A stretch of 64,000 bases of DNA from a bacterium (lineage in GTDB: Bacteria; Bacillota; Clostridia; Lachnospirales; Lachnospiraceae), in assembly GCA_023664305.1 (NCBI GenBank), contig JAMPFT010000005.1, positions 106,364-170,363 on the forward strand, given 5' to 3'. How positions within the stretch are numbered: the stretch's first letter is position 1; every line of letters starts with the position of its first letter. The position numbers and the translations under genes are program-made. Shown piece after piece: positions 1 through 64,000 of the stretch. A model generated the notes under the pieces. That model ran no database searches and was not told the origin of the DNA. It worked only from the letters and a program-made list of their open reading frames with translations.

Positions 1-16
1 GGCATGGCTAATGAAA

Positions 17-60
17 AGCTATCACAGATTACCCAAGAGGGAAACTGTGATAGCTTTTTT
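17..60 (+). terminator. Rho-independent terminator of an upstream gene
   Basis: The arms AAGCTATCACAG and CTGTGATAGCTT pair perfectly around a short loop and are followed by a run of T. It ends a transcript that enters from before the window. Confidence 0.8.
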
Positions 61-62
61 AT

Positions 63-179
63 ATGTCAAATTATAGACGGAGAGTGAAGCGGCAGATAGT
101 AAATCTTGTAATGGCAAAGAAAGGGTATCGAAACGGCAAAAGAAATCTGATAGAGTTATACAGGAAGATGTGGTAAAAT
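63..179 (+). other. Possible C-terminal gene remnant
   Basis: An open stretch without a convincing start encodes a short, strongly basic peptide ending in a TAA stop at 177-179. The composition looks protein-like rather than random, but I do not recognise a family and there is no ribosome site. It could be a decayed gene tail or chance. Positions 180-264 hold only the leader of the next gene. Confidence 0.2.
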
Positions 180-264
180 AGTCTCAGCAAGAGCAGCCGA
201 GTTATGCAAATTGCTGTTTATGTCAAAATTGTACCTGATTGGTGCTATATATGAGGGATAATAT

Positions 265-1584
265 ATGGAACGGGTAATAATTGAAAGCGTCTTTAGCTTT
301 TTTGAAATGTTGATATCATTATTTTTTGCCGCTGGTATTTTCCGAAAAAAGATTCGGGGGGAAACGGGGATTGCCTGTTATCTTTTGTTCGCTGTTTTCG
401 GGGCGGCTCTTTTAACGCTCCGGGAATATGTATTCCTGTGGATTCCCGATTTTTTCCCGGCAGTGCTTATTTTTACAGTATACGCCATTGCTGTCTGCAG
501 GGCGAAATGGTGGGCAGCGGTATCCTGGGCCTTGGTAAATTACCTGTTCATAGGCATTGTGACGATAGGCACCGGCTATATCCTGGGAATGCGTCCGGGG
601 CAGGCTGCAGGGGCGGATGAACGGGAGGTATACCTGTGGCTGGCTGCCCGCATCCTTACACGGATGGGGCAATTCCTTTTGTCAGTCATTATTTTGCGTA
701 TCTGGAAACGGTTCCCGGAATCTGCAATGGTTCACCGTGGAAGCCGGAAAATTATGATCGTTTCTTCCGCCAGTATTATTTTACTCTGGATTCTTTTGGG
801 AAAGGGTTCTGATAGGAATGAGGAAGTCCTGTATTCCAACAGCCTGGTCTGCCTGCTGGTATTGGCGGTCAATCTGGCATTCCTTATTTTTGATGAGATC
901 CTTGCGAAAGAGAAATATGTGGAGGAAGAACTAAGGGCGCAGAACCAGATGGCGGCTCTGCAGATACGCAGCCAGACAGAAGTAAACCATATGTACCAGG
1001 GCATACAGTCCTTAAAGCATGATATGAACAACCATCTGCATACGATATCAGGTTACATACAGATCGGGGAATATGGAAAAGCCCAGGAATATGTGGAAAG
1101 GATAGCGGGGGAAATAAGCCGTGTGGAGTCGTTCCACTCAGGGAATCCTACGGTTGACGTACTGATCGGGAGCAAGACGGCGCTGGCCCGGATGAGCGGC
1201 ATTGTAGTGGAGGCGGAATGCCAGGTGCCGCCTGAACTGAAGATAGCAGACAGGGACCTGACCGTGTTGATCGGCAATCTGTACGACAATGCCATTGACG
1301 CAAATCTGAAAATCGCGGATACGGACAGCCGTTTTATCCACATAAAGATCCTATTTGATACAGGGAACCTGTTGCTGTTGTTTGAAAATGCCACACCGGA
1401 GGACAGCAGGACAGGGGGATCTGACAAATGGGCCACAACAAAAGAGGATAATTCCCTGCATGGATTCGGGATAAAAAATATTGACAGGATTTTGCAGGCA
1501 TATGGGGGATATTGCGAAAGAGAGATAAAGGATCACGTTTTCCGCTGCAGGATAAGGATACCAGACCCGGCATTTCACGTCTGA
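265..1584 (+). CDS. AgrC-like GHKL sensor histidine kinase
   Basis: A 439-residue membrane sensor kinase. Residues 1-210 form about six hydrophobic segments and no large extracellular domain, as in AgrC-type quorum sensors. A dimerisation helix follows, with the phospho-accepting His252 in the motif LKHDMNNH, then a GHKL ATPase domain with an N box (LYDNAIDA, Asn342) and a G box (HGFGIKN, about 399-405). It should autophosphorylate and pass phosphate to the LytTR regulator encoded 205 bp downstream. The signal is unknown; no AgrD-like peptide gene or AgrB protease is seen nearby. The start at 265 is the first ATG of the frame, behind a modest GAGGGAT ribosome site. Confidence 0.85.
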   Translation: MERVIIESVFSFFEMLISLFFAAGIFRKKIRGETGIACYLLFAVFGAALLTLREYVFLWIPDFFPAVLIFTVYAIAVCRAKWWAAVSWALVNYLFIGIVTIGTGYILGMRPGQAAGADEREVYLWLAARILTRMGQFLLSVIILRIWKRFPESAMVHRGSRKIMIVSSASIILLWILLGKGSDRNEEVLYSNSLVCLLVLAVNLAFLIFDEILAKEKYVEEELRAQNQMAALQIRSQTEVNHMYQGIQSLKHDMNNHLHTISGYIQIGEYGKAQEYVERIAGEISRVESFHSGNPTVDVLIGSKTALARMSGIVVEAECQVPPELKIADRDLTVLIGNLYDNAIDANLKIADTDSRFIHIKILFDTGNLLLLFENATPEDSRTGGSDKWATTKEDNSLHGFGIKNIDRILQAYGGYCEREIKDHVFRCRIRIPDPAFHV

Positions 1585-1641
1585 AATGTGGAAATTCACG
1601 TTTAAGATGTGTTTTTGCTGGATATTGCAGTATACTGAAAA

Positions 1642-1747
1642 GTGTGCAAAGATTTTCTAAGCCAGTAAAGTACACTGGCTAAGAAAATCTACGATTCCGC
1701 TTTGCGGAATCTATGCACACGGAAGAATCCGCAGGGCGGATTCTTCC
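1642..1747 (+). repeat. Structured palindromic element A (three-way junction plus hairpin)
   Basis: Nested complementary arms: P1 GTGTGCA (1642-1648) with TGCACAC (1714-1720); P2 AGATTTTCT (1650-1658) with AGAAAATCT (1682-1690), extended by AGCCAGT/ACTGGCT; P3 GATTCCGC (1693-1700) with GCGGAATC (1704-1711); then, with no gap, P4 GGAAGAATCCGC (1721-1732) with its perfect complement (1736-1747). It lies between the kinase and regulator genes, so it is probably transcribed. A relative with compensatory changes is at 38848-38944. Function unknown. Confidence 0.75.
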
Positions 1748-1789
1748 AGATTTGCAGCAATTGTATATGAAAAGGAGTGTTGTCAGAGT

Positions 1790-2497
1790 ATGAGGATAGC
1801 CATTTGTGAGGACAACAGGGAACATACGGAGATCCTGGAAAATATGGCAAAACGCTGGGCAGGGGAAGCGGGGGAACAGATAGTGGTCAGGTGTTATCAG
1901 TCTGCGGAGCAGTTCCTTTTCTGTATGAAAGATGAACCGCCGTATGACCTTGCCTTTCTGGATATCCAGATGTCGGAAACAGACGGTTTGCAGTTGGCAA
2001 GGAAGATCAGGGAAGAAGATAAGCTGATTTTTATCGTGTTTACGACAGCTTTGAAAAAATATGCACCCAAAGGATATGAAGTATCCGCTTTCCGGTATTT
2101 GGTCAAGCCTTTGCAGGAGAAAGAAGTTTTCCAGGCGCTGACCGAGGCGGGCCGGATGATCAGGGAACGGAAAAGGGAGACAGTCATCGTGACCAGGGGT
2201 GACGAGTCCCGCCGGATCTTTAAGGATGATATTTATTATATCGAGGTAGACAACCATCATATCATCCTGCATTTAAGGGAAGAAGCCATCCGGTTTAAGG
2301 CAAAGCTGAAAGAATTCGAGATGCAGTTTAAGGAGCCACAGTTTTGTAAATGCCACCGCTCTTACATTGTAAACTTGAAATACACGGGTAAAATTTCACG
2401 GGAGGGCGTGGAGATTGACGGTAATGGGACGCTGCCCATAAGTAAATCCCGGTGGGATGCCCTGAACCATTGTTATATGGAATATTATTTGACATAA
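1790..2497 (+). CDS. LytTR-family response regulator (AgrA-like)
   Basis: A 235-residue cytoplasmic DNA-binding regulator. The receiver domain (1-125) has the acidic pocket Glu7/Asp8, the phospho-acceptor Asp58 in the motif FLDIQM, Thr85/Thr86 and the conserved Lys106 in VKP. The LytTR DNA-binding domain spans about 130-232, with the family hallmarks CHRSYIVN and a late PISK motif. It is the likely partner of the GHKL kinase at 265-1584. The start has an AAAGGAG ribosome site. Targets are not visible here, but the two lipoprotein genes that follow are natural candidates. Confidence 0.92.
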   Translation: MRIAICEDNREHTEILENMAKRWAGEAGEQIVVRCYQSAEQFLFCMKDEPPYDLAFLDIQMSETDGLQLARKIREEDKLIFIVFTTALKKYAPKGYEVSAFRYLVKPLQEKEVFQALTEAGRMIRERKRETVIVTRGDESRRIFKDDIYYIEVDNHHIILHLREEAIRFKAKLKEFEMQFKEPQFCKCHRSYIVNLKYTGKISREGVEIDGNGTLPISKSRWDALNHCYMEYYLT

Positions 2498-2519
2498 AAA
2501 GAGAATAGCATTGCGGACG

Positions 2520-2545
2520 AAAGCATCCTGGCGGGATGCTTTTTG
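2520..2545 (+). terminator. Rho-independent terminator after the LytTR regulator
   Basis: The arms AGCATCC and GGATGCT enclose a short loop and are followed directly by TTTTT. This closes the two-component transcript. Confidence 0.75.
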
Positions 2546-2550
2546 CTTAT

Positions 2551-2625
2551 ATAAGAAATTCTGCCGTGGTTGGGGAAGAATGCGGAGCATTCTTCGAAGC
2601 GTTACGAAGAGACGCTTTGTGTCGC
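2551..2625 (+). repeat. Interspersed palindromic repeat, copy 1
   Basis: Contains a perfect hairpin, GAAGAATGC (2575-2583) with GCATTCTTC (2587-2595), and a second pair, AAGCGT (597-602 of this kilobase) with ACGCTT (612-617). The upstream segment (AGAAATTCTGCCGTGG) and the hairpin resemble the elements at 44748-44810 and 54219-54291 in the same orientation. The rest of the 2498-2777 gap shows only an inverted repeat, ACGTCC (2641) with GGACGT (about 2678), and a small GCACAT/ATGTGC palindrome near 2731; I see no clear promoter. Confidence 0.65.
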
Positions 2626-2777
2626 TTGCGGCACTTTTTTACGTCCGAAAATGTACTATTGACGTTCCTTTTGGTTTTGGACGTAAAATTGTTGGTACAA
2701 TGTCTGCATACCATGGTACAGATAATTTTGGCACATCAAAATGTGCCGATAAAAGGTGATGAAAAGGAGAAACTATT

Positions 2778-3299
2778 ATGAGAAAAAAATGTGTATTGGC
2801 CATAATAATGGTTATGGTAATGGGGATGTGCGCCTGTTCTTTCGGGACGGATGAGGGAACAGGGGAGGCAGGTGAGGCTTTCGGATCAGGAACGACCCAG
2901 ACGAAAGAACGGGGAACAACACCATCAGATACTGAGCCTGTAAGTACAGAAGTTACAAATGCGGACCCAACAAATGCAACCCCCACAAGTACGGAACCCT
3001 CTGGAACAAAAGTTGCTGAAAGTAACGAAAAAGAGGATCCAAATATAACAGAGGTCCCGCAGGGTGATCCCATTGTGGCGCTTGTTGACAGTTATGAGGA
3101 TAATATCATCGTGCTTAGGGACTTGGATGATGAGGATATTATTTATTATTTTTCCACGCAGGATGCCGAGTTGATAGAGGGAGATTCCCCTATTGCCGCC
3201 GGTGATATAGTAGAGATCACATATCAGGGTATGCAGGGCAACAAGGAACATCCGGGCACGGCAGTAAAAGTTGTAGCCGAATCTGAGATGTACAAGTAA
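2778..3299 (+). CDS. Small secreted lipoprotein of unknown function
   Basis: A 173-residue protein with a lipoprotein signal: a basic N-terminus, hydrophobic segment 5-18 and a Cys20 lipobox (MCAC). A Thr/Glu/Pro-rich linker runs to about residue 97, as expected for wall-spanning, followed by a compact beta-rich domain (about 98-173). It should sit on the outer face of the membrane. The next gene, 34 bp downstream, also encodes a lipoprotein, so the two are probably co-transcribed and may be targets or sensory accessories of the upstream two-component system. The C-terminal domain is reminiscent of small calcium/DUF3221-like lipoprotein domains, but I cannot assign it. Confidence 0.75.
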   Translation: MRKKCVLAIIMVMVMGMCACSFGTDEGTGEAGEAFGSGTTQTKERGTTPSDTEPVSTEVTNADPTNATPTSTEPSGTKVAESNEKEDPNITEVPQGDPIVALVDSYEDNIIVLRDLDDEDIIYYFSTQDAELIEGDSPIAAGDIVEITYQGMQGNKEHPGTAVKVVAESEMYK

Positions 3300-3333
3300 G
3301 GATGCTGCTGCTTGCAGGGATAGGTGAGACAAA

Positions 3334-5688
3334 ATGGTAAAGAAAGCTATATTATTTATATATGGGTTTATTCTTGTCCTGGGTATGGCATCCTGTTCGG
3401 CCGCACACTATTCCAATGAACACTGTTCTTACGAACAGGAAAAAAATGGGGATTCTGCCAGCAAAGAAGAAACACAGGATGCCGGAACCAGTATGCAGCC
3501 CCAGGCCGGTGCGGATAAGGAAACGGCAGCGCAATATGCGTATTCCAGCACCATCATGGATTTTACGGAATATGGCAGTGATGTTGTAGTCCATGATATT
3601 GCAGGCCAGGGGGAACAGATCTACGTCCTGTTGGAAGTACGGGAGTGGGGGCCTGAACCGGAGGATCCCATTCAAAAGCAGGAGTATACAAGCTATTACC
3701 AGGTATTTCATTGTCTGGCTGACGGGAGTGGGAAAGAAGTGTCCGGCAAAATAGACCTGTCAGGGGACAGTGGATATGTGAATTCGGTACAGTTATCTGA
3801 CGATGGCAGTGTGGCAGCTCTATTTTACTCCGACACAGGGGACTTTGTGGATCTTATATTTTGGGACGGATTCCGGAATAACCATTGGGAGAAAAAAATA
3901 GCGGCGGGAGGATATCTGTTTTGGGGAGAAGATGGCTTTGTAATCCTTGTAAAGAGCGGGGACGGGCGAGTGGCAGATACTTATGATCTCCAAGGAGAAC
4001 CTACAGGCAGTGTGAAACTGGATGAGGATATTTTCAGCAGTTTTGAAAACTGTTTTTACGCATCGGATAAGGGTTTCTTTCTGGTGAAAACAGACAGCGG
4101 GGGAACCCCCTATGGTGAGTTTTATGACCTGAAAGCCGGCAAGGGAGAGCGGAGCAAGCTGCCGGAGAATTTATTGCAATATCGGGTCTTCCAGGGAACG
4201 GTAGATGATATTCTGCTATGTGACCATATGGGGATCCTTGGATTAGATGTCAGCAAAACTGCTCCCGTGGAGTTGTTGTCTTATGTGGATGCTGGTCTGG
4301 ATGTTAGCGGCTTTCAACTGGCATGGCAGATAGATGAAACGCGGCTGGCAGGGATATTCAGTGATGGCGGGATAACAAAGCTGGGCATATTTGAACGGAC
4401 CAGGGTTCCTGCAGGGTTACAAAAAGAGACTGTGGTGCTGGGAACCATGGGTGAACTGAATGCAATCTTAAGGAGCCGCATCATAGAATTTAACCAGGAG
4501 AGCAGCAGGTACAGGATCACCGTAAAACAGTATGCCACCTACGACGAGGAACTGGATGCCCTCACGCAGCTGAATACGGATATCCTGTCAGGGAAAATGC
4601 CGGATATCCTGTTAATTGATAGTAAGATTCCCCTGCAAAGTTACATTTCAAAAGGGCTGCTGGCGGATGTCGGGAAACTTTTGGAGGAGGACGGGGAACT
4701 TGGCAGCGGGCAGTTTATGGAGAATGTTCTGGATGCGTTCCGTGTGGACGGAAAGCTGTATTATGTGATCCCTTCTTTTTTCGTGGATACTCTTGTGGCA
4801 AAGCAGTCCAAGGTGGGGGAACTGACCGGCTGGAACCAGGAGGAATTTTCTGCGGTGATGACAAGGCTCCCCGAAGAAACGCAAGCTGTATCTGAAATTT
4901 CCCGATATGATTATTTGAATGAATATATGAGGGTATGTGGCAGGGAATATGTGGACACAGACCAGGGGGAATGCAATTTCCAGTCAGAGGATTTTGTGGC
5001 AGCGCTTAAGTTTGCGGCAACGCTGCCGGAGTATGCGGAAAGTCCCGGCTATAAAAATAATTCTGGTTATGAAGAAAATTCGTATGGCTCACAGTATCTT
5101 GAGGACAGGGCGCTGCTCCAGCCGGTGACAATCCGCTATATCCCACAGCTGGCTCAGCAGATCTATGGATGCATAGGGGAAGATATTGCCTATGTTGGGT
5201 ATCCTTCTGAGATAAGACAAGGTTCCTGCATCCGTATGGGCGATATGTGTTTTGTCCTGTCCGCCAAAAGCAGCAATCTGGAAGGAGCAAGCTCCTTGGC
5301 AGGAGAAAGCTCCCTGCAAGGAGCTTGGGAGTTTGTAAGATATTTTCTCACAGCAGATTTCCAGAGGGACAGACTGTATGAGACAGAGGGGAACGGAATG
5401 CCCAGCCGACGGGATATTTTTTATGAGAAAGCGCAGACGGCGTCTGCACAGAAAAGTTATTGTTTTATAAATGATGAGTACGTCCCGCTGCCGCCTATGA
5501 CGCAGACACAAATTGACCAGGCAACTGACTTTATCGGGGGGCTGCGTAATGCGGCATTCGAGGATGAAGTAATCAGGAGCATTATTTGTGAAGAGGCTGA
5601 AAGTTTTTTTCAGGGGCAAAAAACGGCGGAAGATGCGGCTAAGCTGATCCAGAACAGGGTGCAGCTTTATCTTAGTGAGGGGATGTAG
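3334..5688 (+). CDS. Lipoprotein with N-terminal propeller-like region fused to a solute-binding domain
   Basis: A 784-residue lipoprotein; the lipobox is MASC with Cys21. Residues about 70-355 are rich in short beta strands with repeated Gly/Asp turns, resembling a propeller. From about residue 365 the sequence becomes a periplasmic-binding-protein type 2 fold: a stretch with ILRSRIIEFNQ, the PDILLID segment, a DVGKLLEED helix and a YVIPSFF strand, all typical of family 1 extracellular solute-binding proteins. No permease gene is adjacent, so it may sense a ligand rather than import it. The position behind an AgrC/LytTR pair supports a signalling or scavenging role. Substrate unknown. Confidence 0.75.
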   Translation: MVKKAILFIYGFILVLGMASCSAAHYSNEHCSYEQEKNGDSASKEETQDAGTSMQPQAGADKETAAQYAYSSTIMDFTEYGSDVVVHDIAGQGEQIYVLLEVREWGPEPEDPIQKQEYTSYYQVFHCLADGSGKEVSGKIDLSGDSGYVNSVQLSDDGSVAALFYSDTGDFVDLIFWDGFRNNHWEKKIAAGGYLFWGEDGFVILVKSGDGRVADTYDLQGEPTGSVKLDEDIFSSFENCFYASDKGFFLVKTDSGGTPYGEFYDLKAGKGERSKLPENLLQYRVFQGTVDDILLCDHMGILGLDVSKTAPVELLSYVDAGLDVSGFQLAWQIDETRLAGIFSDGGITKLGIFERTRVPAGLQKETVVLGTMGELNAILRSRIIEFNQESSRYRITVKQYATYDEELDALTQLNTDILSGKMPDILLIDSKIPLQSYISKGLLADVGKLLEEDGELGSGQFMENVLDAFRVDGKLYYVIPSFFVDTLVAKQSKVGELTGWNQEEFSAVMTRLPEETQAVSEISRYDYLNEYMRVCGREYVDTDQGECNFQSEDFVAALKFAATLPEYAESPGYKNNSGYEENSYGSQYLEDRALLQPVTIRYIPQLAQQIYGCIGEDIAYVGYPSEIRQGSCIRMGDMCFVLSAKSSNLEGASSLAGESSLQGAWEFVRYFLTADFQRDRLYETEGNGMPSRRDIFYEKAQTASAQKSYCFINDEYVPLPPMTQTQIDQATDFIGGLRNAAFEDEVIRSIICEEAESFFQGQKTAEDAAKLIQNRVQLYLSEGM

Positions 5689-5727
5689 TCATAGACATTG
5701 ACTAAGAAAATTTCACGAAAAATCCAG

Positions 5728-5756
5728 TTTTCAAAAGCCATTGTCCGATGTATAAT
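5728..5756 (+). promoter_or_regulatory. Possible promoter of the transposase-like gene
   Basis: TATAAT at 5751-5756 lies 17 bp after a weak TTTTCA (5728-5733). The -10 is consensus, the -35 is poor. Confidence 0.35.
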
Positions 5757-5765
5757 AGTACTTAG

Positions 5766-5834
5766 ATAACAGGGTTCGCGAAGCGGTTCCTGTTATAGAA
5801 TTTAGACAATAGAATCGTTTTTTCGATTCTATTG
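5766..5834 (+). repeat. Two adjacent palindromes upstream of a PD-(D/E)XK gene
   Basis: Hairpin 1 pairs ATAACAGG (5766-5773) with CCTGTTAT (5789-5796) around a TTCGCGAAGCG core. Hairpin 2 pairs CAATAGAATCG (5807-5817) with CGATTCTATTG (5824-5834). The CAATAGAAT arm and the TTCGCGAAGCG core recur in one hairpin at 44715-44747. Confidence 0.7.
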
Positions 5835-5852
5835 TAGTGATGAGAGAGGGTG

Positions 5853-6668
5853 ATGTTTTTGAATACGACAGAGCAGACACACCAACAGGATTTAGAGCGT
5901 CTGAGATCGTTCCGCTATATGGATGACGATTTTATGACCGCCTGCCTTGCGGATAATTTTGAGGGTATTGAACTGATACTGCGGATTGTCTTAAGGAAAA
6001 AGGGCATAAAGATTAAATCGGTTCGGACGCAGGAGGTGTTGAAGAACTTACAGGGGCGTTCCGCTACGTTAGATGTCCATGCGGTGGACAGTGACAAAAA
6101 AGAGTTTGACGTTGAAATTCAGAGGAAAGACTCAGGGGCAGGCGCAAAAAGGGCAAGGCATAACAGCAGCTTATTGGACGCACATATATTAAAGCCCGGA
6201 GAAGAAACGGATGATATTCCCGACAGCTACGTTATTTTTATAACCGAAAACGATGTAATGAAAGGGAACCAGCCAATTTATCCGGTAGAGAGATATGTTA
6301 CCATCGGGGAAAAGAAAGTATTGTTTGGTGACGGATCACATATAATATATGTCAATGGTAAATATAGGGGCGATGACGAAATTGGTAAGTTAATGCACGA
6401 TTTTTCATGCACCGATCCCGATGATATGAATTATGAGGCTCTTGCTAAAAAAGCGAGGTACTTCAAGCAGGACGAGAAAGGAGTAAAAGCCATGTGCAAA
6501 ATGCTGGAGGATATGAGGAATGAGGCGGAATTGAAGAATGCGAGAGAAACCGCAGAAAGATTGATTAAGAAAGGTAAAATGTCACTTGAAGATATTGCGG
6601 ATTGTATCCCGATTCTATCATTAGATGAATTAAAAAAACTTGAATCTAAAGTTATGCAGTTAGTATAA
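5853..6668 (+). CDS. PD-(D/E)XK nuclease family transposase-like protein
   Basis: About 271 residues. The N-terminal half holds a PD-(D/E)XK-type core: Asp74 in TLDVHAV, then Glu88 and Gln90 in FDVEIQ, followed by a conserved run of Arg/His and a LLDAHIL segment. This matches the Rpn/PDDEXK_2 group, of which some members promote recombination or transposition and others are orphan nucleases. The C-terminal quarter is charged and helical. The start is uncertain: GTG 5850, ATG 5853 or TTG 5859 share one GAGAGAGGG ribosome site. The gene stands alone between palindromic repeats and a terminator, with more AT-rich codons than the following genes, suggesting acquisition. Confidence 0.75.
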   Translation: MFLNTTEQTHQQDLERLRSFRYMDDDFMTACLADNFEGIELILRIVLRKKGIKIKSVRTQEVLKNLQGRSATLDVHAVDSDKKEFDVEIQRKDSGAGAKRARHNSSLLDAHILKPGEETDDIPDSYVIFITENDVMKGNQPIYPVERYVTIGEKKVLFGDGSHIIYVNGKYRGDDEIGKLMHDFSCTDPDDMNYEALAKKARYFKQDEKGVKAMCKMLEDMRNEAELKNARETAERLIKKGKMSLEDIADCIPILSLDELKKLESKVMQLV

Positions 6669-6733
6669 TTGACTGATTGGGAAAAAAATCAATATCACAA
6701 TAACATTGCGTCTGTAAGACGCATTGGTAAAGA

Positions 6734-6770
6734 CGCATGGAACAGTAAATGTAAACCATGCGCCTTTTTT
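6734..6770 (+). terminator. Rho-independent terminator
   Basis: The arms CGCATGG (6734-6740) and CCATGCG (6756-6762) are followed by six T. It ends the 5853-6668 transcript. Confidence 0.65.
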
Positions 6771-6826
6771 GCGTCCAAAAGGAATATGAGCAAATCCGAT
6801 AAAGTGATAAATTTGCAGGAAATCGA

Positions 6827-6855
6827 TTGACAGGCAGCAGACAATATGCTAATCT
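6827..6855 (+). promoter_or_regulatory. Sigma-A type promoter of the padR-ABC operon
   Basis: A perfect TTGACA (6827-6832), 17 bp spacer and TAATCT (6850-6855). Transcription should start near 6862, just before the twin palindrome at 6867-6893. Confidence 0.75.
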
Positions 6856-6866
6856 ATGTTTACGGA

Positions 6867-6893
6867 CGACATGTCGAGTCTCGACATGTCGAG
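6867..6893 (+). promoter_or_regulatory. Twin palindromic operator, candidate PadR site
   Basis: The palindrome CGACATGTCG occurs twice (6867-6876 and 6882-6891), 15 bp apart; the second extends to 14 bp (CTCGACATGTCGAG, 6880-6893). It overlaps the expected transcript start of an operon that begins with a PadR repressor. PadR family operators commonly contain ATGT/ACAT half sites. Direct autoregulation is an inference. Confidence 0.65.
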
Positions 6894-7020
6894 CCGAAAC
6901 ACAAAAGGGAAGACAGGAAAAAGCGCAAAAATGAGCGGAAGAACGGAAAAAGAGACACAGTGCAGAAAATGAGAGGCGCCGTCCGAACAGGGCGCAGCAC
7001 AGAAAACAGGAGGGAAATGC

Positions 7021-7359
7021 ATGGAGGAAGGCTTGCTGAAAAAGTATATCCCCATGACGGAGACGACCTATTATACGCTCCTGGCGGTGACCGTTCCGCG
7101 TCACGGCTATGCGATTATGCAGTATGTCAGCGAACTGACAAAGGGGCGGATCGTTCTGGGGACGGGTACGTTATACACTATGGTGGGCAGGCTTGCGGCG
7201 GATGGGATTATCGCCACGGTTCCGGGCGGAGAAAAGAAAGCCTACCTTATCACGGAGGCGGGGATGGAGCTTTTGAAAACGGAGACGGTCAGGCTGAATA
7301 AGCAGCTGGCGGACGGAGAATATGTTTTAAGCCGTGGGGGGGGCAGAGAGAATGAGTAA
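7021..7359 (+). CDS. PadR-family transcriptional regulator
   Basis: A 112-residue protein containing almost only the PadR winged-helix domain: the segment RHGYAIMQYV, the helix around GTLYTMVGRL and the wing/strand KKAYLITEAG. Such regulators usually repress an adjacent membrane or transporter operon until a small ligand binds. The ATG at 7021 follows AGGAGG at a good distance. Its end overlaps the start of the DUF2812 gene (7352) by 8 bp, and the ABC transporter pair follows, the classic PadR-DUF2812/ABC arrangement. It probably controls the operon through the palindromes at 6867-6893. Confidence 0.92.
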   Translation: MEEGLLKKYIPMTETTYYTLLAVTVPRHGYAIMQYVSELTKGRIVLGTGTLYTMVGRLAADGIIATVPGGEKKAYLITEAGMELLKTETVRLNKQLADGEYVLSRGGGRENE

Positions 7360-8452
7360 GGAAAAAATCAGAAAATGCAGACTGATTTTCGGTTTTCAGC
7401 GGGAGAAGGCATGGCTGGAGGAGATGGCGCTTCAGGGATGGTTTCTGGAAAATATATCCCTTGGAATAATCTATACCTTTACGAAGGGGGAACCGAAAAG
7501 AATACTGTATGACATTGACATGTTTGTCCCCTCGAAAAAGCCGACGCTGGAGGAAATCAGGCATAAGGAAATGTTTCTGGAAATGGCGCAGGAGCTGGGC
7601 TGGCAGGAGGTAACGCATTCGGAGGACATGACTTATTATTTTGCCAAAAAGTATGAGGAGGGCGGGATTAACGAGCTGCATAACGATCCGGAGTCCAGGA
7701 GGGTTCGGGCGTCAAAATTCCGCGACTTCTCGCTGGGCAAGGCCAGACAGATGGTGTTCTGGTCTGCGGTGGTTGCGGGAACGACCCTTGCGGTCGAAGC
7801 GATGGGGCTGATAAAAGGGATAGATCTGCAGCTGAAATGGTTCCAGTGGTTTGCGCTGATCTATGTTCTCCTCACAAATTCCGAGGCGCTGTATCTTTGG
7901 CGGCATGGCGTCCGCGCGGAGAAGGAGCTGTCTTTGAGCAGGCAGGAATGGGAGGAGGCGACGGATCCCGCCTCCCGGAAGACAGTCCGGAAGCTGATTT
8001 TGACCAACAAGGGACTAAACAGATTTCTTCGGGAGCAGGAGAGGCAGGGATGGCTTTTGACATCCGTGACACCCACAAAATACTTTTTTGAAAAGAGTCA
8101 GGGCGCAAGCCAGATTTATACCATGGACTGTAAAAGACTGACCAACCGGCGCAGGAAAGCGGAGAAACAGGAGAAATTCGGGGACGGTAAGGACTGGATC
8201 GGTATCAACAACGATTGGGAGATACAAAGCGTTCGGGACGCCGAGGCGAAAGGATGGTCCTTTGTCTGCGCGTTGGAGAACCGGGCGGTGATCTACCGCG
8301 GGGAACCGGACAAGGTACAGCCCTTGAATGACGCCAAATATGACAACAGTCTCAGATGGATATCCCTGATCGGGGAGTACGGATTTTATATGCTCTGCTG
8401 CGGCGCTTTGGGAGCCGTGATCGGATTTATCGCCGGCCTATACAAATTTTAG
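7352..8452 (+). CDS. DUF2812 domain-containing membrane protein
   Basis: A 366-residue protein when started at ATG 7352, which overlaps the padR stop and so is translationally coupled; the GTG at 7334 would add six residues. The N-terminal region has the DUF2812 signature around EKAWLEEMALQGWFLENIS, followed by a related second half (WLLTSVTPTKYFFEKS). Hydrophobic segments lie near residues 128-148 and 160-180, and at the C-terminus (about 342-364). DUF2812 proteins of Firmicutes are commonly encoded next to PadR regulators and are thought to act as membrane accessories or anti-repressors; the role here is inferred from context only. Confidence 0.82.
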   Translation: MSKEKIRKCRLIFGFQREKAWLEEMALQGWFLENISLGIIYTFTKGEPKRILYDIDMFVPSKKPTLEEIRHKEMFLEMAQELGWQEVTHSEDMTYYFAKKYEEGGINELHNDPESRRVRASKFRDFSLGKARQMVFWSAVVAGTTLAVEAMGLIKGIDLQLKWFQWFALIYVLLTNSEALYLWRHGVRAEKELSLSRQEWEEATDPASRKTVRKLILTNKGLNRFLREQERQGWLLTSVTPTKYFFEKSQGASQIYTMDCKRLTNRRRKAEKQEKFGDGKDWIGINNDWEIQSVRDAEAKGWSFVCALENRAVIYRGEPDKVQPLNDAKYDNSLRWISLIGEYGFYMLCCGALGAVIGFIAGLYKF

Positions 8453-8490
8453 GGAATGAAAGGCAGAGAATGACGGGAAGGAAAGCGGTC

Positions 8491-8599
8491 GGCGAGAAAT
8501 CTGCGGACAGCGGAAAGAAGAGAAATCGGCAAGAAACCTGCAGACAGTGGAAAGAAGAGAAATCAGCGAAAAATCTGCGGGCGGCAGAAAAAGAAAGGA
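8491..8599 (+). repeat. Three imperfect 37-bp tandem repeats
   Basis: Units at 8491-8527, 8528-8564 and 8565-8599 share the pattern GAAATCTGCGGACAG plus GGAAAGAAGAGAAATC with a few substitutions each. The array fills the gap between the DUF2812 gene and the ABC ATPase start and would lie in the mRNA just before the ATPase ribosome site. All three units are purine-rich. Confidence 0.75.
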
Positions 8600-8609
8600 A
8601 ACAAACGCC

Positions 8610-9524
8610 ATGAAACTGGAAGTGAAAAATATTCGGAAGAGCTTTGGAGAAAAGGAGGTGCTCCACGGAGTCAGTTTTTCCGTGGAAAGCGGAAAAGCGC
8701 TGGGACTTTTGGGACGAAACGGCGCGGGCAAGACGACGACGATCCGCATCCTGATGGACGTGTTCCATGCAAACAGCGGCGAAATCCTCATGGACGGGAA
8801 AAAATTTGTTCCCGCCAGGTTTCAGATCGGCTATCTGCCGGAGGAGAGAGGGCTGTATCCTAAGCGGACGGTGCTGGATCAGATGGTTTATCTGGGCAGC
8901 CTGCGGGGGATGCGGGGAAAGGAAGCCCGGGAGAGCGCCGAGAGATGGCTGAAGCGGCTGGAGGTGGCGGAGTACAGGGATAAAAAGCTGGAGACTCTTT
9001 CCAAGGGAAATCAGCAGAAGGTGCAGCTGGCGGCGACGTTGGTGGCCAACCCGGATATTGTGATCCTGGATGAGCCGTTCAGCGGTCTGGATCCGGTAAA
9101 CTCACAGATCTTAAAGGACGTGGTGGGAGAACTGATCGCGGAGGGCAGGATCGTAATCTTTTCCAGCCATCAGATGAGCTATGTGGAGGAGTTCTGCGAT
9201 AACATTGCCATCATCGACCGGGGCGAGGTGGTGCTGGACGGAAGGCTGAAGGAGATCAAAAAGGAATACGGCCGCAACAGGCTGGTGCTGTCGGCGGCTG
9301 ATATCGGTCAGGAAGCGCTGGAACAAAAGATGGCGCAGGAGTTGGCCGGTATCGCCGCGGTCAGCGGCAGAAAGAAGGAGTTTCTGATCCTGGAGCTGGC
9401 GGAAGGCCATGACAAAAAGGAACTGCTGGAATATCTGGCAGACTCGAATCTGGACGTAGAGAGGTTCGGCAGCTATGAGCCTTCCCTGAACGATATCTTT
9501 GTGGCGAGAGTCGGCGAAGAGTGA
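8610..9524 (+). CDS. ABC exporter ATP-binding protein (DUF4162 type)
   Basis: A 304-residue ATPase with Walker A (GRNGAGKTT), Q-loop region, the signature LSKGNQQK, Walker B (VILDEP), D-loop SGLD and switch His in SSHQM. The last 80 residues form the DUF4162 regulatory tail seen in NatA/YhaQ-like ATPases. The ATG at 8610 follows AAAGAAAGG; upstream in-frame codons come from the tandem repeat and are unlikely to be translated. The partner permease follows 86 bp downstream. Together they should export sodium ions, a drug or a peptide; substrate not identifiable. Confidence 0.92.
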   Translation: MKLEVKNIRKSFGEKEVLHGVSFSVESGKALGLLGRNGAGKTTTIRILMDVFHANSGEILMDGKKFVPARFQIGYLPEERGLYPKRTVLDQMVYLGSLRGMRGKEARESAERWLKRLEVAEYRDKKLETLSKGNQQKVQLAATLVANPDIVILDEPFSGLDPVNSQILKDVVGELIAEGRIVIFSSHQMSYVEEFCDNIAIIDRGEVVLDGRLKEIKKEYGRNRLVLSAADIGQEALEQKMAQELAGIAAVSGRKKEFLILELAEGHDKKELLEYLADSNLDVERFGSYEPSLNDIFVARVGEE

Positions 9525-9528
9525 AAAT

Positions 9529-9560
9529 TTGATTGGTATGCGCGCGGAGCGCGCAAAGGG
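9529..9560 (+). repeat. Short intergenic palindrome shared with 38986-39009
   Basis: TTGATTGGTATG is followed by GCGCGC (9540-9545), GGA and GCGCGC (9549-9554), then AAAGGG. The sequence before flgL at 38986-39009 repeats TTGATTGGTATG and GCGCAAAGGGG but lacks the first palindrome arm. Confidence 0.55.
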
Positions 9561-9610
9561 ATATGGGAATGAAAGAATTTTGCCCGCAGAACGGGGCTGG
9601 AGGTAACGGA

Positions 9611-10858
9611 ATGCGTAAATTCGGGATTGTATTGAAGTATGAGTTAAAGGAATATCTGAAGAGCAAGGGGTTTGTGGCGGTCACGCTGGCGCTCGCGGTT
9701 TTGGGAGCCGTGCTGCTTTTTCTGCCGCGGTTCGTGGATCTGTCGGGCTTTACCGGGGTGAAGATCGTGGGGAATCAGGCTTCGGAGGAAGACGGGGAGG
9801 AAGAGGAGCTGCAAAGCTTCGCTTATCTTGACCTGACGGAGTCCGCCATGCTGGAGGAGCTTTTGCAGCGGATTCCCGGCGCAAAATGGTTGAAAACGGA
9901 TGACCGGGAACAGCTGGAAAAGGCAGTCAGGGCGGGCTATGACGGCGGCTTTGTGATAACGGGCCCCACGGAATACGAATACATTGTGTTTAACAAATCC
10001 ATGACGGATCATAGCACGGTGTTGTTTGACGAGGTCCTGCGGCAGCTGTACCGCATCGATTATTGCGCGGAAAACGGACTTGCCCTGGATGAAATTACAC
10101 AGATGTACAATGTGCCGATCACGGTGAACGAGCGGATTTTGAATAAGGACACGGGAAGCAACTACTGGTATTGCTATGTGCTGGTAATCGCGGTATTCAT
10201 GCTGATTACGCTTTACGGTCAGATGATCGCCGTTGCCGTCACCAACGAAAAAAGCAACCGCGCCATTGAGGTTCTGGTTACCAGCACTACTCCTAACAGC
10301 CTGCTGTTCGGCAAGGTGCTCGCGGGAGCCGTCAGCAGTCTGGCGCAGGTAGGGCTGATCCTGGGGGCTGTCCTGATCTCCTATCAGGTGAACAGGCAGC
10401 AGTGGGGCGGTATGCTGGATATGTTCCTTCATATCCCGGCAGAGGTGCTTGTGGCGTTCGCCTTTTTCGGATTGGGCGGCTATTTGTTTTACGCCTTTCT
10501 CTACGGCGCATTGGGAGCGCTGGTCAGCAAGACCGAGGATATCAGTAAGACGGTCAGCGGCCTGATGGTCATCATCATGATTGTGTATTTCTTCTCCCTG
10601 TTACAGCTGACCAATGTGGACGGCCCGATTATCAAGGTATTGTCCTTCCTGCCTGTCAGCTCCTACAGCACCATGTTTGCCCGAATCGCCATGGGGACGG
10701 TGGCGCCCTGGGAGCCGGTGGTGTCCTTCCTGATTCTGGCGGCCTCCATCGTCGGAGCCGGTATGCTGGGGGCGAAAATTTACCGGATGGGCACCCTGCG
10801 CTATGGGAATCCCATCAAGCTGACTGCGGCCCTGAAGGATTTGAAGAAGAGCGAATAA
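9611..10858 (+). CDS. ABC-2 type exporter permease (NatB/YhaP-like)
   Basis: A 415-residue membrane protein: one N-terminal membrane segment (about 20-40), a large extracytoplasmic domain (about 45-185) and five to six C-terminal segments from about residue 195. The conserved cytoplasmic stretch NEKSNRAIEVLVTSTTP is diagnostic of the ABC-2 NatB/YhaP group. The ATG at 9611 follows GGAGGTAACGG; earlier in-frame starts fall in the palindromic gap. It pairs with the ATPase at 8610-9524. Last obvious member of the padR operon. Confidence 0.9.
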   Translation: MRKFGIVLKYELKEYLKSKGFVAVTLALAVLGAVLLFLPRFVDLSGFTGVKIVGNQASEEDGEEEELQSFAYLDLTESAMLEELLQRIPGAKWLKTDDREQLEKAVRAGYDGGFVITGPTEYEYIVFNKSMTDHSTVLFDEVLRQLYRIDYCAENGLALDEITQMYNVPITVNERILNKDTGSNYWYCYVLVIAVFMLITLYGQMIAVAVTNEKSNRAIEVLVTSTTPNSLLFGKVLAGAVSSLAQVGLILGAVLISYQVNRQQWGGMLDMFLHIPAEVLVAFAFFGLGGYLFYAFLYGALGALVSKTEDISKTVSGLMVIIMIVYFFSLLQLTNVDGPIIKVLSFLPVSSYSTMFARIAMGTVAPWEPVVSFLILAASIVGAGMLGAKIYRMGTLRYGNPIKLTAALKDLKKSE

Positions 10859-10975
10859 GGTTATGCTGGAAATATCTTCCCTTTTGTTATAGAATGTTTT
10901 ATGACAGGAGATTTGATGCCGGGAGTCCGCCGCCTGGCGGCGCGGCAGAAACAGTGCATGGAAGGGAGAAGGAAT

Positions 10976-11227
10976 ATGTTGGAATTTAAGTATGACACAC
11001 AGCTTTTGATCGAAGGGCAGGATCTGGACGAGGACGAGATCAGCGACTATTTTACGGAGCATTTTCAGGGCGACTGCCTTTTGGCGGTGGGCGACGACGA
11101 GCTGATTAAGATTCATTTTCACACCAACGAACCCTGGAAGGTGCTGGAGTACTGCGCGACCCTGGGCGAAATCTATGATATCGTGGTGGAAGACATGGAC
11201 AGGCAGGCGCGGGGACTGCACGGCTGA
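10976..11227 (+). CDS. Stand-alone DAK/FakA C-terminal-like domain protein
   Basis: An 83-residue protein. The segments ISDYFTEHFQGDCLLAVGDD and KIHFHTNEPWKVLEY, with a following GEIYDIVVEDM, match the C-terminal part of the fatty-acid kinase FakA/YloV (dihydroxyacetone-kinase-like) proteins, where the motif is K-I-H-x-H-T-N-x-P and then I-E-D-M. The kinase DAK2 domain is missing, so this is either a stand-alone relative or a binding domain for a DegV-like partner. The ATG at 10976 follows AGGGAGAAGGA. No partner gene is in the window. Confidence 0.7.
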   Translation: MLEFKYDTQLLIEGQDLDEDEISDYFTEHFQGDCLLAVGDDELIKIHFHTNEPWKVLEYCATLGEIYDIVVEDMDRQARGLHG

Positions 11228-11280
11228 GACACAAAAGGGCCGGTCTTTGCTGTAATCCGAAAAAACAGGAACAGAACACC

Positions 11281-11323
11281 CTCCTTCCGCGTAGGATAAA
11301 GAAAGCGGAAGGAGGGGCTTTTT
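11281..11323 (+). terminator. Terminator-like hairpin containing the ribosome site of the next gene
   Basis: CTCCTTCCGC (11281-11290) pairs perfectly with GCGGAAGGAG (11305-11314), followed by GGGCTTTTT. The 3' arm contains the AAGGAGG ribosome site (11309-11315) for the subtilase ATG at 11324. The hairpin can therefore stop transcription or hide the ribosome site. Confidence 0.7.
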
Positions 11324-13045
11324 ATGCCTGTAAGCTGCAAGGAAAGGATTCTTTCCGAAGATTATTACGATGCGATTACGGATTTTCCGGTGGAGACAAT
11401 GTGGGGGATGAGAGAGGATATGTGTACGGTCAGTATCGACGGCCTGTACAATGTAATTTATTTTAACCGCAGAATGCTGAAGGACGATCAGGATTACTTT
11501 TTTTCCTACAGGAGCGTGCCGAAGCTTTTCGGGCTGATGCAGGAGGGCGGCGGGATCGGGGGGTTTGATCCCAACAGTCTGATTGCCAGCGGAATCACCC
11601 AGGTGCAGCGGGAACCCTTAAGCCTTACCGGAAAGGGAGTGGTAATCTGCTTTATCGATACGGGCATCGATTACACCAGCCCTGTCTTCCAAAACCCGGA
11701 CGGAACCAGCCGCATTCTGGCCATCTGGGATCAGACCGACCAGACGGGTAATCCGCCGGAGGGCTTTTTATACGGGACGGAATATACCGGGGCGCAGATC
11801 AACGAGGCTCTGCGGTCGGAGGATCCTTATTCCGTTGTGCCCAGCAGGGATGAAATCGGGCACGGCAGTTCTCTGGCGTCCGCGGCGGCGGGTAGCAGGC
11901 TCGGCGGCGGCTACGGCTTTCAGGGCGCGGCTCCCGATGCGGAAATCGTGGTGGTAAAGCTGAAAGAGTGCAAGGAATATCTCAGACAGTTTTTCATGGT
12001 GCCCCGGGAAGTCCCCGCTTATCAGGAAAACGATATCATGATGGCGGTGCAGTACGCGGATACCTTCGCGGAGCCTTTGAGCAGACCGGTAGTAATCTGC
12101 CTGGGGATGGGCACCAATTACGGCGATCACACCGGAAGCGCGCCGTTGGGAAGATATTTAAACGCCATTGCGGTGAAACGCAGCAGAGCCGTGGTGGTGG
12201 CGGGAGGAAACGAAGGAAATGCGGCTCATCATTACTACGGCCACCTGAACAATCTGGGCGGGAGCGGCGAAAACATAGACGCGGTAGAGGTTCGGGTAGA
12301 GAGAGGGGCGGAGGGCTTCTTTCTGGAGCTTTGGGGCAGTCTGCCGGATGTCTTTACGGTGTCTGTCCGAACGCCGGGAGGAGAAACCATCCCCACGGTG
12401 AGACTCGGGCTGGAAGACGCCATCACCTACAGCTTTATCTATGAAAGGACCCGGGTGTCTTTAGCGGGCTTCATCGTGGAGCCGGCCTCCGGGGAGGAAC
12501 TGATCGTACTGCGGGTACAGGATCCCACGCCGGGAATCTGGACCTTCCGGGTGGAGGCCGCCGGGGAGATTCACAACGGCGAGTTTAACATCTGGCTTCC
12601 CATCAGCCAGTTTTTATCGGCGCCGGTGTATTTTCTGGAATCCTCCCCCTATATTACCCTGACGGAGCCGGCCATGGCTTCCAGCGTGATCGGCGTCTCG
12701 ACTTACGATGCGGCGAACAACAGCTTTTACACCACCTCCGGGAGAGGATATTCCAGGTGCGGAACCGTCCGCCCGGACTTTGCGGCTCCCGGCGTCAACG
12801 TATCCACCATAAACGGCAGGGAATCCGAGAGCTCCCTGGCGGCGGCGATCACGGCGGGGGCTGTTGCCCAGTTCATGCAGTGGGCGGTGGTGGAGCGCAA
12901 CAATGCTGTGGTGGAGAGCCGGGAGATCAAAAACTATTTTATCCGAGGCGCATCCAGAAGCTTCGACATGACGTATCCCAACAGGGAGTGGGGCTACGGG
13001 CGGCTGAACATGGTGGGGACGTTTGATGCGCTGATTGGGGTGTAG
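11324..13045 (+). CDS. S8 family peptidase (Csp-like subtilase)
   Basis: A 573-residue subtilisin-fold protease without a signal peptide. Catalytic triad candidates: Asp112 (FIDTGID), His180 (IGHGSSLA) and Ser504 in ESSLAAA, where most subtilases have GTSMAAP; the serine is kept but the flanking Gly, Thr and Pro are changed. A jelly-roll-like insertion occupies about 310-440, as in the Csp proteases of Clostridia that activate spore-cortex hydrolase SleC. An N-terminal prodomain of about 95 residues precedes the catalytic region. Several such Csp-like subtilases are common in Lachnospiraceae; the germination role is inference. Translation start is fixed by AAGGAGG eight bases upstream. Confidence 0.85.
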   Translation: MPVSCKERILSEDYYDAITDFPVETMWGMREDMCTVSIDGLYNVIYFNRRMLKDDQDYFFSYRSVPKLFGLMQEGGGIGGFDPNSLIASGITQVQREPLSLTGKGVVICFIDTGIDYTSPVFQNPDGTSRILAIWDQTDQTGNPPEGFLYGTEYTGAQINEALRSEDPYSVVPSRDEIGHGSSLASAAAGSRLGGGYGFQGAAPDAEIVVVKLKECKEYLRQFFMVPREVPAYQENDIMMAVQYADTFAEPLSRPVVICLGMGTNYGDHTGSAPLGRYLNAIAVKRSRAVVVAGGNEGNAAHHYYGHLNNLGGSGENIDAVEVRVERGAEGFFLELWGSLPDVFTVSVRTPGGETIPTVRLGLEDAITYSFIYERTRVSLAGFIVEPASGEELIVLRVQDPTPGIWTFRVEAAGEIHNGEFNIWLPISQFLSAPVYFLESSPYITLTEPAMASSVIGVSTYDAANNSFYTTSGRGYSRCGTVRPDFAAPGVNVSTINGRESESSLAAAITAGAVAQFMQWAVVERNNAVVESREIKNYFIRGASRSFDMTYPNREWGYGRLNMVGTFDALIGV

Positions 13046-13070
13046 TTGATTTTCGGATTGGCGGCTGAGT

Positions 13071-13123
13071 TTTGCACAGAGTAAATAATTTCGAAAAGGA
13101 TGTCCGTAGGAAAGAAACAGGAG
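13071..13123 (+). repeat. Short shared segment, TTTGCAC...GTAAATAATTTCG
   Basis: This stretch aligns with 44803-44857: TTTGCAC, two or three variable bases, then GTAAATAATTTCG, and further down AAAGAA...CAGGAGG. At 44.8 kb the same segment directly follows an interspersed palindromic element, so it may be a piece of that family or a shared promoter/leader. Confidence 0.45.
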
Positions 13124-13133
13124 GGAAACCGGG

Positions 13134-13170
13134 AAAGGGAGCGGCCAAAGGAAACGGCAGGCTCCCTTTT
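13134..13170 (+). terminator. Rho-independent terminator after the subtilase
   Basis: AAAGGGAGC (13134-13142) pairs with GCTCCCTTT (13161-13169), with extra pairing inside, and ends in TTTT. Confidence 0.6.
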
Positions 13171-13212
13171 GAAATATAAAAATACCGCAATCAACTTATG
13201 CAAAATCTCCAT

Positions 13213-13240
13213 TTTTGGAAAGGTAACAGTGTGCTATACT
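13213..13240 (+). promoter_or_regulatory. Possible promoter of the YesM/YesN operon
   Basis: TATACT at 13235-13240 lies 16 bp after TTTTGG (13213-13218). Good -10, weak -35, as often seen with regulated promoters. Confidence 0.4.
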
Positions 13241-13296
13241 AAGAGTAGGCATAAACAGGCGTTTTGTTGTTTTTCGGTGTGGACGGATACGAATTT

Positions 13297-15030
13297 ATGA
13301 AGAATACAAAATCGTTTTTTAAAATGAGCATCCGCAGGCAGATGAAACTGATTTTTATTGCTGTCCTCGCGTTATTTGTGTTGTTATGCGGGCTGATCAG
13401 CAGGCGGATCCAACAACTGGTATATCAAAACGAGGATGAGCATATGCAGGTTACTGCCCTGCGTCTGTATAACCAGATCAGTCTGAATCGTGACAAGATA
13501 GAGAATTTCTGTATTAATATCAGCGAGAATGAAGAAGTCCGCGCGTTCATGTCAAGCGATTATCCGCAGATGGCGGGTACGATTGACGGCGCGACGAAAT
13601 GCCTGACCAGGCACATGATTCTGGAACCCATGATCAAGGATATCGCGCTGGTGAATGATAAAATCCACTACTCCAACGTTTATAGCGGGAGCGAGCTGGA
13701 TGAAATCCGGTTAAAGGTGAAAGGGGTTCCCTTCGCATGGCTGGGATTCCGCAGCCGCAGCTTTGTGGCGGAATCCGGGAAAGCGGACATGATGGTGTAT
13801 GCGGGGGATATCATCGTCGGCACGGAGAACCTGGGAACGATTGTCCTTTCGGTAGATCCGACGGATTTTTTCCCGGAAAGCGATGAAGAGACAAACCAGA
13901 TGTATTTTCTTGCGTCGGAGGATAAGATCCTGTTTGTCCCGGATCAGGAGGAACAGGCGGAGGAGGCGTACCGCCTTTGGCTTGAGGCCGGAGAAAGGGA
14001 GTCTCTCCGGACAGGGGATTACGGTATACGAAGCTATTATCTCCGAAATATGGACTGTTATCTGATCAGTGTGTTGGATATTCGAAGCACGGGGGAAGGG
14101 ACGGAACAGATCCGGCTTTTGATATGGGGATGCGTCCTGCAGTCGGCGGTGTTCTGCGCCCTGTTCCTTGTCATGCTGACCAGGGGGATTGTCCGCCCGC
14201 TTCGTCAGTTCCATGAGACGATCCTGCAGATCAGGCAGTCGAACCAGAGGAGTCTGGAATCGGATTTGCATCTGGAAGGATGCGCCGAAATCGTGGAATT
14301 AGGAGACGAATTTACCGGAATGCTGAATGATATCGAGAAGCTGAACCGGAAAATTTTTCAGTCGGCGATGGATCTCTATGAGGTGAAGGTACAGAAACAG
14401 GAGGCGGAGCTGGCTTATATGCGCAGCCAGGTGGATCCGCATTTCCTGTACAATACGTTGGAAGTAATCCGAAAGATGGCGCTGGAGAAGCAGTCGCCGG
14501 AAATTGCTCAGATGGCGGTAGATATGGGCAATATATTCCGGTACAGCGCGAAGGGTGAGGATGAAGTTACTCTGGGCGAGGAGATTGCGATCGTCAAATC
14601 CTATATCCGGCTCCAGCAGATGAGATTTGCCGGAAAGATTGAGGTGTTCTACTTTGTGCCTGAGGAGGTACAGCAGCTGCGCGTGATGAAAATGCTGCTG
14701 CAGCCCATTGTAGAAAATTCCGTTTTCCACGGGCTGGAGCCAAAGAAGCAGAAAGGCAGCCTGTATCTTGGGGCAAGGCTGGAGAAGGAGAATCTTGTGA
14801 TATCGGTGAAGGACGACGGCGTCGGTATCGGGAAAGAAGAACTGGAGCGGCTCCGAAGAGACCTGGAAGCGGAAAGCGCAGATACCAGAGGACATGTGGG
14901 AATACGGAATACGAATGCCAGAATCCGGCTTTATTACGGAGAAGAGTACGGGCTTTCCATAGAGAGTTGTCCGGAGGATGGGACGACGGTCATTTTGAGA
15001 CTTCCGGCGAAAGTGTGCAAAGAAGCATGA
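13297..15030 (+). CDS. YesM-like sensor histidine kinase
   Basis: A 577-residue kinase from ATG 13297. Membrane segments at about 18-34 and 274-294 flank an extracellular sensor domain of some 240 residues (dCache-like in size). A HAMP linker follows, then the His_kinase domain with His382 in the motif QVDPHFLYNTL, and an ATPase domain with Asn474 in QPIVENSVFHG and DDGVGIG. This LytS/YesM class of kinase typically senses the arrival of oligosaccharides, often through a solute-binding protein. The YesN-type regulator follows after 39 bp. The TTG at 13264 is an alternative but lacks a ribosome site. Confidence 0.9.
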   Translation: MKNTKSFFKMSIRRQMKLIFIAVLALFVLLCGLISRRIQQLVYQNEDEHMQVTALRLYNQISLNRDKIENFCINISENEEVRAFMSSDYPQMAGTIDGATKCLTRHMILEPMIKDIALVNDKIHYSNVYSGSELDEIRLKVKGVPFAWLGFRSRSFVAESGKADMMVYAGDIIVGTENLGTIVLSVDPTDFFPESDEETNQMYFLASEDKILFVPDQEEQAEEAYRLWLEAGERESLRTGDYGIRSYYLRNMDCYLISVLDIRSTGEGTEQIRLLIWGCVLQSAVFCALFLVMLTRGIVRPLRQFHETILQIRQSNQRSLESDLHLEGCAEIVELGDEFTGMLNDIEKLNRKIFQSAMDLYEVKVQKQEAELAYMRSQVDPHFLYNTLEVIRKMALEKQSPEIAQMAVDMGNIFRYSAKGEDEVTLGEEIAIVKSYIRLQQMRFAGKIEVFYFVPEEVQQLRVMKMLLQPIVENSVFHGLEPKKQKGSLYLGARLEKENLVISVKDDGVGIGKEELERLRRDLEAESADTRGHVGIRNTNARIRLYYGEEYGLSIESCPEDGTTVILRLPAKVCKEA

Positions 15031-15069
15031 AAAGGTGGGTTCGAATGGCGATTAAGAAAGGGGAATATT

Positions 15070-16452
15070 ATGTTTCGTGTATTGATTGCGGATGACGAGG
15101 ATTCCGTCGTACAGTCGCTGCTTTGTTCTATTCCGTGGGAGGAGATGAACCTGGAGGTGGCGGGAACCGTTTCGGACGGCAGCGCGGCGCTTGCGCTTGC
15201 GGAAAAGGAAGAAATTGATGTTGCCATTCTGGATATCCGTATGCCGGGAATAAACGGGTTGGAGCTCTGCAATCAGCTCAGGAGGAGAAATGAGAGGATA
15301 CAGCTGATCATAGCCAGCGGCTACGCGGAGTTCGCCTATGCGGAAAAGGCAATTCAGTACGGGGTGATCGGGTATTGCCTGAAGCCGTTGGATTATAATC
15401 AGCTGACCCGCTTCCTGCGCAGGGCAGTGCAAAATCTGGCAAGGGTCAGGCCGCTTCCCGGCAGAGAGGATCTGATGGAGATTCTGGAGAGGCAGGAGGA
15501 AGACGAGATTCGGGAATATATGTCGCATTTCGGTTTCTGTCAGGAGCGGTTTTATGTAGCGGTATCCAGCGGGGAGCGGAAGCTGGAGCCTCTGGAGGCA
15601 GGGGGGATATCCCTGCGGCTGGGACGGAGAGAATGGGGCTATATCATGAAAACAAACCGGGTTCGGCAGCTCGGCGACGACATCTTCGGGATAGAGGGCT
15701 GGCAGGGACTTGGATATATTGCGCAGGCTGTGTCCGGAGGAATGATTTACGGGGCCTTTGAGGAATGCACGACGAGGGCGTTTCAGTATTTTGTGGATCG
15801 GGAAAGCAGGCTCTGTTCACAGCTGGAGGAATGGAAGGCGAACCGCTGGCTGGACGGCATTCAGGCGAAGGTACAGGCGGAGCAGTGGGAAAAGGTAAAG
15901 AAAGCCCTGGCGGAAATCAGGGAGAAGGGTACGGAAGATTTTACGATTCGCAGCGCCCTGAAGCTGTGCAACCTGATCTTTTCTCACTCCCTTTTTCGGG
16001 ACGAGGAGAACGACTATTATATTTACAGCATTGAACAGCTTGCGGATACCTATGAGGATTTCCCGGAAATGCTGACGAAGCTGCAGTCCTTTCTGGACGA
16101 AAATATCGGGGGCGAAGAGAGCGGACAGGATTTTACCAATGCGACTTTTATGAAGCTGATGAAGTACATTAATGAAAACTATAAAGGTGAGATATCCCTG
16201 ACGGGAGCGGCGCAGGCGATGAATATGAATTCCAACTATATCAGCCAGCTTTTCAAAAAAGAAACGGGAATTACTTTTGTGCGTTATATTACGCAGAAGA
16301 GGCTTGACGATGCGAAGGAGCTTCTGGAGACAACGAAGAAGCCGTTGACGGATATCGCGCTGGAGGTTGGTTTCAACGATATTTTTTATTTTATCAAAAC
16401 CTTTAAGAAGTTTACGGGGATGACGCCCGGACAGTACCGGACGAGTCAGTGA
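15070..16452 (+). CDS. YesN-like AraC-family response regulator
   Basis: A 460-residue regulator: receiver domain 1-120 with Asp9/Glu10 or Asp8/Asp9 pocket, phospho-acceptor Asp55 (ILDIRMPG) and Lys105 (LKP); a middle region of about 230 residues; and a C-terminal AraC-type double helix-turn-helix (about 355-458) with the family motif IALEVGFNDIFYFIKTFKK. Pairs with the YesM-like kinase upstream. It probably activates the solute-binding protein gene 12 bp downstream and perhaps the transport genes beyond. The start follows AAAGGGGAATATT. Confidence 0.92.
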   Translation: MFRVLIADDEDSVVQSLLCSIPWEEMNLEVAGTVSDGSAALALAEKEEIDVAILDIRMPGINGLELCNQLRRRNERIQLIIASGYAEFAYAEKAIQYGVIGYCLKPLDYNQLTRFLRRAVQNLARVRPLPGREDLMEILERQEEDEIREYMSHFGFCQERFYVAVSSGERKLEPLEAGGISLRLGRREWGYIMKTNRVRQLGDDIFGIEGWQGLGYIAQAVSGGMIYGAFEECTTRAFQYFVDRESRLCSQLEEWKANRWLDGIQAKVQAEQWEKVKKALAEIREKGTEDFTIRSALKLCNLIFSHSLFRDEENDYYIYSIEQLADTYEDFPEMLTKLQSFLDENIGGEESGQDFTNATFMKLMKYINENYKGEISLTGAAQAMNMNSNYISQLFKKETGITFVRYITQKRLDDAKELLETTKKPLTDIALEVGFNDIFYFIKTFKKFTGMTPGQYRTSQ

Positions 16453-16464
16453 GGATGAAAGCAA

Positions 16465-18006
16465 ATGAAAAAGCAGATGGCAGTTGTGGCGGCGCTTACA
16501 CTGGGACTTACGGGATGCGCGCAGTATACGGATACAGACCGCGTTCAGGAAGACGGGTCGGGCGAGAGGATGAAAATCTCCGTCGCTTTTTGGAACGCGG
16601 AGGAGGCGTTGGCGGGAGACGGGGTGCTGGATGCCATTGAGGAAAAATTTCAGGTAGAACTGGAGCCCTTCAATATGACCTGGAACGATTATTATCAGAA
16701 GGTGGATCGCTGGGCGTCAACCGACAGCTTACCGGACTTGTTTGTCGGGGATTTCAGAAATTCCAAGGCGTACTACCAATGGATCCAGCAGGGGCTGTTA
16801 TGCGCTGTCCCGAAGGATTTGTCGGATTATCCGAACCTGGAAAGCTATCTTGACGGTATGGAGGAGACACAGAGCCTGCTTGTGGACGGAATGCTGTACT
16901 GCATCCCGAGGCAGACTTATCCTGCGCAGGAATGGACGAGCATTGACCGGGTGTTGGTTTACCGCTGGGATCTGGCGCAGAGGGCGGGAATCCGGAAAGA
17001 GCCGGAGAACTGGGAAGAATTTCAGAAGATGATACTGGCGATCGTGGAGACGGATCCGGAGGGGAAAGGGATTCAGGGGATGACGGCGGGAAGCGCGGGG
17101 ATGCTTACCGGGTGGCTCCTTCCTTACGCGTCTTCCATTGCAGCCAGCAACGACAGCGGCTTTTACTGGAAAAAGGACGAGGACGGTATCTGTAAGCCCG
17201 CCTACTTTGTGGATGATATGACCGCCGCTTTTCAACTGGCGAGGGATATGTATGAGGCGGGAGTGATCGAGAGAGATATCATTCAGGAGACGGAAAACGG
17301 CGCAAGAGAGAAATTTCTGCAGGGGGAATATGCGGCAATCCTTTACTCAGGAGGCTTTGGCACTGTATACAACAATGTAGGGAAATATTGGGAGGAGGTT
17401 CATGGCAGAGGGTTCACGGAGGATGTGAGGGCTCTGGGGCTGATGCCGGATGTGAACGGCAACAAGGCTTATCCGATCTGGGGATACGCGTGGAGCGAGT
17501 CCTACATCAGCTCTAAGGTGGAGGAGGATAAGCTGGATAAAATACTGCAGATTTACGATTATCTGTTAAGCGAGGAAGGGGCTTTTTTCGCAGCCTACGG
17601 TCCGGAGGGAGAGTTTTATGAGATCGAGGACGGCAGGGCGCGGCTGTGCGATTCGGAAGCGGATGTGACGGCGCGGTATCCCTCCTGCGCCATGCTTTCC
17701 ACGCTGGTTCGCTGGGATATCAGCCTTTATGACGACAGATTTCCTTCTACGATTCCGGAAGACTGTGTTCAGGTAAATTATGAGCTGTTTCAGGAGGCGA
17801 GGGAAGCGCCGATTCCGGAATATGAGCCGGAGTGCAGGCGCATTATGAGGGAGGAGCAGATTGAGTTCTCGCTTGATCTGAATAATGATTTTCTGAGTAT
17901 TATGACGGGAACGAGGCCGGTAGAAGAGATGTGGGAGGAAATTAAAAGAGGATATGAAGAGAAGGGCCTGCAGGAGATGATCGATACCGTGAACAGCAGG
18001 CTATAG
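16465..18006 (+). CDS. Extracellular solute-binding lipoprotein (CUT1 type)
   Basis: A 513-residue lipoprotein; the lipobox LTGC places the lipid on Cys18. The fold is a family 1 sugar-binding protein: early SVAFWNAEEA strand, PDLFVGDF segment, IPRQTYPAQEW region and a late WGYAWSESY loop. It sits 12 bp behind the YesN regulator, so its likely job is to present ligand to the kinase or to a permease pair elsewhere in the locus; no permease follows directly. A strong terminator lies 30 bp downstream, which makes yesM-yesN-SBP a self-contained three-gene unit. Confidence 0.9.
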   Translation: MKKQMAVVAALTLGLTGCAQYTDTDRVQEDGSGERMKISVAFWNAEEALAGDGVLDAIEEKFQVELEPFNMTWNDYYQKVDRWASTDSLPDLFVGDFRNSKAYYQWIQQGLLCAVPKDLSDYPNLESYLDGMEETQSLLVDGMLYCIPRQTYPAQEWTSIDRVLVYRWDLAQRAGIRKEPENWEEFQKMILAIVETDPEGKGIQGMTAGSAGMLTGWLLPYASSIAASNDSGFYWKKDEDGICKPAYFVDDMTAAFQLARDMYEAGVIERDIIQETENGAREKFLQGEYAAILYSGGFGTVYNNVGKYWEEVHGRGFTEDVRALGLMPDVNGNKAYPIWGYAWSESYISSKVEEDKLDKILQIYDYLLSEEGAFFAAYGPEGEFYEIEDGRARLCDSEADVTARYPSCAMLSTLVRWDISLYDDRFPSTIPEDCVQVNYELFQEAREAPIPEYEPECRRIMREEQIEFSLDLNNDFLSIMTGTRPVEEMWEEIKRGYEEKGLQEMIDTVNSRL

Positions 18007-18036
18007 GGTATTTTGCAGAGATGTATTTTGTACAAA

Positions 18037-18065
18037 GGGCAATCCGCGGCGGATTGCCCTTTTTT
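18037..18065 (+). terminator. Rho-independent terminator after yesMN-SBP
   Basis: GGGCAATCC pairs perfectly with GGATTGCCC around GCGGC and is followed by six T. Confidence 0.88.
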
Positions 18066-18112
18066 GATGTACCTGAAAAAAAGACAAGGGCGAGGGCGGG
18101 GCATATGTAATT

Positions 18113-18169
18113 TTGACAAAAAACAGAAAGATTTGCTTCATAGGCTTTGTGAAAGCTTTTCTTTATAAT
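18113..18169 (+). promoter_or_regulatory. Candidate promoter elements of the glycan-uptake operon
   Basis: A perfect TTGACA at 18113-18118 is followed after 18 bp by TTCATA; a separate perfect TATAAT is at 18164-18169 without a good -35. Either could start the long operon from 18275. Confidence 0.4.
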
Positions 18170-18274
18170 AAAAGACAAAAGGAATTGGGCAGACTGTACA
18201 AGGGAAACGGTATTTTGCCGGAGACGCTTTGTGAAAGTCGTAAAGCGGGAGATGGCAGGCGAGTGGGGGAAGAG

Positions 18275-20266
18275 ATGAAAATCGGAACATTCCGCAGGAT
18301 GTTTACATTATTTTTGACAGGAAGCTTACTTGTTTTCGCAGCCGCCTGCGGCAGCGGAGAAGAGCTGTCTGAGGAGAGAGGACAGGAAAGCCGGCCGGAT
18401 GCTTTCGGCGGACAGAACAATGCGGAGGCAGCCGCAGACTGGACGACGGAGCAGCTGCTGGAAGCGGATTTCATCCTTTACAACGTGGACTGTGCCTCGG
18501 AAGAACCCGCCGTCTTTGCGGAGGGGCAGATATGCGGTCTGTACCAGTCGGTCAGCGACCAGCCCGGCGGGACGGATCCGGGAACCGGAAAAAACTGGGG
18601 ATATCGGCAGGCGGATTACATGATAGGGGAGCGGGACACTCTGGGCGAGGGTATCACAGCCAACAAGTGGAATATTTCGGAAGAGCTTTACCCGGGAGGA
18701 GAAGAAGGCGCATTCTGTTATGACTTTCAGCTTCCCAAAGGAGACTACCGGGTGACGGTAGGCTTTTACGACCCCTTCGGCCCCCGAAAGATCGATGTGG
18801 ACTGCGAGGGAGAGCGGATGGTGGAAGCGGAAAAGATTCTCCGTTTCCGGCTTACGGAAAAGCAGTTTGATATCACGGTAGAGGACGGGGAACTGAACCT
18901 GAAGGTATTTAATGCGGAGGGGAAAAGAGCTATGGATATCCCGATCCTGAGTTATATCCGGATCGCGGCTGTCCCCCGATATGACAGGGAGCTTCTTGCG
19001 CTGGCATTACAGAAGTATGCGGCGGAGGGAGGAGAGGATGTCTATACGGCGGATTCCTATGAAAGGTACAGCCGGGCTGTGGCGGAGGCGGAAGAGCTGT
19101 TGGGAGAGGAGAATCCGGAGAAGGAAGACTGCGAAAGGATATTTCGGCAATTAAAGGAGGGCAGCGAAATGCTGGCGGAGAAATACAGGTATGACTCCTT
19201 CCGGCCGGGAGAGCAGTGGAGGGATACGGAAAACAATCTGATCCAGGCTCACGGCGGGCAGGTACAGCGGTTGACCTACCGTGAGGAAGACACAGGAGAG
19301 CCGGTTACGAAATGGGTCTGGGTAGGGGAAGACAAGACCGCGGGCAATAAGGGCGGCATCCGGGCTTACAGCTCGGAGGATCTGTATAACTGGCAGTTCG
19401 AAGGCATTATCCTTCGCAATGTCCCGTCCCGGGAAGCGCTGGAGACGGAGGAATATTTTAAAGAGGTATACGGGGATTACACGGCGGAACAGTTGGATAA
19501 CGTATTCCGCAGCCTGGATGCGAACAGCGCTATTATCGAGCGCCCCAAGCTGATTTATAACGAGAAAACGGAAACGTATGTGCTTTGGTTTCACGCGGAC
19601 GGGCCTACGGAAACCAGCGACAGCAGCTATGCGGCGGCCTGCGCCGGGGTTGCCGTCAGCGATTCCCCCTTCGGCCCCTACCGTTTTATCGATCGGTATC
19701 GGCTGAATGTCTGTCCTGAAGACCAGGAGGATATGTATCCCTCCAGCAAGGGTATGGCCAGAGATATGAACCTTTTTGTGGACGAGGATAAGACGGCGTA
19801 TATTATTTACTCCAGCGAGGAGAATCTGACGCTCTATATTTCAAAGCTGAACGAGGAATACACTTACCTGGCCGTGCCGCCGGAGGAAGCCGTGTACGGG
19901 AAAGATTTTATCCGGCTGTATCCGGGAGCGCAGCGGGAGGCCCCGGCGGTATTCAGGCGGGATGGGAAATATTATCTTCTGTCCTCCGGCTGTACCGGTT
20001 GGGCGCCGAATCAGGCAAGGTATTATGTGAGCGATTCTATACTGGGAGAATGGGAGAACATGGGCGACCCCTGTATCGGAGATACGGAACGGACTACTTT
20101 TCAAAGCCAGAGTACCTGTGTGTTTGAAGGGCCTTCGGGAGAACTGATTTACATGGGAGACCGGTGGAACAGCGAAAAACTGTCGGATTCCCGTTATGTC
20201 TGGCTGCCGGTGGAATTTTCTGAGGACGGAAGTATGGAGCTGCGCTGGCAGGATGAGTGGAGATAG
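18275..20266 (+). CDS. GH43-like lipoprotein with N-terminal carbohydrate-binding domain
   Basis: A 663-residue lipoprotein (ATG 18275 after GGGGGAAGAG; lipobox FAAAC, Cys25). Order: malectin/CBM-like beta-sandwich at about 65-245 (segments ILYNVDCAS, GDYRVTVGFYDPFG), a helical FIVAR-like linker at about 250-305, then a five-bladed propeller with GH43-type motifs (AYSSEDLYNW, ERPKLIYNEKTETYVLWFH, YVSDSILGEWENMGDP, PSSKGMARDMNLFVDED). GH43/GH32-type propellers cleave plant arabinans, xylans or galactans. The usual N-terminal catalytic Asp is not obvious in the expected blade, so activity must be tested. First gene of the uptake locus. Confidence 0.8.
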   Translation: MKIGTFRRMFTLFLTGSLLVFAAACGSGEELSEERGQESRPDAFGGQNNAEAAADWTTEQLLEADFILYNVDCASEEPAVFAEGQICGLYQSVSDQPGGTDPGTGKNWGYRQADYMIGERDTLGEGITANKWNISEELYPGGEEGAFCYDFQLPKGDYRVTVGFYDPFGPRKIDVDCEGERMVEAEKILRFRLTEKQFDITVEDGELNLKVFNAEGKRAMDIPILSYIRIAAVPRYDRELLALALQKYAAEGGEDVYTADSYERYSRAVAEAEELLGEENPEKEDCERIFRQLKEGSEMLAEKYRYDSFRPGEQWRDTENNLIQAHGGQVQRLTYREEDTGEPVTKWVWVGEDKTAGNKGGIRAYSSEDLYNWQFEGIILRNVPSREALETEEYFKEVYGDYTAEQLDNVFRSLDANSAIIERPKLIYNEKTETYVLWFHADGPTETSDSSYAAACAGVAVSDSPFGPYRFIDRYRLNVCPEDQEDMYPSSKGMARDMNLFVDEDKTAYIIYSSEENLTLYISKLNEEYTYLAVPPEEAVYGKDFIRLYPGAQREAPAVFRRDGKYYLLSSGCTGWAPNQARYYVSDSILGEWENMGDPCIGDTERTTFQSQSTCVFEGPSGELIYMGDRWNSEKLSDSRYVWLPVEFSEDGSMELRWQDEWR

Positions 20267-20350
20267 AAATCGTTTTTGACAGGTCGATTCGCCTTTGAAA
20301 AGGCAGAGAAAAAACTCATAATTTCATTCTGAGAGGAGAGGGAAGCGGGT

Positions 20351-23236
20351 ATGAGGAAGAAAAGAATCGGGTTGGTTCTCCCGGCATTCGCGGCGGTGCT
20401 GGCGCTGGGAAGCGCGTCGGTCTGCGGAATATCTGTAAATGCCGGGGAAGAGGATCTGAGCCAATATTATGTGGAAGTATATGACACGGTCAAGTACGAG
20501 GATTATCTGGCGGAGCATGGAGAAGTGGTCTGTCCCGATGTGGAGATCGCGGTGGCCGGCGGAGACTATGCGGCGGCGTCGGGAGATGTAAAAAAGGCTG
20601 CGTCCTACGAAGGAAAGAGCAATGTGGCGCTGACCCCCGCCGAGGGCAGTATTACCTGGGAGGTGGAGGCGCCGGAGGCCGGCTTTTATCAGGTCTGGAT
20701 GGAATATTTTCCCATGGAGGGCAAGAACAATACCATCGAGAGAGAAGTCCGCATCAATGGGGAAATTCCCTTTGACGGGGCGCTGTATCTGGAATTTTCC
20801 AGAAACTGGGCGGATGGGGCGGAGATTACCCGGGACGCCAGAGGCAACGATATCCGTCCCATGCAGGTGGAAGTCCCCCGCTGGATGGGCGGATGGTGGA
20901 AGGACAGCAGCGGATATGAGGCGGAAGCATACCGTTTTTATCTGGAAAAGGGAACAAATACCGTCACGCTGGAATCTGTGAAGGAGCCGATGGCCATTGC
21001 GTCCCTGACGCTGAAACAGCAGGCGGCGGTTCCCTCTTATGCCGAATACCTGGAGCAGGCGAGGTCGGCGGGCGCATCGGAAGCGGTACTGGGGGAGGCC
21101 GTTAAGATACAGGGGGAGGATGCCTCCTGGAAATCGGACTCCACTCTGTATCCGGTAAACGACAGGACTTCTCCCAAAAACGAGCCTTATGACGCGGCGA
21201 AAATCCGGATGAATTCCATCGGCGGCAATAACTGGAATCAGATCGGCCAGTGGATTACCTGGGAGATCGAGGTTCCGGCGGATGGGCTTTATGAGATCGC
21301 CGTGAAATATAAGCAGAGCATCAAGCAGGGCGTGACGGTTGTGAGATCCCTGGAGATCGACGGGGAGGTCCCTTTCCGGGAAGCCCGGGAGCTGCGTTTC
21401 TTCTACGAAAACGACTGGCAGATCGCGAGGCTGGGGTCGGAGGATGCGCCTTATCTGTTCTATCTGAAGGCAGGAACCCACACTCTCACCATGGAGGCCG
21501 CGTTGGGCAGCGAGCTGTCGGATATTCTGAATGATGCGGACGATTGTATCTTTGAGCTGAACAAGGCATACAGGCAGCTGCTGATGGTGATCGGTTCTTC
21601 GCCGGATATGCTGCGGGATTATCAGCTGGAAAAGAAAACGCCGGAGGCGTTGCAGATTCTGGCGCAGCAGTACGAAGCCGTGTCCGACCTGGCGGAGCGG
21701 GTGGAAAGATATGCCAACGGTTCCAAGGGAAGCCAGTCCGCATCCCTCGACAATCTGATCGTGCAGCTGGAGACCATGAGCAAAAAGCCGGAGACTGTGG
21801 CAAAATACTGGTCTTCCTTTAAGGACAATATTATTTCCCTGGGTTCCTGGGCGCTGGGTATGAAGGAGCAGCCCCTGCAGATCGACTATCTGTTGGTTCA
21901 GCAGCCGGGCAGCAGTCTGCCGGTGGCAAAAGCGAATTTCTTTGAAAAAGCGGCGCATGAGCTGAAAGCCTTTTTTGCCAGCTTTACGGAAGACTACGAG
22001 AGTATCGGAGACGTATACGAGGGAGACAGCCTGACGATCTGGCTGCTGGCGGACGCGGCTACCGTGTCCAGCGCCTCCGGAAGCGGCAGGGATCAGGCGA
22101 CGGTGCTGAAGAATCTGATCGATAACTATTTTGTGCAGGAAACCGGGATTTCCGCCAATGTCAAGCTGGTAAACAGAGACAATCTGCTGTCCGCTACCCT
22201 GGCAGGGGAAGGGCCGGATGTGGCGCTGGGGGTTGCCAGCAAAGAGCCTGTGAATTACGCGCTGCGGAATGCGGCGGCCGATCTGACGCAGTTTGAGGAT
22301 TTTGACCGGGTGACGGGACGGTTCATGGACGGCGCGCTGGATATGTTCCGATACGACGGAGGCGTATATGCCCTGCCCCAGACGACTACCTTCCAGATGC
22401 TGTTTTACCGGGCGGACATTTTACAGGAGCTGGGTCTGGAGATTCCCACTACCTGGGATGACTTTTACGAGTGTCTGGCGGTGATCCAGAAAAACAATAT
22501 GAATGTGGGCACTGTGCCGGATTATACATCCTACGGTATGTTCCTTTACCAGTACGGAGGGGCCTATTACCGGGAAGACGGCACGGCGAGCGGGCTGGAT
22601 TCGGAGCCGGCGGTACAGGCCTTTGCCCAGTGGTCCGGCAATTATGCCGATTATAAGATGCCTGTAACCTATGACTTTGCAAACCGTTTCCGTACCGGGG
22701 AGATGCCTCTGGCTATCGCGGACTATACGTCCTACAGTTATCTTTCCATCTTTGCGCCGGAGATCAAGGGACTTTGGGGTTTTACCCTGGTGCCGGGTCA
22801 CGCGGATGAAAACGGCGAAGTAAATCATTCCGTCATAGCGGGGCAGACGGCCTCCATTATCCTGGATACCTCGCAGCATAAGGAAGAGGCATGGGAGTTC
22901 CTGAAATGGTGGACCAGCGAAGAAATTCAGACCAATTACTGTATTGAGGTGGAGAACATTCTGGGCGTGGCGGGCCGTGTGGCTACCGCCAACATGGACG
23001 CGCTGGAGAACCTGCCCTGGTCGAATAAGGATATGCGGCAGCTTCAGGCCCAGCTGGATTGGGTGCGGGTAGTGCCGGAGATTCCCGGCGGGTATTTCAC
23101 GGAGCGTCATGTAAAGAACGCTTTTTACGCCGTGTACAACAATAAGGAAGACCCCAGGGAGACGCTGGAGGATTACGTTAAGACCATCAACAACGAGATA
23201 ACCAACAAACGGATCGAATTTGGTCTGGATGAGTAG
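20351..23236 (+). CDS. Large secreted protein: two carbohydrate-binding-like domains fused to a solute-binding domain
   Basis: A 961-residue protein with a signal peptide ending near SVNA (about residue 31); there is no clear lipobox. Two repeated beta-sandwich modules lie at about 55-225 and 260-385; each has an ITWEVE strand and a late strand with F/YYLxxGTxTxTxE. A helical region spans about 395-555. A family 1 solute-binding domain occupies about 565-961, with PDVALGVASKEP, YALPQTTTFQMLFYR and EEAWEFLKWWTSEEIQ. Standard sugar-binding proteins are 400-550 residues, so this is about twice as long. It is followed by its permeases (14 bp gap). Confidence 0.85.
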   Translation: MRKKRIGLVLPAFAAVLALGSASVCGISVNAGEEDLSQYYVEVYDTVKYEDYLAEHGEVVCPDVEIAVAGGDYAAASGDVKKAASYEGKSNVALTPAEGSITWEVEAPEAGFYQVWMEYFPMEGKNNTIEREVRINGEIPFDGALYLEFSRNWADGAEITRDARGNDIRPMQVEVPRWMGGWWKDSSGYEAEAYRFYLEKGTNTVTLESVKEPMAIASLTLKQQAAVPSYAEYLEQARSAGASEAVLGEAVKIQGEDASWKSDSTLYPVNDRTSPKNEPYDAAKIRMNSIGGNNWNQIGQWITWEIEVPADGLYEIAVKYKQSIKQGVTVVRSLEIDGEVPFREARELRFFYENDWQIARLGSEDAPYLFYLKAGTHTLTMEAALGSELSDILNDADDCIFELNKAYRQLLMVIGSSPDMLRDYQLEKKTPEALQILAQQYEAVSDLAERVERYANGSKGSQSASLDNLIVQLETMSKKPETVAKYWSSFKDNIISLGSWALGMKEQPLQIDYLLVQQPGSSLPVAKANFFEKAAHELKAFFASFTEDYESIGDVYEGDSLTIWLLADAATVSSASGSGRDQATVLKNLIDNYFVQETGISANVKLVNRDNLLSATLAGEGPDVALGVASKEPVNYALRNAAADLTQFEDFDRVTGRFMDGALDMFRYDGGVYALPQTTTFQMLFYRADILQELGLEIPTTWDDFYECLAVIQKNNMNVGTVPDYTSYGMFLYQYGGAYYREDGTASGLDSEPAVQAFAQWSGNYADYKMPVTYDFANRFRTGEMPLAIADYTSYSYLSIFAPEIKGLWGFTLVPGHADENGEVNHSVIAGQTASIILDTSQHKEEAWEFLKWWTSEEIQTNYCIEVENILGVAGRVATANMDALENLPWSNKDMRQLQAQLDWVRVVPEIPGGYFTERHVKNAFYAVYNNKEDPRETLEDYVKTINNEITNKRIEFGLDE

Positions 23237-23249
23237 AGGGGGCTGGGAC

Positions 23250-24194
23250 ATGAAACAGAAATTACCGGGTATGCTTATGGCTGACATAAAGCGTCGCCTT
23301 ATATTGACAGGAAAGCAGATGAAACGGGAGAAGATTTCCTACCTGTTCGTGGCTCCCTTCTGTATCCTTTTTATTCTGTTTTACCTGGTGCCGGTGGCTA
23401 CATCGATCGGCTTAAGCTTTACCTATTATAACGTTTTGGAAACGCCCCGGTTTGTGGGCTGGCAGAATTATATCAATCTGTTTTTTGCGGACGATGTGTT
23501 TCCCACGGCGGTGAAGAATACGTTTCTCTTTGCGGTGGTCACGGGCCCCATCGGGTATTTCGCGGCGCTTCTCATCGCCTGGATGATCAACGAGATCAAG
23601 AACCGTTTTCTGAGAGCCTTTATGACGCTGGTATTCTATGCGCCTACGATTTCCGGTCAGGCTTACTTTATCTGGAAATATATTTTTTCCAGCGACAGCT
23701 ACGGCATGGCGAACGGCTGGCTGATGAAGCTGGGAATTACTTACAGCCCGATCCTCTGGTTTGAGGACGCCAAGTACATACAGCCCATCCTGATCATAGT
23801 GGTCTTGTGGATGAGCATGGGAACGGGTTTCCTGTCCTTTATCGCAGGCTTGCAGAACGTAGACAGAAGCTTGTATGAAGCAGGTTATATGGACGGGATC
23901 AAAAACCGGTTTCAGGAGCTTTGGTATATTACGCTGCCGTCCATGAAGCCGCAGCTGATGTTCGGCGCGGTCATGACGATCACCAATTCCTTTGCCATCC
24001 ATGACCAGCTGGCGGCGCTGGCGGGTTTCCCCAGCGTGGATTACGCGGCGCATACGGTGGTATCCCATCTGGTAGATTACGGCACAATCCGGTTTGAAAT
24101 GGGATACGCTTCCGCTATCGCCACGCTGCTGTTTTTGGTGATGATCCTGTGTAATAAGCTGGTTCAGCGTCTTCTCAGAAAGGTAGGGAACTGA
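23250..24194 (+). CDS. Sugar ABC transporter permease, CUT1 MalF-type
   Basis: A 314-residue inner-membrane permease with six membrane segments and the EAA loop EAGYMDGIKNRFQELWYITLP that docks the ATPase. ATG 23250 follows GAGGGGGCTGGG; the in-frame codons before it overlap the previous gene. It forms a heterodimer with the next gene product and takes substrate from the protein encoded at 20351-23236. Confidence 0.92.
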   Translation: MKQKLPGMLMADIKRRLILTGKQMKREKISYLFVAPFCILFILFYLVPVATSIGLSFTYYNVLETPRFVGWQNYINLFFADDVFPTAVKNTFLFAVVTGPIGYFAALLIAWMINEIKNRFLRAFMTLVFYAPTISGQAYFIWKYIFSSDSYGMANGWLMKLGITYSPILWFEDAKYIQPILIIVVLWMSMGTGFLSFIAGLQNVDRSLYEAGYMDGIKNRFQELWYITLPSMKPQLMFGAVMTITNSFAIHDQLAALAGFPSVDYAAHTVVSHLVDYGTIRFEMGYASAIATLLFLVMILCNKLVQRLLRKVGN

Positions 24195-24195
24195 C

Positions 24196-25059
24196 ATGGC
24201 AAAAAAGAAAGTAAAAGGCGTTAAGCCCAGCCATTCCAGAGCGGGTAATTTTTTCAATATGTTTTTGCTTATCGTCATGGGACTGTTTATGGTGGTGCCT
24301 CTGGTGCTTTCCATCAGCAACTCCTTAAAGCCCCTGGAAGAGCTGTTTGTGTTTCCGCCCAGACTGCTTGTGAGAAATCCCACCGGAAAAAACTTCCACG
24401 ATGTGTTTGTGATGATGTCGGAGTCCTGGGTGCCTTTTTCCAGATACATATTTAACACGGTGTTGATTACCCTTTTGGGTACGGTGGGGCATCTGATCAT
24501 TGCCAGCCTCTGTGCTTATGCTCTGGCAAAGCGCAAGTTTCCCGGAAGAAACCTGATCTTCGGAACAGTGGTGACGGCGCTGATGTTTTCCGGTCAGGTG
24601 ACGGCGATTCCCAACTATCTGATTATGAGTAAAATCGGATGGCTGGACACTTATCTGGCGCTGATTGTTCCGGCGATTGCGAAGCCCATGGGACTGTTTT
24701 TAATGAAGCAGTTTATGGAGCAGCTTCCGGACAGCCTGCTGGAGGCGGCCAGAATCGACGGCTCCGGCGAATTCAATACCTTTCTCCGGATCGCGATGCC
24801 GCAGGTAAAGCCTGCCTGGCTGACCCTGATTATCTTTTCTTTCCAGGATCTGTGGAACCTGCAGGGCGGTAATTTTATCTACAGCGAGAACCTGAAAACG
24901 CTGCCCTACGCGTTGTCTCAGATTGCGGCGGGCGGCATCTCCAGAGCGGGCGCTACGGCTGCGGTAACGGTTATCATGATGGCGGTGCCAATTGCTATTT
25001 TTGTTATCAGCCAGAGCAGCATTGTCGAGACGATGGCGTCCTCTGGTATCAAGGAATAA
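24196..25059 (+). CDS. Carbohydrate ABC transporter permease, CUT1 MalG-type
   Basis: A 287-residue permease with six membrane segments and the EAA loop EAARIDGSGEFNTFLRIAMP, plus the family C-terminal MASSGIKE-like tail. It starts one base after the stop of the MalF-type gene, indicating tight co-translation. No ATPase gene is in this locus; in Firmicutes such pairs are commonly energised by a shared MsmX-type ATPase. Confidence 0.92.
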   Translation: MAKKKVKGVKPSHSRAGNFFNMFLLIVMGLFMVVPLVLSISNSLKPLEELFVFPPRLLVRNPTGKNFHDVFVMMSESWVPFSRYIFNTVLITLLGTVGHLIIASLCAYALAKRKFPGRNLIFGTVVTALMFSGQVTAIPNYLIMSKIGWLDTYLALIVPAIAKPMGLFLMKQFMEQLPDSLLEAARIDGSGEFNTFLRIAMPQVKPAWLTLIIFSFQDLWNLQGGNFIYSENLKTLPYALSQIAAGGISRAGATAAVTVIMMAVPIAIFVISQSSIVETMASSGIKE

Positions 25060-25073
25060 GCGGGGGGATGAGG

Positions 25074-26603
25074 ATGAGAGAGAAACGGTTGACAAAGAAG
25101 ACAGCGCTCCCCAAAAGCCGGTCGTGGAAGGGCGGACGCAGGGTCAAGGCGGCCAAAACTGCCCTGGGGCTGGCGGCAGCGGTCGGAATGCTGCTCTTTT
25201 CCGGGCGGGAGGCTCAGGCCTCGGTCATGCCCTATGACACTTACAGCTATGACTGGTGGGGGGAGGATGTGCTTCAGCCCCATGCATACCTGTATCAGGA
25301 ATCCTACGCCGGGAACCGGTTCGGGACGGAATTGAAGACGCCTCAGGATCTGTTTTTCCGGGACGGCCTTCTGTACATAGCGGACACAGGGAACAACCGG
25401 ATATTGATTCTGACGGAGCAGGGCGAATATGCAGACGAGATCGCTGGAGGCCTGTCAGGTCCCCAGGGCGTATTCGTCACAGAGGAAGGCCATGTCTATG
25501 TGGCGGATTCGGGAAACGGAAGAATCGTTGAGTATGATGAAAGGAAAGCCGTCGTCAGAGAGATCGGGAGACCGCAGACGGAGCTGATCGACGCTTCCCA
25601 GAACTATGTGCCTACCAGGGTTGTGGTGGATCAGGCGGGAAGGATGTATGTAATTGCCTACGGTATCAACATGGGGCTGGTGGAGTTCAACGAATTCGGG
25701 GAATTTCAGGGTTTCATGGGAGCCACTCCGGTAACGGTATCTCCTTTTGAGTATATGTGGAAGACTTATTTTTCCACGGACGCCCAGAAGCAGAGGATGG
25801 AAACGATTATTCCCACGGAATACAGCAATATCTATGTGGATAAAACAAGCTTTGTTTACGCCACGATCAGCAATCTGTCGGAGGAAGACCATCTGAACGG
25901 AGCGGATGCGGTAAGACGTCTGAATCCCACCGGTACGGATGTGCTCCGGCGTCTGGGAAATTATGATATCATCGGCGACCTGTATTCCGCCTCCGACGAG
26001 GCGTCCTGGTCTTCCTTTACGGATATTGCCGCCACGGATTACGGCTGCTATTTTGTTTTAGACAATGCGGGAGGCAAGGTATTCTGTTACGACTATGACG
26101 GGAACTCCCTGTTTATCTTCGGAGGAACCGGGAGCAGGAGCGGAATGCTGCGCAATCCCACTTCGCTGGCGCTGAACGACGATCAGTCCCGGATTTATAT
26201 TCTGGACGCGCAGTTGGGAAGTATTCTTCGCTTCGATATCACGGAGTACGGCACGAGCCTGCTGGGGGCCATGAAAGCCCATTATACGGGGAATACGGAG
26301 GAGTCCGACCGGCTCTGGAAAGAGGTGCTGCGGGAGAACGCCAACAGCGAGGTCGCTTATATCGGTATGGGGAAGATTGCCATGCGGGAAGGCGACTATA
26401 AACAGGCGATGGATTATTTCAAGCTGGGCAACAGCAGGAAATATTATACCCGGGCGTTCGAATTTTACCGGAAGGAATTAATGCAGACGAGCTTTGCCAG
26501 GTATATGGGAGTCGCGATTGTCCTGATTGTAATCGGTCTGCTGGCGGTAGTCGGCGGAAAAATAAAAAGATGGGTAGGTGAGGTAAAGTGCAGAAATATC
26601 TGA
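25074..26603 (+). CDS. Secreted NHL-repeat protein with TPR and C-terminal membrane anchor
   Basis: About 509 residues. An N-terminal signal/anchor helix (about 25-48, ending GREAQA) is followed by six NHL/SMP-30-like blades (about 75-385), with typical FRDGLLYIADTGNNRI and GHVYVADSGNGRI blades. A short TPR-like pair follows (about 400-460; AYIGMGKIAMREGDYKQAMDYF), then a membrane helix at about 478-498 and a basic tail. It would expose a propeller outside the cell, anchored at both ends. The start at 25074 has GGGGGG at correct spacing; ATG 25068 abuts it. Overlaps the next gene by 16 bp. Confidence 0.82.
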   Translation: MREKRLTKKTALPKSRSWKGGRRVKAAKTALGLAAAVGMLLFSGREAQASVMPYDTYSYDWWGEDVLQPHAYLYQESYAGNRFGTELKTPQDLFFRDGLLYIADTGNNRILILTEQGEYADEIAGGLSGPQGVFVTEEGHVYVADSGNGRIVEYDERKAVVREIGRPQTELIDASQNYVPTRVVVDQAGRMYVIAYGINMGLVEFNEFGEFQGFMGATPVTVSPFEYMWKTYFSTDAQKQRMETIIPTEYSNIYVDKTSFVYATISNLSEEDHLNGADAVRRLNPTGTDVLRRLGNYDIIGDLYSASDEASWSSFTDIAATDYGCYFVLDNAGGKVFCYDYDGNSLFIFGGTGSRSGMLRNPTSLALNDDQSRIYILDAQLGSILRFDITEYGTSLLGAMKAHYTGNTEESDRLWKEVLRENANSEVAYIGMGKIAMREGDYKQAMDYFKLGNSRKYYTRAFEFYRKELMQTSFARYMGVAIVLIVIGLLAVVGGKIKRWVGEVKCRNI

Positions 26604-27211
26604 AGTCCATGGCTTACGGTTTCCATGTGATCACACATCCCTTCGACGGATTTTGGGATTTAAAGCGGGAGCATAGGGGTACTCTTGCGGCGGCAGTGAC
26701 CTTTGCCGCGCTGACGGTGCTCTTGCTGGTAGTCCGGAAACAGGGGACAGCCTTCCTGTTTAACACGAATCGGCTGGAAGATGTGGATATGATGGTGGAT
26801 ATTGTCACAGTGGCGCTGCTTTTTGTCCTTTGGTGTGTGGCAAACTGGTGCCTGACCTCGCTGATGGACGGCGAGGGAAAGATGCGGGATATTGCGATTT
26901 TTACCGGCTATTCCCTGCTTCCCATGCTGCTGATCCAGTTTCCGCTGGTTCTGGTGAGCCATGTGATTACGGCGGAGGAAGGAACCTTTTACTATGTGTT
27001 TACGGTCATCAGCTACGTCTGGACGGCGGCCCTGCTGCTGCTCGGCATGATGATCACCCATCAGTACAGCATGAAAAAGACCTTGCTGACCACAGTGCTC
27101 ACGCTGGTGGGGATGGCGATCATTCTGTTTATCGCGTTGCTGTTCTTCAGTGTGATACAGCAGTTCCTGACCTTTATCGTGACGGCTTATAAGGAAATCA
27201 GATACCGGTGA
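26588..27211 (+). CDS. Yip1-family integral membrane protein
   Basis: A 207-residue protein with five predicted membrane segments (about 32-50, 68-88, 110-135, 142-165, 175-200). The segment HPFDGFWDLKRE near the N-terminus and the later GYSLLP motif are typical of bacterial Yip1 (YIP1/DUF1282-like) proteins. It starts with GTG at 26588, inside the end of the NHL gene, after GGTGAGG, so the two are coupled. Function unknown; the tight overlap suggests a complex with the NHL protein. Confidence 0.8.
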   Translation: MQKYLKSMAYGFHVITHPFDGFWDLKREHRGTLAAAVTFAALTVLLLVVRKQGTAFLFNTNRLEDVDMMVDIVTVALLFVLWCVANWCLTSLMDGEGKMRDIAIFTGYSLLPMLLIQFPLVLVSHVITAEEGTFYYVFTVISYVWTAALLLLGMMITHQYSMKKTLLTTVLTLVGMAIILFIALLFFSVIQQFLTFIVTAYKEIRYR

Positions 27212-27232
27212 CGGAAGGGGGAAGAAGAGGAT

Positions 27233-29785
27233 ATGAGGAATAAGCTTTTCAAAAGAGCGGCGGGCATTCTGACGGGAATCGCTTTGCTTTGTACGCTGGC
27301 GCCTGCTCCGTCTGTCCGGGCGGCAGAACGGGAAATACCGGATCGCATGGAGCTGGTCGCGTCCAACGACAGCCTGGAGCTTTATCTGGATCGGGAGCTG
27401 GCGGATCTGGCGGTAAGGGTAAAGGCGACCGGGGACGTATGGTTTACCAATCCTCAGGAAGCCGATGAGGATCCCCTGGCCAGTAATTATTATAAGAACT
27501 TAATGAAATCCCAGTTCTCGATACGGTATTTTAACGCGAATGTCCAAGCCTCTGAAATGGACAGCTATACCGACGCGGTAGCGGAAGGACAGTTTGACGT
27601 GGAAGAAATCCGGGATGGCGTCAAAATCAGTTACCAAATGGGAGACGTGGCGGATAAATTTGTCCTTCCCCAGATTATCAGCGAGGAGCGTTACGCGTAT
27701 TACACAGGGCTGATGGACGAGAAGGACGCCAAAAACGTAGGGAGAAACTATCTGTATCTGAACCGGGAGGAGCTGACGGAGGATAAGCGTAAGGATTATC
27801 TGGAGAGATACCCGGTTTTGGAAGAATATCCGATTTACGTCCTGAAGGAAAGCGTAAAGGACTATAAGAAAGAGGAGTTGACGGAGTACTTTCAGGGGGC
27901 GGGCTACACGGTTCAGGAAATGGAGCAGGATAATCTGGCAAACGGCTATGAATCGACCAGCCGGAAGCCCTGGTTCAATATAGCGGTTTCCTATTATCTG
28001 GAAGGGGACGCCTTTGTGGCGGAGATCGATCCGGAGACCGTGGAATACGATACGGAGAAATATTATCTTGTGGATATTGATCTGCTGGAGTATTTCGGAG
28101 CGGGCTCCGCGGAGGAAGAGGGTTATCTCTTCGTCCCGGACGGCAGCGGGGCGCTGATTTATTTTGACAACGGTAAGCTCAGTGCCCCTGCTTATATTGG
28201 TTATGTCTACGGCGAGGACAAGACGAGCCAGGTTAACCTGACAAAGAAGCCTGAAATTGACCAGAGCGTGACGGTGCGTATGCCGGTATTCGGACTGAAA
28301 AAGGGGGACAGTGCCTTCTTCGCGATTGTGGAGGGCGGCGCGGCAGGTGCGGATATCAATGCGGCGTCCTCCGGCAAAACGGACAGCTATAATCAGGTGT
28401 ATGCGGGATTCAGCTATCTGACCTACGGCGCGATCTCCCTGGGGGATATGGTAGGCTCCAACAGCTTCCAGATGTATTCCCAGCCGGTGTTTCAGGAGAG
28501 CTTCAAGGTGCGCTACAGCTTCTTGAGCGGGGAAGAGGCAAATTACGCGGGGATGGCGTCTTATTATCAGGGATACCTGCAGGAACAGGGAGTCCTGGGC
28601 GAGCGGACGGAAGGCAGCGGGACGCCGCTCTACCTGAATTTTATCGGAGCCATCCGTAAATCGGAATCCGTCTTGGGAATCAAATGCAAGGTAACCCAGG
28701 AGCTGACCACTTATGAACAGGCGGCAGAAGCGGTAAGGGAGCTTGCCGCCGAAGGCGTGGAAAATATTAAGGTGGAATACAGCGGCTGGAGCAGCGGCGG
28801 GCTGCACGGAAAAGCGCCCGGCGGAACGAAGTCCTTAAGCTGTCTGAACGGCGGCGGGACGGATCTGGAGGATTTCCTCCGGGAGATGGAGAGCGCGGGG
28901 ATTCCGGTCTTCCATACGGCGCAGCTCCAGTATGTATACAGCGACGGAGCCTTCGACGGATACCGCCCGGAGAGCTATGCTCCCAGGTATTATGACAATA
29001 CCGTGGCGCGGGCGAACTCATACCTGATTCCGAACGGCATGAAAACGAATCAGGACAGGATCGAGATGATCAGTCCCTATTATGTAGGGGATATGGTGGA
29101 CAGCTTCCTGAAGAAAACGAAGAAATACGGGCTTACGGGTATTTCGGTAGAGGATCTGGCCAGCAACCTGTTCAGTGATTTTAACAACAGGCATTATGTG
29201 AACCGGCAGGAGGCGGCGGAGTATAACGGCGCCGCCATGGAGAAGCTTGCGGCAGGCTGCGGCGGAAATCTGCTTGGGAGCAATGCCAATGTATATGCCT
29301 GGAAGTATTTGTCGGATATCAAGAATGTGCCGCTCGACAGCAACCGTACCCAGCTGATCGACGACGCGGTTCCGTTTTACGAAATGGTGCTGCACGGTTA
29401 CCGGGACTATACCGGGGAACCGGTAAATCTTTCCGGCGACGTCAATACGATGCTTCTGAAAAGCGTAGAAGCCGGGGCGGGTCTTTCCTTTGAATGGATC
29501 TGCGGGGACAATTCTCTGCTGAAAAACACGGAATTTGACGGCTTGTATTCCGTCGGCTTTCAGGATTGGAAGGATACGGCGGTTCTTTCCTGGAGCAGGG
29601 TGAATGAAGCGATGGGAGACCTGAGAAGCCTGCGGATTATCGGGCATGAAAGACCTCAGACCGGCGTTACCTGCACGGTGTACGAGGACGGCACCCGAGT
29701 AATCGTGAATTACAACAAGTATGAGGTGACGTATCAGGGGAATACCGTGAAGGCGCAGGATTTTCTGGTGGTAAAGGAGGGGTGA
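27233..29785 (+). CDS. DUF5696 domain-containing secreted protein
   Basis: An 850-residue exported protein (signal peptide to about residue 31, cut after VRA). The first 450 residues are beta-rich; from about 470 the sequence looks like a TIM-barrel-type glycoside hydrolase half: TPLYLNFIGAIRKSESVLGI, a KVEYSGWSSGG strand, and a later GLTGISVEDLASNLFSD strand with acidic residues at its end. It corresponds to DUF5696 proteins, which commonly stand next to CUT1 permeases. Enzyme activity is plausible but unproven; candidate acids lie in the VEYSGW and VEDLAS strands. Stops one base before the next permease gene. Confidence 0.82.
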   Translation: MRNKLFKRAAGILTGIALLCTLAPAPSVRAAEREIPDRMELVASNDSLELYLDRELADLAVRVKATGDVWFTNPQEADEDPLASNYYKNLMKSQFSIRYFNANVQASEMDSYTDAVAEGQFDVEEIRDGVKISYQMGDVADKFVLPQIISEERYAYYTGLMDEKDAKNVGRNYLYLNREELTEDKRKDYLERYPVLEEYPIYVLKESVKDYKKEELTEYFQGAGYTVQEMEQDNLANGYESTSRKPWFNIAVSYYLEGDAFVAEIDPETVEYDTEKYYLVDIDLLEYFGAGSAEEEGYLFVPDGSGALIYFDNGKLSAPAYIGYVYGEDKTSQVNLTKKPEIDQSVTVRMPVFGLKKGDSAFFAIVEGGAAGADINAASSGKTDSYNQVYAGFSYLTYGAISLGDMVGSNSFQMYSQPVFQESFKVRYSFLSGEEANYAGMASYYQGYLQEQGVLGERTEGSGTPLYLNFIGAIRKSESVLGIKCKVTQELTTYEQAAEAVRELAAEGVENIKVEYSGWSSGGLHGKAPGGTKSLSCLNGGGTDLEDFLREMESAGIPVFHTAQLQYVYSDGAFDGYRPESYAPRYYDNTVARANSYLIPNGMKTNQDRIEMISPYYVGDMVDSFLKKTKKYGLTGISVEDLASNLFSDFNNRHYVNRQEAAEYNGAAMEKLAAGCGGNLLGSNANVYAWKYLSDIKNVPLDSNRTQLIDDAVPFYEMVLHGYRDYTGEPVNLSGDVNTMLLKSVEAGAGLSFEWICGDNSLLKNTEFDGLYSVGFQDWKDTAVLSWSRVNEAMGDLRSLRIIGHERPQTGVTCTVYEDGTRVIVNYNKYEVTYQGNTVKAQDFLVVKEG

Positions 29786-29786
29786 T

Positions 29787-30719
29787 ATGGGACTGTTTCA
29801 TAAGGTGAACGGGAAGAGGAGGCTGACGCTTCAGGGAAAAGAGGCTGTGGCGGGATATCTGTTCGCAATCCCTTTTCTGATCGGTTTTTTTGGGCTGTTT
29901 CTTCCCATGGTACTGAAATCAGTGCAGTTCAGCTTCAGCAATATGACGGTGGGGACGAGCGGTTATGTGCTGTCAAGGGCGGCGAATAACGGACTGGAGC
30001 ACTATATCAGGGCTCTCACTATAGATCCGGACTTTAACCGGAAGCTTCTGGAAGCGGTAAAGGATATGGCGGTAAATGTCCCGCTGATTATCATCTTCAG
30101 CTTTTTCGCGGCCAACCTGCTGAATCAGAAGTTCCGGGGAAGGGGAATTGCCCGAAGCGTCTTTTTCCTTCCGGTGATTCTGACCTCCGGAATCGTGCTG
30201 GGAATCGAGTCCTCGGATCTGCTGCAGACGACTCTGGGGCCTGAGGGGATGCTCTCGGCGGACGACGCGAATACCGTGTTCAATGTTGCGGGGTTCCTGC
30301 TGAATTATACGAATCTCCCTTCCGGGATCGTTATGTATCTGTCGCAGGCCGTGCTGGGGATTTATGACATTGTGATTTCCTCAGGCGTCCAGATATTGAT
30401 CTTTCTGGCGGGGCTGCAGGGAATCTCGCCCAGCCTGTATGAAGCTTCCAATATGGAAGGCGCTACGGCCTGGGAAAATTTCTGGAAAATTACTTTTCCC
30501 ATGATCAGTCCGCTGATTCTGGTAAATTCGATTTATACCATCATCGACTCCTTTACCAGCGCCAACAATGAGCTGATGGAGGTCATCAAGAAGACCATAT
30601 TCAGTGAAGTAAAATACGGCTACGGTTCCGCTATGTCCTGGATCTACTTCCTGGTCATCGGAGTGATTATCTGTATTGTGGGCGGCATTATCGGTAAACG
30701 GGTATTTTATATGGATTAG
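29787..30719 (+). CDS. Sugar ABC transporter permease, CUT1 MalF-type (second pair)
   Basis: A 310-residue permease with six membrane segments and the EAA loop EASNMEGATAWENFWKITFP. It is preceded by AAGGAGGGGTGAT inside the end of the DUF5696 gene. It is divergent from the permease at 23250, so this is a second transport system rather than a duplicate. Confidence 0.92.
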   Translation: MGLFHKVNGKRRLTLQGKEAVAGYLFAIPFLIGFFGLFLPMVLKSVQFSFSNMTVGTSGYVLSRAANNGLEHYIRALTIDPDFNRKLLEAVKDMAVNVPLIIIFSFFAANLLNQKFRGRGIARSVFFLPVILTSGIVLGIESSDLLQTTLGPEGMLSADDANTVFNVAGFLLNYTNLPSGIVMYLSQAVLGIYDIVISSGVQILIFLAGLQGISPSLYEASNMEGATAWENFWKITFPMISPLILVNSIYTIIDSFTSANNELMEVIKKTIFSEVKYGYGSAMSWIYFLVIGVIICIVGGIIGKRVFYMD

Positions 30720-30729
30720 GGGGGCTAAA

Positions 30730-31794
30730 ATGCAGATGAAAGCGCTTTCTGTAGGAAGAGGGGGTTCCGCAGGGAAGGAAAATCCCATGGGAAAGAGGAA
30801 TCCCGTAGGAAGAGGGAACTTCATGGAAAAACACGGAATAAAAAGGAATCGCAGAAAAATGACGACGGCCCGGCTGGGACGGCTCGCCGTGGCAATCGTC
30901 CGGGGCGTCATCATATTCGGTATCTGCTTTGTTATTTTGTATCCGATTTATTTAAAGCTGAGCGTTTCCCTGATGGCCGAAAAGGATCTGTATGACGCCA
31001 CGGTGAAATACATTCCCCGGAATTTTACGCTGGATAATTATAAAAAAGTTCTGGAAGGCCTGGATTACTGGAAGAGCTTCCTGAACACGACGATTCTGTC
31101 GGCGGGGGTTTCCCTGCTTCAGATGATTGCCTGTATGCTGACGGCGTACAGCTTTGCCAGATTCCGTTTCCCGGGGAAAAAGCTGTTGTTCGGGTGCGTG
31201 ATCCTTTCTCTGATCGTGCCGCCTCAGATCGTGATGCTGCCCATGTTTATGAAGTTTCGGTTTTTTGATATCTTTCATATTTTCGAGGCGGTCACGGGCA
31301 GCTCGCTGAACCTGATCGATACGCCCTGGCCTATGCTGATCCAGGCGGTTACCTGTACCGGGTTCAAGAACGGATTATATATTTATATGCTGAGGCAGTT
31401 CTTTAAGGGAATGCCCAAGGAGCTGGAGGAGGCGGCGTTTGTGGACGGCTGCGGGAAGCTCCGCACCTTTGTTCAGATTATGGTGCCCAGCGCGGTTCCC
31501 ATGATGGTAACGGTATTTCTCTTCGGCTTCGTATGGCAGTGGACGGATTCCTTCTACACGAATATGTATCTGCCCAAGGCGGCACTTTTTGCCAACAACC
31601 TTAATTCTCTGGCGGCGGTGCTGAACAAGCAGTATTCGGATATGGGCGGAAGCATGAATTTTGTCAGTCCCGCGTTTGCGTCCCAGATGAACAATACCGG
31701 AAGTCTGCTGGTCATCCTGCCTCTGATTTTGCTCTATCTGGTCTGCCAGAAGTATTTTGTGGAGGGAATCGAGCGTTCCGGTATCGTAGGGTAA
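30730..31794 (+). CDS. Carbohydrate ABC transporter permease, CUT1 MalG-type (second pair)
   Basis: A 354-residue permease; EAA loop EAAFVDGCGKLRTFVQIMVP. The N-terminal 50 residues are an unusual basic, Gly/Arg-rich extension with GKxNPxG-type repeats before the first membrane segment (about 58-80). Since such extensions are rare in MalG-type proteins, the true start could be an internal ATG (30783 or 30823), but the GGGGGG ribosome site favours 30730. Confidence 0.88.
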   Translation: MQMKALSVGRGGSAGKENPMGKRNPVGRGNFMEKHGIKRNRRKMTTARLGRLAVAIVRGVIIFGICFVILYPIYLKLSVSLMAEKDLYDATVKYIPRNFTLDNYKKVLEGLDYWKSFLNTTILSAGVSLLQMIACMLTAYSFARFRFPGKKLLFGCVILSLIVPPQIVMLPMFMKFRFFDIFHIFEAVTGSSLNLIDTPWPMLIQAVTCTGFKNGLYIYMLRQFFKGMPKELEEAAFVDGCGKLRTFVQIMVPSAVPMMVTVFLFGFVWQWTDSFYTNMYLPKAALFANNLNSLAAVLNKQYSDMGGSMNFVSPAFASQMNNTGSLLVILPLILLYLVCQKYFVEGIERSGIVG

Positions 31795-31874
31795 ACGGTA
31801 GCTTTATCACGGTGGTAGGGCCTGTTTCGGCTTTATCATATACATTAACACTTTCAGGAAAGGAAGGAGAATTT

Positions 31875-33377
31875 ATGAAAAAGAAGGTATTGGCACTTCT
31901 GCTGGCGACGGCAATGACGCTGGCAGCGACAGGATGCGGCGATTCGCCGGAACCGGGTTCCACGCCGGAATCTCAGGAGAGCGGCGATTCCTCCGCGCCG
32001 ACGGAGGAAAGCCCGGAGGCGTCTTCCCCGGAAACGCCCGCGGAGCCGGAGTATGATTTCGGAGGCAGAACGTTCCGGATCGGATCTTATCATGATATGA
32101 GCCCGGATCCGGAGGGCAGTGATCTGGATCAGGCTTATGCGGAGCGCATTGAGTATGTGGAGCAGAATTATAACTGCAACATTGAGTTTGTGGTTGTGGG
32201 AGGAGGAAACGACGAGATCATCAATAATTATGTGACCTCCGTGCTTTCCGGCGATCCCTGCTGCGACGCCGGATATATCCTCAGCTACCGTTTGCTGCCG
32301 GCTCTGATCGAGGGCGGTATTGCTCAGCCCATCAGTGACCTGGGCGTGGTGGATTTCTCGGCGCCCTGGTACGATCCCGCAGGCATCGAGGCGGCAACCT
32401 ACAAGGGAAAACAGTACGGCCTGGCAAAGAGAGGCGCAGGCGTACAATACGGCATTTTCTGGAACAAGACACTGTTTGACCGTTATAACCTGCCTGATCT
32501 GTATGAGCTGTACGAGAAAGGCGAGTGGACCTGGGACAAGTTCAGGGAGATTGCGCTTGCGGGAAATCAGGACACGGACGGCGACGGAGAGTACGATATC
32601 TGGGGCTTTAACCAGAGAGAAAATCTGATCTGGAGCTTTATGTCTTCCAACGGAGCGGACGCGGTAAAGAAGACGGCCGACGGCGTGGAGCTGGCGCTGG
32701 ATACTCCGGAAGCAAAGGAAGCGCTGGAGTTTTATGCGGACTTTATGCAGAACGTGCCTCATATGAAGGGCTGGCAGGGCGACTGGCAGAGCCAGATCTG
32801 GAGCTTCCGGGACGGAACCTCCTGCATGTGCTACGAGGCGTGGTGGATTGCAAACAGCTACCTGAACGCGGATCCGGCGAACGACCGGGAGGGTATGCAG
32901 GATGATTGGGGCTTTGTTCCTTTCCCGATGGGACCCAGCGGAACCGAGTATGTTTCTTACGGAAAAGAGTCGGATCCCTGGTTTATCCTGAACGGCGTCG
33001 AAAAGCCGGAAGAGGTTGCGCAGGTGATCGACCTGATCTTCCAGTATGAGGAGACCGAGGAAGACTGGGATGAGGCGATTATGGCTCAGTTCGAGAAGAA
33101 CGCGGAGGACTCTACCGCGGTGGAGATCTGTCTTGGCCTGAGTACGAAGAATAAGATTTCTCCTCTGATGGGCTTTACGAATCTGAATAATATGCTCAAC
33201 AGCATGATGGATAGTCTGGGCAACGGCGAGACGACCCCGGACACTGCCTTGGAGGCGAACCGTGCGGCCCTGGAAGCGGCGATCGAGGACATCAAGACCC
33301 ACGATTACGGCGCGGATATGCAGCAGCAGATGGAAGACTTCCTGAATCCGGAGGAAGAGGAACAGCCCGCAGAATAA
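31875..33377 (+). CDS. Extracellular solute-binding lipoprotein (second transporter)
   Basis: A 500-residue lipoprotein (ATG 31875 after GGAAGGAGAATTT; lipobox AATGC, Cys21) with a Ser/Glu/Pro-rich linker to about residue 60. The mature part is a family 1 solute-binding fold, with GRTFRIGSY, a DAGYILSYRLLP strand, GVQYGIFWNKTLFDRYNLPD and a late DPWFILNGVEKPEEV. It belongs with the permeases at 29787 and 30730. A strong terminator 15 bp downstream ends the long operon. Confidence 0.9.
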   Translation: MKKKVLALLLATAMTLAATGCGDSPEPGSTPESQESGDSSAPTEESPEASSPETPAEPEYDFGGRTFRIGSYHDMSPDPEGSDLDQAYAERIEYVEQNYNCNIEFVVVGGGNDEIINNYVTSVLSGDPCCDAGYILSYRLLPALIEGGIAQPISDLGVVDFSAPWYDPAGIEAATYKGKQYGLAKRGAGVQYGIFWNKTLFDRYNLPDLYELYEKGEWTWDKFREIALAGNQDTDGDGEYDIWGFNQRENLIWSFMSSNGADAVKKTADGVELALDTPEAKEALEFYADFMQNVPHMKGWQGDWQSQIWSFRDGTSCMCYEAWWIANSYLNADPANDREGMQDDWGFVPFPMGPSGTEYVSYGKESDPWFILNGVEKPEEVAQVIDLIFQYEETEEDWDEAIMAQFEKNAEDSTAVEICLGLSTKNKISPLMGFTNLNNMLNSMMDSLGNGETTPDTALEANRAALEAAIEDIKTHDYGADMQQQMEDFLNPEEEEQPAE

Positions 33378-33392
33378 TATTGCAAAAAAACG

Positions 33393-33425
33393 GCAGGCAG
33401 CGAAGGTGACTTCGCTGCCTGCTTT
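33393..33425 (+). terminator. Strong terminator closing the glycan-uptake operon
   Basis: GCAGGCAGCGAAG pairs perfectly with CTTCGCTGCCTGC around a GTGA tetraloop and is followed by TTTGCT. The U-tract is short but the stem is 13 bp. Confidence 0.75.
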
Positions 33426-33572
33426 GCTGTATTGCGGGAGTTGACACTGTTTGCGGGCGGGCTTTTTGAGAAATTGACACTTCCGGGGAACACTGGCGGC
33501 GTGAGGTGTTTCGAAAAATCGAATCCGCATTGTCCGGAGGAGAAAGGAGGAGAAAATAATCTGCGGGAAGTC

Positions 33573-33599
33573 TAAAGTATTTTCTGCCGCTGCCGATAA
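33573..33599 (+). promoter_or_regulatory. Sigma-28 (FliA/SigD) promoter of the flgM operon
   Basis: TAAA (33573-33576), 15 bp, then GCCGATAA (33592-33599). This matches the flagellar sigma consensus TAAA-N15-GCCGATAT at all but one base. Located 54 bp before flgM. Confidence 0.85.
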
Positions 33600-33653
33600 A
33601 CATTATAGAAATCAATGTAAGAACAACCGGAGTGAGGGAAGGAGGGATCCTTG

Positions 33654-33929
33654 ATGCGTATTGAGGCATATACTCAGGTACAGCAACTGTATCAGACAAA
33701 AAAGATCAAGCAGACGCAGAAGACGGAAAGCGTGTCCCATGCGGATCAGGTGCAGATCAGCAGTCTGGGAAAGGATTTTCAGACGGCGAAGACGGCGGTT
33801 GCCGCAAGCCCTGATGTCAGGGAGGAACTGACAGCAAAGCTCAAGGCACAGGTGAAGAACGGCACATATCATGTGGATCATTCGGCCTTTGCAGAAAAGC
33901 TTTTGCAGAAATATGAGGAAATGAGGTAG
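33654..33929 (+). CDS. flgM: Anti-sigma-28 factor FlgM
   Basis: A 91-residue protein. N-terminal half unstructured and Lys/Gln-rich; the C-terminal helices carry the FlgM pattern (VQISSLGKDFQTAKTAVAASPDVRE, then VKNGTYHVD and FAEKLL). It should hold the flagellar sigma factor inactive until it is secreted through the finished hook-basal body. ATG 33654 follows GGAGGGATCC. First gene of the late flagellar operon, 8 bp before flgN. Confidence 0.9.
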   Translation: MRIEAYTQVQQLYQTKKIKQTQKTESVSHADQVQISSLGKDFQTAKTAVAASPDVREELTAKLKAQVKNGTYHVDHSAFAEKLLQKYEEMR

Positions 33930-33937
33930 GAAGTCCC

Positions 33938-34456
33938 GTGGCAAGTCTGATGGAATGCCTGATAGAGGTGCTTGAACAGGAAAGCAAGGAATATGAGGGA
34001 CTTCTGAGCCTGTCTCAGAAAAAGACGCCGATCATCGTAAGCGGTGATCTGCAGGAATTACAAAAAATCACGGATGATGAACAGGAGCTGGTAAGCAGGA
34101 TTTCCCGCCTGGAAAAAAAGCGTGCGGAGACTACTGCGGATATCGCCAATGTATTGAACAGGGACGTCAAAAACTTAAAGCTTACCAATCTGATCGAGAT
34201 GATGGCTGCAAGGCCGGCGGAGCAGCAAAAGCTGGCGGCAGTCCACGACAGATTGCAGCGGGGGGTGCGGGAACTGCAGCGCACCAATGAACAGAACAGA
34301 GAATTGCTGACAAATGCGCTGGAGATGGTGGAGTTTGAGATGAATCTTCTCCAGGCATCCAAGGCGGCGCCGGAGACAGCGAATTATACACGGGGAGCGT
34401 ACAACACCGGCGAGACCATGGGTGTTTCCAGCAGAGGATTTGACGCCAAACAGTGA
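33938..34456 (+). CDS. flgN: Flagellar chaperone FlgN
   Basis: A 172-residue, largely helical coiled-coil protein, starting with GTG after TAGGAAG. The position between flgM and flgK and the pattern (LIEVLEQESKEYEGLL, QELQKITDDEQELV) identify it as the FlgN export chaperone for the hook-junction proteins FlgK and FlgL. Confidence 0.85.
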   Translation: MASLMECLIEVLEQESKEYEGLLSLSQKKTPIIVSGDLQELQKITDDEQELVSRISRLEKKRAETTADIANVLNRDVKNLKLTNLIEMMAARPAEQQKLAAVHDRLQRGVRELQRTNEQNRELLTNALEMVEFEMNLLQASKAAPETANYTRGAYNTGETMGVSSRGFDAKQ

Positions 34457-34469
34457 CAGAGGTGATATT

Positions 34470-36230
34470 ATGCCATTAATGGGTAGCTTATATATAGGGG
34501 CATCCGGATTACAGACCAGTCAAAATGCGCTGAACACCACAGCGCATAATCTTTCTAATATCGATACTGTCGGTTATACAAGGCAGCAGGTGCAGTTATC
34601 TGATAAGCGTTATGTAACGCTTTCTGTGAACCCGGACGCTGTGAACAACAAGCAGACAGGTCTGGGAGTCACATATTCCCGAGTAAAACAAATCAGAGAT
34701 TATTTTCTGGATAAGACATACCGCAAGGAATCCGGGCGCAGTATGTTTTACGAGGTATCCACCGAGGTTATGGAGGAGGTGGAAAGCCAGCTGGGCGAGA
34801 TGAACGGCGAAGCCTTCCAGACGACGATCACCGACTTTTGGACGGCGATCCAGGAGCTCGCGAAGGATCCGGCCAGCTCCGTGACCCAGGGGCTTTTGGT
34901 GCAGAGAGCGTCTGAGTTTGTGGAGCGTGCCAACGCGGTTTACGAGGGACTTTCCTCTTATCAGGACAATTTGAACATACAGATCAGGAAGCAGGTCGAG
35001 AAGATCAATGATTACGGAAATCAGATTCTCACCCTGAACGACAGAATCCGCGCCATAGAGGCAGGCGGCATCGAGCATGCCAACGATCTGCGGGACGCGA
35101 GAAACCAGATCCTGGATGAGCTGGCGGAGCTGACCAGCATCAACTATTCGGAGGATATTTTCGGCAGCGTGTCCGTTCAGATAGAGGGCGTGGATTTCGT
35201 AAAAGGAGATTTGTGTTACGAGATCGCCGTCAACATAGACCCCAATACGGGCTTTTATACGCCTTTCTGGCCGCAGAATGCGAATTACCGCGTGATGGAC
35301 GACGGCAAGAGGGAGTATGATATCGACGGCGCGGAGGTCTTTAACCTGAACAGGGAGATTTCCACGGACCTCAATACGGATATCGGCGGTCTGAAGGCCA
35401 TGCTTTTGGCGAGGGGCGACCACAGAGCGGATTATACGGACATTGATAAGGATTACGACAGTATTTCCCAGTCTGTCGTCATGAACGTGCAGGCCGAGTT
35501 TGACCAGCTGATCCACAGTGTTGCGACAAGGGTAAACGAGATTCTGGCGGATGCGGCAGGAGTGCAGAAGGGAGATATCACCCTCGACGACGGAACCGTT
35601 TTGGAGGGCGTCAGGTTCGCGGGGAAAAATACAGGCGATTATATGCGCGCGGACGACGGCAGCCCGCTGCAGCTTTTCAGCAAGATTGCCACGGACGGCT
35701 ACCGCAAGGTGTCCGGCACGGTGACCTATACCGACGCTGACGGGAACGTACAGACGGCCACAGGCGAGTTTTGGGTCTACAATGAGGAAGACCCGGAGGA
35801 GGTGGCTTCCCTGTATTCGGTGAAGAATCTGCAGATCAATCAGGATCTGATGCAGAGACCGGCGATCCTGGGCTTCCGGCTCCCCGACGGCTCGGAGGAT
35901 ATCACCACGGCGGAAGCGTTGAAGGCGGCCTTTACGGAGGAATCCTATACGCTGAATCCCAACGTGAAAAAGAAGACCACTTTTGTGGATTATTACACCG
36001 ACCTGGTTTCACAGGTGGCAAATTCCGGTTCCGTATACCGCAGCATTTACCTGAACCAGGAGAGCACCGTGGAGTCGGCGCAGTGTGCAAGAGAACAGGT
36101 GATCGGCGTGTCTTCGGATGAGGAGCTTTCCAATATGATTAAGTTCCAGAACGCCTACAATGCGTCCAGCCGTTATATCAACGTGATCAGCGAGATGCTG
36201 GAGCACATTATCAATACGCTGGGACGCTAA
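34470..36230 (+). CDS. flgK: Flagellar hook-associated protein FlgK
   Basis: A 586-residue hook-filament junction protein. N-terminus GASGLQTSQNALNTTAHNLS plus NIDTVGYTRQ, and C-terminus EELSNMIKFQNAYNASSRYI, are the conserved D0/D1 helices. The start at 34470 has GAGGTGATATT; the ATG at 34422 lies within flgN. Secreted with the help of FlgN. The next gene encodes a second FlgK-type protein. Confidence 0.93.
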   Translation: MPLMGSLYIGASGLQTSQNALNTTAHNLSNIDTVGYTRQQVQLSDKRYVTLSVNPDAVNNKQTGLGVTYSRVKQIRDYFLDKTYRKESGRSMFYEVSTEVMEEVESQLGEMNGEAFQTTITDFWTAIQELAKDPASSVTQGLLVQRASEFVERANAVYEGLSSYQDNLNIQIRKQVEKINDYGNQILTLNDRIRAIEAGGIEHANDLRDARNQILDELAELTSINYSEDIFGSVSVQIEGVDFVKGDLCYEIAVNIDPNTGFYTPFWPQNANYRVMDDGKREYDIDGAEVFNLNREISTDLNTDIGGLKAMLLARGDHRADYTDIDKDYDSISQSVVMNVQAEFDQLIHSVATRVNEILADAAGVQKGDITLDDGTVLEGVRFAGKNTGDYMRADDGSPLQLFSKIATDGYRKVSGTVTYTDADGNVQTATGEFWVYNEEDPEEVASLYSVKNLQINQDLMQRPAILGFRLPDGSEDITTAEALKAAFTEESYTLNPNVKKKTTFVDYYTDLVSQVANSGSVYRSIYLNQESTVESAQCAREQVIGVSSDEELSNMIKFQNAYNASSRYINVISEMLEHIINTLGR

Positions 36231-36270
36231 AGAAGCCCGGAGACGGCAGAAATAACAGGAGGAGATTCGG

Positions 36271-38847
36271 ATGCCTTCACAATTTTTCGGATTGAATATT
36301 GCATATACGGGTCTGCTGGCCAGCAATGCGGCCATGAACACCACGGCGAACAATATCGCCAACGTGCAGACGGACGGCTACAGCAGGCAAAGGGTAACGC
36401 AGCAGGCGGCCAATGCGCTGAGAACCTTTCAGACCTACGGCTGTGCCGGCGCGGGCGTGGAAACCTTAGCCATCGAGCGTATCCGGGACGAGTTTTACGA
36501 CGGCAGATACTGGGACAACAATGCGAAGGTAGGCGAGTACGACCAGAAGCAGTATTATATGACCCAGATCGAGGCTTATTTTGACGACAACGGAAAGAAC
36601 GCCGGGTTTAAGACGGTTTTCGACCAGCTGATGGTGACCGGAATGCAGGAGCTTTTGAAGGATCCTGACAGCGCCACGGCAAAAACGCAGTTTGTGGGCT
36701 ACGCGGAAGCGCTGACGGAATATTTTAACGGTCTGGCGGGCAATCTGGAGAAGCTCCAGAAGGACGTCAACCAGGAGATTAAGCTGAAGGTGGACGAAAT
36801 CAATTCCCTGGCGGGAGAGATCGCCACCCTGAACAAGCAGATCAATACCATCGAGCTGGGCGGCACAAACGCCAACGAGCTTCGGGACAGAAGGGCGCTC
36901 CTGATCGACCAGCTGTCCGAAATCGTGGATGTGGATATTACGGAGACGCCGATCGTCGATGTCAACAACCCCGAGAGGGAGACAGGCGCGAACCGCTTTG
37001 TCGTTAAAATTGCGGGCGGCCAGCTGTTGGTGGACGACAGCGAGTATAACAGGCTGGAGTGCGTGGCGAGGGAAACCTACGAGAAAGTAAATCAGACCGA
37101 TATCCAGGGCCTGTACGACGTTTACTGGGAGGACGGCCAGAAATTCGGTCTCTACAACGCGGCCATGGGCGGAGCCCTGAAGGGGCTTGTGGAGATGCGG
37201 GACGGTAATAACGGCGAGTACTTCAACGGCCTGATTACCGGGATAGGCACTACTGCGGACGGAAGCCACGATACCGTGACAATAGAGGTGGGGCAGGATT
37301 ATCTGCAGGATCTGAACAAGGGAAATCTTTCCGACACGGGAGGTATCATTAATCTGGGCAATCAGGAATTTTATTACGATTCCTGGAGCTACAGCATCAG
37401 CCGCGACGCTGACGGCAATAAGGTATACTCCTACACCTTTACCCTTGCGGACAGGGAAAAGAATCCCAAGCGGATCACCAACGACAGGGTGGGCAAGGCG
37501 GCCTCCGTCGGGGCGGGCGTCTCCTATCAGGGTATTCCCTATTACATGAAGCAGATGAACGAGTGGGTCAGAACCTTTTCCCAGAAGTTCAACGATATCC
37601 TGACCTCCGGCATCGCCTCCGACAACGAGCAGGGAATTAAGATGTTCAGCGGAGATCATGCCACAAACGACGAGCAGTTTGAGTTCCCGGCGGAAGCCAG
37701 ATACGATCTGTTCCTGCAGGGACTGGAGCTTCTGCAGGAAGCCTATCAGCTGGCGCCGCAGACCATGGTGCTGGAGACGGCGGCAAAGTCGATTTATGAA
37801 GCAAAATTAGCCGACACGGCTACTTTTGACAACGATGTCAAGACTCTTGCCGATACGAAGGCCGCGGCGAAGAAGGAAGCAAAGCTCGAGGAGAAGCTGG
37901 AGGTAAGGCTGGCGACTCCGGCTGTGGCGGCGGAGATCACAACTACCGCGGAAAACCTCCGGAAGAATAATCCCGACTTGAGCCAGGCGGACGCGGAAAA
38001 GCGGGCAAGGGAAGAAATCGCGGACAAATACAGACCCACGGTATCCCTGACAGCGGACGAGGAAACGGCTATCGGGGAGGAAGCGCAGAAGGAAGCGACG
38101 GCCTCGGTAGAGAGCCGATATAAGAATGAAGCCCTAGCACAGGCGGAAAAGGAGATCAGGGATCAGGGCGCGTGGGACGCGGCGATAGCGGATGCGGCGC
38201 AGGAAATCCTGAACGGAACCGACGCGGGGAAGGCCGCTCTGGAGCAAGCAAAGGCCGAGGTTGCCGAAAAGAACGGCGTATCCGTAGAGGCGCTGAACAT
38301 GGCGGACCGGCTGGTGCAGGCAAAAAGAGACGAGATCAAGACACTGAATCCGGCCGCAAGCGCGGAGGATACTTTACAGGAGGCTTTCCGGACGGTAACG
38401 TTTACGGTGGAGGCGGGCGACGACAGCTATTACCGCCTGACGGCCATGAATTTCGGCATTTTGAACGCCATGAAGCTGGATCCTTCCCGGCTGGCCAACC
38501 GCTACGACCGTGGAGACGGCGTGGAGCAGAACGATCTTTTGGAGGATATCCGGGATCTTGCCACCGACAAGACGAAGATGAGCTTCCGGGGCTCTTCCGC
38601 TTCCGAGTTTTTACAGTGTATCCTGTCGGATGTGGCGCTGAATACCCAGCGGGCGGAAACCTTTTACCAGAGCTTCAAGGATATTTCCGGAACCATCGAC
38701 ATGCAGAGAATGTCGATCTCCGGCGTGGACGAGGACGAAGAGGCCATCAACCTTGTAAAATTCCAGAATGCTTATAATCTTGCTTCCAAGATGATCCAGA
38801 CGCTGACGGAAATTTATGACAGACTGATTCTGGAGACGGGGGTATAA
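36271..38847 (+). CDS. Second FlgK paralogue with a coiled-coil insertion
   Basis: An 858-residue FlgK-type protein. The conserved N-terminus (LNIAYTGLLASNAAMNTTAN, NIANVQTDGYSRQRV) and C-terminus (EEAINLVKFQNAYNLASKMI) are intact. Between about residues 503 and 710 is a long Ala/Glu/Lys-rich helical insertion with heptad-like spacing, absent from the first FlgK (586 residues). FlgK is usually single copy; two tandem copies suggest a specialised junction or surface-exposed domain. Preceded by AGGAGGAGATTCGG. The palindromic element B begins on the base after its stop codon. Confidence 0.9.
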   Translation: MPSQFFGLNIAYTGLLASNAAMNTTANNIANVQTDGYSRQRVTQQAANALRTFQTYGCAGAGVETLAIERIRDEFYDGRYWDNNAKVGEYDQKQYYMTQIEAYFDDNGKNAGFKTVFDQLMVTGMQELLKDPDSATAKTQFVGYAEALTEYFNGLAGNLEKLQKDVNQEIKLKVDEINSLAGEIATLNKQINTIELGGTNANELRDRRALLIDQLSEIVDVDITETPIVDVNNPERETGANRFVVKIAGGQLLVDDSEYNRLECVARETYEKVNQTDIQGLYDVYWEDGQKFGLYNAAMGGALKGLVEMRDGNNGEYFNGLITGIGTTADGSHDTVTIEVGQDYLQDLNKGNLSDTGGIINLGNQEFYYDSWSYSISRDADGNKVYSYTFTLADREKNPKRITNDRVGKAASVGAGVSYQGIPYYMKQMNEWVRTFSQKFNDILTSGIASDNEQGIKMFSGDHATNDEQFEFPAEARYDLFLQGLELLQEAYQLAPQTMVLETAAKSIYEAKLADTATFDNDVKTLADTKAAAKKEAKLEEKLEVRLATPAVAAEITTTAENLRKNNPDLSQADAEKRAREEIADKYRPTVSLTADEETAIGEEAQKEATASVESRYKNEALAQAEKEIRDQGAWDAAIADAAQEILNGTDAGKAALEQAKAEVAEKNGVSVEALNMADRLVQAKRDEIKTLNPAASAEDTLQEAFRTVTFTVEAGDDSYYRLTAMNFGILNAMKLDPSRLANRYDRGDGVEQNDLLEDIRDLATDKTKMSFRGSSASEFLQCILSDVALNTQRAETFYQSFKDISGTIDMQRMSISGVDEDEEAINLVKFQNAYNLASKMIQTLTEIYDRLILETGV

Positions 38848-38944
38848 GTGTGAGAAGAATTTCTAACCGCTCACAGCATAGGCTGTTTCGCGGAGAAATT
38901 CTAAATCTCACACGGAAGAATGCCCAAAATGCGGGCATTCTTCT
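38848..38944 (+). repeat. Structured palindromic element B
   Basis: P1 GTGTGAGA (38848-38855) pairs with TCTCACAC (38906-38913); P2 AGAATTTCT (38856-38864) with AGAAATTCT (38894-38902); inside it CCGC/GCGG and ACAGC/GCTGT continue the stem. Immediately after, GGAAGAATGCCC (38914-38925) pairs with GGGCATTCTTCT (38933-38944). Compared with element A (1642-1747), the order and the GTGTG, CACACGGAAGAAT and ATTCTTC segments are the same, while several differing positions are compensated on the opposite arm. It lies inside the flagellar operon. Confidence 0.75.
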
Positions 38945-39016
38945 CACGGATTTTTCCGGACTTACAGTAAATAAATTTTCATGTATTGATTGGTATGTGC
39001 GCAAAGGGGTATAATA

Positions 39017-40630
39017 ATGAGAATTACAAACAAGATCATGCAGCAAAACAACTTATCTAACATCAATACAAACAAGATCTATCAGGATAAGCTGAGCACG
39101 CAGATGTCTACGCAGAAAAAAATCAACAGACCCTCGGACGATCCGGTGGTGGCAATCAGGGCCCTGCGCCTGCGCAGCAGCGTCACGGAGGTGACCCAGT
39201 ACTACAGCAAGAATATTCCCGATGCGGAGAGCTGGATCAATGTGACGGAGGATGCGCTGCTCAACTTGAGCGATGTCCTTACCAACATGATCAAACAGTG
39301 TCAAAAAGGCGTGAACACCTATCTGAAGACCGAAGAAAGGCAGATCCTCTTAGAGCAGATGAAGGCTTTGGGAGACGAAGTCTACAGCACCGGGGACGCC
39401 GACTATGCGGGGCGTTATGTGTTTACCGGATACCGCACGGATACCTCGCTGAGCTTTGACAAGGAGGATACGAAAAACTACAGTATCACGGAGCAGCTGG
39501 ACAGCGGGGTCATCGATACCGTGACCAAAGTGAACATGAAGGATGCGGATGGCAACAATCTGCTTGATTTGAACTCCACCAACTTCTCCAATGCCGGCAT
39601 GAAGGACCTGAACGAGGAAACGGTTACCGCTGTGGAGGTACACAGGATCCGTCTTGCCTACGGGAGCTGTTCCGACTATTCGGAAGCGGACGGCGTCAGC
39701 CCCGTGATCAGTTTTACCGACGAAAACGGACAGCCCCAGACCTGGAGCGGCTTTATCGACGAAGCGGATCCTGCGGCGGGCGGCGACATCCGCCTGATCC
39801 ATTCCTACGAAGATCCCTACTCGGCCGCAGCGGGAGAGGATAACGCGGACGCCATCATTTATGTTCCCGAGACGGGAGAGCTTTTGCTGGGAGAAAACCG
39901 GTACAAGGCGCTGATGGCGACCAGGGACGACGAGACCACCGTAAAAAACGAGGCGGAGATCCGCGTTACCTACGAAAAGAACAGCTGGCAGAAGGGGGAT
40001 CTGAGACCCGAGCACTACTTCTACTGCGAGGAGCAGCCCAGGACGGACGAGGCGCTTCTTTACAATAAAACCTATCTCACGGGCAACGCCGAGCGCCAGG
40101 ATATCGAGTATGATGTGGGCTTTAATCAGACCATCCGCGTAAACTCTACGGCGGATCAGTGTTTCCGGCACGGGATCGGCAGGGATGTGGACGATCTGAC
40201 CAGTGCGATTCAGGATGTGCTGGATCTGGAGGGCGTCAAGGCCAATGTGGAAAAGATGCTGGCAAGCGCGGAAGAGGGCAGCGAGAATGAAGCGACGCTG
40301 AAGAAACAGCTGGCCGCGGTGAACAAGGCTCTCACCTACGCGAAGGACAAGGAGACGAAGCTCTTCTCCCAGGGCATCTCTTCCTTCCAGGGATATCTGG
40401 ACGAAGCAAGCCTCTGCATCACGGAGTGCGGCACCAGAAGCAGCAAGCTTTCCCTGATCGAGAACAGAATGCAGAATCAGAAGACTACCTTCGAAACGTT
40501 AAAGAGCCAGAATGAAGATGTGGATATCACGGAAGTGATGATATACCTGACCAGCGCGGATCTGACCTATCAGGCGGCGCTGATGGCTACGGGAAAAGTG
40601 AGCCAGACGACGCTTTTAAACTATATCTGA
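39017..40630 (+). CDS. flgL: Flagellar hook-associated protein FlgL
   Basis: A 537-residue protein of the flagellin family. N-terminus MRITNKIMQQNNLSNINT, with TQKKINRPSDDP, and C-terminus VMIYLTSADLTYQAALMATG are typical of FlgL, the second hook-filament junction protein. It is longer than the usual 300 residues because of a beta-rich surface region at about 170-400. Start 39017 follows AAAGGGG; in-frame codons before it belong to the repeated palindrome region. Confidence 0.9.
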   Translation: MRITNKIMQQNNLSNINTNKIYQDKLSTQMSTQKKINRPSDDPVVAIRALRLRSSVTEVTQYYSKNIPDAESWINVTEDALLNLSDVLTNMIKQCQKGVNTYLKTEERQILLEQMKALGDEVYSTGDADYAGRYVFTGYRTDTSLSFDKEDTKNYSITEQLDSGVIDTVTKVNMKDADGNNLLDLNSTNFSNAGMKDLNEETVTAVEVHRIRLAYGSCSDYSEADGVSPVISFTDENGQPQTWSGFIDEADPAAGGDIRLIHSYEDPYSAAAGEDNADAIIYVPETGELLLGENRYKALMATRDDETTVKNEAEIRVTYEKNSWQKGDLRPEHYFYCEEQPRTDEALLYNKTYLTGNAERQDIEYDVGFNQTIRVNSTADQCFRHGIGRDVDDLTSAIQDVLDLEGVKANVEKMLASAEEGSENEATLKKQLAAVNKALTYAKDKETKLFSQGISSFQGYLDEASLCITECGTRSSKLSLIENRMQNQKTTFETLKSQNEDVDITEVMIYLTSADLTYQAALMATGKVSQTTLLNYI

Positions 40631-40679
40631 TAAAACGGAACTGCTGATGCGCCGGAGAAGCGCGGAAATGGGGGTTGAA

Positions 40680-41138
40680 ATGAAGGTTAATACAAATTTT
40701 TTCGGGGAGATCGAAATTGCGGACGAGAAGGTGATTACCTTTGAAAACGGGATCATCGGTTTCCCGGAGCTGAAGCGTTTCGCGCTGCTCCACGACGAGG
40801 AGAAGGGAACCAACGTAGGGATCCGTTTCCTCCAGTCTCTGGATGAGCCGGGCTTTGCCATGCCGGTGATGGACCCGCTGCTCGTCAAGCCGGATTACGA
40901 TCCGGAGGTAAACGACGAGCTGCTTCTGTCGGCGGGCAACGTGACGGCGGATAACATCCTCGTGCTCGTGACGGCTACGATCCCCGGCGATCTGACAAAG
41001 ATGAGCGTCAATCTGCAGGGCCCCTTTATCATCAACGTGGAGGAGCACAAGGCCTGCCAGGTGATCGTGGAAAACGGCAATTATCCCGTAAAGTTCCCCA
41101 TCTACGAAATCCTGCAGAGCAGAAAGGCGGGTGAGTGA
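40680..41138 (+). CDS. fliW: Flagellar assembly factor FliW
   Basis: A 152-residue beta-barrel protein; VITFENGIIGFPEL and the late QGPFIINVEEHKACQVIVEN are FliW signatures. FliW binds CsrA and, alternatively, free flagellin, so that CsrA blocks flagellin translation only while flagellin has built up inside the cell. It ends one base before csrA, as in Bacillus. Start 40680 follows GGGGGTTGAA. Confidence 0.93.
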   Translation: MKVNTNFFGEIEIADEKVITFENGIIGFPELKRFALLHDEEKGTNVGIRFLQSLDEPGFAMPVMDPLLVKPDYDPEVNDELLLSAGNVTADNILVLVTATIPGDLTKMSVNLQGPFIINVEEHKACQVIVENGNYPVKFPIYEILQSRKAGE

Positions 41139-41139
41139 G

Positions 41140-41370
41140 ATGCTGGCGCTGTCGAGAAAAAAGAACGAGGCTATCGTCGTCAACAATAACGTGGAGATCA
41201 CGATCCTTGAGGTAAAGGGCGACCAGGTAAAGGTCGGCATCACCGCGCCGAAGGAGGTACCCATCTACCGCAAGGAGGTATATGAGCAGATCCAGAACGC
41301 CAACAAGGAAGCTGTCAGCATGGAGGGCATGGAGGCGCTCGGCAGTCTGCTGAAGCAGGAAAAAAAGTAA
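41140..41370 (+). CDS. csrA: Translational regulator CsrA
   Basis: A 76-residue RNA-binding dimer: MLALSRKKNEAIVVNNNVEI, then GITAPKEVPIYRKEVYEQI, with the conserved Arg in the RKEV segment that contacts the GGA loop. It should repress flagellin mRNA; a hairpin with GGA in its loop and a GGA in the ribosome site are present at 46325-46355. Start ATG 41140 follows GGCGGGTGAGTGAG. Confidence 0.95.
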   Translation: MLALSRKKNEAIVVNNNVEITILEVKGDQVKVGITAPKEVPIYRKEVYEQIQNANKEAVSMEGMEALGSLLKQEKK

Positions 41371-41468
41371 GCCGCGCGACGCAGAAAAAGCGAAAGGATT
41401 TAAGCCGTTTGCGGGACATGAGCCGTGAAAGAGTTTCGGCGCTCGGGGCAAACGGAGAGAAACAGGCA

Positions 41469-41506
41469 GGGAAGCATAAAATTTTGTGCTTCCCTATTAA
41501 TTTTTC
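41469..41506 (+). terminator. Terminator after csrA
   Basis: GGGAAGCA (41469-41476) pairs with TGCTTCCC (41487-41494), then TATTAATTTTT. The T-run overlaps the -35 of the next sigma-28 promoter. Confidence 0.7.
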
Positions 41507-41524
41507 CCGTACTTTTTCCGATAA
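41498..41524 (+). promoter_or_regulatory. Sigma-28-like promoter of flaG-fliD-fliS
   Basis: TAAT (41498-41501), 15 bp, then TCCGATAA (41517-41524); two or three mismatches to the TAAA-N15-GCCGATAT consensus. Located 120 bp before flaG. Confidence 0.6.
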
Positions 41525-41643
41525 ATGTGTTAGATACATATCGTAAGCCCTAAAAGCAAGATATGATTGTTTATGCCGTGCGCGGCATACCCGAAAGGGA
41601 AAAGAGGAACATAAAAAACAGATTTCACACGGAGGTGGGAAGA

Positions 41644-42081
41644 ATGACAATCGAACCGATTTCAAGCATGATGACAGTACAGGCACAGGGAAGTGCAGTA
41701 CAGAAACCCCAGCCGCAGGTACAGGCGGAGAAGCCTGAGAGCAGCACGGATAGTACCGTGCAGGCGGCGGAGAAAGTGGATCTCACTACGAACGTAGTAG
41801 AGAACGCTCAGGAAAAGGGCCGTTCCGACAACGGGGAACAGCAGGGTAAAGAGCAGCAGGCTACCAACGAGCAGATCCGCAAGGCGGTGGAGCAGCTGAA
41901 CAAGAGCATGGCAAATTCCGAGGCTGTGTTCGGTATCCACGAGGAGACAAACCGCGTAACGATTAAGATCGTAGACAAGAGCACAAAGGAGGTTCTCAAG
42001 GAGCTTCCGCCCGAGAAGACGCTGGATATGATCGCCAGAGTCTGGGATATGGCGGGCATCCTGATAGACGAGAAGCGATAG
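41644..42081 (+). CDS. flaG: Flagellar protein FlaG
   Basis: A 145-residue protein; ATG 41644 follows GGAGGTGGG. The N-terminal half is Gln/Glu-rich and disordered; the C-terminal half carries the FlaG pattern (EQLNKSMANSEAVFGIHEET, NRVTIKIVDKSTKEVLKELP). FlaG influences filament length and precedes fliD here as in many Firmicutes (13 bp gap). Confidence 0.88.
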   Translation: MTIEPISSMMTVQAQGSAVQKPQPQVQAEKPESSTDSTVQAAEKVDLTTNVVENAQEKGRSDNGEQQGKEQQATNEQIRKAVEQLNKSMANSEAVFGIHEETNRVTIKIVDKSTKEVLKELPPEKTLDMIARVWDMAGILIDEKR

Positions 42082-42093
42082 GAGGGTATTGAA

Positions 42094-43641
42094 ATGGCAA
42101 TGAGACTGAGCGGACTGATGTCCGGAATGGATACGGAAAGTATCGTACAGCAGCTCGTACAGGCAAAGCAGACAAAGGTTGACACCGCGAAGAAGGACCA
42201 GACCAAACTGGAGTGGAAGCAGGAGATCTGGAAGGATCTGAATAAAAAGCTGAAGAGCCTGCAGAGCAAATTCCTGGGCAATATGCGTTTTACCAGCGCT
42301 TATACCCAAAAGGTCACAAAGGTTTCCGACAGCAGCGCCGTCAGCGTGATTACCGGAGAAGGCGCGGTGAACGGCGTGCAGGATCTGACGATCCGCAAGC
42401 TTGCAAAGACGGCTTACTTTACCGGCGGAAAGATTTCCAAGAAGGAAGGCGCCAGCGAGGAAGAACTGAGCGCGCTGACCAAGATGAGCGACCTCATGGA
42501 TTTTGATACCGATGAGGACGGCAACGCTGTCTCCAAAACGATTACCCTGACCCAGGGCGGCAAGGAGACCAACATCGAGCTGACCGCCGACACGACGATT
42601 TCCGACGTGCTGACCCAGCTGAAGGAGCAGGGGCTGAACGCCAGCTTCGACGCAAAGCAGCAGAGATTTTATATCAGCGCAAAGGAGTCGGGAGCGGACG
42701 GCAACTTTACGCTCACCGGAGACGCGGATGCGATGAAGGCCCTGGGATTTGCAGAGCCTCCGGCGGATGCTTCCGAGGAAGATGCGCAGAAGTACGCGAC
42801 CTATGTAAACGGCCAGAATGCGCAGATCTTGCTGAACGGCGCTTTGTATGAGAGCAGCGACAACGTATTCGAGATCAACGGCCTGACCTTTACGGCGCAG
42901 AAAGAGGCGGAGAACGTCACCGTTACGACGCAGCAGGATACTGACGGCATCTACGACATGATCAAAAACTTCTTAAAGGAGTACAATGAGATCATCAACG
43001 AGATGGATAAGCTGTACAACGCCGACTCCGCAAAGGGATACGAGCCTCTGACGGACGAGGAGAAGGATGCTATGTCCGAGACCGAGATCGAGAAGTACGA
43101 GCAGAAGATCAAGGACTCCCTGCTTCGCAGAGACAGCACCATCAGCAGCCTCAGCAGCACCCTGAAAAAGGATATGATGTCGGGTATCGAGGTGAACGGA
43201 AAGACCATGTATCTTTCCAATTTCGGCATCGAGACCCTGAACTACTTCCTGGCGGAGGACAACGAGAAAAACGCTTACCATATCGCCGGGGATCCCGACG
43301 ATGAAAATACCTCCGGCGACGCGGATAAGCTCAAGAGCATGATCGCTTCGGATCCGGACACCGTGGTATCCTTCTTCACGCAGCTTGCCAAAAATATGTA
43401 CGACGATATGAGCGAGGCGTCCAAGTCCATCGAGGGCTACCGGAGCTTCGGCAGCTTCTACGACGACAAGAAGATGAAGAGCGATTACGACGACTACAAG
43501 ACCAAGATCAAGGATCTGGAGGCGAAGCTGGCCGATTATGAGGATAAGTGGTATGCGAAGTTTGCCGCGATGGAAACGGCTATGGCAAAGATGCAGAGCA
43601 ATGCCAGCGCGGTGACAAGCTTGTTGGGCGGTTCACAATAA
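42094..43641 (+). CDS. fliD: Flagellar cap protein FliD
   Basis: A 515-residue filament cap. N-terminus LSGLMSGMDTESIVQQLVQA and C-terminus VKxxL-like heptads ending SNASAVTSLLGGS match FliD; the middle contains the FliD_C hairpins. Its start follows AGGAGGGTATTG. FliD guides flagellin polymerisation and can act as an adhesin. Confidence 0.93.
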   Translation: MAMRLSGLMSGMDTESIVQQLVQAKQTKVDTAKKDQTKLEWKQEIWKDLNKKLKSLQSKFLGNMRFTSAYTQKVTKVSDSSAVSVITGEGAVNGVQDLTIRKLAKTAYFTGGKISKKEGASEEELSALTKMSDLMDFDTDEDGNAVSKTITLTQGGKETNIELTADTTISDVLTQLKEQGLNASFDAKQQRFYISAKESGADGNFTLTGDADAMKALGFAEPPADASEEDAQKYATYVNGQNAQILLNGALYESSDNVFEINGLTFTAQKEAENVTVTTQQDTDGIYDMIKNFLKEYNEIINEMDKLYNADSAKGYEPLTDEEKDAMSETEIEKYEQKIKDSLLRRDSTISSLSSTLKKDMMSGIEVNGKTMYLSNFGIETLNYFLAEDNEKNAYHIAGDPDDENTSGDADKLKSMIASDPDTVVSFFTQLAKNMYDDMSEASKSIEGYRSFGSFYDDKKMKSDYDDYKTKIKDLEAKLADYEDKWYAKFAAMETAMAKMQSNASAVTSLLGGSQ

Positions 43642-43645
43642 ACGG

Positions 43646-43712
43646 ATTTATTCAGGAATAAAGGACTTATTCAGGAATAAGGGACTTATTCCAGGAATAA
43701 GGGACTTATTCC
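43646..43712 (+). repeat. Tandem palindromic 20-bp repeats before fliS
   Basis: Units of the form CTTATTCCAGGAATAAGGGA occur about three times, each internally palindromic (TTATTCC/GGAATAA). They fill the fliD-fliS gap and could form alternative stem-loops in the mRNA; none has a proper T-run. Confidence 0.7.
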
Positions 43713-43734
43713 TTGGGAAAGGCAGGATGCAGCG

Positions 43735-44109
43735 ATGGCGTTACCCGGCGCATATACACAGTACAACAACAGCAAGATATTGACCGCTTCTCCGGCGGAA
43801 CTGACGTTGATGCTCTATGACGGAGCGATCAAATTCTGCAACGTCGCGATTCTGGCGATAGAGCAGAAGGATGTGGAGAAAGCGCACAACAATATCAGCA
43901 AGACACAACGGATTGTGGACTATTTCCGCCAGACGCTGGATATGAAATATCCGGTTGCGGAGGATTTTGACAGAGTGTATTCCTACCTGAGCCGCAGACT
44001 TGTAGAAGCAAACGTCAAGAAGGATAAGGAAATCCTGGAGGAAGTGAATCAGCATCTTCACGCCATGAGGGATACATGGCGTGAGGTGATGCAGAAGAAC
44101 AAAGCGTGA
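43735..44109 (+). CDS. fliS: Flagellin export chaperone FliS
   Basis: A 124-residue four-helix protein: YNNSKILTASPAELTLMLYDGAIKF and a NISKTQRIVDYF helix are FliS hallmarks. It binds the C-terminus of flagellin in the cytosol; in Bacillus it also assists FliW control. Follows fliD as expected. Confidence 0.94.
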   Translation: MALPGAYTQYNNSKILTASPAELTLMLYDGAIKFCNVAILAIEQKDVEKAHNNISKTQRIVDYFRQTLDMKYPVAEDFDRVYSYLSRRLVEANVKKDKEILEEVNQHLHAMRDTWREVMQKNKA

Positions 44110-44142
44110 GACTACCGCCTGTGCGGAAGAATGAGAGGCAAA

Positions 44143-44619
44143 ATGACCGAGAATTATCTGAATGTCCTGGAGGACAGCCTGCAGAAGAAATTACAGGTTC
44201 TGGCGAAGATACGCGAATACAATCAGCGCCAGGAGGAGCTGTTTTGCTCGGATAACGTGGAGATGGAGCAGTTCGACGGATACGTCGAAGAAAAGGGCGC
44301 GCTGATCGACGAGATTGCGGCTCTTGACAACGGCTTTGAAACACTGTACGGAAAAGTGGCGGAGGAACTGAAGGACAATCGGGAGAAGTATGCGGAACAG
44401 ATCCGGAGACTGCAGGGGCTTGTGAGCCGGGTGACGGAGGAGAGCGTCAGTATCCAGGCTCAGGAAGCCCGCAACAAAAAGCTGGTGGAGGATTATTTCC
44501 GCAAACAGAAGCTCAACATCGGTCAGAGCCGTAAAAACTCAAAGGCGGCATTCGACTACTACAGGAATATGAGTCAGGCCAATATGGTACAGGCTCAGTT
44601 CATGGACAACAAGCAGTAA
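44143..44619 (+). CDS. FliT/FlgN-like flagellar export chaperone
   Basis: A 158-residue, all-helical, charged protein. The position directly after fliS corresponds to fliT in Bacillus (chaperone of FliD); the heptad pattern and length resemble FlgN/FliT. ATG 44143 follows GAGAGGC; ATG 44131 is an alternative giving four more residues. A terminator follows 50 bp later. Confidence 0.7.
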   Translation: MTENYLNVLEDSLQKKLQVLAKIREYNQRQEELFCSDNVEMEQFDGYVEEKGALIDEIAALDNGFETLYGKVAEELKDNREKYAEQIRRLQGLVSRVTEESVSIQAQEARNKKLVEDYFRKQKLNIGQSRKNSKAAFDYYRNMSQANMVQAQFMDNKQ

Positions 44620-44669
44620 AAAGGGGAATGCGACAGGGTCCGTGAATACAATCCGATTGACTTTGCGAA

Positions 44670-44706
44670 AGAAGCTTGTGCGTTCACGGCGCAGGCTTCT
44701 TTTTTA
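44670..44706 (+). terminator. Rho-independent terminator of the flaG-fliD-fliS unit
   Basis: AGAAGCTTGTGC pairs with GCGCAGGCTTCT (two G-T pairs), followed by six T. Confidence 0.85.
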
Positions 44707-44714
44707 ATTCATGA

Positions 44715-44810
44715 CAATAGAATTTTCGCGAAGCGTGAATTCTATTGTTTTATAGAAACTTTGCCGCGGCTTGGGAAGAATGCGGAACATTCCTCTAAGC
44801 GATTTGCACG
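44715..44810 (+). repeat. Interspersed palindromic repeat, copy 2, with a CAATAGAAT hairpin
   Basis: CAATAGAATT (44715-44724) pairs with AATTCTATTG (44738-44747) around TTCGCGAAGCG. Then comes TATAGAAACTTTGCCGCGGC and the hairpin GAAGAATGC (44775-44783) with ACATTCCTC (44787-44795), which has two mismatches. The order and spacing match copies at 2551 and 54219. Confidence 0.7.
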
Positions 44811-44862
44811 GTAAATAATTTCGTACGGAATATTTGGAAAGAAGAGCAGGAGGACAGATTTT

Positions 44863-45477
44863 ATGAAAATACCGGAAGCACAGTCGATGTACCGGGCCTA
44901 CAGACAGGATCTGATCGAGCAGAGGAAGAGCCTGATCAGACAGCGCGACGAAGCGCAGCATAAATATGAGACGACGGGCGCGTCCGAATTTTCGGAGCAG
45001 GCCGCCACACTCCAGCTTTCCCTTGAGGCGACGCAGGAGAAATTCGATGCAAACCAGAAGGTGCTGGACGCGCTTATAGAGCGCTATGCCGCCGTCTGGA
45101 ACGCGGAGGTGGCAAAACAACAGGCGGATGCGACGGAAGACGCCGCTGCAGAGTACGCAAAAATCATGACCGTAGCCATGCGGATTTCCCGGGGCGATAT
45201 CGTCCCCTATACCGACGAAAAAAAGCTTTTAGAGGCCAGCCCCGATCTGTATCAGGCGGCCAAGAGCGCCCAGATGATGCACCAGCTGGACGAAAAACGG
45301 AAGAAACACGACTCCCTCTGGAAGGATGAGGAAGAAACGGAAGAGCAGTACGACCCGAAAGGAAAGGCGGACAACGCGGAAGCCCCGTTCGGTCTGCCCG
45401 AGATTCCGGAAACGGGAACCGCTGTATCGGAAATTACCGTATCAGAAATTGCACCAGAAATGACTGAATTGAGTTGA
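44863..45477 (+). CDS. Hypothetical helical cytoplasmic protein
   Basis: A 204-residue protein without signal or membrane segments. Residues 10-105 are a likely coiled coil (Glu/Gln/Arg-rich, EQRKSLIRQRDEAQHKYE); the remainder has a short conserved-looking stretch IMTVAMRISRGDIVPYTDEKKLLE and an acidic tail with T-V-S-E-I repeats. The ribosome site AGGAGGACAG fixes the start. Its location right behind the flagellar chaperones in the same orientation suggests a flagellum-linked role, but I do not recognise the family. Confidence 0.75.
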   Translation: MKIPEAQSMYRAYRQDLIEQRKSLIRQRDEAQHKYETTGASEFSEQAATLQLSLEATQEKFDANQKVLDALIERYAAVWNAEVAKQQADATEDAAAEYAKIMTVAMRISRGDIVPYTDEKKLLEASPDLYQAAKSAQMMHQLDEKRKKHDSLWKDEEETEEQYDPKGKADNAEAPFGLPEIPETGTAVSEITVSEIAPEMTELS

Positions 45478-45501
45478 CAGATACAAAATATTTGCTATAA
45501 T
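45474..45501 (+). promoter_or_regulatory. Strong sigma-A promoter
   Basis: Perfect TTGACA (45474-45479), 16 bp, perfect TATAAT (45496-45501). It overlaps the previous stop codon and points at the structured element at 45527. Confidence 0.8.
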
Positions 45502-45526
45502 CAAAATAAGCTTATTCAAAGAGCAT

Positions 45527-45589
45527 ATGTGAAAATCTAACCGACTGTTTCAACAGATCGTCTATGGCGTTCCGCCGACATTTTCACAT
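45527..45589 (+). ncRNA. Structured leader or small RNA candidate (three-way junction)
   Basis: ATGTGAAAAT (45527-45536) pairs perfectly with ATTTTCACAT (45580-45589). Inside are CGACTGT with ACAG-A-TCG around TTCA, and GGC/GCC flanked by GTC/GAC. It begins about 20 bases after the expected transcript start of the strong promoter. No T-run follows, so it is more likely a leader than a finished small RNA. Confidence 0.45.
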
Positions 45590-45600
45590 CGAAAAATTGA

Positions 45601-46026
45601 AAGGTCGGCGGAGAGGAGCTTGCGACGCTGTTACGTTACTTCCGGCAGAGCACGGAGGAGAATGCGGTAGACGACGTCACGCGGGAGCTTCACGGTTATG
45701 TAAGCCGGGTGAAGGCAAAGCCGGAGGTGAGGGATAGGTTTATGGATTTTGAAGAATATATCTGGTATTTAAAGAAAGATCTGGCAGAAGATATCCGAAA
45801 AGAGTTGGCAGAAGAGGTTCGGAAGGAAACAGCAGAGAGAATTGAGAGAGAAAATACTGTTGTCAATATCTTGGAACTCCTTGAAGAGTATGGCGAAATT
45901 CCCGAATCGTTACGGCAGGAACTGGAGCAGACGCAGGATATCGAATTATTGAAGAAATACCTTAAGCTCGCGGCGAAAGCGGGGAGTGTTGAGGAGTTCG
46001 AGAAAATCAGGAAGGGACTTAATTAA
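45601..46026 (+). pseudogene. Truncated Rpn/PD-(D/E)XK transposase-like remnant
   Basis: After a stop at 45598 the frame is open to TAA 46024-46026 and encodes only the C-terminal part of a transposase-like protein: EELATLLRYFRQST, DDVTRELHGYVSRVK, FMDFEEYIWYLKKDL, then a charged coiled coil (KDLAEDIRKELAEEVRKE). The N-terminal nuclease core is missing. A GTG at 45709 could start a 105-residue product, but no ribosome site supports it. Probably a dead element next to the flagellin gene. Confidence 0.6.
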
Positions 46027-46136
46027 CGCCAGAGGGATTTTTGCCGAAGTAAATTCTGCTTTGAAATAAGTGGAGGTAGAATTTAGTTTGGCAAATGAGA
46101 CAAATGAGAAAATCTCAAAAAAATCAAATTTACCTC

Positions 46137-46163
46137 TAAACTTATTCGGAATTACTCCGATAT
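46137..46163 (+). promoter_or_regulatory. Sigma-28 promoter of flagellin
   Basis: TAAA (46137-46140), 15 bp, TCCGATAT (46156-46163): one mismatch to consensus. It gives a flagellin leader of about 190 bases. Confidence 0.85.
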
Positions 46164-46324
46164 ACTTATCAAGTAAAGCAAATGAACATTCATTCAAACA
46201 GATTTGAAGTTCAGGCTTTCTGATAGACCGAAGGCAATACGCACAGTTGTCCGAGGAATATCGTTACACCATTTATCGGGAAACCGGCAGGTGCGAGTCG
46301 GGGGAACGGTAACAAAAACATTGA

Positions 46325-46355
46325 CCGCAAGGAAGCGGCAAAAATTTCAAGGAGG
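46325..46355 (+). promoter_or_regulatory. CsrA-binding hairpin and second site at the flagellin ribosome site
   Basis: CCGC (46325-46328) and GCGG (46335-46338) close a six-base loop AAGGAA with the GGA exposed, the form CsrA prefers. A second site, CAAGGAGG (46348-46355), is the ribosome site itself. The pair, 16 bases apart, has the same layout as the two sites in the Bacillus subtilis hag leader. Confidence 0.7.
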
Positions 46356-46363
46356 AAATTACT

Positions 46364-47968
46364 ATGGTAGTACAACACAATTTGACAGCTATGAACTCCA
46401 ACAGAATGTTGGGTCTCACCACAAAAACTCAGGCTAAGTCAACTGAGAAACTTTCATCCGGTTACAAGATTAACAGAGCAGCAGACGATGCAGCAGGCCT
46501 TTCCATCAGTGAGAAGATGCGTAAGCAGATTCGTGGACTGACCCAGGCTTCCGCAAACGCTCAGGACGGTATCTCCGCAGTACAGACCGCTGAAGGCGCT
46601 CTGAACGAAGTGCAGGATATGCTCCAGAGAATGAACGAGCTGGCAGTTAAGGCGGCAAACGGCACCAACTCCGTTGACGACAGAGAGTACATCCAGAACG
46701 AGATCGACCAGCTGGTAACCGAGATCGACCGTGTTGCTGAAACCACGAAGTTCAACGAGACCTATCTGCTGAAGGGAAATAACCAGATTGACAAGGTGAA
46801 TACGGCGACCTATAAGGCAGGAGATGCACCTTCGTCCGCAACTCTTACGGCGGCTAAGCTGTATGAGGCAGATGGCACCACGGAGATTACCACTGTAGAT
46901 GAGTTAAAGGCTTATTTGGACGCCGATCCTGACGCAAAGGTGGTTAAGACTCCGGCTACTGTCACGGGAGGAACGGAAGCTAGTAATAATGCAACAACTG
47001 GCGATTATGAATATACTGCGGCAGCTTTTAAGGATCTTGCTAACGGGGCCGTTACCACCGCATACGCAAAGGATTCAGACGATCCCCTGACGGGTGATGC
47101 CCTTCTCGCTGCTGGGAAAGCGGGTACAGAATTGTATACTGCGGCTGCGACTGGCGGCGGACAGACAGGTACAGCTAAGGTAACATATACCGCAGCAACT
47201 GCAGCAGTAAATACTGGAAAGACGGTTGTTGATGAGGATGGGAAGACGTTGGATGCGGCGGGTATTATAGCGGCACTTGAAGCTGGCAAGAAAGTTTATA
47301 GCACTGCACCTACTAAAACCCCCGCAGTGGAAGCAACTGATGCTGACTATACCTATACTCCCGGCGGCGAGATTGCTCTGTATGACGTAAACGGCAATAA
47401 GATTTCCGAGAACGGACTTGACAGCTATCTTGACATCGCTGAAGACGGCACTGCAACCATCAAGGAGACCAAGGAGCTGTTCGCCGACAACAAGGGTCAG
47501 AATAAGGTAGAAGACGCAGATCTGGCAACCTATATCGAAGTAAAGGCTGAAAAGGTTGCAGCTCTGGATCTTGACCTCCATGTAGGCGCTGATGCGACGG
47601 AAAACAACCAGATTTCCATGAAGATCGAGTCGATGAGCGCAAGCGGACTGGGCGTAGACGGACTGAAGGTTGACGGCAAGACCGATGAGAATGCGCTGAA
47701 TGCGATTGAGACCGTTAAGGCTGCCATCCAGAGAGTTTCCACACAGCGTTCCGCTCTCGGTGCAATCCAGAACCGTCTGGAGCACACGATCAACAACCTG
47801 GATAACGTTGTAGAGAATACGACATCCGCGGAAGCTCAGATTCGTGATACGGATATGGCTACTGAGATGGTGAAGTACTCCAACAACAACATCCTGGCTC
47901 AGGCTGGTCAGGCAATGCTGGCTCAGGCAAACCAGAGCAACCAGGGCGTTCTGTCCCTGTTGGGCTAA
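46364..47968 (+). CDS. fliC: Flagellin
   Basis: A 534-residue filament subunit. The N-terminal D0/D1 (1-145) has [19 protein letters not shown] and the TLR5-type region [15 protein letters not shown]; the C-terminal D1/D0 (about 426-534) has [16 protein letters not shown] and ends [11 protein letters not shown]. The central 280 residues are a Thr/Ala-rich variable domain with different codon use, as expected of a surface-exposed hypervariable region. Controlled by a sigma-28 promoter and probably by CsrA/FliW. Exported with FliS. Start follows AAGGAGG. Confidence 0.95.
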
Positions 47969-48009
47969 GCCAAGTAGCTGTTAATTGAACGATGTAATGT
48001 AAGAACTGA

Positions 48010-48040
48010 CGCTCCGGCCTTTTAAGGCCGGGGCGTTTTT
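48010..48040 (+). terminator. Rho-independent terminator of flagellin
   Basis: CCGGCCTT (48014-48021) pairs with AAGGCCGG (48024-48031), then GGCGTTTTT. Confidence 0.88.
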
Positions 48041-48115
48041 CTGTGGCAAACTTTTCTGTGGCAAACTTTTCTGTGGCAAACTTTTCTGTGGCAAATTTTC
48101 CTGTGACAGCAAAAT
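48041..48115 (+). repeat. 15-bp tandem repeat, CTGTGGCAAACTTTT
   Basis: Four near-perfect units at 48041, 48056, 48071 and 48086 and a decayed fifth at 48101. It follows the flagellin terminator directly. No spacers, so not a CRISPR. A slippage-prone array. Confidence 0.88.
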
Positions 48116-48121
48116 TTGTTC

Positions 48122-48150
48122 TTGCAATAGCGGGCAAAATATGATACAAT
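48122..48150 (+). promoter_or_regulatory. Promoter of the Rpn-family gene
   Basis: TTGCAA (48122-48127), 17 bp, TACAAT (48145-48150). Downstream, CATCTGA is repeated three times near 48216-48237. Confidence 0.55.
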
Positions 48151-48253
48151 TCATTTAAAGAAAATCACATCTTCATCAGGCAGGACATTCTGTTTTCGGC
48201 GGCTGCGCCGGTATCATCTGACATCTGACATCTGACGTTCTCGTAATAGTCGA

Positions 48254-48288
48254 TCCCTGCTTGAGATCATACCGTAAAAAAGCAGGGA
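48254..48288 (+). promoter_or_regulatory. Stem that covers the ribosome site of the next gene
   Basis: TCCCTGCTT (48254-48262) pairs perfectly with AAGCAGGGA (48280-48288); the GGGAGAG ribosome site (48285-48291) lies partly in the 3' arm. Confidence 0.45.
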
Positions 48289-48300
48289 GAGTATCGGAAT

Positions 48301-49359
48301 ATGGGAGCACCCGACGTTGCGCTTGGCGTCTATATGAACGATCCGGACAGGATCCGTTCCGTTTTGGAGTACTATCTGGGGGAGAAACTGCCGGGAGACT
48401 GGGAGTATCAGGAATTGAAAGGGCTGTACCCGGTGAGAAATTCCAAGGGGAAGCTGACTCACAGGCAGCGGGATCTGATCGGGAATGCGTATGCCTGGGG
48501 GACAGGCTTCCTGCTGGGTCTGGAGAATCAGGAGAAGATTAACCTGATCTTTCCCTGGCGGCTGATGAAACTGGACTGTCTGGCCTACCGGCATGAGATC
48601 GAAAAGGCCTGTGAGAAGAACCGGGATACCGGGAAGCGGTACGGGGAAGAGGACGATTTTCTGTACCGCTACGGGAAAGAAGTCCGGGTGAAGCCGGTCC
48701 TGAGCCTGATGCTGTACTGGGGGAAAAAGAATTGGAAGCGTCCCCTGTCGCTCCGTGAGATGACGGAGGATATTTCCGCCCTTCCGCCGAAGCTGCAGCA
48801 GCTGGCGGGGGACTATCGGGTATCGATGATCCACATGCGGCAGATTCCGGAGGAGGCGCTTCAGGAGATGGATTCCGACCTGAAATATGTGCTTGGGATC
48901 ATGAAGTACACGAGGTCGTCCAGGAAATATGAGTCGTATATCCGTGAGAACAGGGAGTTTTTTGAGAGGATCCCGAGGAGTGCGCTGGATGTGATCGACG
49001 TATGTACGAATATAAAGGATATCCGGAAGCATCTGCGGTTTGTGCTGGCGGAGGGAAAGGAAGAGGAGGAAGCGGATATGTGTTACGCGCTGGATCAGAT
49101 ACAGAGGAATGCGGAGAAAAAGGGAAGAAAGCAGGGGCAAAAGGAAGGCAGGCAGGAAGGACTACGCCGGGGAAAGCAGGAAGGGATTCGTCAGGGAAAG
49201 CAGGAAGGGCTACGTCAGGGAATGCAGGAAGGGATACAGCAGATGAGCGAACTGATTCGGCGTCTGCTTGCGGACGGAAGGCAGGAGGAACTGGCGCAGG
49301 CGGCGACGGACGTCATGTCGTGGCAGAAACTGCTTGCGGAATACCGGCTTGAAGGATAG
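48301..49359 (+). CDS. Rpn-family recombination-promoting nuclease/transposase-like protein
   Basis: A 352-residue protein of the large Lachnospiraceae Rpn-like family. The core contains GLENQEKI (73-80), where Glu75/Gln77 take the place of the (D/E)xK pair, PWRLM (85-89) and the following D/Y helix. The tail is a charged coiled coil ending in GKQEG/GMQEG repeats (about 280-315) whose codons form a 30-bp tandem repeat and could vary in number. Rpn proteins promote RecA-independent recombination in Enterobacteria; the same role here is inference. Starts at ATG 48301 behind GGGAGAG. Confidence 0.75.
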   Translation: MGAPDVALGVYMNDPDRIRSVLEYYLGEKLPGDWEYQELKGLYPVRNSKGKLTHRQRDLIGNAYAWGTGFLLGLENQEKINLIFPWRLMKLDCLAYRHEIEKACEKNRDTGKRYGEEDDFLYRYGKEVRVKPVLSLMLYWGKKNWKRPLSLREMTEDISALPPKLQQLAGDYRVSMIHMRQIPEEALQEMDSDLKYVLGIMKYTRSSRKYESYIRENREFFERIPRSALDVIDVCTNIKDIRKHLRFVLAEGKEEEEADMCYALDQIQRNAEKKGRKQGQKEGRQEGLRRGKQEGIRQGKQEGLRQGMQEGIQQMSELIRRLLADGRQEELAQAATDVMSWQKLLAEYRLEG

Positions 49360-49443
49360 AGCTGTTTTTAGGGTGTGGGCAGCGATAAACAGGAAATTGG
49401 CTATAGTTGCTAAAAGGCGATTTTGATATTATTCCGAATAATA

Positions 49444-49472
49444 TTGACTTTGTTCTTGAAAACCGGCATAAT
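49444..49472 (+). promoter_or_regulatory. Promoter of the AAA-ATPase-like gene
   Basis: TTGACT (49444-49449), 17 bp, CATAAT (49467-49472). Confidence 0.65.
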
Positions 49473-49503
49473 ATACTTGTAAAATTGTCGGGAGGTGCCA
49501 ATT

Positions 49504-51357
49504 ATGACTGATACGATGTCCGTAAAAGAAGCAGCACTGCGCTGGAATATAAGTGAACGCCGCATTTCATGCCTTTGTAATCAGGGAAGAATTGCCGGAG
49601 CTAAAAAAGCAGGACGTAGCTGGACTATTCCTGCCGATGCAGAAAAACCTGCCGATAATCGTATAAAAAGCGGGGTATATCAGAAAAAGAAAATACAATC
49701 AGACCTTCCGTTGCCGGTTGGCGTATCCGATTACCGTATTGCGTCTAAAGAATACTATTATGTAGATAAGACCATGCTTATCAAGGATTTTCTGGATGAA
49801 AGACCGATGGTATCGTTGTTTACCCGTCCCCGCCGTTTTGGTAAAACGCTTAATATGGATATGTTGCGTACTTTTTTTGAAAAAACGGATGAGGATACCT
49901 CTGTCTATTTCAGGGATAAACTGATTTGGAATCAGGGAGAAAAATATCGGAAGTATCAGGGTAAATATCCGGTCATTTTCATCACATTTAAAGATGTGAA
50001 AAAGGATACCTGGGATAAAACCTTAGACCATATTATTCAGATTATTACCGGAGAATACAAGCGTCACGCAGAGCTTGCAGGCAGCGAAATAATTCAGGAT
50101 AAAGATTATTACGAAAAAGTCATTGCCGGAACAACGGACAGGAATTTATTTGATTCTTCGCTGTATATGCTGTCAAAAATGCTGCACGAACATTACGGTA
50201 TTGCGCCTGTGGTCATCATCGACGAATACGATACGCCTATTCAACAGGGACATACACTGGGTTTTTACGATGAAGTTATCCTGTTTATGCGGAATTTGTT
50301 TTCAGGCGTCTTCAAAGATAATAAGCATTTATCTTACGGTTTCCTTACAGGCATTCTTCGTGTTGCAAAGGAAAGCATCTTTAGCGGCTTGAACAACCTG
50401 ACAATCAACTCTATTCTCGACAACAAGTACAGCGAATATTTTGGCTTTACTCCCGACGAAGTAAAAGAAATGGCGAAATACTATTCGGCGGAAGATAAAT
50501 ATGACGAGCTTTGCGAGTGGTATGACGGATACCGCTTCGGTAATTCGGAAATATTTAATCCGTGGTCTGTTATCAACTATTACAGAAATGATTGCCAGCC
50601 GAGAGCCTATTGGCAGGCAACCGGCAGTAATGAAATTATCGGTGAAGTGCTCTCGGAAATTGATGAAGACATTACCGATAAATTAAACAGATTGATACAG
50701 GGGAAAACGGTTGTTTCCGCTATTGATACCGGGGTTATTTATCCGCAGGTCAAAACTAATCCGTCTTCCGTTTTCAGTTTTCTGCTTGTTGCCGGATATT
50801 TAAAAGCGGTGAAAAGCAGTATGGCAGTAGGCGGCGATTTTATGTGCGAAATAGCGCTGCCAAACAAGGAAATATCTTATGTATATCGTAAAGAAGTGCT
50901 TCAGAAATTGGACTATATTATCCCGCAGTCGTCGGTTATTTCCGTCCAGGAAGCCCTCTACTCTGCGGACTCCGATATGCTGAAAAAACGCCTTGAAACA
51001 TTGCTTTTGCAGTCGGCAAGTTGTTTTGACACTGTAGGCGAAAGCTTCTATCACGGTTTTTTACTTGGACTCTGCGCCGCTTTGGAACCGTATAAAAGTA
51101 CATCCAATAAAGAATCCGGGAACGGGCGTTATGATATCCAATTGAGCCCGACAGCAAAGAAACTTCCCGGCATTATTATCGAGCTAAAGACGGAGAAAAG
51201 CTGTTCCGAAGAAAGGCTGAAAGAATTGGCGAAAACAGCTTTGAACCAGATTGAAGAAAAGAAATACGATACCGAGCTGAAATCGGCAGGGATTAACAAC
51301 ATCATTAAATATGGTGTTGCTTTCAGCGGCAAAAATGTTGCCGTTGCGGTGGGATAA
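49504..51357 (+). CDS. Helix-turn-helix AAA-ATPase-like protein with PD-(D/E)XK C-terminus
   Basis: A 617-residue protein from ATG 49504, eight bases after GGGAGG. Order: N-terminal excisionase-type helix-turn-helix (about 1-50, SVKEAALRWNISERRI), an AAA-ATPase_like domain (about 70-330) with Walker A RPRRFGKT (108-115) and Walker B VVIIDEYDTP, and a DUF1703/PDDEXK_9 nuclease-like domain (about 500-600) with GRYDIQLSP and IIIELK, the D...ExK pair. These proteins are frequent in gut Firmicutes and Bacteroidetes, often multicopy; function unknown, possibly mobile or defence-related. The added DNA-binding domain is unusual. Codons are AT-rich compared with the flagellar genes. Confidence 0.85.
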   Translation: MTDTMSVKEAALRWNISERRISCLCNQGRIAGAKKAGRSWTIPADAEKPADNRIKSGVYQKKKIQSDLPLPVGVSDYRIASKEYYYVDKTMLIKDFLDERPMVSLFTRPRRFGKTLNMDMLRTFFEKTDEDTSVYFRDKLIWNQGEKYRKYQGKYPVIFITFKDVKKDTWDKTLDHIIQIITGEYKRHAELAGSEIIQDKDYYEKVIAGTTDRNLFDSSLYMLSKMLHEHYGIAPVVIIDEYDTPIQQGHTLGFYDEVILFMRNLFSGVFKDNKHLSYGFLTGILRVAKESIFSGLNNLTINSILDNKYSEYFGFTPDEVKEMAKYYSAEDKYDELCEWYDGYRFGNSEIFNPWSVINYYRNDCQPRAYWQATGSNEIIGEVLSEIDEDITDKLNRLIQGKTVVSAIDTGVIYPQVKTNPSSVFSFLLVAGYLKAVKSSMAVGGDFMCEIALPNKEISYVYRKEVLQKLDYIIPQSSVISVQEALYSADSDMLKKRLETLLLQSASCFDTVGESFYHGFLLGLCAALEPYKSTSNKESGNGRYDIQLSPTAKKLPGIIIELKTEKSCSEERLKELAKTALNQIEEKKYDTELKSAGINNIIKYGVAFSGKNVAVAVG

Positions 51358-51453
51358 GGACAACTTGTTCCCTACCCCATCCTCCCCGCCCTTTTGTGCT
51401 TTATAGTACTGTTTCTGAATTGTATGCCCCTTAGTCCCTCTGCATGAAATCAA

Positions 51454-52311
51454 TTATACTGCCGCATTTGCATTTTGAAGGCGTAACAGTTCCTCCTCGG
51501 TAAAACCCGTAGCTTTCATAATCATTATTGTATCCGCACCTTCTTGTAATAAAATTTTGGCAATCTCTGTTTTTTCCTTTAATGCCCTTTGATTCCCATA
51601 TTCAATCTTTTCCTTCTCATACATCTGACCGATCTGTGTCATGTTGATTTTCCTCCTTACTTGCTCCATGTATTCCCTCTCAATAAACTTGTCGCTTGCC
51701 ACAATAACGCCGGAGAGAATAAATATCCGTTGTTCTTCGTCCTGCAGTAGTTCCGCCAGTTCCACCACCGTCTCCAGCATTTTCTGCTTTCCCTCAGATC
51801 CCGGAACTGTCAAGGGTAGGATTACCAGCTTCATCAGATCATCGTTGTCAAGGGATATACCCGATTGCAGTTTCTCCTGAATCCCACGCAGAGCGGTCTC
51901 ACCGTCTATATGCACCAGAAACGCCTGCTCGGTATGCAGGGTAAAACAGGCTGTTTCCAGATCCGGTTCCGCATAATTCACATCACCGGTATAAATCACG
52001 ATTAACCGCAGATTGAAATGCTCATCTTCCCTATAATATTTTTCCATTACCCGCGCTATGTAATTCAAGTATTTGATTTTACTTATCCTTTTATAGACCG
52101 ACTCATAATCCACAATCGCATAGGTTCCATCCTCTAAAAGAAACAGATTGTCAATGCTCTTTTCGTTTGCCGATATTTTGGGAAGATCTGTCGGCAATAG
52201 CTCACGAATGCGCGGAAGATCAATTCCATAGGCCGCAAAGCTTTTCTCTTTATAAGTCTGGCCCAAAATCTTAAATAAAATATCTTTGTTTTGGTAAACA
52301 ATTCCTTCCAT
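51454..52311 (-). CDS. Rpn-like PD-(D/E)XK protein
   Basis: A 285-residue protein when started at the ATG at 52311, behind AGGAG; a longer start at 52338 is possible. The core has Asp54 (SIDNLFLLED) and Glu70 in IVDYESVY, the D...E-x-x/V pattern, then LRLIVIYTGDV. Rest of the protein is helical with a C-terminal AKILLQEGADTIMIMKATGFTEEEL motif common in Rpn-type proteins. Opposite in direction to the AAA-like gene; the ends converge with a 96-bp gap in which I see no terminator. Confidence 0.7.
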   Translation of the reverse strand: MEGIVYQNKDILFKILGQTYKEKSFAAYGIDLPRIRELLPTDLPKISANEKSIDNLFLLEDGTYAIVDYESVYKRISKIKYLNYIARVMEKYYREDEHFNLRLIVIYTGDVNYAEPDLETACFTLHTEQAFLVHIDGETALRGIQEKLQSGISLDNDDLMKLVILPLTVPGSEGKQKMLETVVELAELLQDEEQRIFILSGVIVASDKFIEREYMEQVRRKINMTQIGQMYEKEKIEYGNQRALKEKTEIAKILLQEGADTIMIMKATGFTEEELLRLQNANAAV

Positions 52312-52394
52312 CTCTTTCTTCTCCTTGTATTTTAACACAAAATAGATGTTGTGTCATTTAAAAGCGACAAATTCTGCAAATTACTTCTCCGCCT

Positions 52395-52631
52395 TTACTC
52401 TTTTATTCCCTCTGCCAAAACCGGCTCATCATCAATAAAAATAAACACATCCTCAACCGTTGCCCCAAATTCTTTTGAAATATCCAGCGCCAATTTCAGA
52501 GAAGGATTGTACTGTCCGTTCTCCAGCCTCACAATAGTCTCTCGCCGCACCCCTACTTGTTCTGCTAACTGTTTTTGACTCATGGACAACTTTTCGCGGT
52601 ATGCCTTTATCCTTGTAATCATTTTTGACAT
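52395..52631 (-). CDS. Xre-family transcriptional regulator
   Basis: A 78-residue protein consisting of one Cro/C1 helix-turn-helix (MSQKQLAEQVGVRRETIVRLE, then NPSLKLALDISKEF) and a short acidic tail with DVFIFIDDEP. Small YgzD/PlcR-N-like regulators of this type commonly autoregulate. It lies 34 bp after a frameshifted gene on the same strand and may bind the palindrome at 53229-53244. Start at 52631; ATG 52622 is an alternative. Confidence 0.88.
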   Translation of the reverse strand: MSKMITRIKAYREKLSMSQKQLAEQVGVRRETIVRLENGQYNPSLKLALDISKEFGATVEDVFIFIDDEPVLAEGIKE

Positions 52632-52665
52632 ATTTTTTCAACACTTTCTTAAATCCGTTTTATCT

Positions 52666-53087
52666 TTACCATTTCTGAAACAGATAATTAATCCAGCCAG
52701 TATACACCCGGGAGGTTACCGGGTCGTCATTTACCATTGCAATTGCCGTCCCTTCTGTATACAGTTCTTCCAATGTATAGGCAGCCACAACAACCTTATA
52801 AAAGCATCACCACCAATTTTCTCGCTCCAGACATGGTTGCTGTTTATACTGAATCCTGCGTTTTCCCAAAAAGAATCTTCAAAGTAATTATAGCAAAAAT
52901 CCATACCGTATTCATGCATTGTGGTTTTCCGTATGGTATCTACTGTTTTTCCAAACAAAGATACGCTATCTACTTCCATCATGCCGCCTGCCTGATACAG
53001 TATTTCAAGTCTCTTTTTAAATTCATTCAGCTTCTCTTTTGGGATACTTGCCTCTTTTTCCTGGTACAGATTCGCGAATGTTCCCAT
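52666..53087 (-). pseudogene. Frameshifted gene of unknown function
   Basis: The first frame starts at ATG 53087 and reads sensibly (TFANLYQEKEASIPKEKLNEF, then MMEVDSVSLFGKTVDTIRK) to about 52800, then becomes nonsense. Shifting one base restores a protein-like reading, VVVAAYTLEELYTEGTA, MVNDDPVTSRVYTG, INYLFQKW, ending at TAA 52666-52668. One missing A in the run at 52795-52801 would explain it. Either a recent inactivation or a sequencing error. The intact product would have about 140 residues, be cytoplasmic and belong to no family I know. Confidence 0.7.
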
Positions 53088-53115
53088 TACAATCCGTTCC
53101 CTTCACTGTGCATCT

Positions 53116-53178
53116 TTATCCTATCGGTAAATTGTTTGAAATTTGATAAAATAATATATCTTCCACATCGCCACTCAT
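53116..53178 (-). CDS. Possible 20-residue leader peptide
   Basis: ATG 53178 follows an excellent AGGAGAAGGAAG ribosome site. The frame MSGDVEDILFYQ... stops after 20 codons. A different frame of the same stretch reads ILSNFKQFTDRIKMHSEGNG and stops in a TAATG overlap with the next ATG (53087). It may therefore be a second frameshifted coding region or a translated leader. Confidence 0.35.
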   Translation of the reverse strand: MSGDVEDILFYQISNNLPIG

Positions 53179-53228
53179 ACTTCCTTCTCCTGTACAAAGT
53201 GTAATAAAATTATTCAGTCAGTTAATGT

Positions 53229-53263
53229 GTGATAAATATATCACTTTTCATGTATTATGTCAA
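53229..53263 (-). promoter_or_regulatory. Minus-strand promoter with palindromic operator
   Basis: On the minus strand TTGACA (53263-53258), 17 bp, TATATT (53240-53235). The -10 sits inside the palindrome GTGATA-AATA-TATCAC (53229-53244). This is where an Xre repressor would bind; the regulator at 52395-52631 is the candidate. Positions 53264-53347 hold nothing else that I can identify. Confidence 0.65.
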
Positions 53264-53347
53264 TCGGTTGAGTTTAATAATCTTTTGGTTTTGCTTGCTT
53301 ATCTGTTTATTTACAAGGGATGCAACCTTTTAACATCAGCCACTATT

Positions 53348-53875
53348 TCACCCCATCTTCCCCGCCAGCACCACACTCGCCGCTGTCCCCGCCAGCGTCG
53401 CCAGCAGCGCCCCTGCCAAGGTGTATCTGGTCTTTGTCACCTTCGCCGCCAGGAAATAAACGCTCATGGTGTAAAAGACGGTTTCCGTACAGCTCATGAC
53501 AATAGAGGTCAGGATTCCTGCGTAAGAATCCGGCCCTGCGTTCTTAAAGATATCCAGAACGAGCCCGGTTGCCGCGGAGGAGGAAAACATTTTTACGACT
53601 AAAAGAGGCATGATTTGGGCGGGCAGTCCGATCTTTTCTGTCAGGGGTCCTAAAAGCCGGCCAAACAGATCAAAGAAACCGGAAGCGCGGAGCATTCCCA
53701 CTGCGACCAGCAGACCGATCAGTGTGGGAACGATATCTATTACAATTTTCAGGCCTTCTTTGGCCCCGTCTAAAAAGCTCTCATATACTTTAATCCGTGA
53801 CACATGGCCGTAGCCTACGATAAAAAAGATCAGGAGCGGGATAATGATATCCGAAAGATGTGCCAATGCGTTCAA
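53348..53875 (-). CDS. spmB: Spore maturation protein SpmB
   Basis: A 175-residue membrane protein with four to five membrane segments; FFIVGYGHVSRIKVYESFLDG is diluted by family variation, but IVPTLIGLLVAVGMLRASG, FSSSAATGLVLDIF and SCTETVFYTMSVYF are SpmB signatures of the nucleoside-recognition (Gate) fold. SpmA and SpmB promote spore core dehydration. It starts 2 bp after spmA on the same strand. Confidence 0.92.
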   Translation of the reverse strand: MNALAHLSDIIIPLLIFFIVGYGHVSRIKVYESFLDGAKEGLKIVIDIVPTLIGLLVAVGMLRASGFFDLFGRLLGPLTEKIGLPAQIMPLLVVKMFSSSAATGLVLDIFKNAGPDSYAGILTSIVMSCTETVFYTMSVYFLAAKVTKTRYTLAGALLATLAGTAASVVLAGKMG

Positions 53876-53877
53876 GT

Positions 53878-54777
53878 CTATACCTCCTTTTTTCCGGTCC
53901 GATCCTTCATTTTACAATACAGCACTGCCGTCACAGAGCTGATCAGCGTGGCGATGATAGCCGGCGCGATGATAGCCGTGGGATTGGCGCTGCCGTACTG
54001 CGCCCGATAAGCGATCATGTTCACCGGGATCAGCTGCAGGGAGGAGATGTTGAGAATCAGGAAATTACACATTTCGTTGCTGGCATGTCTGTTTCCCCCG
54101 GAATATCCTGTGGCCTGTGTTCCGCGCAGCCTTTTGTGAGAGCGGCTGCGTGCGCCCTTTGTCCGTCTATAGGAAACTTCGTCACAGCAAAAGCGTCCGA
54201 CAGGGCGCTTTGTTCCTCTATAGGAAACTTCGTCACGGCGAGGGAAGAATGCGAAGCATTCTTCTAAGCGCCCGACAGGGCGCTTTGTTCCGGATGAGCT
54301 GTGTGAGGAAGGAATCTGCCCTTTTTTTGTCTGTCTGCAGGGATCCGGACTTTGAGACGCAGTCCTCCGCGGCCCGTCGCCCTTTAGGTACTCCGGGTTT
54401 CCGCGCTCCTTTTCAAGCTTTGCCAATTCCTCCATGGCCTTCAGGCCCGCGGGGGTACAGGCCCAGCCCAGCCCCAGTACATTGGCGATGATATTGGCGG
54501 CTATGTATTCCCGTGCGGGGTGATTGCGGGGAATGTCGGGAAAAAGAAAGGTGAGAAAGGGAGAAATTGTTCTTGTCAGCTTTTCGATGAGTCCCGCTTT
54601 TTTTGCAATTTCCATCAGTCCCATCCAGAGGGCTACCACTCCTGCCATGGTCAGGCACAGGGAGATTGCTTCCCCGGCGCTGTCGAGAGCCGCGTCTGTC
54701 ACATCGTTCATATGTCCCGTACATGCGGCATAAAACACTGCCAGCAATATCATAAAGGCCCAGATTGCATTCAACAT
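53878..54777 (-). CDS. spmA: Spore maturation protein SpmA with an in-frame repeat insertion
   Basis: A 299-residue protein; the family usually has about 195-200. Residues 1-134 (MLNAIWAFMILLAVF..., FPDIPRNHPAREYI, CTPAGLKAMEEL) and 232-299 (ASNEMCNFLILNISSLQLIP...) are normal SpmA. Residues about 135-231 are foreign: basic, Ser/Arg/Cys-rich, with GTKRPVGR and DEVSYR each seen twice. That DNA (54085-54375) is made of tandem copies of the interspersed palindromic repeat, yet the frame stays open. The insertion falls in a cytoplasmic loop. Function may persist or be lost. ATG 54777 follows GGCGGTGCG; longer upstream frame is unlikely. Confidence 0.85.
   Translation of the reverse strand: MLNAIWAFMILLAVFYAACTGHMNDVTDAALDSAGEAISLCLTMAGVVALWMGLMEIAKKAGLIEKLTRTISPFLTFLFPDIPRNHPAREYIAANIIANVLGLGWACTPAGLKAMEELAKLEKERGNPEYLKGDGPRRTASQSPDPCRQTKKGQIPSSHSSSGTKRPVGRLEECFAFFPRRDEVSYRGTKRPVGRFCCDEVSYRRTKGARSRSHKRLRGTQATGYSGGNRHASNEMCNFLILNISSLQLIPVNMIAYRAQYGSANPTAIIAPAIIATLISSVTAVLYCKMKDRTGKKEV
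54168..54291 (+). repeat. Interspersed palindromic repeats, copies 3 and 4, inside spmA
   Basis: Copy 4 (54168-54216) and copy 3 (54219-54291) both begin TATAGGAAACTTCGTCAC and end CGACAGGGCGCTTTGTTCC. Copy 3 also contains the hairpin GAAGAATGC/GCATTCTTC and AAGCGCCC/GGGCGCTT; copy 4 lacks the middle hairpin. A further stem, CGCAGCC (54121 region) with GGCTGCG, borders them. Same family as 2551 and 44715. Confidence 0.8.
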
Positions 54778-54921
54778 AATCGCACCGCCATATTTTCGCC
54801 GCGGGCAGTCCTGCCGTTTTCCGGCGGCAGTCCGCGTGTTATTCGTTGTTCTATATTTATTCGGCGGACAGCAGAATCTTTCCTGTAGAAGTGAGGAAGA
54901 AGGGGTGAAAGCGGTCACCTG

Positions 54922-54950
54922 TTGACTTTGCGGGGGAAAACGGATAAACT
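54922..54950 (+). promoter_or_regulatory. Promoter of the Mrr-like gene
   Basis: TTGACT (54922-54927), 17 bp, TAAACT (54945-54950). The 307-bp gap between spmA and this gene otherwise shows a GC-rich hairpin near 54800 (CTGCCG/CGGCAG) and a purine-rich stretch up to the ATG. Confidence 0.6.
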
Positions 54951-55084
54951 GAGAACATGGCGCAGGGCGGGAAGAGCATTCTGATCCGGGTGCGCCGGCA
55001 TGACGGGAAGCGCGGGAAAGACCGGAAAGAAAGTGCGGGAAGAGCAGGAGAGAGCGGGAAAGGCAGAAAAGTACGGGAGAAAAA

Positions 55085-55558
55085 ATGAGAGTAGCTGACA
55101 TTTTAAGCGGGAAGGAGGGATTTTGGATTCTCCTTTCAGCGGTGTTTGCGCTGTGTCTTGTGCTCGGGGTGATCCTGCTTAAGCGGCGCAGACGCAGACG
55201 GATTCCCTCGGATATCGACTTGATGGAGGGACATGATTTTGAATACTACTGCGCGGAGCTTCTGCGGCGGCACGGCTTTCAGGAGGTGGAGGTCACCCGG
55301 GGCAGCGGCGACTACGGTATCGATATTCTGGCGGAGAAGGACGGGGTTACTTATGCTGTTCAGTGTAAGTGCTATGCGTCGCCGGTGGGCGTAAAGGCCG
55401 TGCAGGAAGCCTACGCGGGGCGGGATTACTACGATCGGATGGTGGGAGCGGTGCTGACGAACCAATATTTTACCCAGCCCGCGGTAGAAGCCGCTAAGAA
55501 GCTGAAAATTTTATTGTGGGATAGAGGATATCTGGAAAGTATGCTGGAGGAAGAGTAA
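55085..55558 (+). CDS. Membrane-anchored Mrr-type restriction endonuclease-like protein
   Basis: A 157-residue protein. Residues 13-32 form one membrane helix followed by a run of six Arg; 45-157 form an Mrr_cat/PD-(D/E)XK domain with the DFEYYCAELLRRHGF helix, the catalytic Asp80 in GDYGIDIL and Gln93-x-Lys95 in AVQCKC. Stand-alone Mrr domains attack modified DNA or act in defence; one anchored in the membrane may meet incoming DNA. The AAAAAATG start has GGGAGAAAAA before it. Confidence 0.85.
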   Translation: MRVADILSGKEGFWILLSAVFALCLVLGVILLKRRRRRRIPSDIDLMEGHDFEYYCAELLRRHGFQEVEVTRGSGDYGIDILAEKDGVTYAVQCKCYASPVGVKAVQEAYAGRDYYDRMVGAVLTNQYFTQPAVEAAKKLKILLWDRGYLESMLEEE

Positions 55559-55590
55559 CCGTCCTGTCACGTTGTGACAGGGCGGTTACT
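55558..55590 (+). terminator. Terminator-like hairpin after the Mrr-like gene
   Basis: CCGTCCTGTCAC pairs with GTGACAGGGCGG (one G-T pair), followed by a weak TTACTTTT. Confidence 0.6.
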
Positions 55591-55617
55591 TTTGTCCGGG
55601 AGTCTTCATTTTTTCCG

Positions 55618-55646
55618 TTGACTATCTGCGGATGTCGGTGTAGAAT
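55618..55646 (+). promoter_or_regulatory. Promoter of the RHS gene
   Basis: TTGACT (55618-55623), 17 bp, TAGAAT (55641-55646), 56 bp before the start. Confidence 0.65.
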
Positions 55647-55701
55647 AATAAAATAGTAAAATATCACCATAATATAAAAAGACTTAATCAGGAAGGAACG
55701 G

Positions 55702-58700
55702 ATGGTAATGAAGACAAAGAGATGCATGAATCGGATTTTGAGCTTCCTGCTGGCAGCTGTTCTTGTGCTGGCGGACAGCGGAACGCTTCAGGCGGCTGCG
55801 CAGGAGACTTATGCAGTGTCCGAAGTCGGCAGCGGACAGACGGGCAGGCCGCAGGAGTTCAGCGGAGAAATGTCCGGCGGGGAAGCGGTTGTGGACGGCG
55901 ACTTGGAAGGGACGGTTTCCGGCAGCGAGAACGGCGAGGCGGCTTCGGAAAGTGGTCCGAGTGGAACATCCTCGGAAAGCGGAGAAGTTTCGGGCGGCGG
56001 AAGTGACGGGACAGCTTCGGGAAGCGGTCTGCAAGGAACATCCTCGGAAAGCGGAGAAGTTTCCGGCGGCGGAAGTGACGGGACAGCTTCGGGAAGTGAC
56101 ATGAGCGGGACGCCTTCGGAAAGTGGAGCGGCTTCGGGCAGCGAAAACAACGGAGCAAATTCAGGCGACAATCTGGAAGGAACGACCTCGGGCAGCGAGA
56201 ATAACGGAGCAGCTTTGGGCGGCGATCCGGAAGGAACGACCTCGGGCAGCGAGAACAACGGGACAGCTTCGGGAAGCGGTCTGCAAGGGACATCTTCGGA
56301 AAGCGGAACGACCTCGGGCAGCGAGAATAACGGAACAGCTTCGGGAAGCGAACTGGAAGGAACGACCTCTGGCAGCGAAAACAACGGAGCAAATTCGGGC
56401 GGCGATCCGGAAGGGACGACCTCCGGCAGCGAAAACAACGGAGCAGCTTCCGACAGCGACCCGGAAGGAACAGTCTCGGACGGCACAGGCGACGGGGCAG
56501 TTTCCGGCAACGAGAACGGCGGAACGGTTTCCGGCGGTGACGCCGCAGAGACAGTATCCGGAAATGCTGCGGAAGAGGGAAAGGCTGTACGGCTGCCGGA
56601 GCGCTTTTATGAGGAGGCGGAACCGGAGCATTACGGTACTTTGGTGTCTTATGACGATTACAGCCGCACCTACCATGTGGAGGGTAACCGATATGTGACG
56701 GTGATCGGCAGCGACGGCAGCACTTATATTGATGCACAGGGACAGCTGCGGCAGACGGACAACCGCCTGGTGGAGGATCCGGCTTCGTCCTTCTCCTCTT
56801 TGGGAGCAGGAAAGCGCTATGTGAACGGGGCCAACGATTATGTGGCGGCTCTGAGTGACACTGTGGCGGACGGCGAGGCGCTGTTTAGCGTGACGGACGG
56901 AGAACATGCCCTGTGGGTGATTCCCACGGAGGGCGTTTTCCGGGACGGAGCGGTTCTGGACAATGCAATCCGTTATAGCGATGTATTCCCCGGAATCGAT
57001 TATCAGTACACGGTGCTGGGTAACAGCGTCAAGGAGGATATTATCCTGCTGGAGCCCGGAGAAAAGGACAGTTTTTCTTATTTGCTATGTACGGACGGTC
57101 TGGAGGCGGCGCTTTCGGACAATGTTCTTTACCTGTACGAGGCGGGGCATGACCCGCAGAATGAGGCGTCCTTTGTGCTGGAGGCTCCGGAGATGGAGGA
57201 CGGCGCAGGGGAAATCAGCTTTGGGGTGCGGTTAGAGGTCTCGGAGACGCCGGAGGGGTATCTTGTGACGGTGTATGCGGACAGGGAATGGCTGTCGGCG
57301 CCGGAGCGGGTTTATCCGGTGCGCATCGATCCCACGGCGGTGCAGGTGGGAGGAAGCGCCATTCATGCGGCCTGCGCAGAGGAGGGAAGTCCCAGAACGG
57401 TGATCGGGGACAACGCTTATCCTTATGTGGGCTATGACGACGGGATTACTTCGGGGAATCTGGCGGGATTTGGCAGCAAGCATTTAAATTGCCGGACTTA
57501 TTTTTCCGTCGATTATGATTTCACAGCGCTTGCAAAAGAGGCGGAGATCGTAAGCGCTGCGTTTCAGGTGACGCAGAAAACCAGGTGGAGCAAAGGAGCT
57601 TCGGAATTTGGTCTTTACGGCGTAGAAGAAGAGTGGAAGGTAAATCGGCTGAACTGGAATAATCAGCTAAATTATAATCATTATTTTTTGGATTCTCAGA
57701 CTGCATCCACAGTCCGCGGGGAAGCTTTGTCTTTTGATGTGACCGAGGAGGTCAGCGCCTGGATCAACGGAACGGCGGAAAACCACGGGTTTGTGATGAA
57801 GGCGCAGATTGAAGCGCCCAACGAGGAGACGGCAGCTGCAGGGGTAAAGATGCAGTGCGAGGTGTTTTACAATAATGCCTCCGCCCGTTACGCGCCGAAG
57901 CTGGTGCTGTCCTGGACGGGAGAAGCGACGGATTTGGATGCCCTGTCTCTGGATGACACCACTGTGGAGATCTATCCTGTTGTGGAGCGGAAAGGGGATA
58001 AGTCCACCAGTACTCTTGGAGTTGTGGGGCACGGTCTGGCAAAAGCCGACAGCACGGTGCATTACCGGCTGGTGAACGGGGCTACGGGGCAGACGGAGGC
58101 GGAGACTACGCTGATATATCCGGATTCCGATCTGTATCAGGGACAGCTGCCCTCTGCGCTGGAATACAAGAGAAGGCTTTCCAACTGGCAGAGCGAGGTG
58201 TTTCGGAACCTTGTGCCGGGACAGGTGTACTATATCGAGGCTTACGCGGAGGGGACGCCGGGAACCGCAGACGGAGATACGGCAGACACGGGTTCCGGCG
58301 GCGGGACGGGAGCGCCCGGAACGATCGTCCGGGGAGCCACGGTTCGCAGCGACAGCTTCCTGATTTACCGGGAGAGCGCTTTTGACCTGATTCCCCGGAT
58401 TGCCAATCATTACGGGGTGCCGCTGGATACCGTCATGGCGGACATGCGGATGCAGGATTGTCTGACGAAGGAAGGCAATCTGATCTTTATCCGGAATCCG
58501 CAGAGCACTGCGGCTTATGAAGGCGGGGAACTGCCGGAGTTTTACCGGGCAGCGGTGGACGGACTTTTGCTGGGCAGAGCCCAGAACTGTGAATTTGGCT
58601 ACGAGCCGGTGAATTTAAACACCGGAAACTTTTACATGGAGCAGACGGATGCGTCGGTTACGGATCTGGGAGGCGTCTTTGCCTTAAGCCGTTCCTATAA

Positions 58701-61700
58701 TTCCAGGGGCGCGGACTGTCCGGGAAGCCTGGGCTACGGCTGGAGCTTTCTGCCGGACGAGCGTCTGGGAGAGCTTGCGGACGGCAGCATTCTCTGGAAG
58801 AAAGCGGACGGGAGTATTCTGACCTTCAGTCCGGCGGCGGACGGCTTCCGGGCACCCGCAGGAGTGGACGACAGACTGGAGGAGACGCAGGAGGGCTACG
58901 CGGTGACGGCGGCGTCCTCCGGAGAAAAGCACATTTTTAACGGCTACGGCATGTTGACGGCGCTGGAAGACCGGCAGGGGAACCGTACGGCATTTATCTA
59001 TGACACAGATCTGCGGCTCAGGGCAGTGGTGACGCCCTCCGGAAAAACCTTTGGCGTGGAAACGGATGATAAGGATCGCGTTTGTGCCGTCACGCTGCCG
59101 GACGGAAACCGCGTGGTTTATTCCTATGACGGCGCGGGAAATCTGGCGAAGGTGACAGACCCGGAGGGCTACGAGATCGTTTTCGAGTATGATGAGGCCC
59201 ACCGCATGACGGCCTGGTACGACGAAAATGGAAACCGGGTGGTAAAAAACACTTACGACGCCCTGGGGCGGGTGATCCGGCAGGAGGACGCGGAGGGTGC
59301 AACGGTTACCCTTTCCTATGAGGAGGAAAGTTCGGGCGGATGTACCCGGGCTGTGGACGCAGAGGGAAATGTGACACTGTATCACTATGACGCTCTGTAC
59401 CGCACAGTCAAAGTGGAGTATCCGGACGGAACGGAAAAAACCTGTACCTATGACGGGGCGGGACGCCTTTGTGAGGAGAAGGACCGGACGGGAGTAAGAA
59501 CCCGCTATACCTATGATGAGCGGGGCAACGTGCTGACCGAGGAGCGGGAGGACGGAAGCAGGAAAAGCTATGTCTGGGACAGCGACTCCCGGCTGATTTT
59601 GGCGACAGACTACGACGGGGCCGAAACCGCCTATGATTACGACGGACACAGCCGCCTGATAAAGATAACGGATCCGGAGGGCGGCGTGACAGCTTACGCC
59701 TATGACGAATACAACCGGATGACGGCAGTGACGGATCCTGTGGGGAATGTGACGGCTTATACCTATGAGGGAACCGAAGCGGTTCCTGCAGTCGTAACCG
59801 ACGGGGCGGGTCAGGTGTGGCGTTATACCTATGACGCGATGAACCGGCAGTTGACCGAAACGGATCCCATGGGGAACAGGTCGGCCTGGGAGTACGACGC
59901 AAAAGGCCGGTGCGTCCGGGAGATCGATGCCCTGGGCGGAGTGACCCTATATACCTTTGACCGGGCGGGAGCGGTAACCGCCATCACGGACAAAAACGGG
60001 GAGGAGACCGTTTTTTCCTACGATAGGATGAACCGCATGGTGTGGGGGCAGGATCCCCTGGGAAACACGCTGGCCTACACTTATGACAAAAACGGCAATC
60101 GGCTCACGGAGACGGACGAGGAAGGAAACGTGACCTCCTACACCTATGATGCCATGGGACGGACAGTCGCCGTGACGGGGCCGGTACAGAGCGCTTATTC
60201 CGGGGAAACAGAAGGGGAATCCGAGGCGGAGTCCGATGCCCCTGCCACCCGCTACACCTTTGACGGGGCGGACCGGATTCTGACGGCAACGGACCGGACC
60301 GGGGCGACGACCTCCTATACCTACGATCCTGTTACCGGGGCGCTTGAAACGGTGACGGATGCCCGGGGGAACGTGACCGTTTACGAAAACGATCTCTGCG
60401 GACGGGCGGTAAAGATTACCTATCCGGACGGCTCCGGGGAGGAATACACCTACGACCGGCTGGGCAGAACCGTGCAGATCAAGGATCGGCTGGGCGCAGT
60501 GATAACGCTTTCCTACGACGGAAACGGCAATCCGGTTTCCCTGAAGGACGACGGAGGGAGGACTTACACTTACGAATATGACGCCCGGAAGCTTTTGGTC
60601 AGAACAGTGGATCCTCTGGGCGGAGTCTGCCGCTATCTCTACGACGGAGCGGGCAGACTGATACAGGCAGTCAACGAACTGGGCAGCAGTACCGACTACG
60701 CCTATGATGCTCTGAGCCGCCTGACGGCGGTGACGGACGCCTTGGGCGGGAAGACGGTTTATACCTATGATGCGGAAGGACATCTGCTTTCCGAGACTGA
60801 CCCCATGGGAGGCAGGGTGACGTATACCTATGACGCCATCGGTCAGCTGACGGAGACGGCGGATCCTCTGGGCAACAGGACTGTCTACACTTACGACGGA
60901 ATCAGCCGGCTGACGGCGGTGCGGGATGCCTTAGGCGGAACGGTGCTTTATACCTACGACAGGAACGGCAATCCCGACAGCTATCAGGATGCTCTGGGCC
61001 GCGTGCTGCGCTATAAAGCGGATCCGGAGGGACGGCTCCTGGAGATAATCTATCCGGGGGACGAGACGGAAAGCTATACCTATGATGAAAACGGTAATGT
61101 TCTGACGTACCTGGATCGCTACGGTGTGACGGTTTCTTATGTTTATGACGCGATGAACCGCCTGACGGAAGCCGCAGATACGGCGGGGAACCGCATGACC
61201 TATGAGTACGATGCTGCCGGGAATCTGGTGAAGCAGACGGACGTATCGGGCAGAAGCGCGCTTTATGCCTACGACAGGTTTGGACGCCCTGTGTCTGTTA
61301 CGGATGTGGACGGGGCACAGACGCAATATGCCTACGACGAGCTGGACCGGCTGGTCCGCGTCACGGATCCGGCGGGAAGGGAGACGGTCTACCGGTACGA
61401 CGCCGCCGGAAATCTGACGGGCCTGACAAAGCCCGGAGAAGCGGCATATGCCTATACTTACGACGCCTTAAGCCGCCTGACGAAGAAGGTAGATCCCGAG
61501 GGCGCGGCTACCGAATTTGTCTACGACAAAAACGGGAACCTGACGGAGGTAACCGACGGCAACGGGGTGACCACCGCTTACGCATATGACGCCCTGAACC
61601 GTCTCGCCGCCTACACCGACGGCAACGGAGGCGTCACGGACTATACCTACGACGCACTGGGCCGCCTGTTGGAGATCACAACGCCGGAGGGACTGACGGA

Positions 61701-64000
61701 AAGCTACGGCTACGACGCAGTGGGAAACCTGACCGCCGTGACCGACGGAGAAGGGGCGACCTGGCGCTATACCTACGACCGCCTTTACCGTCTGGTGCGC
61801 AGTACCTCGCCCCTGGGAGCGGAGGAAACCTATACCTACGACAAGCACGATGTGGTGACCAGCGTTACAGACGCTTTGGGCAGCGTAACGCTTTATACGG
61901 TAAACGCCAACGGACAGGTGGAAGAAAAAATTCTGCCCAACGGGGGACGCTACCGCTATGCCTACGACGCCGTGCAGCGGCTGGAGAAGGTGACTACGCC
62001 CTTAGGCTACGAAACTGTCTTTACCTACAGCGACGGGGACGACGTCCTGAAGCAGGAGGACAGCCTGGGCCGGGTAACCCTTTACGAGTACGACATTCTC
62101 CACAACCTGACGGCGGTGACAGATCCGGCGGGCGGCGTTACGGTTTATGAGTACGACGTCCGGAATAATCAGGCCTCCGTCACCGACGCGCTGGGAAATA
62201 CCTGGTCCTACGGGTACGACCTGCTGGATCGGATGATCACGGTTACCGACCCGGAGGAGAAAGCCACGGCAGTCGTTTACGACCCGGTGGGCAATATCGA
62301 ATCCATCACCTCTCCCGGCGGACGTAAGGTGCAGTACGGTTACGATAAGAATTACAATACGGTATCCCTGACGGATCCCAAAGGCTATGTTTACGGCTAC
62401 CTTTACGATGGGGATGACCGTCTTATCGGTACGACAGACCCTCTGGGCCAGACCTCCGCCTACCTTTATGACCGGGCCGGACGTACCGTGTCCTACACCG
62501 ACAAGCTGGGACTGCGGGAGGAGTATGCCTACGACGCCCACGGGAATCTGCTCTCCCGGAAGGATACCGGAAACCTGACGACAACCTATACCTACGACCT
62601 GTTGAACCGGCTGACCTCCGTCACCGACCCGATGGGCAGTACGGCTTATTACAGCTGGGATTCCATGGGGAACCTGACGGCGGTGACAGATTATCTGGGG
62701 CGTGGGACGGGATATACTTACGACCTGGAGAACAACCTGATCTCCATCACCGGCCCCACCGGGCGGCAGGAGAGCATGGCCTACGACCAGGCTTCCCGGC
62801 CGGTTTCCTACCTGGCGGCCAGCGGGAAGCAGATCCGCTACGACTATGACAAGCTGGACGACCTGGTGGAGAAGGCCTATACCGACGCCACGGGGAAAGA
62901 AAGCGAGGTTCCCGTAGAATACACTTACGACGTTCTGGGGCGGCGGCTGACCATGACCGACAGCACCGGGGAGACGGAGTATGTTTATGACGCGCTGGGA
63001 CGGCTGACGGAGGTGACGACCTATCGGAAACCGGCGGCCGGGAGCAACGGCACGGGAAATGCGTGGAACAGTGGGAACAGCGCGGGAAATGCGTGGAACA
63101 GCGCAGGAAACACATGGAATAACGGCACCGGAAATGCGGGAAACAGCGGCAGTGAAGCGGAGGAAAACGGCGCATCCGCGTTCTCCCATGCAGAAGACAG
63201 CGGTGACACCGTAAGCTACACCTACAACGAAGCAAATGACCTGGCGGCCATCACCTACCCTGACGGCACGGAAGTCTCCTACGAGTACGACTTAAACGGC
63301 AACCTGACGAAGGTCACGGGCCGCCGCGGGGAAGTGACAACCTACGAATACGATGCTTTAAACCGCCCTGTGGCGGAGCACCGTCCCAACGGCATCAGCA
63401 CTTATAAGACCTACGATGCCGGGGACCGGATCGTAGAGCTGACCAACCGGTGCGACGACTGCGGCTGGGTGCTGGGACACTATGTCTACACCTATGACAA
63501 CCGGGGTTACATCGTGGCGGAACACGCCGAAGAAGCCCGGGAGAAGGATCCCTACGGCAGGGAACCCTACCCGTCCTATGCTCCGGAAAAACAGGGGGAA
63601 AACTGCGACCACGGGAGGAACCGGAGCCTGTCTTACCGCCGGCTCGTCACGGACAATACCTTTACCTACGACGATGCCGGGAAGCTCCTGACCGCCACCG
63701 AGGCGGAAGAAGGCTGCAGCACCGCGACGGTTTGGATCTATTCCTATGACCTGATGGGGAACCTGACGGAGAAGACAGAGTATCAGGCGGCAAGGACGTT
63801 GCTGGAGGACGCCCAAAATATTTTGGATATTGTTTCCAAAATGGACGCCGTTTTTAGTGAAAAGTATGCTTATAATGAGAACAACCAGCTGTCCGAGGCG
63901 ACCATCTGCGACGGAAAGACCACGAAGAAGGTCTGCTACACCTATGACGAAGACGGCAACCTGATCCAGGAGTACAGCCCCACGGACCGGAGCCTTACCA
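55702..64000 (+). CDS. Giant secreted RHS/YD-repeat protein (3' end outside the window)
   Basis: One open frame from ATG 55702 (AGGAAGG at 55690-55696) to the window end, at least 2766 residues. Order: signal peptide (about 1-37); a Ser/Gly/Glu low-complexity repeat with SGSENNG and LEGTTSGS units (about 40-285); a DNRLxE-type wall-associated domain (about 350-850) with YPVRIDPTA; a LysM-like segment (about 895-935); a DUF6531-like start of the RHS core (GNFYMEQTDASVTDLGG, about 975); then some forty YD repeats of the form YTYDxxxRLTxVTDPxG to the end. Such WapA/RHS proteins are polymorphic toxins with a variable C-terminal toxin and a small immunity gene behind; both lie beyond the window. 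A second Asn/Ser/Gly spacer lies near 63031-63180. Confidence 0.9.
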   Translation, partial: MVMKTKRCMNRILSFLLAAVLVLADSGTLQAAAQETYAVSEVGSGQTGRPQEFSGEMSGGEAVVDGDLEGTVSGSENGEAASESGPSGTSSESGEVSGGGSDGTASGSGLQGTSSESGEVSGGGSDGTASGSDMSGTPSESGAASGSENNGANSGDNLEGTTSGSENNGAALGGDPEGTTSGSENNGTASGSGLQGTSSESGTTSGSENNGTASGSELEGTTSGSENNGANSGGDPEGTTSGSENNGAASDSDPEGTVSDGTGDGAVSGNENGGTVSGGDAAETVSGNAAEEGKAVRLPERFYEEAEPEHYGTLVSYDDYSRTYHVEGNRYVTVIGSDGSTYIDAQGQLRQTDNRLVEDPASSFSSLGAGKRYVNGANDYVAALSDTVADGEALFSVTDGEHALWVIPTEGVFRDGAVLDNAIRYSDVFPGIDYQYTVLGNSVKEDIILLEPGEKDSFSYLLCTDGLEAALSDNVLYLYEAGHDPQNEASFVLEAPEMEDGAGEISFGVRLEVSETPEGYLVTVYADREWLSAPERVYPVRIDPTAVQVGGSAIHAACAEEGSPRTVIGDNAYPYVGYDDGITSGNLAGFGSKHLNCRTYFSVDYDFTALAKEAEIVSAAFQVTQKTRWSKGASEFGLYGVEEEWKVNRLNWNNQLNYNHYFLDSQTASTVRGEALSFDVTEEVSAWINGTAENHGFVMKAQIEAPNEETAAAGVKMQCEVFYNNASARYAPKLVLSWTGEATDLDALSLDDTTVEIYPVVERKGDKSTSTLGVVGHGLAKADSTVHYRLVNGATGQTEAETTLIYPDSDLYQGQLPSALEYKRRLSNWQSEVFRNLVPGQVYYIEAYAEGTPGTADGDTADTGSGGGTGAPGTIVRGATVRSDSFLIYRESAFDLIPRIANHYGVPLDTVMADMRMQDCLTKEGNLIFIRNPQSTAAYEGGELPEFYRAAVDGLLLGRAQNCEFGYEPVNLNTGNFYMEQTDASVTDLGGVFALSRSYNSRGADCPGSLGYGWSFLPDERLGELADGSILWKKADGSILTFSPAADGFRAPAGVDDRLEETQEGYAVTAASSGEKHIFNGYGMLTALEDRQGNRTAFIYDTDLRLRAVVTPSGKTFGVETDDKDRVCAVTLPDGNRVVYSYDGAGNLAKVTDPEGYEIVFEYDEAHRMTAWYDENGNRVVKNTYDALGRVIRQEDAEGATVTLSYEEESSGGCTRAVDAEGNVTLYHYDALYRTVKVEYPDGTEKTCTYDGAGRLCEEKDRTGVRTRYTYDERGNVLTEEREDGSRKSYVWDSDSRLILATDYDGAETAYDYDGHSRLIKITDPEGGVTAYAYDEYNRMTAVTDPVGNVTAYTYEGTEAVPAVVTDGAGQVWRYTYDAMNRQLTETDPMGNRSAWEYDAKGRCVREIDALGGVTLYTFDRAGAVTAITDKNGEETVFSYDRMNRMVWGQDPLGNTLAYTYDKNGNRLTETDEEGNVTSYTYDAMGRTVAVTGPVQSAYSGETEGESEAESDAPATRYTFDGADRILTATDRTGATTSYTYDPVTGALETVTDARGNVTVYENDLCGRAVKITYPDGSGEEYTYDRLGRTVQIKDRLGAVITLSYDGNGNPVSLKDDGGRTYTYEYDARKLLVRTVDPLGGVCRYLYDGAGRLIQAVNELGSSTDYAYDALSRLTAVTDALGGKTVYTYDAEGHLLSETDPMGGRVTYTYDAIGQLTETADPLGNRTVYTYDGISRLTAVRDALGGTVLYTYDRNGNPDSYQDALGRVLRYKADPEGRLLEIIYPGDETESYTYDENGNVLTYLDRYGVTVSYVYDAMNRLTEAADTAGNRMTYEYDAAGNLVKQTDVSGRSALYAYDRFGRPVSVTDVDGAQTQYAYDELDRLVRVTDPAGRETVYRYDAAGNLTGLTKPGEAAYAYTYDALSRLTKKVDPEGAATEFVYDKNGNLTEVTDGNGVTTAYAYDALNRLAAYTDGNGGVTDYTYDALGRLLEITTPEGLTESYGYDAVGNLTAVTDGEGATWRYTYDRLYRLVRSTSPLGAEETYTYDKHDVVTSVTDALGSVTLYTVNANGQVEEKILPNGGRYRYAYDAVQRLEKVTTPLGYETVFTYSDGDDVLKQEDSLGRVTLYEYDILHNLTAVTDPAGGVTVYEYDVRNNQASVTDALGNTWSYGYDLLDRMITVTDPEEKATAVVYDPVGNIESITSPGGRKVQYGYDKNYNTVSLTDPKGYVYGYLYDGDDRLIGTTDPLGQTSAYLYDRAGRTVSYTDKLGLREEYAYDAHGNLLSRKDTGNLTTTYTYDLLNRLTSVTDPMGSTAYYSWDSMGNLTAVTDYLGRGTGYTYDLENNLISITGPTGRQESMAYDQASRPVSYLAASGKQIRYDYDKLDDLVEKAYTDATGKESEVPVEYTYDVLGRRLTMTDSTGETEYVYDALGRLTEVTTYRKPAAGSNGTGNAWNSGNSAGNAWNSAGNTWNNGTGNAGNSGSEAEENGASAFSHAEDSGDTVSYTYNEANDLAAITYPDGTEVSYEYDLNGNLTKVTGRRGEVTTYEYDALNRPVAEHRPNGISTYKTYDAGDRIVELTNRCDDCGWVLGHYVYTYDNRGYIVAEHAEEAREKDPYGREPYPSYAPEKQGENCDHGRNRSLSYRRLVTDNTFTYDDAGKLLTATEAEEGCSTATVWIYSYDLMGNLTEKTEYQAARTLLEDAQNILDIVSKMDAVFSEKYAYNENNQLSEATICDGKTTKKVCYTYDEDGNLIQEYSPTDRSLT

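Follow-up and report, generated by a model that had tools for sequence, protein, structure and literature searches.

Conserved NHL-Yip1-DUF5696 genes in a candidate glycan-import locus of Bacillota

A ten-gene unit at positions 18113–33377 of the window (the whole stretch of Lachnospiraceae DNA that was analysed, 64000 nucleotides) places genes for an NHL/TPR protein, a Yip1-family protein and a DUF5696 protein between two pairs of permease genes, and raises the question of what these three proteins might contribute to a predicted carbohydrate transport locus. In the ORF listing, all ten genes lie on one strand in the order GH43, a binding protein of ~1000 aa, two permeases, NHL/TPR, Yip1, DUF5696, two permeases and a binding protein. 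As all of the genes are present and Pfam supports the families, the gene set and order given in a preliminary description of this DNA were borne out.

Gene content of the unit

The first gene (18275–20266, forward strand, as are all those below; the ORF opens with TTG at 18113) encodes a GH43 lipoprotein (PF04616, E 1.1e-14) with a lipobox recognised by eye. Its PDB relatives were 6eug, 3vsf, 7bys and 5flw, of which 7bys and 5flw are named exo-beta-1,3-galactanase, and the best two, 6eug and 3vsf, are labelled Beta-glucanase and Ricin B lectin and are presumably galactanases; the substrate at this locus is perhaps type II arabinogalactan. The second gene (20351–23236) encodes the 961 aa SBP1, in which ~560 N-terminal residues with weak beta-sandwich or CBM-like matches precede an SBP_bac_1 domain (Pfam, E 3.2e-28). 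The N-terminal matches to Golvesin_C (1.5e-5) and CBM_35 (0.011) were both below the cut-off. In a 32-member alignment, the PDB matches of the profile started at about position 562, and at E 0.01 Golvesin_C was matched by 12 members and CBM_35 and GH115_C by five each, while a PDB search with the first 616 residues had a single match (E 0.22). For the CBM-SBP fusion described earlier, CBM is thus a weak label.

Permeases A1 (23250–24194; ORF opening at 23220) and B1 (24196–25059) match PF00528 (E 1.1e-12 and 1.6e-13, respectively), and both have an EAA loop recognised by eye. Permease A2 (29787–30719) falls below the PF00528 cut-off (E 1.4e-4) and matches NCBIfam permease models, and permease B2 (30730–31794; ORF opening at 30676) matches PF00528 (E 5e-13). 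The last gene (31875–33377; ORF opening at 31812) encodes the lipoprotein SBP2 (SBP_bac_1, PF01547, E 6e-19), for which the closest PDB entry was 6rjy (E 1.9e-10, with the match covering part of the protein).

Between the permease pairs, the NHL/TPR protein (25068–26603; PF01436, E 1e-13) has weak TPR matches and matches to propellers in the PDB, and its ORF overlaps by 16 bp that of the Yip1-family protein (26588–27211; PF04893, E 5e-17), which has five hydrophobic segments. The NHL protein had been thought to be anchored at both ends, but a hydropathy scan (threshold 1.6) found one segment, the C-terminal transmembrane helix at residues 471–489, and by eye the N-terminus looks like a signal peptide. 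The gene for DUF5696 (27233–29785), a GH129-fold extracytoplasmic protein with a hydrophobic segment at residues 10–28, is separated by 21 bp from Yip1 and by 1 bp from permease A2.

A terminator-like hairpin on the forward strand (18034–18062; 13-pair stem, T-run) lies ahead of the unit, and a second hairpin with a 13-pair stem (33393–33422; no strand assigned) lies past the last gene, with a T-tract that is better on the minus strand. As the scan found 19 terminator-like sites where 15.6 were expected by shuffling, only these two long stems carry weight. Genes for a histidine kinase (13264–15030), an AraC-type response regulator (15070–16452) and a further SBP (16465–18006) lie upstream on the same strand, and counterparts with 29%, 36% and 42% identity, respectively, are found beside a related cassette in Butyrivibrio fibrisolvens L119.

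Conservation of the cassette

DUF5696 served to select the loci, whose members also supplied the sequences for the NHL and Yip1 models. NHL, Yip1 and DUF5696 were found together in 84 of 84 loci (82 gathered by DUF5696 and two named plasmids), though given this selection the count means that DUF5696 has the NHL-Yip1 pair, and not the converse. The NHL and Yip1 parts are fused in one ORF in 41 of the 84. Within genomes of the same family, 41 of 56 Yip1 matches adjoin DUF5696, and across the phylum Yip1 was found in 173 and DUF5696 in 37 of 398 genomes. Fused-length ORFs with weak Yip1 matches and DUF5696 absent beside them were also seen at G008:C23 and G102:C1. Among the 46 matches of the family-genome search, those not taken as loci, beyond the window, were two G016 fragments, G030:C8, G051:C156 and G051:C125; in the phylum search, 40 of 55 rows outside the window's own genome were taken as loci.

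The cassette is present in Lachnospiraceae and Paenibacillus, and five genomes of 2.2–3.0 Mb carry 8–20 DUF5696 matches apiece, some of them fragments. Among 148 genomes from the phylum of an Alistipes-labelled MAG, DUF5696 (E 1e-15) was found in that MAG alone, in a short form, and no DUF5696 relatives were confirmed in viral contigs. The coupling claimed in the preliminary description is thus real and conserved far outside the source genome, with the three genes kept together in relatives. A chance neighbourhood in one genome was rejected, as the gene set is kept across loci and the copies diverge jointly.

SBP1 could be assigned in all but 20 of the 82 loci, and within the upstream 6 kb an A1-like ORF was found in 65 of 84 loci and a B1-like ORF in 66, indicating that the form with two importers is not universal. 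Earlier A1 and B1 counts (58/82 and 60/82) were too low because a longest-ORF script had dropped the window's own A1 and B1 for opposite-strand ORFs.

Among copies within a genome, DUF5696 divergence tracks that of the downstream permease (Spearman 0.92) no less closely than the permease halves track each other (0.89), over 42 non-independent paralogue pairs from 17 genomes. The core's closest joint divergence is with A2-B2 (0.90–0.92), which shows common inheritance rather than contact. A survey of 188 flanking ORFs, picked by length and clustering, found many glycan-degrading enzymes, and the glycosidases were widely varied among the Pfam matches listed, so that the core looks generic and SusCD-like in its logic.

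DUF5696 and the GH129 catalytic positions

The DUF5696 protein matches positions 4–612 of the 612-position PF18952 model (E 4e-188; 627 bits against a cut-off of 25.6), and has both the fold of GH129 and sequence homology to it. In the GH129 enzyme NagBb, E478 is the acid/base. D435 is a catalytic residue of NagBb according to PMC5698469. Of the 82 cassette members, 40 have Asp and 21 have Glu at the GH129 catalytic positions, and five have both. The window protein, with D641 at the nucleophile position and S683 at the acid/base position, does not keep the NagBb pair. Classical GH129 catalysis is thus doubtful for most members, and the secreted hydrolase seen in this protein earlier is poorly supported. 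Some members may nevertheless be active, as judged from the five with the full pair, 14/82 with an acid (D or E) at both exact positions and 19/82 with acids within two columns of both. Both catalytic residues are also kept in three short DUF5696 relatives.

In conservation, the nucleophile column still ranks above 73% of 300 barrel columns. D649, D710 and E746 of the window protein are well conserved, with D at the first of these positions in 62/82 members, D at the second in 69/82 and E at the third in 77/82, and could form a relocated active site. Lack of a plausible active site, named in the preliminary description as evidence against its proposal, therefore holds for the classical site, and these acids allow a different one. 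Two barrel residues, W519 and R658, are conserved in 78/82 and 77/82 members, respectively, which could be structural. A hydrophobic N-terminal segment is found in 76/82 members. The structure model for the window protein is of low confidence (pLDDT 58.7, pTM 0.62; first model pLDDT 52.5). On balance, we favour DUF5696 being a subunit of the importers, derived from a glycosidase and serving in binding or as a scaffold, over its being a hydrolase.

A possible import machine and its relation to known systems

We lean slightly towards the locus being a conserved glycan-import machine of Bacillota with DUF5696 as an importer subunit. The core comprises NHL/TPR-Yip1, as one ORF or two, together with DUF5696 and A2-B2, often with a second importer (SBP1 and A1-B1), more SBPs and substrate-specific glycosidases. 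A surface polymer, which at this locus could be the beta-1,3-galactan that forms the backbone of type II arabinogalactan, would be trimmed by the GH43 exo-enzyme, and the oligosaccharides captured by the large SBP1. Outside the membrane, the NHL propeller and TPR would form a scaffold, linked through a single helix to the Yip1 part with its five helices. DUF5696, held outside by its N-terminus, would act as a glycan-binding or gating subunit coupling the binding proteins to A2-B2, with import powered by an ATPase encoded elsewhere. The surface machine proposed earlier would thus keep its frame of glycan capture and import, given the conserved coupling and the glycan-degrading flanking enzymes, but not DUF5696 as a secreted hydrolase.

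It is unlikely that DUF5696 instead works at the surface as a GH129/GH101-clan glycosidase, active with altered catalytic residues, which would remove an end group before import while NHL-Yip1 anchors it in the membrane. The GH129 fold, the five members with the full pair and the conserved D649, D710 and E746 are consistent with such an enzyme, as is DagB, which is active (PMC5698469) although it shares just one residue of the NagBb catalytic pair. However, that common residue is Asp in only 40/82 cassette members, and the flanking enzymes imply many glycans, all of which a single fixed exo-activity would hardly suit. In the comparison with B. fibrisolvens, DUF5696 has also diverged further than the other nine proteins of the unit (41% against 45–84%), though this does not hold for Paenibacillus cellulosilyticus (30% against 28–47%).

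A sensor complex outside the transport path, passing a surface glycan signal to the adjacent two-component system, would suit the histidine kinase and AraC-type regulator found here and beside the B. fibrisolvens cassette, and a propeller, TPR and multi-pass membrane protein could be a sensor layout. This appears quite improbable, as the core lies among permease genes and diverges most closely with A2-B2, and the incomplete gene table for 29.7 kb of the Paenibacillus region lists no two-component system. We regard it as very improbable that the three proteins serve in the assembly or quality control of the large SBP and the permeases and make no contact with glycan. In favour of this, CD98hc has a role in transporter maturation. 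Eukaryotic Yip1-family proteins are also Golgi membrane proteins, some linked to vesicle budding (PMC6682643). However, generic factors would not need the many copies found in the five genomes above, the copies diverge jointly with their own permeases, and the barrel residues W519 and R658 are conserved, even if possibly for structural reasons.

No description of the cassette, and no mention of DUF5696 by name, was found in searches of open-licence PubMed Central papers, and passages of a Butyrivibrio transcriptome paper (PMC6344614) mention neither Yip1 nor NHL. A glycosidase fold that diverges with permeases and loses its classical pair leads to the testable claim that an enzyme was recruited as a transporter subunit, and would hint at what a bacterial Yip1 protein and DUF5696 may do. 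For glycan uptake in Bacillota, which are major degraders of fibre, we know of no conserved set of core proteins like SusCD; the cassette would fill that place and could be used to locate glycan loci.

The unit resembles the CUT1 carbohydrate ABC importers of Gram-positive polysaccharide utilisation loci in having an SBP and two permeases with EAA loops (A2 being under the Pfam cut-off but matching permease models), with a glycosidase and sensors alongside. As in CUT1 loci, Pfam found no ATPase among the ten proteins. Gram-positives usually use shared ATPases, so this is compatible with CUT1 membership, and two TOBE_2 ATPases are encoded elsewhere, outside the unit. It differs in often having two importers around the conserved NHL-Yip1-DUF5696 core, and an SBP with ~560 extra conserved N-terminal residues. 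SusCD systems of Bacteroidota use one uptake core in many copies with different glycosidases, and the cassette core is likewise reused, although Pfam found no SusC or SusD homologue among the ten proteins.

DUF5696 shares its fold and detectable sequence homology with the GH129 and GH129-like glycosidases NagBb (5WZN) and DagB (5OPQ/8RZK), the latter placed by its authors in a proposed family of its own, but differs in the loss of the catalytic pair in most cassette members and in the N-terminal hydrophobic segment. The PF04893 match and five hydrophobic segments place the membrane protein in the Yip1/YIPF family, but in these sugar-import loci it is either coupled with an NHL-TPR part on the extracytoplasmic side or fused to it. 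CD98hc/4F2hc is the non-catalytic GH13-like ectodomain subunit of eukaryotic amino-acid transporters; its likeness to the proposed DUF5696 subunit, as a glycosidase-like ectodomain on a transporter, is an analogy of logic and not a homology of systems, and CD98hc is eukaryotic, GH13-like and partners another transporter class. A tentative extension, possible though short of probable, is that the cassette is the Bacillota counterpart of SusCD, in which DUF5696, mostly without classical catalysis, would serve ABC importers as a subunit for glycan binding or gating, held by a propeller-TPR-Yip1 scaffold, an independently evolved bacterial parallel to CD98hc replicated for different glycans.

The ten-gene unit and its relatives

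Ten plus-strand genes were found at window positions 18113–33377 by ORF calling and Pfam analysis, encoding, in order, a GH43 lipoprotein, SBP1 (a binding protein of 961 residues), the permease pair A1 and B1, NHL/TPR and Yip1 proteins, DUF5696, the permease pair A2 and B2, and another binding protein, SBP2. A hairpin scan located long hairpins just outside both ends. Upstream are three genes, for a histidine kinase, a response regulator of the AraC type and one more binding protein; flagellar genes lie downstream. Of two tandem hook-protein-like ORFs, the first (34422–36230) resembles FlgK by eye only, and the second (36271–38847; 858 aa) matches FlgK and appears by eye to contain a long charged insertion. 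Outside the cassette, a 784-aa protein (3334–5688) with an SBP-like part (residues 385–692; PF13416, E 9e-8) is another large binding-protein fusion. At 50001–54000, adjoined by an AAA-ATPase/PDDEXK gene (49495–51357), G+C falls to 0.42–0.43 and the GC skew changes sign; this segment is possibly acquired DNA. The 3.58 Mb host genome carries three DUF5696 genes, including the window copy, and NHL-Yip1 also adjoins the other two.

Plasmid pNP243 of Butyrivibrio fibrisolvens D1 encodes GH43, an SBP, two permeases, NHL, YIP1, DUF5696, a further permease pair and two more SBPs, beside a two-component system. All ten window proteins have counterparts there, with identity ranging from 84% (A1) down to 41% (DUF5696). 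In the Paenibacillus cellulosilyticus plasmid, genes for a UgpC-type ATPase and a large SBP come before a permease pair, the fused YIP1 protein and DUF5696; a second permease pair is next, and beyond it lie four LLM-class flavin oxidoreductase genes and two SBP genes (locus positions 17787–27010). With such neighbours, the substrate may be chemically distinct from plant polysaccharide; sulfonated sugars are one guess.

Conservation of the NHL-Yip1-DUF5696 grouping

The coupling of NHL, Yip1 and DUF5696 noted in the preliminary description was borne out across genomes. DUF5696 was present in 82 of 82 loci (80 fetched, locus L004 and the window), and with the two named plasmids added both partners were found in all 84, as a single ORF in 41 and two ORFs in 43. 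Same-strand adjacency was seen in 83/84, the exception, L117, failing only because of its stop-to-stop frame. A permease-family gene occupied the first position after DUF5696 in 76/82 loci, and the second in 76/82.

In a family sample of 120 genomes, including the window's own, a Yip1 match lay immediately upstream of 41 of the 46 DUF5696 matches above about 150 bits, spread over 26 genomes. The other five comprise L060 and L077, which both carry NHL and Yip1 by models built here, together with two short forms (G030:C8 and G051:C156) and G016:C189, a fragment lying at the end of its contig. Conversely, DUF5696 adjoins 41 of 56 Yip1 matches in the family genomes, Yip1 occurring elsewhere too. 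DUF5696 was detected in 37 of 398 phylum genomes (E 1e-20) and Yip1 in 173 (E 1e-4). DUF5696 was absent from 14 control genomes at E 1e-20; at E 1e-3 these gave two weak matches, none above the cut-off. The grouping is beyond chance. A true GH129 enzyme in L037 (match to NagBb at E 2e-266) also matches the DUF5696 model (E 1e-25), so DUF5696 annotations with low scores may include enzymes as well as cassette proteins.

Probable core, companion and possible substrate

In five genomes of 2.2–3.0 Mb, DUF5696 matched 8, 10, 10, 11 and 20 times, several of these matches being fragmentary; the corresponding Yip1 counts were 8, 10, 10, 10 and 17. Pairwise distances for DUF5696, NHL, A1, B1, A2, B2 and SBP1 were correlated across all loci (0.75–0.91). 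When 42 within-genome copy pairs (17 genomes) were analysed to take out species history, correlations were 0.92 for DUF5696-A2, 0.90 for DUF5696-B2, 0.89 for both DUF5696-NHL and A2-B2, and 0.92 for A1-B1-SBP1; those between the two blocks were lower (0.68–0.86). Accordingly, NHL-Yip1-DUF5696-A2-B2 looks like the core and SBP1-A1-B1 like a block that often accompanies it, with SBP1 assigned in 62/82 loci and A1-like and B1-like ORFs occurring within 6 kb upstream in 65/84 and 66/84; contig ends account for some of those missing.

Among the Pfam matches listed for 188 selected flanking ORFs were GH43, a GH51-type C-terminal domain, GH3, GH130, GH31, GH10, GH67, GH26, GH42, GH29, GH27/36, GH35, apiosidase, GH30, GH8, GH95, GH28, alginate lyase and CBM65. 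As these fit no single glycan, the core seems generic. Omp85 and POTRA models matched one flanking ORF each, possibly the same one, so an outer membrane seems to exist in one or more of this phylum's cassette-bearing genomes.

Solved relatives of the window GH43 include the exo-beta-1,3-galactanases 7bys and 5flw; the two best PDB matches, which carry other labels, we take to be galactanases. At E 1e-10, this enzyme was found among the 84 loci only beside the L004 and Butyrivibrio cassettes. SBP2 matches an arabino-oligosaccharide-binding protein along part of its length. Our guess for the window locus is type II arabinogalactan.

Proposed surface assembly

DUF5696 is predicted to be extracytoplasmic, because an N-terminal hydrophobic segment occurs in 76 of 82 sequences, including 10 in which it comes with a lipobox-like motif. 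Hydropathy of the fused chain gives an NHL-TPR part, one TM helix and five Yip1 helices; NHL-TPR is predicted to lie outside the membrane, its last helix running into Yip1. Pfam detected no ATPase among the ten proteins, and two candidates are encoded elsewhere, outside the unit. In the proposed assembly, SBP1 and DUF5696 would hold the glycan at the surface, NHL-Yip1 would retain both close to the permeases, and the permease pairs would import the products; we infer its contacts, gating and substrate.

Both carbohydrate ABC importers and the utilisation loci of Gram-positive bacteria are well-established systems. In the open-licence PubMed Central papers searched, DUF5696 was not found by name, nor was the cassette the subject of any of the papers listed on NHL, Yip1, ABC importers or fused binding proteins. 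A bolder reading, which we consider possible though less likely than not, is that a glycosidase has been turned into a transporter subunit, in which case the GH129-fold DUF5696 would be comparable to CD98hc, the glycosidase-like subunit of eukaryotic transporters.
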